Virus record (IMG/VR): IMGVR_UViG_3300030380_004138
Coordinates: 1 to 29,206 of that record
Source of the DNA: a virus
DNA length: 29,206 nt
Strand: one strand, 5' to 3'
Shown: piece by piece, positions 1 through 29,206 of the stretch
Layout: the number at the start of each line of letters is the position of its first letter
How positions within the stretch are numbered: the first letter of the stretch is position 1
Made by a program: the position numbers and the translations under genes
Notes under the pieces: generated by a model
What the model was told of the DNA's origin: nothing
Databases searched by the model: none
Seen by the model: the letters and a program-made list of their open reading frames with translations, nothing else

Positions 1-51
1 CACTACTATATTAGATATTAATAGTAGCAGTATTATTAGTCTTTTCACCAT
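1..51 (-). CDS. Start of a small membrane or secreted protein, cut by the window edge
   Basis: On the minus strand an ATG at 51-49 opens a frame of 17 codons that reaches base 1 without a stop. The peptide reads MVKRLIILLLLISNIVV: a short basic start followed by a continuous hydrophobic stretch, the pattern of a signal peptide, lipoprotein leader or membrane anchor. It starts 37 bases after the stop of the 2340-aa gene and points the same way, so it would be the next gene of the unit. The A/T-rich leader lacks a Shine-Dalgarno sequence, like the other genes here. Phage genes in this position often encode lysis proteins (spanin, holin) or small membrane proteins, but 17 residues cannot tell these apart. 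The call rests on start position, direction and hydrophobicity. Confidence 0.45.
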   Translation of the reverse strand, partial: MVKRLIILLLLISNIVV

Positions 52-88
52 TGCTATATAATCACTTATTTTTTTAATTTTTTAGTTT

Positions 89-3000
89 TTATTTAAAAGT
101 TCCACCTTTAAATTTTTTGCCTTTAAACGTTTTACGTTTACTTTTTCTTTTTTGATTTGCTTTATTTATTTTAATTTTTTCTTTAGCTTCTATTACAGCT
201 TCACTATCACCTAAACCTAAACTCCAAGTTGTGTAACCGCTAAAAAACATTACTCTTTGAAAGTTAGTGTAGTCTTTATCAAGAGCATTACGCATATTTA
301 TGCTTTTTTGATATAATCTGTTTGCTGGAAAATTAGTTAAAGCTTGCGTGTAATTAGTTACAGCTGACCATTGTGGATTATCAGCTTGAAAAGTCTCCAT
401 TTCACTTATAACATTTTCATTATAATTAAGTGTTTTTTCAGCATTAACTATTTGCCTAGCTTTAATACCCACAACAGGTGAAAAGTTTAATAATTCCATT
501 ATAACAGCGCTTTCATCCTTGTTGTATCCTTTTTCTCTTTGTTCTTTGAACTTTATAATAGTATTTTTTAAAGTAGAAGCAACAGCACCATATATACCAG
601 CGCCTCGTAATATAGAGTCAATACTACCTTGTATAACTCTTTCCCTTTTCTTTAATACTTGATCTTCGTCTTCATCGTCATCAAACATAACAGCAAATAA
701 AGCTGTTTGTAAACTATAGAATATAACATTTTGTATACCACCATAGTATAGTATTTTAGATAAATTACCTAAATCACTTTGAGTGTTACTAGTATAAGGT
801 GGAGATATTCTTCTATTTTTAATATCTAACGCGGCTTTTTTAATTATTCTATTGTACTGTGACGTAATATTTTGAAAGTTTAACACTAACTTACCTATCC
901 AACTAGCTTGTTGTTGTGATGTCATATCAGGCCTTGATGACTGCTGAGTTGATTGTGTTAAATCTTGAAAGTCTGTAAAAGCTTTAGCTTCTGCCTCTTT
1001 TTTACTTAAACCATCTTTTACATATTTATTAATTCTGTTTCTGTAAAAAGTAGCACCACCTGTAGCAATTGCAATGTTATCACCAATTTGCGTAGGTAAA
1101 AAACCTAACTTTAAAAGATAACTTATAGCTACTTTAGTTGGGTTTTTAGATCCAGCTACAGCTTGTGCAAGATCGTTACCATTAATATCAGTACCAATAC
1201 CACCTCTTCTTTGTTTTAACATATCAGAGTTAAATATAAAAGCAAAATCTTGCCAATATTGTTTTTGATTAGCAAAAGCTTTAGCAGCAGCAAACATATT
1301 ATTATCAGCAAAATTAATATAGTTAACAATAGACATTTGCTGTAATATTGCAGATCTAACATTAAAGAACATTACTGTACCTACAGAACCGTTTAAATAG
1401 TTCATAAACTTGTTTGTTGTAGCATGTTGACCTTTTGGTCTATTAATACCAGTACCAATTCTATACAACATGTCTTCTAATGCGCTTTTAAAATCAGCAC
1501 CATAAGCAGCTTCAATTTTATTTAAATTTTCTTCAGAAAATAGTATTTCAGCATTTTCATTAAATTCAGTAAAGTACTTTGCTCTACCAACTTTACCAGT
1601 GGCGTCTATTAAATCTGTTTTTATGTTACCACCTTCCCATCCTTTACCTGGCTCTACATATGTTTCTTGTTTAGATATAATATCTACTTGGTCTGCATAA
1701 TTTCTTAAATTAGCATCATTAACAACTAAGTCTACTAAATTATTTTGATCTGTAGGTGATAAACCTGGTATATCGTGACCATGTTTGTTCCATAAATAAA
1801 CTCTTATAGCATCTTCAAAAGTAAAATCACCATCTGGTGTTTTCTTTGTTAACTTGTTTTTTATATCAGAAAACTCTTTGTTTAAAGCCTTATAATCATT
1901 TGCTATAGCTTGTTTAGCTGTATCTATTTCTCTATACGCTCTATTTAAAGGTCTAACTAAAGCTTGTTCAAAAAAGTCTCTGTGACTATCACCTTGCTTG
2001 CCTTTACCCATAAAGTTATATAATAAGCCTATAAAGTCTTCATGTGAAGGCGGTATAAAAAATCTAAACTTACCTTTACTTTCGCCACGTTTTCTAGCTT
2101 TAATATCTGAAAAACGCTTTTGAGTTTCAATACCAGTAACTTCTTCTAATATATCATTAAACTTATTGTTCATTGATTCGCTAAACTTAACTTTAGCTTG
2201 AACAGCTTTACCTTTAATATCAAGTTGATTAAAAACATTTTGTACAGCAGTAACGTTTTGCATAGCATCATCAACAAAATACATGTCATTATAACCTTCG
2301 TTAGCATATTTATCAAGTACCCACATAGCTTTTGCTTCACCAGTACTATCACCTAAACCTGTAATATTTTCTAAAGGTATGTTAACACCTTCTGATTTTA
2401 ACCACTCGTGTATTGCGGTTTGACTTTCAGGTGCTCTAGCTGTAAGTATAAATACGTTTTTAGGTCCATATTTTTTAATTTGATTTTTCATTTTTTGTAA
2501 TAAAGGACCAGGTTTGCCTTTTGTTACTCTATTAAAATCAGTAAAATCAAACTCATAACCTTGTTCTTTTAGTGTTTCGCCTACAAGTGGCCATTCATTA
2601 GAAGGTATTTTCTCTGTTATATTACCTTTTTTAGCTATTACAAAATTTTCACTTACACCTACAGTTTCGTCAAAATCAAATATACTAGCTCCTTTTGATT
2701 TAGAATAACTAGCAACTTTTTTTCTTGAAGATTTAATTATATTTTCACCAACAGTTTTTAGTTTTGGTTTAATATTTTTTACTTCAATATTTTTATTTCC
2801 AGATTTATTTATTAAACTAACGTTTTGTTTTTGAAAAAACAAAGAATTAAGTTGAGGTTCTACTCTAACAGAAATAGTTCTATGTGTACCTGCTTTATTT
2901 TTACGACCAAAAGAAACTCTTGCTGTTAAAGCAATAGGAACATTTTGATCTGAAAAATTATTTAAACCTTCTAACTGTAAATCAGATTCATTGCTCATTG

Positions 3001-6000
3001 CAAACATACCTGCATTACCCATGTCTATAGCGTGACTAGGTTTTAAACTACCATCTTTACCTTTTTTTTGTTGATAAGAATTAGCTACATCGGCAGTAGT
3101 TATAAACTCTATAGAGTTGTACATGTCTAAATGTATACCTTTACTTTTTATTAAATCAACAGCTTCTAAAGTAAATTGTAAATTACCAAACTGAGTGTAT
3201 CTATAGCCATCTTTGCCAATTGTTTTTTCAACAGCGTTTATCATTTTTTCAAAAACTTTGTTTGAGTTTTTAATTAATAAACTTTCTTTTTTGTTATAGT
3301 TTTCTGTTTCTTCTTTTACAGTACTTTTTTCTAAACCTTTTTTACCTTTATAATTAAAAGTAACTGATATTCCTCTAGCTGTATTACCTTTTATTTCTAT
3401 AGCAAAAACAGTTTTACCATCTTTTGTTACTCTAATGTCAGGATTATTATCTTTTTCAGAAAGTTTTTCAACTACATAACCTTCTTTTGTTAAGCCAGAA
3501 TTTTTAAAAATGTTAGCAAGTCTTCTTTTAGCTATTAATTCGTATTTTCTATAAGTAGGTATTTTTGATTTTATTTTATTTAATTCTTGTATGCTTATTG
3601 CATCGCTACTTATTTCAAATACTTCAGCTTGTCTTTTTAAATATTCATCAATAGCGTGTTTTTTATCTCGACCTTCAATGTTTTTATCATCTAAAAACTT
3701 TTGAAAGTTTTTACCCATAAAACCATCATCTTTACCTTTACCATATATTATATCAATACCTTTATTAGCGTTAGGTATATTTATGCTAAATCTAACACTA
3801 GGATCTCTTTCTATAGCAACAGCTAATTGTTGTAAATCATCTTTAGCTAAAACCTCTCCTTTTAACTCTGCTATATCAGCTCTTTTTTGTTCTATTTCAG
3901 GTTCTTGAGCAACTTCTAGTGTAGCATCATATGTTAAAGCGCCAGATATGTATTTAGCTAATTGATCTTTTCTAGTACCACGCTTACCAGACCTTATACC
4001 TGTAGCAGGATTTATAGTTGGTATATCAAAAAATGATAAAAATTGTTTTTCAGTAGGATTTGCTTTTTCATATAAATTTACTGACTTATCTCTTTTAAAA
4101 CTATTTAACGCACTAGGTGGTAACAATCTTTTTTCTACAGCGTCTTCAACTTCTTTTAATGTTGTTAGTTTTTTAACAAATTTAGTAAACACTTTTTTAT
4201 CGTCAGCAACTTCTCTTTCCATTTGCACTAAATCAGAAGTAAACATAACTTTCATTATAGGCTCTCTAAACTTATTTAAATTACTAACATACTGTTTAGT
4301 ACCTAAAAAGTTTTTAATGTCTTTAAATAAATATAAATTTGCTTCATCTCTTAAATCCCTTTGTATTTGCCTAACAGTTTTACCTGTTTCGTAGGCTCTT
4401 AATAAAGCTTTACGAGCAGTATTTAAAATTTTATTATATAAATCACTATCTGTTTCAATACCTATTTTTCTTCTAAACTCAGATTCAACTTTTTGTTTAC
4501 CTTTAGCTTTTTCAGCTGCTCTTCTAGCCTCTGCTTGTGGTGATATATCTTCTGTTTCAAGCGTTTCTTGTTGTGTGTCTGGCTCTGCTGCAACTTGGAG
4601 TTTAACATCACCTTCTTTTGTTGTTTCACCTATATCAGTAGGTGTTTCTCTTTTTGTTTCTATAGCTAAGTCTCTAGCTGCATCTAATTTAGCAAACTGA
4701 GTATCAGACATAATACGTTCACCAATAGTAATTTCTTTTTTACTATCAGTTTTTCTTTCAGCTTGTGGGTTGTATTTTAATAACCTATCACTAACAGATT
4801 CTATAGTTTTTTGAGTTTTAGCAGGACTCATGCCTAAACTTTTAATATAGTTATTTATAGGTCCGTTATCAAGATTAATAGATCTAAATATACTATTAAA
4901 CTCATTACTTTTTTGAAACTCGTCTTTAGTATAATCTTTACCTTCTGCTTTTAATTTGTTTTTTAGCTTTTGTTCTATTTCGTTTACAGCATCAACAGCT
5001 TTTGATCTAGATGCTTTTGAAGGCTGTTGTACTTCGGTTTCATCAATGTCTTGTAATTTAGAAGACTCTATTCTAGCATCTAATATTTTAGTACCCATGA
5101 GTTTTCCTAACAAGCCTTGTCTATTTATGTTATTAGTATAATTGTTTATAAATTTTACTAAATCTTGTGCTGTTTCTATTTTAACATCTTTTAAACCAAA
5201 ACCTAACAAAACTTCATCAAACTTACCTCTTAACCCTTTTGATTCAGCATCTTTTAAATCTATTTTTTGTTTAGATATTAAATCTGAAAAAACTTCTATA
5301 TACTCTTCTAAAGCACCTTCTTTAATATTACCATTTTCATCAGTATAAAATTTATCTATTCTTTGCTGAACTCTATTATACACGTCTCCGTGGTTTTTTT
5401 GTAAATAAGATTTTAAATCATCTATTAATGGCTTCATAGAAGCATTGTCAGTTTTAAACTGTCTTGAGATCATGTAGTGTAAAAGCTCGTGTCCAACAAC
5501 ATTAGTTGCACCTTCAAGATTAGCAACTTGTTTGTTTATGTATATTTGAGCTTTGCCTTTTTTGTTTTTACCAACAAACATACCATCAGCTTTTTCATCA
5601 AAATTAGTGTCACCTTCTTCTATAAGCTTATCAACTTGTTCTTGGTTTTCTAATATTTTTACTTCTAAATCTTCTCTGTTTATACCTTTTAACTTCTTTA
5701 ATCTTTTTTCAATTATTTCAGAAGCTTTTAACGCTTCTCCAATTATTTTTTCTACAGCAATATTATCAGCCGTGTATTCTTTACCAACCAAATCAAAGTT
5801 TTCTTGTATTAGTTTTAAGTTTTCTTTTTCAGCTTTTTCTTGATTTGTTTCACTAAACTTTTTATTATTTATTATTGCGTTGTTTTCGTTTATTTTATCT
5901 AAGTTTTTAGCATAATCTACAAACTCTTTGTCTGTCATATTATCAAAACTTTGTGTTAAATCTGCAACTTTTTTATCTCTTATTTTAATTAAAGCATCTA

Positions 6001-7111
6001 ATTCTTTTTGTAACTTCTTTTTTTGACTAGGAGTTTTTGCTCTTCTTACATCTCTTATAGTATCGTCTATTTTTTTACCTGTAGCAAAATAACCTTGTTT
6101 CCAATCGTTTGGAGCAACAAATTTATATAAATTTTGTTTGTTTTTGTTGTTAAGCGTAGCAAAAGCGCCACCTTTACCACCTAACATAAAAGCAGGTAGA
6201 GCAGAATTTATTATACCATCCATGTATTTTCTTTTGTCTACCTCGTCATCATACAAAACAACATTACCAGTTTCTTGTATTACAGAGTTTAATGATTCTG
6301 TAAAAGCCTCATGAGCACCACCTTTAAATATATTTTTAAATACACTTTTACCAAAACCTTCAGTATATTCTTTAGCCGCTTTTTCAAGAGCTTTACCGCT
6401 AGCATTAGCCGCTACATCACCTAAACCTCTAAGAAATCTACCGCCAAGAAGCTCTGTACCAGCTTCTGAAAAACCAGCTAATAAAGCATTGTATGTTATA
6501 TCTTCAACAGATTCATCTGGTCTATTTGCTAAATCTTCAAAGTAAGTATTACCAGCAGTAGAAAGACCTAGTATAGCTACACCAGGAGCTCCTGCCATAC
6601 TTATAGCAATACTTGGAGCAGAGCTAGCGGCATATTGAAAGCCTAATTCACCCATTTTACCCCACTCTTTTTCTCTAGCTAAATCAGATACATCTAACTC
6701 TCTACCAGTTTCATCAATATATTTATGAGAAGTAAGCACGTCTAATACTTCTAATTGTTTTTTAGGAGTTCCTGGAATAAACGAAGGGCCAATAATGTCT
6801 CTAACTTTTTTAGCAGCTTCTTGCTCTTCTCTAGAATACCCAGCAAGTTTCATGTATGCAGCATCAGCAACACCTACAACACCAGATTTTATATCTTCTA
6901 AACCAACAATTGCATCTACAAGATATTGTAAACCACGTAAATTAACAGGTGCTGCTATTTTTTTTACTTCACCAACAACTTCAGGTTTTGAGCTACTAAT
7001 AGTAGTTTTTTCACTACCTGATTTTTTTGCATCAGGATACTGTTGTAAAAAAGCCTGTAAATCTTCAGGTTTTACATTAAATTGACCATCAACTGTGTTG
7101 TATAACTCCAT
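89..7111 (-). CDS. Giant multidomain 'polyvalent' internal virion protein: metallopeptidase-like, PD-(D/E)XK-like and HAD-like domains
   Basis: 2340 residues, probably packaged in the virion and ejected with the DNA. In order: a short N-terminal segment; Gly/Ala-rich hydrophobic stretches at about 155-190 and 298-320; coiled-coil-prone Lys/Glu-rich sequence at 345-500; a gluzincin-like zinc site (H541, E542, H545, with E602, E603 or E606 as possible third ligand); a charged linker around 685-880; a nuclease-like motif (P1224-D1225, E1239, K1241) after a helix containing E1191; a HAD-like phosphatase domain at about 1472-1635 (D1479, D1481, T1483; T1557; K1594; D1614, D1615); a long C-terminal region of about 1680-2300 with hydrophobic segments near 1905-1935 and 2121-2143; and a Lys/Arg-rich tail at 2311-2340. 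This mix matches the published concept of phage polyvalent proteins, which are co-injected and act on host DNA or defences. The frame is intact. It lies 4 bases after the 520-aa gene. Domain activities are inferred from motifs only. Confidence 0.75.
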   Translation of the reverse strand: MELYNTVDGQFNVKPEDLQAFLQQYPDAKKSGSEKTTISSSKPEVVGEVKKIAAPVNLRGLQYLVDAIVGLEDIKSGVVGVADAAYMKLAGYSREEQEAAKKVRDIIGPSFIPGTPKKQLEVLDVLTSHKYIDETGRELDVSDLAREKEWGKMGELGFQYAASSAPSIAISMAGAPGVAILGLSTAGNTYFEDLANRPDESVEDITYNALLAGFSEAGTELLGGRFLRGLGDVAANASGKALEKAAKEYTEGFGKSVFKNIFKGGAHEAFTESLNSVIQETGNVVLYDDEVDKRKYMDGIINSALPAFMLGGKGGAFATLNNKNKQNLYKFVAPNDWKQGYFATGKKIDDTIRDVRRAKTPSQKKKLQKELDALIKIRDKKVADLTQSFDNMTDKEFVDYAKNLDKINENNAIINNKKFSETNQEKAEKENLKLIQENFDLVGKEYTADNIAVEKIIGEALKASEIIEKRLKKLKGINREDLEVKILENQEQVDKLIEEGDTNFDEKADGMFVGKNKKGKAQIYINKQVANLEGATNVVGHELLHYMISRQFKTDNASMKPLIDDLKSYLQKNHGDVYNRVQQRIDKFYTDENGNIKEGALEEYIEVFSDLISKQKIDLKDAESKGLRGKFDEVLLGFGLKDVKIETAQDLVKFINNYTNNINRQGLLGKLMGTKILDARIESSKLQDIDETEVQQPSKASRSKAVDAVNEIEQKLKNKLKAEGKDYTKDEFQKSNEFNSIFRSINLDNGPINNYIKSLGMSPAKTQKTIESVSDRLLKYNPQAERKTDSKKEITIGERIMSDTQFAKLDAARDLAIETKRETPTDIGETTKEGDVKLQVAAEPDTQQETLETEDISPQAEARRAAEKAKGKQKVESEFRRKIGIETDSDLYNKILNTARKALLRAYETGKTVRQIQRDLRDEANLYLFKDIKNFLGTKQYVSNLNKFREPIMKVMFTSDLVQMEREVADDKKVFTKFVKKLTTLKEVEDAVEKRLLPPSALNSFKRDKSVNLYEKANPTEKQFLSFFDIPTINPATGIRSGKRGTRKDQLAKYISGALTYDATLEVAQEPEIEQKRADIAELKGEVLAKDDLQQLAVAIERDPSVRFSINIPNANKGIDIIYGKGKDDGFMGKNFQKFLDDKNIEGRDKKHAIDEYLKRQAEVFEISSDAISIQELNKIKSKIPTYRKYELIAKRRLANIFKNSGLTKEGYVVEKLSEKDNNPDIRVTKDGKTVFAIEIKGNTARGISVTFNYKGKKGLEKSTVKEETENYNKKESLLIKNSNKVFEKMINAVEKTIGKDGYRYTQFGNLQFTLEAVDLIKSKGIHLDMYNSIEFITTADVANSYQQKKGKDGSLKPSHAIDMGNAGMFAMSNESDLQLEGLNNFSDQNVPIALTARVSFGRKNKAGTHRTISVRVEPQLNSLFFQKQNVSLINKSGNKNIEVKNIKPKLKTVGENIIKSSRKKVASYSKSKGASIFDFDETVGVSENFVIAKKGNITEKIPSNEWPLVGETLKEQGYEFDFTDFNRVTKGKPGPLLQKMKNQIKKYGPKNVFILTARAPESQTAIHEWLKSEGVNIPLENITGLGDSTGEAKAMWVLDKYANEGYNDMYFVDDAMQNVTAVQNVFNQLDIKGKAVQAKVKFSESMNNKFNDILEEVTGIETQKRFSDIKARKRGESKGKFRFFIPPSHEDFIGLLYNFMGKGKQGDSHRDFFEQALVRPLNRAYREIDTAKQAIANDYKALNKEFSDIKNKLTKKTPDGDFTFEDAIRVYLWNKHGHDIPGLSPTDQNNLVDLVVNDANLRNYADQVDIISKQETYVEPGKGWEGGNIKTDLIDATGKVGRAKYFTEFNENAEILFSEENLNKIEAAYGADFKSALEDMLYRIGTGINRPKGQHATTNKFMNYLNGSVGTVMFFNVRSAILQQMSIVNYINFADNNMFAAAKAFANQKQYWQDFAFIFNSDMLKQRRGGIGTDINGNDLAQAVAGSKNPTKVAISYLLKLGFLPTQIGDNIAIATGGATFYRNRINKYVKDGLSKKEAEAKAFTDFQDLTQSTQQSSRPDMTSQQQASWIGKLVLNFQNITSQYNRIIKKAALDIKNRRISPPYTSNTQSDLGNLSKILYYGGIQNVIFYSLQTALFAVMFDDDEDEDQVLKKRERVIQGSIDSILRGAGIYGAVASTLKNTIIKFKEQREKGYNKDESAVIMELLNFSPVVGIKARQIVNAEKTLNYNENVISEMETFQADNPQWSAVTNYTQALTNFPANRLYQKSINMRNALDKDYTNFQRVMFFSGYTTWSLGLGDSEAVIEAKEKIKINKANQKRKSKRKTFKGKKFKGGTFK

Positions 7112-7115
7112 ATTA

Positions 7116-8678
7116 TTATTTTCTAAAAATACTTGGTGGTAAACTCGTAGGGAAAGTTCTAACTTCTTCTTCTTTTCTTCTTCGTTCTATTTCTTCATTG
7201 CTTAAAGGGCCTTCTCCAGCACCACGCTCTGTACCTGGTGGTACATAAGTAGGTATTTCTTTTTGTTTAATTGCTGTACCTCCAAAATTAATTGGTTTAT
7301 CACCACTTAAATTAAGCTTTTCGTCTAACATAACGTCAAACCTAGTTTTAAATTCACCATTAATAATATAACCGCCTCTTTTTTTATCTGGAGTGTAAGT
7401 ACCTAAAATACCTGCAAAAGGAATAAAATTAAGCACAGCGTTTCTTTGTGTTAGTCTATCTGCTGCTGATTTATATGTTGTTACGTTTTTACCTTTTTCA
7501 TCTTGCAGAGTAAAAGCTATTTGGTCACTACCAAAAGGATTTTTATTTGCGCCTAAAAGTCTTTGCTTACCTTTATATATTTCTAAACCTTTACCATAAT
7601 AAGCGCCAACAGCATTGTCTTTAAAATAATCTACCATTAAGTCTCTATATATTCTTTTGTCTTTTCTTATAGCGTCTATTAAAGAGTATCCATTTTCTGC
7701 GTTTGTGTAAACTTTACCTGCTTTTCTAGCTTCTTCTAATAATGTCATATCTGTTTCATCAATATTACCATCATTATCAAGATCAACACCTCCTAAATCA
7801 ACTAACTCAAAATATATTTTTTCTAACTGACTTTTATCTTTTGATCTACCAGTTAAAACTTCTTCAAAACTATGATCCATACCTTCAAATTTTGCTTTTC
7901 CAGCATTTCTTATTTCAGCATCACTAGTTATATTAGATTTAATTTTATTTACAAAACTATCTACATCTCCTTTCGTTAATTGTTTTCCAGTTTTAGCACC
8001 TGTTTCTTGCAACTCATTAAAATAACCTTGTAAAGTTGTTAAATGCTTAGGATCATAGTTAGTTAAAGCTTTATTTATTTCTGTCATTGTTAGTTTTTGA
8101 TCAACACCAGGTATACTATAAGTTTTAACACCATTTATTATTTCAGACTTTGCATTGTTAGTACCGTTTATATAATCCCCTTGTATAGCCGCAAAAACTT
8201 TTGCTTTTTCATCACCTAAGTCATAAAGTAAGTTACTATTAGCAGCATTTTCGTTCATGTTAACAAACATTTCATTTTCATCCTTAATGCTATTAGCATA
8301 TCTATTTATCTCAGCTCTTAACTTAGATCTTTCTAAATTACCTTTTTTACCTTTACCAAAATCTGTATTTATTTGTTTTAATCTATCTTTAAAACCTTGT
8401 ACATATGTTTCGTGTTGTGATAAAGCTTCTTCATTTGGTGTATTACCTGTTTCTAAAACGTCTAAAACTTTTTTACCTTGATCTGCTATTAAGTCATTAG
8501 TAGTGTTATAATCTGCGTATATGCTATCAAACACTTTATCAATACCTTTTATAAAATTATCAAAGTTTTCTGCTTGCGCTTCATAAATTTTAGACATGTC
8601 TTGAGGTACACCAGCTTGTCCTAATTTAAAGGATGCTGCTACTAAAGACGGATCTGCTTTTCCAAATAATGATGACAT
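7116..8678 (-). CDS. Probable internal virion (ejection) protein with an EF-hand-like loop
   Basis: 520 residues with no enzyme motif that I recognise. The N-terminal half (about 30-330) is mostly helical and charged, as in ejection proteins. Residues 299-310 form an EF-hand-like calcium loop, with D299, D301, D303, G304, N305, I306, D307 and D310 in the expected spacing, followed by an acidic helix. A Gly/aromatic-rich part spans about 355-465, and the tail is Pro/Glu/Arg-rich. It sits between the 296-aa membrane-segment protein and the 2340-aa protein, 4 bases before the latter, so the three are probably made together. T7-like phages carry internal core proteins at this place; that parallel is positional, not based on recognised homology. 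The start follows an A/T-only leader without a Shine-Dalgarno sequence. Confidence 0.7.
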   Translation of the reverse strand: MSSLFGKADPSLVAASFKLGQAGVPQDMSKIYEAQAENFDNFIKGIDKVFDSIYADYNTTNDLIADQGKKVLDVLETGNTPNEEALSQHETYVQGFKDRLKQINTDFGKGKKGNLERSKLRAEINRYANSIKDENEMFVNMNENAANSNLLYDLGDEKAKVFAAIQGDYINGTNNAKSEIINGVKTYSIPGVDQKLTMTEINKALTNYDPKHLTTLQGYFNELQETGAKTGKQLTKGDVDSFVNKIKSNITSDAEIRNAGKAKFEGMDHSFEEVLTGRSKDKSQLEKIYFELVDLGGVDLDNDGNIDETDMTLLEEARKAGKVYTNAENGYSLIDAIRKDKRIYRDLMVDYFKDNAVGAYYGKGLEIYKGKQRLLGANKNPFGSDQIAFTLQDEKGKNVTTYKSAADRLTQRNAVLNFIPFAGILGTYTPDKKRGGYIINGEFKTRFDVMLDEKLNLSGDKPINFGGTAIKQKEIPTYVPPGTERGAGEGPLSNEEIERRRKEEEVRTFPTSLPPSIFRK

Positions 8679-8706
8679 TTTTTATTTTTTATTAATTTAT
8701 TTAATT

Positions 8707-9597
8707 TTATCCCTCGCCAAATATACCAGAATCAGCTAAACCTGTTAAAGCGCTAACAAACATTTGATTAGAAGCTTGGTTTTGAGCGGCTCTATTGTAA
8801 GCTGACATTTGCTCTGCTTGTTGTGCTCCTGCAGCCGTACCCATTGTACTACCTAGAATAGTAGCTAGTCTACTCATTTCAGCTTCCTGCACCATTCTAT
8901 CACCTTCTCTTTCTGCTAAATCTGTTTTAAGTTGCATTTGTGCAAGTAAATTTTCTCTATCTATACCTAAAGCTCTTGCTCTTTCAGCAGCTCTTAAGTT
9001 TATTTGGTCTTGCTGAAAAGCTAATTTCTGTTGCTCTGAAGCACCTAACATTTCTTGTCTTTGCAAGTCCATCGCTCCTTGAGCTTGTAATCTTTGGTTT
9101 TGAGCCTCTTGCTGTCCTATAGATGCTGATATTTGTTGGGCTTGTAAAGCACCTTGATTAGCTAATGTTTGAGCTAAAGGAGCTATACCACTACCACCAG
9201 CAGCCTCTCTTAAACCTGACAATATATTAGCTCTTTGTCTAGCTCCTTGCTGTGCTTGAAACTGCGCTTGCTGTTGATTAACAGTTAAATCTTCGAAAGG
9301 ATTTTCACCACCAGCAAAGACATTTTGAAAAGAACGACCAGTTTGTAAAGGTTGAAAATCTGTTTGTAAACTAGAAAAAGGATTATCCATATTAGCGAAA
9401 GGATTTGTTATTTGAAAATCTCTATATGCTTGTTTTTCTTGTTCTAAAATTTCCATTTGCGCTCTTCTTTCTTCTTGAGCAGCTCTAAACTGACGTCTAG
9501 CTTGTTTTCTACCTTTATATGCGCTATAAGCACCAAGTAAAGAAGCGCCTATTTTTAAAGCAACTCCCCAGCCTTTTAATGGTGATTTTTTCTTCAT
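8707..9597 (-). CDS. Gln/Ala-rich internal virion protein with N-terminal hydrophobic segment (T7 gp14-like in character)
   Basis: 296 residues. A basic start (MKKKSPLKGW) is followed by a hydrophobic segment at about 11-27 and then a basic patch (KGRKQARRQFR). The rest is strongly Gln/Ala/Glu-rich, helical and probably coiled coil (about 30-60 and 105-245), with a few Asn-Pro-Phe repeats near 65-105 and a small hydrophobic C-terminus. A short membrane segment with a long Gln-rich helical body is typical of small phage ejection proteins that line or open a channel in the cell envelope. It is the first of three genes at the internal-protein position, 28 bases ahead of the 520-aa gene. The family is assigned from composition and position; a minor structural role elsewhere cannot be excluded. 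Confidence 0.65.
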   Translation of the reverse strand: MKKKSPLKGWGVALKIGASLLGAYSAYKGRKQARRQFRAAQEERRAQMEILEQEKQAYRDFQITNPFANMDNPFSSLQTDFQPLQTGRSFQNVFAGGENPFEDLTVNQQQAQFQAQQGARQRANILSGLREAAGGSGIAPLAQTLANQGALQAQQISASIGQQEAQNQRLQAQGAMDLQRQEMLGASEQQKLAFQQDQINLRAAERARALGIDRENLLAQMQLKTDLAEREGDRMVQEAEMSRLATILGSTMGTAAGAQQAEQMSAYNRAAQNQASNQMFVSALTGLADSGIFGEG

Positions 9598-9634
9598 AAT
9601 TTACTTATTTTATTTTTTTATATTTTATATAATC

Positions 9635-9648
9635 ACAGTTTTCACTGT
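9635..9648 (-). other. Small stem-loop with GAAA loop between the 611-aa and 296-aa genes
   Basis: The gap at 9598-9656 contains ACAGT-GAAA-ACTGT as read on the minus strand: a 5-bp stem closed by a GNRA-type tetraloop, 8 bases after the stop of the 611-aa gene. No U-run follows it on the transcribed strand, so it is unlikely to be a terminator for this operon. On the plus strand it is followed by seven T, but no plus-strand gene precedes it. The stem has only two GC pairs and could be chance. A role in mRNA processing or stability is possible. Confidence 0.3.
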
Positions 9649-9656
9649 TTTTTTAC

Positions 9657-11492
9657 TTACGCTGTTTCTACAGTAGCTGTTAAAAAGTTATCTATATCTA
9701 AGTATATTGTATCGCTTCTTCCAACGTTGTTTATTTTTATATTACCAGTTATAGTAACAGTTTGTCCAGCTCTTTCAAAAGTTACTGTTTCACCAACTTC
9801 TAAAGTTTGTGAAGAGCTTAGTGTTAAAGTTGCTGTTTGTGCAGAGCTTTCATTATAACTACCTATGTTAGTTACTGTAGGGTTTGCTACCGCTGCGTTC
9901 ATGTTTGGACTACTCACAATAGAAACATCATCCATTATACCACGGCCACTAGTTACTCCTAAACTAGTTCCACTACTAGAAGTTACTGTAGTTGAAACTG
10001 GTGTTAATTCTGCTTTTAAATCTGTTATTTCAATGCCATAGCCAGTAATAGTGTTTATAGAACCTGGCCCATAACCATAAAAATAAAAATCGTCACCTTC
10101 AACGTCTATAGGTAGTTTATTACTAAAAGTTAAATTACCACCATTACTGTTTGCGCTAGGTATTTTAGTAGTATCGTCTACAACATCTACTAAATTATCT
10201 TGATATTCAACTTCAGTAACTGATGATGATATTATACCTGAAGTATTAGTTAACAAAGCTATAGAAGTAGCATCTGTTCCTACTATTTGTGCACCTATAG
10301 GTACATAAGCTAAATTACTTGTAGAAGAATATTTAAAAGAATGAGCAGGCGTAAAAGATAAAGTAACTCCATCGCCTACAGTCACAGCTTCTGTAACAGT
10401 AAACTGTTTAGCATTGCTTCCACTTGGGTTTAGTTCGACAACTCTTACAATTGAAGAAGATGATATTCCAGTTCCTGTAACTCTATCGTTAACCTTCATT
10501 TTATCAGCAACATTAGTATCCATAGTTATTGTGGTTCCACCAGAAACAGCCCCAGCTACTGTGTCTGTACTTCTAGCGGTAGCAATAGTACTATTATCAT
10601 TGCCTGTAAAACTAGTTTCATTTGTAAAAAATGCTACGGCAGCTTCAACTGGTAGTCTTGCTTGTATGCCAGCTGTTAATCTACCAGCAAAATCACTAAT
10701 ATTAGGTTGTCTATCTATTTTAACAGCGCTACCATTAGCAGTTGTTACTGTAAGAGTAAAAGGTAGTTTACTTATGCTACCACCAAAATTATCTCTTTTT
10801 GCCGTTGTAGTAAAAGTTGCGCTACTAAAACCCGCGTTGCCACTAACTGAAATAGGTGATATTGTTAGTGTTTGAGCTTGTGTTGATTGTATTTTTTTCG
10901 TTAAAACAAGTGAATCTGAACCTAAAGATCTATTAACATCTATACTTCCATCTGGATTTCTAAATTCCACATAAGGCGCATGTATTGTAGCTGAAGTATA
11001 GTCTGCTAATAGTATAAACTCGTATTGTATAGAGGTAGCTTTTGTTTCTGGAAACTTTATTATACCAGTATATGTACCAGCGTTAATTCTTTGTCTTGAT
11101 AAATAATTTTCTGTAGATTCAAAAGTGCTTGTCTTAAAATTATAAAATTTGTTTTGAGTAACGTCTTTAATCCATAAAGAAAAAACAGCACCAGGATCAG
11201 ATGTTATTGTAAAACGTTTTGTTCCAGGAACATGTCTACTTATAGGAGATGTGTCTATAATAAATTCTTTTATTTGTAGTTTTTTACCACCAAACCTTTC
11301 AATATGCTCTATGTCTGACATTAAATCACCATTTGGCATATAGTGATATCCAAGAGGTGCTTTCTTAGATTTTCCTAAAAACATATAGCTTGAGCTTTGC
11401 GCTGGAGCATTAGCACTTACGGTACCTGCACCTACTTGTGGTAGAGCAGGCTGTTCACCTGAGCTTGCTGGTTGTGGTGTGTGATATGACAT
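9657..11492 (-). CDS. Beta-rich phage tail/virion surface protein
   Basis: 611 residues, rich in Thr, Ser, Val and Gly, with very few charged helices. A Pro/Ala/Ser-rich start (about 1-38) leads to a segment containing YHYMPNGDLMSD (about 49-60), a type of sequence I recall from structural proteins of marine phages. Residues about 70-200 look like one beta-sandwich domain. From about 300 to 380 there is a Thr/Gly/Val-rich unit with GTTITMDTN and VNDRVTGTGI, resembling small domains repeated in marine myovirus tail proteins. The end (about 520-611) is another sandwich-like unit. It follows the giant nozzle-like gene by 12 bases, which suggests a tail-tip or fibre-attachment part. The exact role is unknown; an adhesin or head decoration protein are alternatives. 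Confidence 0.6.
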   Translation of the reverse strand: MSYHTPQPASSGEQPALPQVGAGTVSANAPAQSSSYMFLGKSKKAPLGYHYMPNGDLMSDIEHIERFGGKKLQIKEFIIDTSPISRHVPGTKRFTITSDPGAVFSLWIKDVTQNKFYNFKTSTFESTENYLSRQRINAGTYTGIIKFPETKATSIQYEFILLADYTSATIHAPYVEFRNPDGSIDVNRSLGSDSLVLTKKIQSTQAQTLTISPISVSGNAGFSSATFTTTAKRDNFGGSISKLPFTLTVTTANGSAVKIDRQPNISDFAGRLTAGIQARLPVEAAVAFFTNETSFTGNDNSTIATARSTDTVAGAVSGGTTITMDTNVADKMKVNDRVTGTGISSSSIVRVVELNPSGSNAKQFTVTEAVTVGDGVTLSFTPAHSFKYSSTSNLAYVPIGAQIVGTDATSIALLTNTSGIISSSVTEVEYQDNLVDVVDDTTKIPSANSNGGNLTFSNKLPIDVEGDDFYFYGYGPGSINTITGYGIEITDLKAELTPVSTTVTSSSGTSLGVTSGRGIMDDVSIVSSPNMNAAVANPTVTNIGSYNESSAQTATLTLSSSQTLEVGETVTFERAGQTVTITGNIKINNVGRSDTIYLDIDNFLTATVETA

Positions 11493-11504
11493 AATTTATT
11501 TTTT

Positions 11505-14500
11505 TTATTTACTACTTTCTGTTATTTCAGACCCAACTGAAAATAACTCAACTTTTTCTAAAGAATTATTTTCAAACTTTACATCAGCATAATATCCTAA
11601 TAAGCTAGAAGAGTTTATGTTATTATTTTTTGTAAACAAAATAAACATATCATCAGTAGGACTTATTGGATCACCAAATATAGCTTCGTTAACTGTTACT
11701 GTAAACTCTGTTATTTCAGTTACTACTCCAAAGGCTATAATTTGATTTGGTTGTAAACTATTGTCTACACTTGGATTTGTATTTTGATAATATACAGTGT
11801 CTCCAATTTGTAAAGCGCTATTTATTCTGCTTTCAAACTCCATAACATTTAAAGAATAACTTTTTAAATTACCAATACCTTGAACGCTAGATTCTTCAAA
11901 GCTAGTTAAAGCAGGGAAAGTAGACCTTACATTACCATCCGCATAATTAATTTCTACTAGCTCTTCTCTTTTAGTTCCTTTAATATAATTAAACCATTTA
12001 TTTTCTTTTTTAACAAAGTTTATTAAACTACCTTTTTGCTGATCAGTTTTAAAATCGGTAACGTGCCAACCTTTTTTAACTTCGTGTAATGTTATATAGT
12101 CTGTTACGTTAAATTGACCTGGCAAAGGATTTGATAGTCTTGAGCCATAAAAACCTATGTCTTCGTTTTTAAATAATCTTATTTTTCCTTGCCAAATAAG
12201 TTCGTCATCACTATTGTATTGTAAAACTTGAGTAGTTGAATCACCAGCTAACGTTTCTTCATCTGGAATTTTTTCTAAAACAGTGTTAGTTTGTTCAACA
12301 AGTATGTTAAATTCTATTTCGTTTAAGAAAAAGAATTGGCCATTAAGCTGTGCATCTTCTGGAAAATTAATACTATGTACTGTAGCTAGTTTATCTTTTT
12401 TAAGCGCTTCACTTCCTTCGTAACTTAAAGTGTTGTAAGATTTTATAGAGCTTGGCGCTTCATTTAAAAGCACGTTAAAACTTGAACTAACATATTTATC
12501 AAAATGATTGTTCATTGTTTCATTATAAAAAGCACTTATATTATCAAAACTATCATCAAAACCTTGTGGTATTAAGTTATTATCATTACTATCGCTTCGT
12601 AAAAACTCATAAAAAACAATTACATCACCAACTTGCCAATCACCAGGATTAGAACCTCCAGTCTCTATTCTTCCATAGGCTAATCCTAAAACAGAGTATT
12701 GATCTTCTTTTGACCATAACTTTACATCAATAGCATCATGTATCATAATGTTATTTCTATAAACTCTTACAACACCTATAAAGTCTTGTATGTCAGTAGG
12801 ATTACCTAGAGTTTGTAAAGTATCAACGTGTAAATTATCTATAAATCTTTGCTGATCAAAAAAGAAATATTTACCTGGATTTTCAGGTTGATTAGGGTGA
12901 TCTATATGCTCAACTACTATATGTCTAAAGTAAAAAGTATTTCTTTTAAATTGTGGTAACTTTGTATTATTATCATAATGATGTTGCCACAACCAACCGT
13001 TTTTCATTGTAAAATATTTATTAGCACAGCTAATAGCGTTTTCTGGTGTAAAAGATTTAAAACTAACCCAACTTCTAGTGTTTTCTTTAAACGAAACTGT
13101 TTTTTCGGTGTCTAAAACAGTAATATTATATTCACCTTTTGAATCATCGTAACTACCTATTAGTTTTTTGCTTAGTTTTAAATTATCTTTAAACCAATCT
13201 TTCATACCGTGGTCAGATATAGCTGTTAAACCGTCTTTTGAAAGTCTTATTATAGCTCCTCTAACTTTATCTGCAAAATAAACTCTATAAGATTCTGAAG
13301 CAAAACTTTCAGGGTTTTTAGATATACCATATTCACCAACAAAAGGTCTTGCTTGGCCTAAAACTCTATTTGTTGCTACTAATTGAGGATTACCATCAGC
13401 ATTAAATACAGCATCTTTATTTGCTAGTATTTGCAATACTTTATCTTCACACATGGCTATTAAATCAGTGTCTCTACTGTAAAGTTTTTGTATACTACCG
13501 TAAGTAGGATTTAAGTCTTTAGTTATTTTTTCAGCTGTAATAAATTGATTTAAATTATTAACACCACCAATATCGTTATATATACCAGAATATATTAAGC
13601 CATGCTTTCTATGTTCTTCTTTGTAGTAGTTTGCTGTAGAGTATTCTAAAGTTGTAGAAGCTTTTACTCCGTTAGTTATTTTGCTTAAATTAAAACCATC
13701 TCTAATTCTGTTAGACTCCACTCCATTACCAAAAGAAAAACAGTTGTGCCAATTTAAAATATAAGAAGTTTCTGGGCCATGTAAATCTTCTTCTATATAA
13801 AAACTTGAAGCTCTACTATCAGCATCTATATCAAAATAACCTTTAATTGTTAATCTTACTATAGTACCATCAGGTCTAGTAACATCAAAACTAGAACCAA
13901 CATCTATATATTGGCTGCCAACTAAAGGAAAACTACCAGCAAACTTTAATGCTAGAGTAATAAAAAATCCAGCAGTTCCAACATAATTAGAGTCGTTAGC
14001 AAGAGCTTCATCAGAAGTGTGAAAACCATAACCAGTAATAATAGCTTGATCAGTAAATGCAAACGAAACCGGATTACCAGTATGACTTATATCAGAACCA
14101 AGTGGTATTGCTATTGGCATTGTATCAACAGTTAATCTTAAAGGATGATACCCACTAGCTTCATAATAAATATCTAGCGGCGTATTGTCTTGTGGTTCCG
14201 TTTCCCATATAGCTGGATTAGTAGGAATGTACTCTTCACTTGGTATTTCTTCTAATATTTCTAAATGGTAAACAACTGGCATAATAACTGGCACTGCTTC
14301 TTCGTGTCCAGACAAAGGGTCAAATAGACCAACACCTGTATGCTGTCCTAAAGTTGCAAAATAACTATTAATTCTATTTGCAGAATACTGGCTTAAACCA
14401 TTGTATGTTGGTTGTTCAAAAACTAAAGCTTCGCCAGCATTTGGAGTAACAGAAAACATGCGATGTGCTAAAACTGTTCTAGTATTTAAATCGTTAGTAT

Positions 14501-17500
14501 CTCTAATAGTAGTAATCTGACTTCCAATACAAGGTTGTGCATATCCAGTTAAAAAAACATCAAAATATGCACCTTGATCTTCTATTTTATAAATAATTAA
14601 AGGAGGATCGGTATCAGCTAAATCAGCACCTCCATCTAAAACTTCACCACCATCATTATAACTTGTTAATATCATACCTACTTTAATAGTATGTTGATCA
14701 CCGGTGTTTTCGTCTGCACCTGACAAACTATCAACAGAAACAATACAGCCAGTTGCGTTTGATGCTTGTGCAGCGTTTGCAGACGATTGATTTATTGATA
14801 TTTTTAAACCACCTGGTATACCTCCATAAGCTCCTATTGGATTCCAACCTATAGCACCGTCACCACTACTATTTTGAAACCTTAATCTAGAGTTAGTTGT
14901 AAAGTTTGGAGAAAACTGTTCTGCTACTTGACCAGCCCATAAATTACTTTCCCACCTTTCGTTATAATATGGAAAGTTAGGTATATTTCCACTACTAGTA
15001 CCAAAAGGTAGATCTGAATCAGATCTCCAGCCATCACCAGCATAAATTTCTTGTCTTAAAGGAGCTAAAAGAGAAATGTTAGTATATCTTGGACCATAAG
15101 CAGAAGGAACAGAAGAAAGTCTAGAGCCATCACCCACGGTATGTCTAAGATGACCGTTTAATTGAACACGATTAACAGTATAAACTTCGCTTGAAGGATC
15201 TTCTGTAAACCTAAACTTCATGCCTTCAAAAAAGTTATTCGTAAAATCTGTGTGTCCAGAGTTTGTGTATTCAGGATTTGTAGTTGAATTAATAGAAGTA
15301 ACTCCAGCGTTCCAAAACTCATCTATCATACCAGAGCCATCATACGAAGCGCCATAGCCATCTACATCATCAATAACACCGTTGTCTGAATCGTTTTGTA
15401 TTGATTGATTATGAAAAATTCCACCCCAACTAATATCTATTTGACCATTATAACCATCTGTTTCAACTCCTTTATTAAAATCTGTTACAGCTCCTCTTGA
15501 CAAACCTGTTCCTGCTAAAGGTTGAGAAGCTCCAGTTGAAGCTACGTTTCTACTAAAATCTTCATAGTCTATCGCGCTAGCTCGATCAACGTTCATCCAT
15601 TGAGTTTGTCTAGGATACCAATTATAATACTTGTTTATACCTGGAAGTTTACCTTTGTAAGGTCCAGCATCTATAAACCAGACAGTGTTGTTTACTCTTT
15701 GTCTATCACTCCAACCGTGTTTATCAGCCACTTTATAGTCAGCGTTACCATCAGAACCGTTCCATTTACTACCATCTATTCTATGTTGCATCAAACCACC
15801 ATTTGCACCACCTACACCATATGGATCACCAACAGCCACAGGCCAACTGTATTGAACAGGTCCTGTAAACCAAGTGTATTCTGTATACCAAGCAGCCCCT
15901 AGCTCTGCTATTTGATTTGCAGTTAGACCAAAAGTTGGACTACTAGAAAAGCCAGCAATAGAAGTATAACTATTCGCATAGTCTGTAGCATCGCTTACAG
16001 CAGTATATTGTAAGTTAGGCCAATCTTCACTTGCTGTATCAGAATCTTTACCAGCAGCTGTAGTTTGTTGATAATAAGTTCCACCTGAAGTAAGTTTTTC
16101 ACCAAAAATATATGGCGTATACTCAGCGCCTAAATTACTGTTTATAGTATTGGCATTGTAATTTCTAAAAAACGGCGCGTATCTACCAAAGTCTTTAGCG
16201 TACTCTCCTTGGTTTTGTCCAGTAAAAGCACTAGAGTGAATCTCATCGTGATTACCTAACATGCTAAAAAGCTTTTTTTGTTCTAGTAATCTAAATGTAG
16301 GATTACCTAATGAAGCTTCTAGTTTAGATAAAACTAAATCTTTACCAGTTGAAGAGTCTTTATTTATTTGAACAAAAAACTTTCCATCAAATTTAGACAT
16401 ATTAGATTTTACGTGTTTATAAAACCTAATTTGTATACCATCTTGTATACCTGTTTGAGCTGAATTAAGCATAAAGTTAACATCATCTCCAAGTTTTTCT
16501 CTAGTAAATATAAAATAACTTGCGTCACCATAACCAACACCAGCAGCTACATCAAGATCAGTTGTTATACTACCAATTTTATATTTTTTAGATATAGTAT
16601 TAACAGCAACATCAAAAAATTCAATGTAAAGATCTACTTCGTTAGTATCAATTAAATGAAGTTGACCACCTGTTCTTGCAACTGCAAAAGGATTATATTT
16701 TAAACTAAACTCGTCAATGCCTTCTCTTGGGCAGTCAGTTAAATTAGTTTTAAAAACATCAATAGGTAATACTGCAGAATTATCATGAGTAACTCTTGCT
16801 ACTTGAATTACTTCATCTTTAATAAACTCTGGAGCTTGAGCTTGAATATCTAATATTTTATATTTTGCTTCTTCTTCTACTAATTGATTTGATTCAGCAG
16901 CTTTTTTTAATATTATAAAATCATCAATATTTACTTTATTTATATCAGAAGACGGAAAAGATAACCAAACTCTATCTTCACCACCATCATAATATCTATC
17001 CATCGCTAAATTATAATACTCACCACTTGTTTCTTTTATGAAAAACTTCATATAAGTTAACTCTAAAGGAATATCTGTATTATTAAAACCAATTTTTATT
17101 TGGTTTTGTTTATCAGCATTTACTTTAGATAAAGCTTTAGTACCAGTTGGGTTAGATATTACTGGTGTTTCTCTACCATACTCATCGACAAACACAACAC
17201 CAAGTTGATATTCTCTTAGTGTTTTTATTGATTTTACTGTTGAGCTGTTTATGTCTGTAGTTAAAAAGTCAAATTTAAAATTAGGATAATATTCTTTACG
17301 TGATATAAAACCTCCACCTAACGGTGCATTTTCAACAGTATTTGCAGTTATCAAATTATAACCTTGTTTATAATTACCATAAACTACTCTATTACCTGTT
17401 ATTTCTTGAGCTAAAGCTTTTTTAGGAACATTATCATAAGGTCTTAATATTTGATTTGTTTCTATAACGTTTTTAATTTGCTCGTTAGATATTGTATAAC

Positions 17501-20129
17501 CACCAGGCATATAAAGACCTTGATTGTTTATTTGAACAACGTTACCATCATCCCAGCTACTACCTATAGTGTTAGGCTTTATAGTATCTATGATATATAA
17601 ATCTGGTGATGACTCTTCTTTAAATATTAAATCAACAGCTACAACACCATCTGGAATTAAATCGCTTCTATAGTTTTTTACTTCAATAGAAACGGCTCTA
17701 TTTACCATACCTAAGTTATAACCTTTTTTAGGATTAAAATCAAAAGATCCAGGTAAAAAAGCTGGTTGTGAAAAAGGAGATATAGCTGAATATTCTCCGT
17801 CTTGATATTTATATCTATATGCTATTCTAGGAAATTTAAATTTAAATATTTTTTCTTTATTTTCTTCTTTATCTGCAGCGTATTTTAATTCGTTAAAACT
17901 TGGTGGCGCTGTAGGTGGTGTTCCATTTATATCAATTATTTCAAATAAACATTGTGCATTAGATTGATCTACTCTTTCAAACTTAACTTGAGACACTGAA
18001 AAATTACCTCCACCAGAACCTGTATATACTCTGAATTGACTATCTATATTAGATGCTGGAGATGACCAAGTCCAACCTGCTGGAGTGTAAGAGCCAATGT
18101 TGTCAGGTTCATTAAACGAAGGGTGAAAAGGCTCTAAAACGCAAGTTCTAGTATAAGTACCTGGAGCTTCAAATTTAATTCTAAAAAGGTGCATGTCGTC
18201 AGCCCCGAAACTATTACTACCTGTTGTAGGATGATTGTTAAATCTTGCTGACTCTACTACAACATAAGCATTTCCTTCTCCTGAAAAAGACCCACCTGGT
18301 GGATTTTCTACAGTAACTGTCATTAAGTACTCACCTCCAATTACTAGTTGAGGCATAGACTGTGTAATTATACTGTAACCAGCAGCATCAAAATCTATCT
18401 GTTGATTAGCAGCATTAAAAGTTGGACCGCCAGTTGCAATCCAATTTGTAACAAAACTACCATTACTGGTTGGTGTATTAAAACTACCATTAGTTATTTG
18501 ATCTGAAGGCACGTCAGTAAAATCATTTATGTACCAACTAACTATTCGTGCTTTAACTCTATAATCAGTTATAGGTATACCTGGCGCTTCATTAAAATTA
18601 AGTCCTCCAAACTCTTTAAACAATATAACATCTCCTACACTCCAATTTAATTTAAATCCACTATCTCCATTTATATCAGTTTCTATACGAGAAGCAAATC
18701 TTTCACCAACACTCATTGAAACAAAATCGTGTAAATGGTTAAAAGCACTACCAGGTGTACCTGCAGTACCAAACCAAAAAGAAGAGTTGTTAGCTAAGTT
18801 GTCAGCTCCTCTAACAAACGCAGATCCAGAATCATTACGAGCAACTCTTATAACACCAGTATATGTTTGTGGAACTGAAACTCCATTAACATCTACAGGT
18901 GGTAAATCTGGTCTTTCTGATACTAAATCTATTGTTGGAGCTATAATAGGTTGTTTCTTTATAACTGTTATGTGTTCTTCTCTTATTGGTACAGATAAGC
19001 CTGTTGTTTCGTTAATAAAATTAGTATGAGGTATGCTTGGTCCGTTTAATGCAGGATCATAAGAAGACGTACCTTTTATACATCTATTAATATTTATTTT
19101 TTTAGGCTCATTATTATTATCTGTAAAAAATAACAAATCATCTATTATGTTAATACCAGTTATATGTCTACCATATTCAAATTTTAAAACGTCTCCATTT
19201 GAATCTATTAAAACTGGTGTAACGTTATCTTTTTTAGTGTCGTATTTTAAAATTATATCTACAGCTCTAGTAACATTTACAAGTGATATGTTTTTTAAAG
19301 TTAATGATTTTACAAATTGATTTCCATTACCCATTTCAATAACAAATATCATATTAGGTACAGAGTTATTTAAACTTGCATCAAATGTAAATTCTTCTTC
19401 TAAAACACCATCTAAAGCTTTACGATTACCAAAAGGTCTATAATTAACATCACCACCAGCAAGGCTATGCCCAGCTAAAAACCACTTTATTTGATCACTA
19501 CTTGCGTCATTTCCATTATCAACGTTTTCAAACTCTACTTTTATTCTATAAGTCTCACCATCTACTAAATCTATTTGATGTTGTGCATTTGAATACTGAG
19601 TAGTTTGAATATTAGGATCTGAACTTATGGTAATACCATTTTCATCAGCATTAAAATTAAGCAGATCATCAGGAATATTATAAAACCTACGACCTGAACC
19701 ACCTATTGAAGTATCGTAATTTAAATTTTGGTATTTAGCATTTGTAGAATCAATAAAAACACCTTCTAAAAATAACCATGAATGATGTTTAAAATCACTA
19801 GGACCTGCGTACGCATTATCAGCTCCTGCCTGAGAAGTTTCGTATGTTTTTTGTGAATAAAACTGATTTTTTGTTGATGTTATAAAGTAGTATAAGCTGT
19901 CATTTTTTTCATCAGCAATAGAACCAACACAATAGCTATCTTCATTAATTATACCTTGACTAGTTATAGCGTAGTTACTTAATATGTTTTGTATGGTACC
20001 AACGTCAGAATCTTCAGAAGTTGCAACTTGTATATTTACCGCATCTCTATATTCTCCATTTGGAACAATTCTCTCATCGAGATCTTTGTTCATTTTACCA
20101 TTGGCAAAGTTATGCTTTATTTCCGGCAT
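11505..20129 (-). CDS. Giant nozzle/stabilisation-like tail protein with inserted binding-type domains
   Basis: 2874 residues from 8.6 kb. The start (residues 6-51: NFANGKMNKDLDER, then a VPNGEYRDA motif and a VGTIQNI motif) resembles the opening of podovirus nozzle or packaged-DNA stabilisation proteins in the T7 gp12/P22 gp10 functional class. Propeller-like core strands are seen near 320-350, 765-795 (YRYKYQDGEYS), 895-920 (YDNVPKKALAQEITGNRVVYGNY in part) and about 2175-2330. Segments at about 110-288 and 545-720 read as jelly-roll, carbohydrate-binding-like insertions. A Trp/Tyr/Gly-rich segment at about 1290-1970 has no match I can name. The gene begins 4 bases after the 541-aa adaptor gene. 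No transmembrane segment or peptidase motif is evident. A tail-needle or baseplate-like role for the inserted parts is inference. The reading frame is unbroken throughout. Confidence 0.65.
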   Translation of the reverse strand: MPEIKHNFANGKMNKDLDERIVPNGEYRDAVNIQVATSEDSDVGTIQNILSNYAITSQGIINEDSYCVGSIADEKNDSLYYFITSTKNQFYSQKTYETSQAGADNAYAGPSDFKHHSWLFLEGVFIDSTNAKYQNLNYDTSIGGSGRRFYNIPDDLLNFNADENGITISSDPNIQTTQYSNAQHQIDLVDGETYRIKVEFENVDNGNDASSDQIKWFLAGHSLAGGDVNYRPFGNRKALDGVLEEEFTFDASLNNSVPNMIFVIEMGNGNQFVKSLTLKNISLVNVTRAVDIILKYDTKKDNVTPVLIDSNGDVLKFEYGRHITGINIIDDLLFFTDNNNEPKKININRCIKGTSSYDPALNGPSIPHTNFINETTGLSVPIREEHITVIKKQPIIAPTIDLVSERPDLPPVDVNGVSVPQTYTGVIRVARNDSGSAFVRGADNLANNSSFWFGTAGTPGSAFNHLHDFVSMSVGERFASRIETDINGDSGFKLNWSVGDVILFKEFGGLNFNEAPGIPITDYRVKARIVSWYINDFTDVPSDQITNGSFNTPTSNGSFVTNWIATGGPTFNAANQQIDFDAAGYSIITQSMPQLVIGGEYLMTVTVENPPGGSFSGEGNAYVVVESARFNNHPTTGSNSFGADDMHLFRIKFEAPGTYTRTCVLEPFHPSFNEPDNIGSYTPAGWTWSSPASNIDSQFRVYTGSGGGNFSVSQVKFERVDQSNAQCLFEIIDINGTPPTAPPSFNELKYAADKEENKEKIFKFKFPRIAYRYKYQDGEYSAISPFSQPAFLPGSFDFNPKKGYNLGMVNRAVSIEVKNYRSDLIPDGVVAVDLIFKEESSPDLYIIDTIKPNTIGSSWDDGNVVQINNQGLYMPGGYTISNEQIKNVIETNQILRPYDNVPKKALAQEITGNRVVYGNYKQGYNLITANTVENAPLGGGFISRKEYYPNFKFDFLTTDINSSTVKSIKTLREYQLGVVFVDEYGRETPVISNPTGTKALSKVNADKQNQIKIGFNNTDIPLELTYMKFFIKETSGEYYNLAMDRYYDGGEDRVWLSFPSSDINKVNIDDFIILKKAAESNQLVEEEAKYKILDIQAQAPEFIKDEVIQVARVTHDNSAVLPIDVFKTNLTDCPREGIDEFSLKYNPFAVARTGGQLHLIDTNEVDLYIEFFDVAVNTISKKYKIGSITTDLDVAAGVGYGDASYFIFTREKLGDDVNFMLNSAQTGIQDGIQIRFYKHVKSNMSKFDGKFFVQINKDSSTGKDLVLSKLEASLGNPTFRLLEQKKLFSMLGNHDEIHSSAFTGQNQGEYAKDFGRYAPFFRNYNANTINSNLGAEYTPYIFGEKLTSGGTYYQQTTAAGKDSDTASEDWPNLQYTAVSDATDYANSYTSIAGFSSSPTFGLTANQIAELGAAWYTEYTWFTGPVQYSWPVAVGDPYGVGGANGGLMQHRIDGSKWNGSDGNADYKVADKHGWSDRQRVNNTVWFIDAGPYKGKLPGINKYYNWYPRQTQWMNVDRASAIDYEDFSRNVASTGASQPLAGTGLSRGAVTDFNKGVETDGYNGQIDISWGGIFHNQSIQNDSDNGVIDDVDGYGASYDGSGMIDEFWNAGVTSINSTTNPEYTNSGHTDFTNNFFEGMKFRFTEDPSSEVYTVNRVQLNGHLRHTVGDGSRLSSVPSAYGPRYTNISLLAPLRQEIYAGDGWRSDSDLPFGTSSGNIPNFPYYNERWESNLWAGQVAEQFSPNFTTNSRLRFQNSSGDGAIGWNPIGAYGGIPGGLKISINQSSANAAQASNATGCIVSVDSLSGADENTGDQHTIKVGMILTSYNDGGEVLDGGADLADTDPPLIIYKIEDQGAYFDVFLTGYAQPCIGSQITTIRDTNDLNTRTVLAHRMFSVTPNAGEALVFEQPTYNGLSQYSANRINSYFATLGQHTGVGLFDPLSGHEEAVPVIMPVVYHLEILEEIPSEEYIPTNPAIWETEPQDNTPLDIYYEASGYHPLRLTVDTMPIAIPLGSDISHTGNPVSFAFTDQAIITGYGFHTSDEALANDSNYVGTAGFFITLALKFAGSFPLVGSQYIDVGSSFDVTRPDGTIVRLTIKGYFDIDADSRASSFYIEEDLHGPETSYILNWHNCFSFGNGVESNRIRDGFNLSKITNGVKASTTLEYSTANYYKEEHRKHGLIYSGIYNDIGGVNNLNQFITAEKITKDLNPTYGSIQKLYSRDTDLIAMCEDKVLQILANKDAVFNADGNPQLVATNRVLGQARPFVGEYGISKNPESFASESYRVYFADKVRGAIIRLSKDGLTAISDHGMKDWFKDNLKLSKKLIGSYDDSKGEYNITVLDTEKTVSFKENTRSWVSFKSFTPENAISCANKYFTMKNGWLWQHHYDNNTKLPQFKRNTFYFRHIVVEHIDHPNQPENPGKYFFFDQQRFIDNLHVDTLQTLGNPTDIQDFIGVVRVYRNNIMIHDAIDVKLWSKEDQYSVLGLAYGRIETGGSNPGDWQVGDVIVFYEFLRSDSNDNNLIPQGFDDSFDNISAFYNETMNNHFDKYVSSSFNVLLNEAPSSIKSYNTLSYEGSEALKKDKLATVHSINFPEDAQLNGQFFFLNEIEFNILVEQTNTVLEKIPDEETLAGDSTTQVLQYNSDDELIWQGKIRLFKNEDIGFYGSRLSNPLPGQFNVTDYITLHEVKKGWHVTDFKTDQQKGSLINFVKKENKWFNYIKGTKREELVEINYADGNVRSTFPALTSFEESSVQGIGNLKSYSLNVMEFESRINSALQIGDTVYYQNTNPSVDNSLQPNQIIAFGVVTEITEFTVTVNEAIFGDPISPTDDMFILFTKNNNINSSSLLGYYADVKFENNSLEKVELFSVGSEITESSK

Positions 20130-20133
20130 TTAA

Positions 20134-21759
20134 TTAATGTTTAATTTGTTTTGACTTTCCTCGTAAAACTTGAGTTATCTCTTCTAGTTTTATATTAGAT
20201 AGTCTTAGTTTAGCTTTTCTAACTGCTGCAAACTTTTCTTTTGTTAATCTAGGTACTAAAGCTTGACCATAAGAAGAACTAGATACAATTGCATGTAGCA
20301 TATGTTTATACATAGCATCTTCTGCTAATTTATGAACTTGCATTTCACCATCTGTTCCAAGACTATCACTTATATAATCTAAGATTACAGTTTTTCCTGA
20401 AATATTAGAACTAAAATGCACTTTTCCTCTAAGTTGATCTATATAAAAAGAACCATTTACTTGCGCGTGAGAAGGTTCTAATCCATATCTTTTTCCTTCA
20501 TTAGGCCAATAAACATGATTATCATAATCTCTATAATCGTGCATATCATTTTCACTTGGGTTGTTACTTTTAAAATTATTCCAAGTTGAAGAGTTTCTAT
20601 CTTCATTAGCATGAGATAAACTTAAGTTTTGGCCTGGCACTATAACAGATACAAAATCAACAGAATTTACTTGGTGAGTGTTGTTTGCAGATACTAGTGG
20701 ATCAGGTTGAGTTGTACCACCAATAAATGATCCTGTAATAAGTGTAGTAACAGCAGCTTGTTGCCAAGGTGAATAAGATTGTATGTAAACCCAAACTTCA
20801 GTATGAGCGCTAACATCTATATTTTCAAGCACTTTTTCACTAGTTGTACCATCTGACCACTCTACATATCCTAAATCATAATTACTTATATCTTTATTAG
20901 GCGTTTCATTAGGAGAGCCGGCATATGGAGCTGTATTAGTAGCTGGTAAAATATGACCACTATTAGGATTAGTCCATCCAACAATAGGATCTGTAGAGGT
21001 TATACCTACTCTTACGACACCAAAATCACAAAGTAAGTTTCCAGAATCATCTGTTTGTCGAGCGCCTGAACTAGCAACAGCACTTAAATCTATAGTAGTA
21101 GCAAGATCAACATCAATACGCTGCCAACAACCATAAGCTCTACTTGAAATCTGATTAGCTCCATTTTCCCATAACATTTTAAAAACTAATTCATCATCAA
21201 TAAGGCTTATTTCATCTTTAATGTTTTGTACATAATATTTACCAGCGTTACTAAGGTTAAAGCCAGACCAAGCTTTACTTTTTCCAGGTGCCGAAATTAA
21301 CCAACTGTCATTTGTAAAAGTGAAAGGAACTTCAAAGTTAGGATTAGTAACATTATTTTCTTCAGCTCCAAAAAAATAACTCCCATCATCATTTTGTTTT
21401 ATTTGAAAAGGATTATTTGTATGTTTAGTTTCATATAAAGGGTGTTTTACACCTGAAGTATCTACAGATGATATTTTAGTATAGTTAACATAGTCATGAG
21501 GTAATATCATTTGTAAGCTAGGTGGAACGTCTATTTGTTGAGACTTGAAAGATTTAAAAGTATCAAAAGATAACTCTTGTAAAGCTCGCATTGCATGAAA
21601 CGCAATGTCTTGTCTTTTTACTTTAGGTATTATTTTACCTTCACCAACATAAGATATTTCAAATTGTGCAACTACAGTTTCTAAAGAAGTAAATTGATAA
21701 TTACCATAGTTGTTACCTTGGTAGTATTCGTTTTGTGTTGTTCCGTCTAATAATCCCAT
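20134..21759 (-). CDS. Head-to-tail ring/adaptor-like protein with a large inserted domain
   Basis: 541 residues. The N-terminal part (about 24-125: an EISYVGEGKIIPKVKRQD motif, then AFHAMRALQELSFDT and a VPPSLQMILPHDYVNY motif) and C-terminal part (about 387-541: YGLEPSHAQVNGSFYIDQLR, then an HFSSNISGKTVILDYISDS motif and a final helical region) resemble a podovirus ring or tail-tubular A-like adaptor, which docks under the portal. Between them, about residues 137-385, lies a Ser/Thr/Asn/Trp-rich segment that begins with NPNFE and contains an aromatic beta pattern like carbohydrate-binding jelly-rolls. The gene sits between the 293-aa ring-like gene (4-base gap) and the giant nozzle-like gene (4-base gap), the expected place for a tail adaptor. 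Family assignment is from recalled sequence patterns. Confidence 0.65.
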   Translation of the reverse strand: MGLLDGTTQNEYYQGNNYGNYQFTSLETVVAQFEISYVGEGKIIPKVKRQDIAFHAMRALQELSFDTFKSFKSQQIDVPPSLQMILPHDYVNYTKISSVDTSGVKHPLYETKHTNNPFQIKQNDDGSYFFGAEENNVTNPNFEVPFTFTNDSWLISAPGKSKAWSGFNLSNAGKYYVQNIKDEISLIDDELVFKMLWENGANQISSRAYGCWQRIDVDLATTIDLSAVASSGARQTDDSGNLLCDFGVVRVGITSTDPIVGWTNPNSGHILPATNTAPYAGSPNETPNKDISNYDLGYVEWSDGTTSEKVLENIDVSAHTEVWVYIQSYSPWQQAAVTTLITGSFIGGTTQPDPLVSANNTHQVNSVDFVSVIVPGQNLSLSHANEDRNSSTWNNFKSNNPSENDMHDYRDYDNHVYWPNEGKRYGLEPSHAQVNGSFYIDQLRGKVHFSSNISGKTVILDYISDSLGTDGEMQVHKLAEDAMYKHMLHAIVSSSSYGQALVPRLTKEKFAAVRKAKLRLSNIKLEEITQVLRGKSKQIKH

Positions 21760-21763
21760 TTAT

Positions 21764-22645
21764 TTATGATTTTTCTTGTTGAATTTGTGTATTTTCTTTT
21801 GTAGAGCTTGCTTGAACTAAGCCATAGTCTTTTAAACTTATACCTGCTAATTGTAGTATTTTTATAACTAGTTTATTTTCTTCTGAAGGATGAAGTTCAA
21901 AGTTTTGTGAATTAGTAGAATTAAATAACGCAACGTCGTTTACAACGCTATACGCCCAGTTTGGTTTTTTAGGTTTTCTTATATAAAAAATTTGAATTTT
22001 ATCTGGTAAAGTAGGTAAGCCAAACTCGTTAAGTATTAATTTATTATTATCGTCTCTAAGTGGTGGTTGTGGATAAGGTTTTATTTGAATTACTTCATTA
22101 CCTCTATTAGTAGCGTGTCTATTTGAGTTTATTGTAGAAGTAAACAACATATATGTCGGATGAAGTTTTGTTCCGCCACCAGAGTCAACATTACTTAATA
22201 TTGATCTAGTATATAAACTATCTTCTTTTCTATCTACTAATTTAGCTACAGAAGGAATTTTAGTGTCTTCATAAACTATTTGCACTCTTTGTATTCTATA
22301 CAAATCAGATCCTTCTCTTTTATCAAGATCAAGAAGGTTAAATCTTTCTGGAGTATGATCATACAAATAAACCCAACCAGCGTTATTTACAGGTTCAACT
22401 CTAGATGGTGTAAAACTTTCAAATATTTTTATTTTTTCTTGTAATAACTCAACCATATCTGATGACATAGTGTTATTACCTGGCGTTCTTAAAAATTGAT
22501 TCTTATCATAAAAATACTGTTCAAATATATCCATTTGAGCCATATCAGCAAATAAATTAAAGTCTTGTGGTGTTATATAACCTCTTTGCTCTTTATTAGC
22601 AAGTGCTAATACTTTTTGATATACTGTGTTTATGTTTATCGCCAT
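21764..22645 (-). CDS. Head-to-tail ring/connector-like protein
   Basis: 293 residues. The start contains TVYQKVLALANKEQRGYITP (residues 7-26) and DFNLFADMAQMDIFEQYF (28-45), a pair of helices I recall from connector-type proteins of crAss-like and marine podoviruses. The middle is mixed beta, and the C-terminal part (about 249-285) has FELHPSEENKLVIKILQLAG, a helix typical of portal-facing ring proteins. It stands directly before the 541-aa adaptor gene. A GC-rich hairpin ends 14 bases upstream of its ATG, so its translation or message stability may be influenced by that structure. It could equally be called a tail completion protein; a location at the portal exit is inferred from order. Confidence 0.6.
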   Translation of the reverse strand: MAININTVYQKVLALANKEQRGYITPQDFNLFADMAQMDIFEQYFYDKNQFLRTPGNNTMSSDMVELLQEKIKIFESFTPSRVEPVNNAGWVYLYDHTPERFNLLDLDKREGSDLYRIQRVQIVYEDTKIPSVAKLVDRKEDSLYTRSILSNVDSGGGTKLHPTYMLFTSTINSNRHATNRGNEVIQIKPYPQPPLRDDNNKLILNEFGLPTLPDKIQIFYIRKPKKPNWAYSVVNDVALFNSTNSQNFELHPSEENKLVIKILQLAGISLKDYGLVQASSTKENTQIQQEKS

Positions 22646-22658
22646 AATATTTTTTTAT

Positions 22659-22697
22659 TGTAGTTTGTAATCGCCCCGTAGGGCGACTACCACTACA
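22659..22697 (-). other. Strong GC-rich hairpin with UACG tetraloop, no U-tract
   Basis: Read on the minus strand, a 10-bp stem (GTAGTCGCCC against GGGCGATTAC, one G-U pair) is closed by C-UACG-G, a member of the very stable UNCG loop class. It is extended by an outer 6-bp stem (TGTAGT/ACTACA) across a 1/2-base internal loop. It lies between the 272-aa gene and the 293-aa gene. What follows on the transcribed strand is A-rich (ATAAAAAAATATT), not U-rich, so it is not a standard intrinsic terminator. It may protect or delimit mRNA ends or affect initiation of the next gene. Confidence 0.75.
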
Positions 22698-22703
22698 GTT
22701 AGA

Positions 22704-23522
22704 TTAATTTAATCTTTTTTCTATATTTGCATATATTTCCATACCTTCATCAGTTTTAAACCAATGCGCTAAAGCAGTGTATGGATGCTCGTCAAATGGT
22801 ACTGTCATTATTTTTCTATCGTTAGAACCCCACATAAAGTTTCTTTGATCAGATGATAATTTTATAATACCAAGTTCAGTAGCTTTAATACCAAAGTTTC
22901 TAAGTTGAACATTGTCATCAGAAGCTAACTCTAACAATAAAGCAGGGTTATTACGAGCAAACACTAATAAATCTCTTTTAAGTTCCTTAGAACTCATGTT
23001 AGACACTTCAGAACCTTTTTCCACACGTAGTATAGCCTCTGCCATATCAATATCCATTTCTCTAGCAGCTAATATTGCGTCAGCTTCTAACTCTAAATAT
23101 TCTATTTGATTTTCTGCTATAGCTACAGGATTATGCTCTTCGTATATTTTATCTCTATGAGGGTGGTATAAAGATAATAGTTTTTGCAATGTAGTTTTTT
23201 CTTTTTCAACAAATAAGTTACCACTTCTAAAAACTATATGTTCTAATCTTTGATCACCAATCATTTCGTCTACAAAAGGAGTTCTTTGGTTTTGACAATA
23301 TTTAAGTTCTCTTTCATAACCTTTTTCTTTGTCAAAATAATAAACGTTAGAAGTTTTTAACATATAACTTAAAGGTCTTTTTCTTCCTTTTAATTTATAA
23401 ACTCTATCTCTTACTTCCCACTCGTCTTTTTTGACTTGAGCTTTTTTAGGTTTTGCAGTTTCAACAACTGGTGTTTCAACAACAGGTACCTCTACCTTTT
23501 CTGTTTTTTCTTTTTTTGCCAT
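22704..23522 (-). CDS. Virion-module protein of unknown function with low-complexity N-terminus
   Basis: 272 residues. The first 40 are a charged, Pro/Val-rich linker with a short duplication (PVVET twice, from two near-identical 15-bp units around 23460-23490). The remaining region is a compact domain: VRDRVYKLKGRKRPLSYML (about 41-59) is followed by FDKEKGYERELKYCQNQ (63-79 or so) and a mostly helical Glu/Leu-rich segment with a middle part HPHRDKIYEEHNPVAIAEN, ending in an aromatic, basic C-terminus. I recall similar proteins beside capsid genes of marine phages but know no function. It lies directly after the capsid gene and its terminator, so it may be a head completion, decoration or cargo protein. 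No catalytic motif is visible. Confidence 0.6.
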   Translation of the reverse strand: MAKKEKTEKVEVPVVETPVVETAKPKKAQVKKDEWEVRDRVYKLKGRKRPLSYMLKTSNVYYFDKEKGYERELKYCQNQRTPFVDEMIGDQRLEHIVFRSGNLFVEKEKTTLQKLLSLYHPHRDKIYEEHNPVAIAENQIEYLELEADAILAAREMDIDMAEAILRVEKGSEVSNMSSKELKRDLLVFARNNPALLLELASDDNVQLRNFGIKATELGIIKLSSDQRNFMWGSNDRKIMTVPFDEHPYTALAHWFKTDEGMEIYANIEKRLN

Positions 23523-23551
23523 AATATAATATATAATAAAATTAATAAAAT

Positions 23552-23581
23552 AAAAGGCCGAGGCCGAAGCCCCGGTCTTTT
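23552..23581 (-). terminator. Intrinsic terminator after the major capsid gene
   Basis: On the minus strand, 10 bases after the capsid stop codon, two 13-base arms (23569-23581 and 23552-23564) pair with one G-U pair and one A-C mismatch around a C-UUCG-G loop. The outer A-T pairs run into a T-rich tail (TTTTATTTTATTAATTTT). This is the form of a rho-independent terminator. It would reduce transcription of the downstream tail genes relative to the capsid gene. No promoter is recognisable downstream, so partial read-through is likely. Confidence 0.85.
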
Positions 23582-23590
23582 AAAAATAGT

Positions 23591-25084
23591 TTACTTCAAT
23601 AACATAAAGTTATTAGCACCTTGAGTAATTAAACATCTTTCTGATAAGAAGTGTAATTGCATCGCATCTAAAGCAGATGTAGCAGCACCAACAGAACCAG
23701 TAACCCAAGTTTTCATTCTTCGGTCATCAGTTTGTGAAGCTCTATATCTTACATGTAAGAAAGGACGTCTTGCGCTACCACCAACATTTTGATCATAAAC
23801 AGTAGAAGTACCAGCAGGTATCATGACTCCTCTGATTGCATTAGCACCAGCAGTCAAGTTAATACCACCTCTAGTAGCTTTATCATTTAAATATCTAAAG
23901 TCAGATTTGTAGAAGTCGTAAGAACCTCTTCTGAAACCAGAGAAACCTAAGTTTAACGCCATGTCTTCAGAGTTGTTAAATACACCGTAAGATGTACCAC
24001 CAGCTAACATATCATCAATAGCTAAACTAGTTGCTCTGTTAACAAACATCATGTATTCTTCAATAGCACCTTGCTTATCAAACTCAGCAAGTATTGCATC
24101 GAACTCAGCTAAATCAGTTGCAGCGTTAACACCAGTAACACCAGTAGTTATATTACCTCTATCTTCAATAGCAGCAAATAAACCTTCAGTACCTGTGTTT
24201 TTAGAAGTGTCGTTAGCTACAACAGCACCAGTTCCCATAACACCAGCTTCTTCAGTGATATCGTTTCCAGCACCACCTTTTTCAGCTTCAAGCATTGCCA
24301 TTTCAATATAGTCAGTAAAACGAGCTCTAGTATCAGCTTCAGCTTTTAAGTACCATAAGTATCCAGCACCACCATCTTCAGAAGAAACTTCAACCCAACC
24401 AATTCTAGAAGCATCAGATCCTGATACCTCGTAGTAATCTTTCATTATGATTGGCTTATTGTTGAATGATTTGAAAGAAGGCTCGTTAGCACCTCTAGTA
24501 TCAGTAGCAGCATTACCAGCAGCTACAAAGTATTGACTAGCTTTTGGATATTCAGAACCATAAACTAATATAGTTGTAGCACTACCAGAAGTTGTACCTG
24601 TTAAAGCAGCAGCACCATAAGGAGCTACGTCAATTCTATCAGTTGCAACTGTAACTACTAAAGCTTTAACAACACCGTTAGTAGGATCAGAAATAATAAC
24701 AGTATCATTAACTCGTATACCGTGATTACCAGAAGCTACATCAGTGTTACCATCAATATCAGAAATAATATCTATTTGAGAACTTGAATCAGCACCACCA
24801 GTAGTAGAGTGAACGTGTCCTAAATAAGATAAGTGTAAACGACCTTGCTCAGACCAAACAACTTGGTCAGCAGTCATCGCTTCTTCAGCTCCAACTTGAG
24901 CTAAGAAACCTGAAATAGTCCTAGGACCAAATACTTCAGCTTCTTTCTCCATTAGATCTGGTACATATTGTTGCGCCCAACCTTGTCCAGTTGAAGACGC
25001 TAAGTCTAGGTAGTTAGTTTGTAACGTTTGCTGTATTGGAGCAGGAACGCTATTCAAATTACCACCAGGATTAGAAATTGCCAT
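23591..25084 (-). CDS. Major capsid protein
   Basis: 497 residues, rich in Ala, Gly, Thr and Asp, with no long low-complexity region. The N-terminal part (about 14-80: PIQQTLQTNYLDLAS, WAQQYVPDLMEKEAEVFG and SGFLAQVGAEEAM) is a pattern I recall from major capsid proteins of marine podovirus-type phages. A later segment has an FVNRATSLAIDDMLAGG-like helix-loop and a GFRRGSYDFYKSDFRYLNDKATRG core. Length, the position right after an acidic scaffold-like gene, and the strong terminator after the gene all fit the most abundant virion protein, likely of the HK97 fold. The fold is not directly visible in the sequence. The codons look GC-richer than those of its neighbours, as expected for a highly expressed gene. 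The start follows TTTAAAATT without a Shine-Dalgarno sequence. Confidence 0.85.
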   Translation of the reverse strand: MAISNPGGNLNSVPAPIQQTLQTNYLDLASSTGQGWAQQYVPDLMEKEAEVFGPRTISGFLAQVGAEEAMTADQVVWSEQGRLHLSYLGHVHSTTGGADSSSQIDIISDIDGNTDVASGNHGIRVNDTVIISDPTNGVVKALVVTVATDRIDVAPYGAAALTGTTSGSATTILVYGSEYPKASQYFVAAGNAATDTRGANEPSFKSFNNKPIIMKDYYEVSGSDASRIGWVEVSSEDGGAGYLWYLKAEADTRARFTDYIEMAMLEAEKGGAGNDITEEAGVMGTGAVVANDTSKNTGTEGLFAAIEDRGNITTGVTGVNAATDLAEFDAILAEFDKQGAIEEYMMFVNRATSLAIDDMLAGGTSYGVFNNSEDMALNLGFSGFRRGSYDFYKSDFRYLNDKATRGGINLTAGANAIRGVMIPAGTSTVYDQNVGGSARRPFLHVRYRASQTDDRRMKTWVTGSVGAATSALDAMQLHFLSERCLITQGANNFMLLK

Positions 25085-25103
25085 AATTTTAAATTTTTAA
25101 TTG

Positions 25104-26300
25104 TTATTTATTGTTTTTAATTTTAAACTTAAAATCAGAAGAGTTATCACCAAGTACTTTTACTTTTATTCCACCAACTTCAACCTCACCGTGAGCTTGT
25201 CTTGGTTTCATATTAATATTTTTTGATTTAGCTACGCTTTCTTTCATAGCGTCAGCTTTACCTTGTTCGTAAAAATGTTTTGCAATAGCATCAGGGTTCA
25301 TTGCCGTAAATAATGATTTATGATAACCTTTAGCATCTTTTAACATATTATTTTTATCTAAAAACTTTTTAGTAAAATTATTAATATCGCTTTGAGCTGC
25401 TTTTATTTCATTAGCATCTTTTACATTAAACCTATATTTTTTATCACCAACATTATATTCAAAACCTTTGAACTTGTCGTTAAAAACTTGATTAGTTTTT
25501 TGTGTAAAAACTTCGGTACTCTGTTTTACTATTTTTTGAGTTTCTTCTGACTCTTTGTTGTATCTATTAAAGAAATCCCAAGCTTTTTGTTGTTCAGGCG
25601 TAAGCTTTGAACCAGCTTTAATTTCTTCATAGTATTTAGACTTTCGCCCGTCTAAGTAGGCTTTAGCGCTGGCAACTTGCTCTTTTAACGCTAATTTTTT
25701 TCTTTTTATATCTCTTTCTTCATCAACTTCTTCGTCGTAAGAAAAAGTATCTTCCATAAGAAAGTTAATTTCTTCATTTGATAAGTGTGGCTTTGTTTGT
25801 CTATAGTATTCGTATAATAAATCATCATTGTTAAACTTACTATAGTCTTGATTAAGCCTTACGTAATCATTAATATCACCACCTGTTTCTTCTATAAAAT
25901 CAACTAATTTTTGTATGTTTTCAGGTAAAGGTTTGCCAGTAGCCTCAGCTTCAGCAATAGCTTCTTCAACTTGTTCTTCAACTTCAGCTATTTCTTCTTC
26001 TGTTGAATCTTCAGTTATTTCTTCTAATACTATTTCTTCTTTTTCTTCTTCTTTACTTTGTTCGGTAGACTCTTCAAGCTTTTCTTCGTTTTCTTCACGA
26101 ACTTCTTCGCTAGCTTCGGATCCGTCGCGAACAGGTACCTCATCTGTGCTTTGCTTCTCAGTGGCATCTTCTTCTTTTTTTGGTGGATTATCTAAATTTA
26201 CCTTGATGACATTGTCATCTTCTTTTTTGTCACTAATATTTACTTTAGTAACGTTTTCTTTCGTAGTCTCTTCAACTACGTTTTCTTTGTTTTCTTCCAT
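25104..26300 (-). CDS. Acidic scaffolding-like protein
   Basis: 398 residues. The first 130 or so are extremely Glu/Asp-rich and disordered-looking. A middle helical region follows (NIQKLVDFIEETGGDINDYV at about 133-153, then a TKPHLSNEEINFLMED motif and a basic ERDIKRKKLALKEQ helix). The C-terminal part (about 280-398) is Lys-rich and ends in a short beta/basic tail. Placement between portal and major capsid protein, high charge and predicted helices are the usual marks of a capsid scaffolding protein, which guides procapsid assembly and then leaves or is cleaved. No protease catalytic triad is visible. The gene starts 28 bases after the portal stop, with the A/T-only leader TTATATTATATT. 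Confidence 0.75.
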   Translation of the reverse strand: MEENKENVVEETTKENVTKVNISDKKEDDNVIKVNLDNPPKKEEDATEKQSTDEVPVRDGSEASEEVREENEEKLEESTEQSKEEEKEEIVLEEITEDSTEEEIAEVEEQVEEAIAEAEATGKPLPENIQKLVDFIEETGGDINDYVRLNQDYSKFNNDDLLYEYYRQTKPHLSNEEINFLMEDTFSYDEEVDEERDIKRKKLALKEQVASAKAYLDGRKSKYYEEIKAGSKLTPEQQKAWDFFNRYNKESEETQKIVKQSTEVFTQKTNQVFNDKFKGFEYNVGDKKYRFNVKDANEIKAAQSDINNFTKKFLDKNNMLKDAKGYHKSLFTAMNPDAIAKHFYEQGKADAMKESVAKSKNINMKPRQAHGEVEVGGIKVKVLGDNSSDFKFKIKNNK

Positions 26301-26328
26301 AATATAATATAATAATAATTAATAAAAT

Positions 26329-28746
26329 CTATTTAGGTTCAAAACTACCTAAATTAAAACCTCCGCCTAGTATATCATTACCTGCAGACTCAAAGTTTTT
26401 AGGTGGTTTACCTGTCTTTCTTTGTTCAATCATTTCACTTTGTTGTGATGCTTGAATTTTTGTTCTTTCGTCTTTACGATCTTCCTTCTCTTTTTCTCTA
26501 TCTTTTAATGTTTGTGCTTCAACTCCTTTTAACTGCATGTTATATTGAAACTCTAATTGCATTAATTCTTTTTTAAGATTAGCTTCTGCTTGCATTTTTT
26601 GAGCTTCAATTTGAGCTTTCAACTGTTCCATTTGAGCTTTACCTTGATTTAACATTTGCTCTTTTTGTATTTCTGTTTGAGCGGCAGCTTGAGCAGCTTG
26701 CGTATTAGATTGTGATTGCGCTTGTATATTCTCTAACTGTGTTTGTCTATCACGTTCTTGCTTTTTAGTTCTACGTATTTTTAGCATTTGATTTGCTAGT
26801 TTAATATTACGTATCTCTCTAAGATCAATAGCATCTTCAAGATCTATACTTTGTTGTTGCAATGCCATTTGTATGTTGTTTTCTAACCTTGCTTTTTCTT
26901 CTTCGTCTGGTTGAAGTTCTAAGAATATACCAAAGTCATAAAGATGTAGTTCTTTTAAATCATCTAATGTAGCTACATTGTGAGCACCTATAGCTTGAAT
27001 AAAAGCATCTGCAGTTGGAGAGTATTCTAATATATCTGATATTCTTAACGAAAGGTTTTCTGCTGTTTCTGCTGTTAAGAATAAACCAGCTTGCAATATG
27101 TGTCTAGTTGCAGTGTTAGAGTTAGCTGCCGCTAACTTTTGTACGCCTACTAAAGCATTTTTATCTGGCATACTACCATCTCTAGCTTCGTTTAATCCGG
27201 TAACATCTCTTATCATTTGCAAGTAATAATTATAATTACCTATAAGCGCTTGCATTTTATTTCCACCAGAGCCAGAAGTAATTTCTTGTATTGGTACTTT
27301 AGCAGGATTTATATCACCTTCACTTGTAAACGATCTACCAATAACACTACCTGTTTGAAAGAACATGTTCAAAGCTTCTTGTGGATTATAGTTAGTACCA
27401 TTTCCTAAATCAACTTCTGCTAAACCATCAGCATCTAAATAAACTCCATCAGGTACCATACGTGACATTACTTGCTGTAGCTTTAAATGTGTTAACTGTA
27501 TCATGTCAGCAAAACCTGTTATACGTTTTACTAAAGAGTCTATAGTTCCATTGTACATCCTTGGAGCTACAATAGCATAATTCATTTTAACTTTAGTGTA
27601 ATCACTTTTAGGACGCATCATATTTGTTGCCATTTCCCATTTTAAAAGTTTTTCAGTACCAAGTATTAAAGCTCCTTCATAAAGAGTTTCTATAGATCTT
27701 AGTAATTTAGAATATTCACCTTCTTTGTTTTCAGGTGGATTAAAGTTATCGTCTTTAGGTATTATTCTGTCAGCACCTGTACCAGTTTCTTTTATTTTGT
27801 AAACTTCGTTCATATAAGTTTTATAGTTAAAATATAAAACTTCTATTGTGTTATTGTCTTCTTTTTTTCTTGAATATCTATTATTGTAATTACTTCTATT
27901 ATAAGTTTTATTCTTCATAATATCTTCAAGATCACTTTCTGTTAAGTGAGGAAATTGTTTTGCTAGTTCGTTTACTGGTATAGATTTAACTTCACCAACA
28001 TAATATATATCATCAAAATAAGGAGAGTCTGTGTAAGAATAAACTAAGTCTGCAGGATCTACATACTTTATAGTTGCGCCTTCTGAAGTTGTAAAGTCAG
28101 TTTTTACAGCACCGATACCTAATACGGCTAAATCGTAATAAAAACGTTTTTGTATTAAATCATATTTATTACCTTCCATTAAAACGTTTAAAGCTTGCTC
28201 TTGAGCTAGTTCAACTTCTTGCTTGTACTCTAATTGCATGTGTAATTGAAGCTCTTCAGTTGTCTCTGGTAAAACTTCCATGTCACTCTCTGTAGTGTCA
28301 ACATTAAAGTTTTCTTGAGCAAAATCGTTAAACTCTTTAAATTCCATGTCGTCCATAATAGACTGCATATATTTAGTTCTTTTTTCAATACCGTTTGGTG
28401 ATTGAGAAAAAGCTTTTATATCATAAATTCTTTCTGACATACCGTTTACTAAAATATCTACAAACTTAGGTATAATAGGTACTGGTTTCCAGTCTAAATT
28501 AAGGTATGATAAATCACCATTTATAGATAATTCATCTTTATATTTTTGTATTGATTGTTCACCTCTAGCGTATAGCCTTAAGCTGTGAAAGTCATTTTTG
28601 TAATACATGTGTTTGCTATAGTTTCTATCTTCGTAAAACCACTCTGTTTCTATAGCTTTAGCAACTTTTAAACCGTAATCATAACTTATTTTTTCGGCGT
28701 CACTAACTGTTTGACTAGGAAAATATGCTCTACCAGAATATGCCAT
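26329..28746 (-). CDS. Portal protein with Gln-rich coiled-coil C-terminus
   Basis: 805 residues. Residues about 55-110 (SLRLYARGEQSIQKYK, then a WKPVPIIPKFVDILVNGMSERI motif) form a pattern known to me from portals of crAss-like and related podoviruses. A helical core with FADMIQLTHLKLQQVMSRMVPDG follows, and RDVTGLNEARDGSMPDKNALVG is a typical late portal segment. From about 650 to 770 the protein becomes a Gln/Glu/Lys-rich coiled coil, and it ends with a Gly-rich tail. The portal forms the dodecameric DNA gate at one capsid vertex. The gene starts 2 bases after the terminase stop, so the two are tightly coupled. It ends in TAG, whereas every other gene here ends in TAA. No in-frame TAG interrupts the other genes, so the standard code is assumed. 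Confidence 0.85.
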   Translation of the reverse strand: MAYSGRAYFPSQTVSDAEKISYDYGLKVAKAIETEWFYEDRNYSKHMYYKNDFHSLRLYARGEQSIQKYKDELSINGDLSYLNLDWKPVPIIPKFVDILVNGMSERIYDIKAFSQSPNGIEKRTKYMQSIMDDMEFKEFNDFAQENFNVDTTESDMEVLPETTEELQLHMQLEYKQEVELAQEQALNVLMEGNKYDLIQKRFYYDLAVLGIGAVKTDFTTSEGATIKYVDPADLVYSYTDSPYFDDIYYVGEVKSIPVNELAKQFPHLTESDLEDIMKNKTYNRSNYNNRYSRKKEDNNTIEVLYFNYKTYMNEVYKIKETGTGADRIIPKDDNFNPPENKEGEYSKLLRSIETLYEGALILGTEKLLKWEMATNMMRPKSDYTKVKMNYAIVAPRMYNGTIDSLVKRITGFADMIQLTHLKLQQVMSRMVPDGVYLDADGLAEVDLGNGTNYNPQEALNMFFQTGSVIGRSFTSEGDINPAKVPIQEITSGSGGNKMQALIGNYNYYLQMIRDVTGLNEARDGSMPDKNALVGVQKLAAANSNTATRHILQAGLFLTAETAENLSLRISDILEYSPTADAFIQAIGAHNVATLDDLKELHLYDFGIFLELQPDEEEKARLENNIQMALQQQSIDLEDAIDLREIRNIKLANQMLKIRRTKKQERDRQTQLENIQAQSQSNTQAAQAAAQTEIQKEQMLNQGKAQMEQLKAQIEAQKMQAEANLKKELMQLEFQYNMQLKGVEAQTLKDREKEKEDRKDERTKIQASQQSEMIEQRKTGKPPKNFESAGNDILGGGFNLGSFEPK

Positions 28747-28748
28747 AT

Positions 28749-29206
28749 TTATTTTATTATTTGTGAATTAGCTCCAGTATTATTATATCTGGAAATATTT
28801 ATATTTATTTTTGGTTTTTCAACTTTTGGATTTGGACTATATAAATGTCTATTGTTTGCCATTATAGCTAAGCCAGAACTTATTGTTGCATCATATTTAG
28901 TTCTTTTATTTATATCAAATTTAGCCCAATCATTTAACAATTCGTTAAAATACAAACTACCAAAACTACCATCTTTATTCATACCTACATGGTCTTGTAT
29001 ATACATTTCAATCGCAGCGGCGTGAGCTTGTTTAATATCCTCGCTAGAGTTTGGTATACCACCAACTTCTTTCTCTGCAACAGATAATTTATTCCAAACT
29101 TTATCAGGTCGGTTCATACTAAAACCTCTGTAACCTCTACGTCTTAAATAATACAAAAGCCTAGGTTTATTGTTCTCTGCAAGTATTGGCATACCATAAA
29201 ACACTA
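28749..29206 (-). CDS. terL: Terminase large subunit, C-terminal part (partial)
   Basis: The frame runs off the right edge, so only the last 151 residues are visible. The first in-frame codon shown (GTG at 29204-29202) is internal, not a start. The visible part contains YGMPILAENNKPRLLYYLRR, NRPDKVW and a GGIPNSSEDIKQAHAAAIEMY motif, then TKYDATISSGLAIMANN, which I recognise as the end of the nuclease (RNase H-like) domain of phage large terminases. One of the acidic residues in these last two motifs is a candidate metal ligand. The ATPase half lies outside the window. The gene is immediately followed by the portal gene (2-base gap), the usual packaging order. The Lys/Asn-rich tail after residue 125 is probably outside the domain. 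Confidence 0.8.
   Translation of the reverse strand, partial: VFYGMPILAENNKPRLLYYLRRRGYRGFSMNRPDKVWNKLSVAEKEVGGIPNSSEDIKQAHAAAIEMYIQDHVGMNKDGSFGSLYFNELLNDWAKFDINKRTKYDATISSGLAIMANNRHLYSPNPKVEKPKININISRYNNTGANSQIIK

Follow-up and report, generated by a model that had tools for sequence, protein, structure and literature searches.

The locus poses the question of what kind of protein a phage makes from one reading frame of 2340 residues in which peptidase-like, nuclease-like and phosphatase-like sites appear together, and whether the three sites act as a unit. The window, i.e., the whole stretch of DNA analysed, comprises 29,206 nucleotides (positions 1 to 29,206 of IMG/VR virus record IMGVR_UViG_3300030380_004138). 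Its giant frame, here P0001, is a single unbroken one, as the first-pass annotation had described it; the strand, which that annotation left out, is minus (Table 1). An origin in assembly error is ruled out by co-linear relatives of similar length.

Table 1. Features of P0001 and the neighboring genes, with positions in the window and the support for each; residue numbers are those of P0001 unless stated otherwise.
Feature	Position	Strand	Support
P0001, 2340-aa polyvalent-type virion protein, whole ORF	89..7111	-	ATG start, no internal stop; co-linear relatives
Lys/Arg-rich tail, residues 2301-2340	92..211	-	composition count
C-terminal domain, residues 1690-2325, family hallmark	137..2044	-	C1 in 84/88, C2 in 79/88 sequences
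HAD phosphatase-like domain, residues 1471-1689	2045..2701	-	conservation, Pfam, fold, PHROG
Imperfect border motif VKFSESM at 1641-1647, where the HAD core ends	2171..2191	-	
HAD motif IV, D1614-D1615	2267..2272	-	invariant
HAD motif I, D1479-F-D-E-T1483	2663..2677	-	D, F, D, T invariant
Imperfect border motif ASYSKSK at 1467-1473, preceding HAD	2693..2713	-	
Cargo slot, residues 1110-1400, here with PD-(D/E)XK-like module	2912..3784	-	5/88 sequences
P1224-D1225 ... E1239-I-K1241, putative nuclease active site	3389..3442	-	D, E, K invariant over six; model strands
Imperfect border motif SVRFSIN at 1105-1111, where the cargo slot starts	3779..3799	-	
Region B, residues 750-1109, conserved, mostly helical	3785..4864	-	35/88 sequences; model
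Zincin (gluzincin-like) domain, residues 480-690	5042..5674	-	conservation, model
E603, inferred third zinc ligand	5303..5305	-	invariant
H541-E-L-L-H545, predicted zinc-binding and catalytic motif	5477..5491	-	invariant; 0.7% of shuffles
Region A, residues 131-478, with candidate membrane helix 168-186	5678..6721	-	common to Panino, elemo, phi38:1 and phi18:3 virion proteins
520-aa gene, candidate second ejection protein	7116..8678	-	inferred from order; 4 bases upstream of P0001 gene
296-aa Gln/Ala-rich gene, candidate first ejection protein	8707..9597	-	inferred from order
P-loop kinase spans in relatives (giant-frame residues): L009 ~2085-2290, L030 ~2455-2660, L039 ~2845-3075			

The P0001 gene ends a co-directional structural cluster on the minus strand, in which the intergenic gaps are 2–68 bases and the products, in order, are a terminase fragment of 151 aa, a portal of 805, a protein of 398, a capsid-like protein of 497, and proteins of 272, 293, 541, 2874, 611, 296, 520 and finally 2340 aa. 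The terminase, the portal and several of the virion structural proteins are named by PHROGs. By portal and capsid, the nearest isolates are Maribacter phage Panino, the Flavobacterium elemo phages and Cellulophaga phages, with the environmental genome MW202828 also among the nearest; the source of P0001 is a podovirus-like phage related to phages of marine Flavobacteria. Two other members of the cluster are unusual in size or layout. The 2874-aa protein (window 11505–20129) matches phrog_14478, virion structural, over five stretches (414 bits); in phi38:1 and elemo, the genes at the corresponding place are half as large. The 541-aa structural protein (window 20134–21759) is matched by the isolates at its two ends alone (23–540, covered 41–52%, in two pieces), and seems to hold an extra domain of ~250 residues mid-protein.

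Searches with P0001 as a whole give the protein no name: Pfam and PHROGs yielded no match, nor, therefore, one to an RNA polymerase such as the T7-like domain in the giant virion protein of N4-type phages, tblastn against 50,697 phage records yielded none either, and phmmer against PDB sequences produced chance matches only. Relatives are nevertheless plentiful in environmental data. A first scan of IMG/VR found 39 loci and a second, with a profile of the HAD domain, at least 451, while the same profile found two loci in the 84,980 genomes of GTDB. We analysed 80 of the at least 451 loci together with the earlier ones, which after removal of duplicates left 97 distinct HAD-bearing frames; the three sites were examined against ~90 distinct relatives, and domains were mapped in 88 sequences, the window protein counted in. 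P0001 thus represents a new and large family, abundant in environmental phage contigs and without an isolate, to which no Pfam or PHROG match gives a name, and which belongs to the known class of polyvalent proteins. Three of its parts hardly vary in presence, namely zincin, HAD domain and C-terminal domain, the last of which is conserved and has no Pfam or PHROG match, while the cargo is exchangeable. In one relative, L028, the giant frame is broken near the end of the HAD domain (12352–12886) into three overlapping or adjacent frames, by a frameshift, an assembly error or a real break.

Indirect evidence for a place in the virion comes from the N-terminal part. A profile of region A scored 57 bits with Panino and 42 bits with elemo and, in the next round, 54 bits with phi18:3 gp123 and 58 bits with the phi38:1 protein before inclusion of either, against at most 4.3 bits for shuffled controls, the E-values referring to small sets. 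The gene of gp123 (1935 aa) is syntenic with that of P0001, and the protein was annotated from experimental MS/MS proteomics, which detected it in virions; the products of the other syntenic genes, phi38:1 gp101 and elemo gp18, are annotated as structural. All three resemble P0001 in that their gene closes the structural cluster as its largest member and that region A is homologous but, unlike P0001, none shows a HAD or a C-terminal domain. The zincin of elemo gp18 is related to that of P0001 (30 bits). In the phi18:3 and phi38:1 proteins neither zincin nor HAD was detected, so a protein can be part of the virion without these two domains.

In phage T7, gp14, gp15 and gp16 are internal ejection proteins. 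The two genes upstream of P0001 and P0001 itself recall them in their small–medium–giant order at the end of the structural cluster, a likeness of gene order, and the enzyme content of P0001 differs from that of gp16. One relative, L022, has at residues ~20–185 of its giant frame an N-terminal glucosaminidase (PF01832), a T7 gp16-like trait in the form of an N-terminal peptidoglycan hydrolase, which suggests a role in passage through peptidoglycan. Because of the homology of region A to gp123, and of the last place in a T7 gp14-15-16-like trio, the best reading of P0001 is a virion protein that would be ejected with the DNA, as the third and largest of three. The first-pass annotation had placed it among ejected internal proteins; gene order and the homology to an MS/MS-detected protein agree with that position, and ejection itself is what we infer from them. 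A search of the literature on elemo and Helsingorvirus phages, and on HAD domains in ejected proteins, found no direct description. The hydrophobic segments claimed earlier reduce to one modest candidate membrane helix (Kyte–Doolittle 1.64), with weaker ones at 64 and 2125, while the basic tail is clear, with 15 K/R against 4 D/E in the final 40 residues and a net positive charge in every complete relative.

How far the three enzyme-like sites can be trusted depends on the motif. In shuffles of P0001, HExxH arose in 0.7%, DxDxT in 15% and a loose PD-ExK pattern in 39%; as the rates of the latter two are high, the sequence of P0001 by itself supports just the zinc motif. The shuffle rates taken together with the conservation of the zincin, HAD and nuclease residues in relatives lead us, however, to reject a chance origin of the motifs.

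The zinc site is the most secure of the three by this measure. Only five columns are invariant among 24 zincin sequences (18–35% identical to the window protein, except for two at 61%): N526, H541, E542, H545 and E603. The last four are invariant again in the full-length alignment, and HExxH lies upstream of the HAD domain in 82 of the 83 N-terminally complete relatives, the exception being L097, a short frame. An AlphaFold2 model of residues 480–1109 has a mean pLDDT of 74 (about 74–91 in the zincin part) and places strands at model residues 3–8, 31–36 and 42–47, the HExxH helix at 59–73 and the helix with the glutamate at 124–136. Foldseek with the zincin model against the PDB, together with VIA, returned helical-bundle noise with no zincin listed, and against BFVD the sole strong match was an uncharacterised viral protein; the assignment therefore rests on conservation and on the order of secondary-structure elements. 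This order is the one described for the zincins of polyvalent proteins, an HExxH helix with the glutamate on a later helix (Iyer et al., 2017; PMC5512222). A predicted gluzincin-like zinc site, with HELLH where it had first been noticed and a downstream glutamate, is thus solid. A host protein is no likelier a target for it than P0001 itself.

The HAD domain is the conserved core of the family, with a Rossmann-like HAD fold. In P0001 its motifs are DFDET (1479–1483), LTAR (1556–1559) and VDD (1613–1615), and seven residues, D1479, D1481, T1557, R1559, K1594, D1614 and D1615, are invariant in 33 sequences and represent all four HAD motifs (I DxD, II T/S, III K and IV DD). The Pfam family DUF2608, which we take to belong with HAD enzymes, is matched by 33/33 members, and above the cut-off by the window copy (23.2 versus 22.6). 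In a model of residues 1085–1700 with a mean pLDDT of 53, the HAD core mostly reaches 62–85, and VIA aligned model residues 386–560 with many HAD phosphatases at Z 8–10, including Nir2 (10.2), Pnkp1 (9.2) and the 3′-phosphatase of T4 Pnkp (9.1; 125/143 residues, 3.1 Å, 14% identity), values within 1 Z being tied, so that differing HAD subfamilies tie at low identity. Structure prediction has thus given fold matches for the HAD domain and agreement in element order for the zincin, and for the nuclease a model of low confidence that lacks a fold match. The HAD phosphatase-like domain proposed in the first-pass annotation is confirmed.

Its substrate is most likely a nucleic-acid end or a nucleotide, with a Pnkp-like enzyme the foremost, if unproven, candidate. 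Of the 33 HAD members, 27 match PHROG 415 (polynucleotide kinase) with E-values no higher than 0.1 (0.0014 at best, 0.085 for the window protein), while hhalign of the HAD profile against the single T4 pseT sequence gave no signal. A match of the profile to the thiol-disulfide oxidoreductase ResA among PDB sequences covers only 40 residues and was judged chance. In comparison with T4 Pnkp (PseT), the HAD fold is alike, with other HAD phosphatases tied in Z, and the kinase is absent from P0001. Three relatives do have a P-loop kinase inside the HAD domain, at two different positions and with the HAD motifs undisturbed: in L009 and L030, ~200 residues are inserted between motifs I and II, which are 283 residues apart instead of the usual 77–80, and in L039 the kinase follows motif IV.

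The inserted kinases, the Pnkp-like fold and profile of the HAD domain, and RNA ligase genes (PF09414; open frames of 283–292 aa) in three longer related records, those of L015, L019 and L035, could together be taken to point to nucleic-acid repair at entry, in which the HAD domain, with or without a kinase, would mend RNA or DNA ends left by the cuts of host defence systems, and the nuclease would remove damaged or foreign DNA. We consider this unlikely: the kinase is found in just three relatives and not in the window protein, the ligase in 3/32 records, of which the majority may be fragments, and by Pfam the kinases are closer to AAA_33 and zeta toxin (over the cut-off in L030), with weak and mixed matches to PDB sequences that include adenylate kinase and PezT/zeta.

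The third site lies in a part of the protein that behaves differently. Residues 1110–1400 recur only in L003 (L043 being the same contig), L044, L045/L046 and L061, with a diverged segment at the same place in L018 and L028. In most members of the family a different sequence occupies that place, which makes it a slot for exchangeable cargo; in P0001 it holds a nuclease-like module. Over six sequences down to 22% identity, D1225, E1239 and K1241 are three of just 16 invariant columns, P1224 not being among them, and the model, with a pLDDT of about 50 in this module, has PD opening one strand and ExK directly following the next one. The L003 module gives sub-threshold matches to Mrr_cat, Hjc and HSDR_N over the same stretch, and the module profile gives weak matches to Hjc structures. 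In the pattern of D, E and K, and in strand order, the module resembles these nucleases; no PD-(D/E)XK family match exceeded the curated cut-off, and a fold search with the model of residues 1085–1700 had no nuclease among its matches. Hexokinase, FmdE and other Pfam matches of the nuclease set were judged noise. The module is probably a PD-(D/E)XK nuclease. The motif is where the first reading had it, and the invariance of its D, E and K lends support short of proof; the claim is plausible, for a minor module of the family.

This distribution bears directly on the idea, put forward at first, that the three enzymes form a takeover kit that jointly degrades a host protein, cuts host DNA or RNA, and trims the ends at entry. 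All three sites are indeed within one polypeptide with conserved catalytic residues, and Iyer et al. (PMC5512222) allow effector roles for such zincins. The nuclease, however, is absent from more than 90% of the relatives while zincin and HAD stay, and since most relatives do without it, the three enzymes are not a functional unit across the family. With zincin and HAD near-universal and the nuclease in only 5/88 sequences (plus the diverged version in L018 and L028), the kit as a coordinated unit is not supported, and we consider it quite unlikely.

The borders between domains carry a further signal. In the 60 residues that precede the HAD domain, 22/86 sequences have the motif [IVLMFY]-x-[FY]-S-[KR], where shuffles predict 0.9; 40 sequences have it where the HAD core ends (0.34 predicted), and 9/35 where region B ends (0.08 predicted). 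These counts overstate significance as relatives are not independent. L004 has copies reading IMFSREQ, IKFSREQ and VQFSRSL, while the window protein has the motif in imperfect form only. One motif at three non-homologous borders of a single protein is unusual. The pattern suggests candidate sites of self-processing by the zincin; a conserved linker is another reading. Taken further, P0001 would be a self-processing delivery package whose zincin cuts at the border motifs, in the capsid or after entry, and so frees the exchangeable cargo enzyme together with one that heals nucleic-acid ends as Pnkp does, a proposal that we offer as a long shot.

Finally, P0001 could be a structural, tape-measure-like protein forming a conduit for DNA, with enzyme domains degenerate or serving assembly only, as the phi18:3, phi38:1 and Panino structural proteins with region A but no detectable zincin or HAD might suggest, but this is highly improbable given that these domains otherwise change fast, while their catalytic residues rank with the best-conserved positions.

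The account towards which we lean is that of a virion-borne polyvalent protein. P0001 would be carried in the virion and, being the largest in a set of three ejection proteins, pass into the cell along with the DNA; region A, which has homologues in virion proteins of isolated phages, probably serves packaging or membrane passage. The zincin would then most likely cleave P0001 at its FS-motif borders, or else a host protein; the slot, exchanged among relatives, would deliver its cargo, here a PD-(D/E)XK-like nuclease; and the HAD domain, known by its fold, would act as a phosphatase on nucleic-acid ends or nucleotides, in the manner of the Pnkp 3′-phosphatase.

Zincin-like peptidases are the most common domain of polyvalent proteins (Iyer et al., 2017; PMC5512222), and P0001 resembles the proteins of that paper in combining unrelated enzyme domains around a hub zincin, in being encoded in the structural region, and in its presumed delivery with the DNA. 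The relative L030 adds an LPD14-like stretch, below the cut-off, and its zeta-like kinase, above it, both of which are in the polyvalent repertoire. P0001 departs from the known cases in that none of its domains matches a named LPD, and HAD phosphatase is not mentioned in the main text of that paper. The initial assignment to the polyvalent type is upheld by the conservation of zincin and HAD, by the probable nuclease, and by the repertoire domains present in the family.

In this family, then, two near-universal domains, a zincin and a HAD phosphatase, flank a cargo slot whose content is swapped from phage to phage. Should the border motif prove to be where processing occurs, the substrate of polyvalent-protein zincins could be tested directly. 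Virion-borne Pnkp-like activity would, if true, mean repair of nucleic-acid ends at the moment of entry, and should the self-processing package exist, the phage could cope with breaks in nucleic acid ahead of all expression of its own genes.
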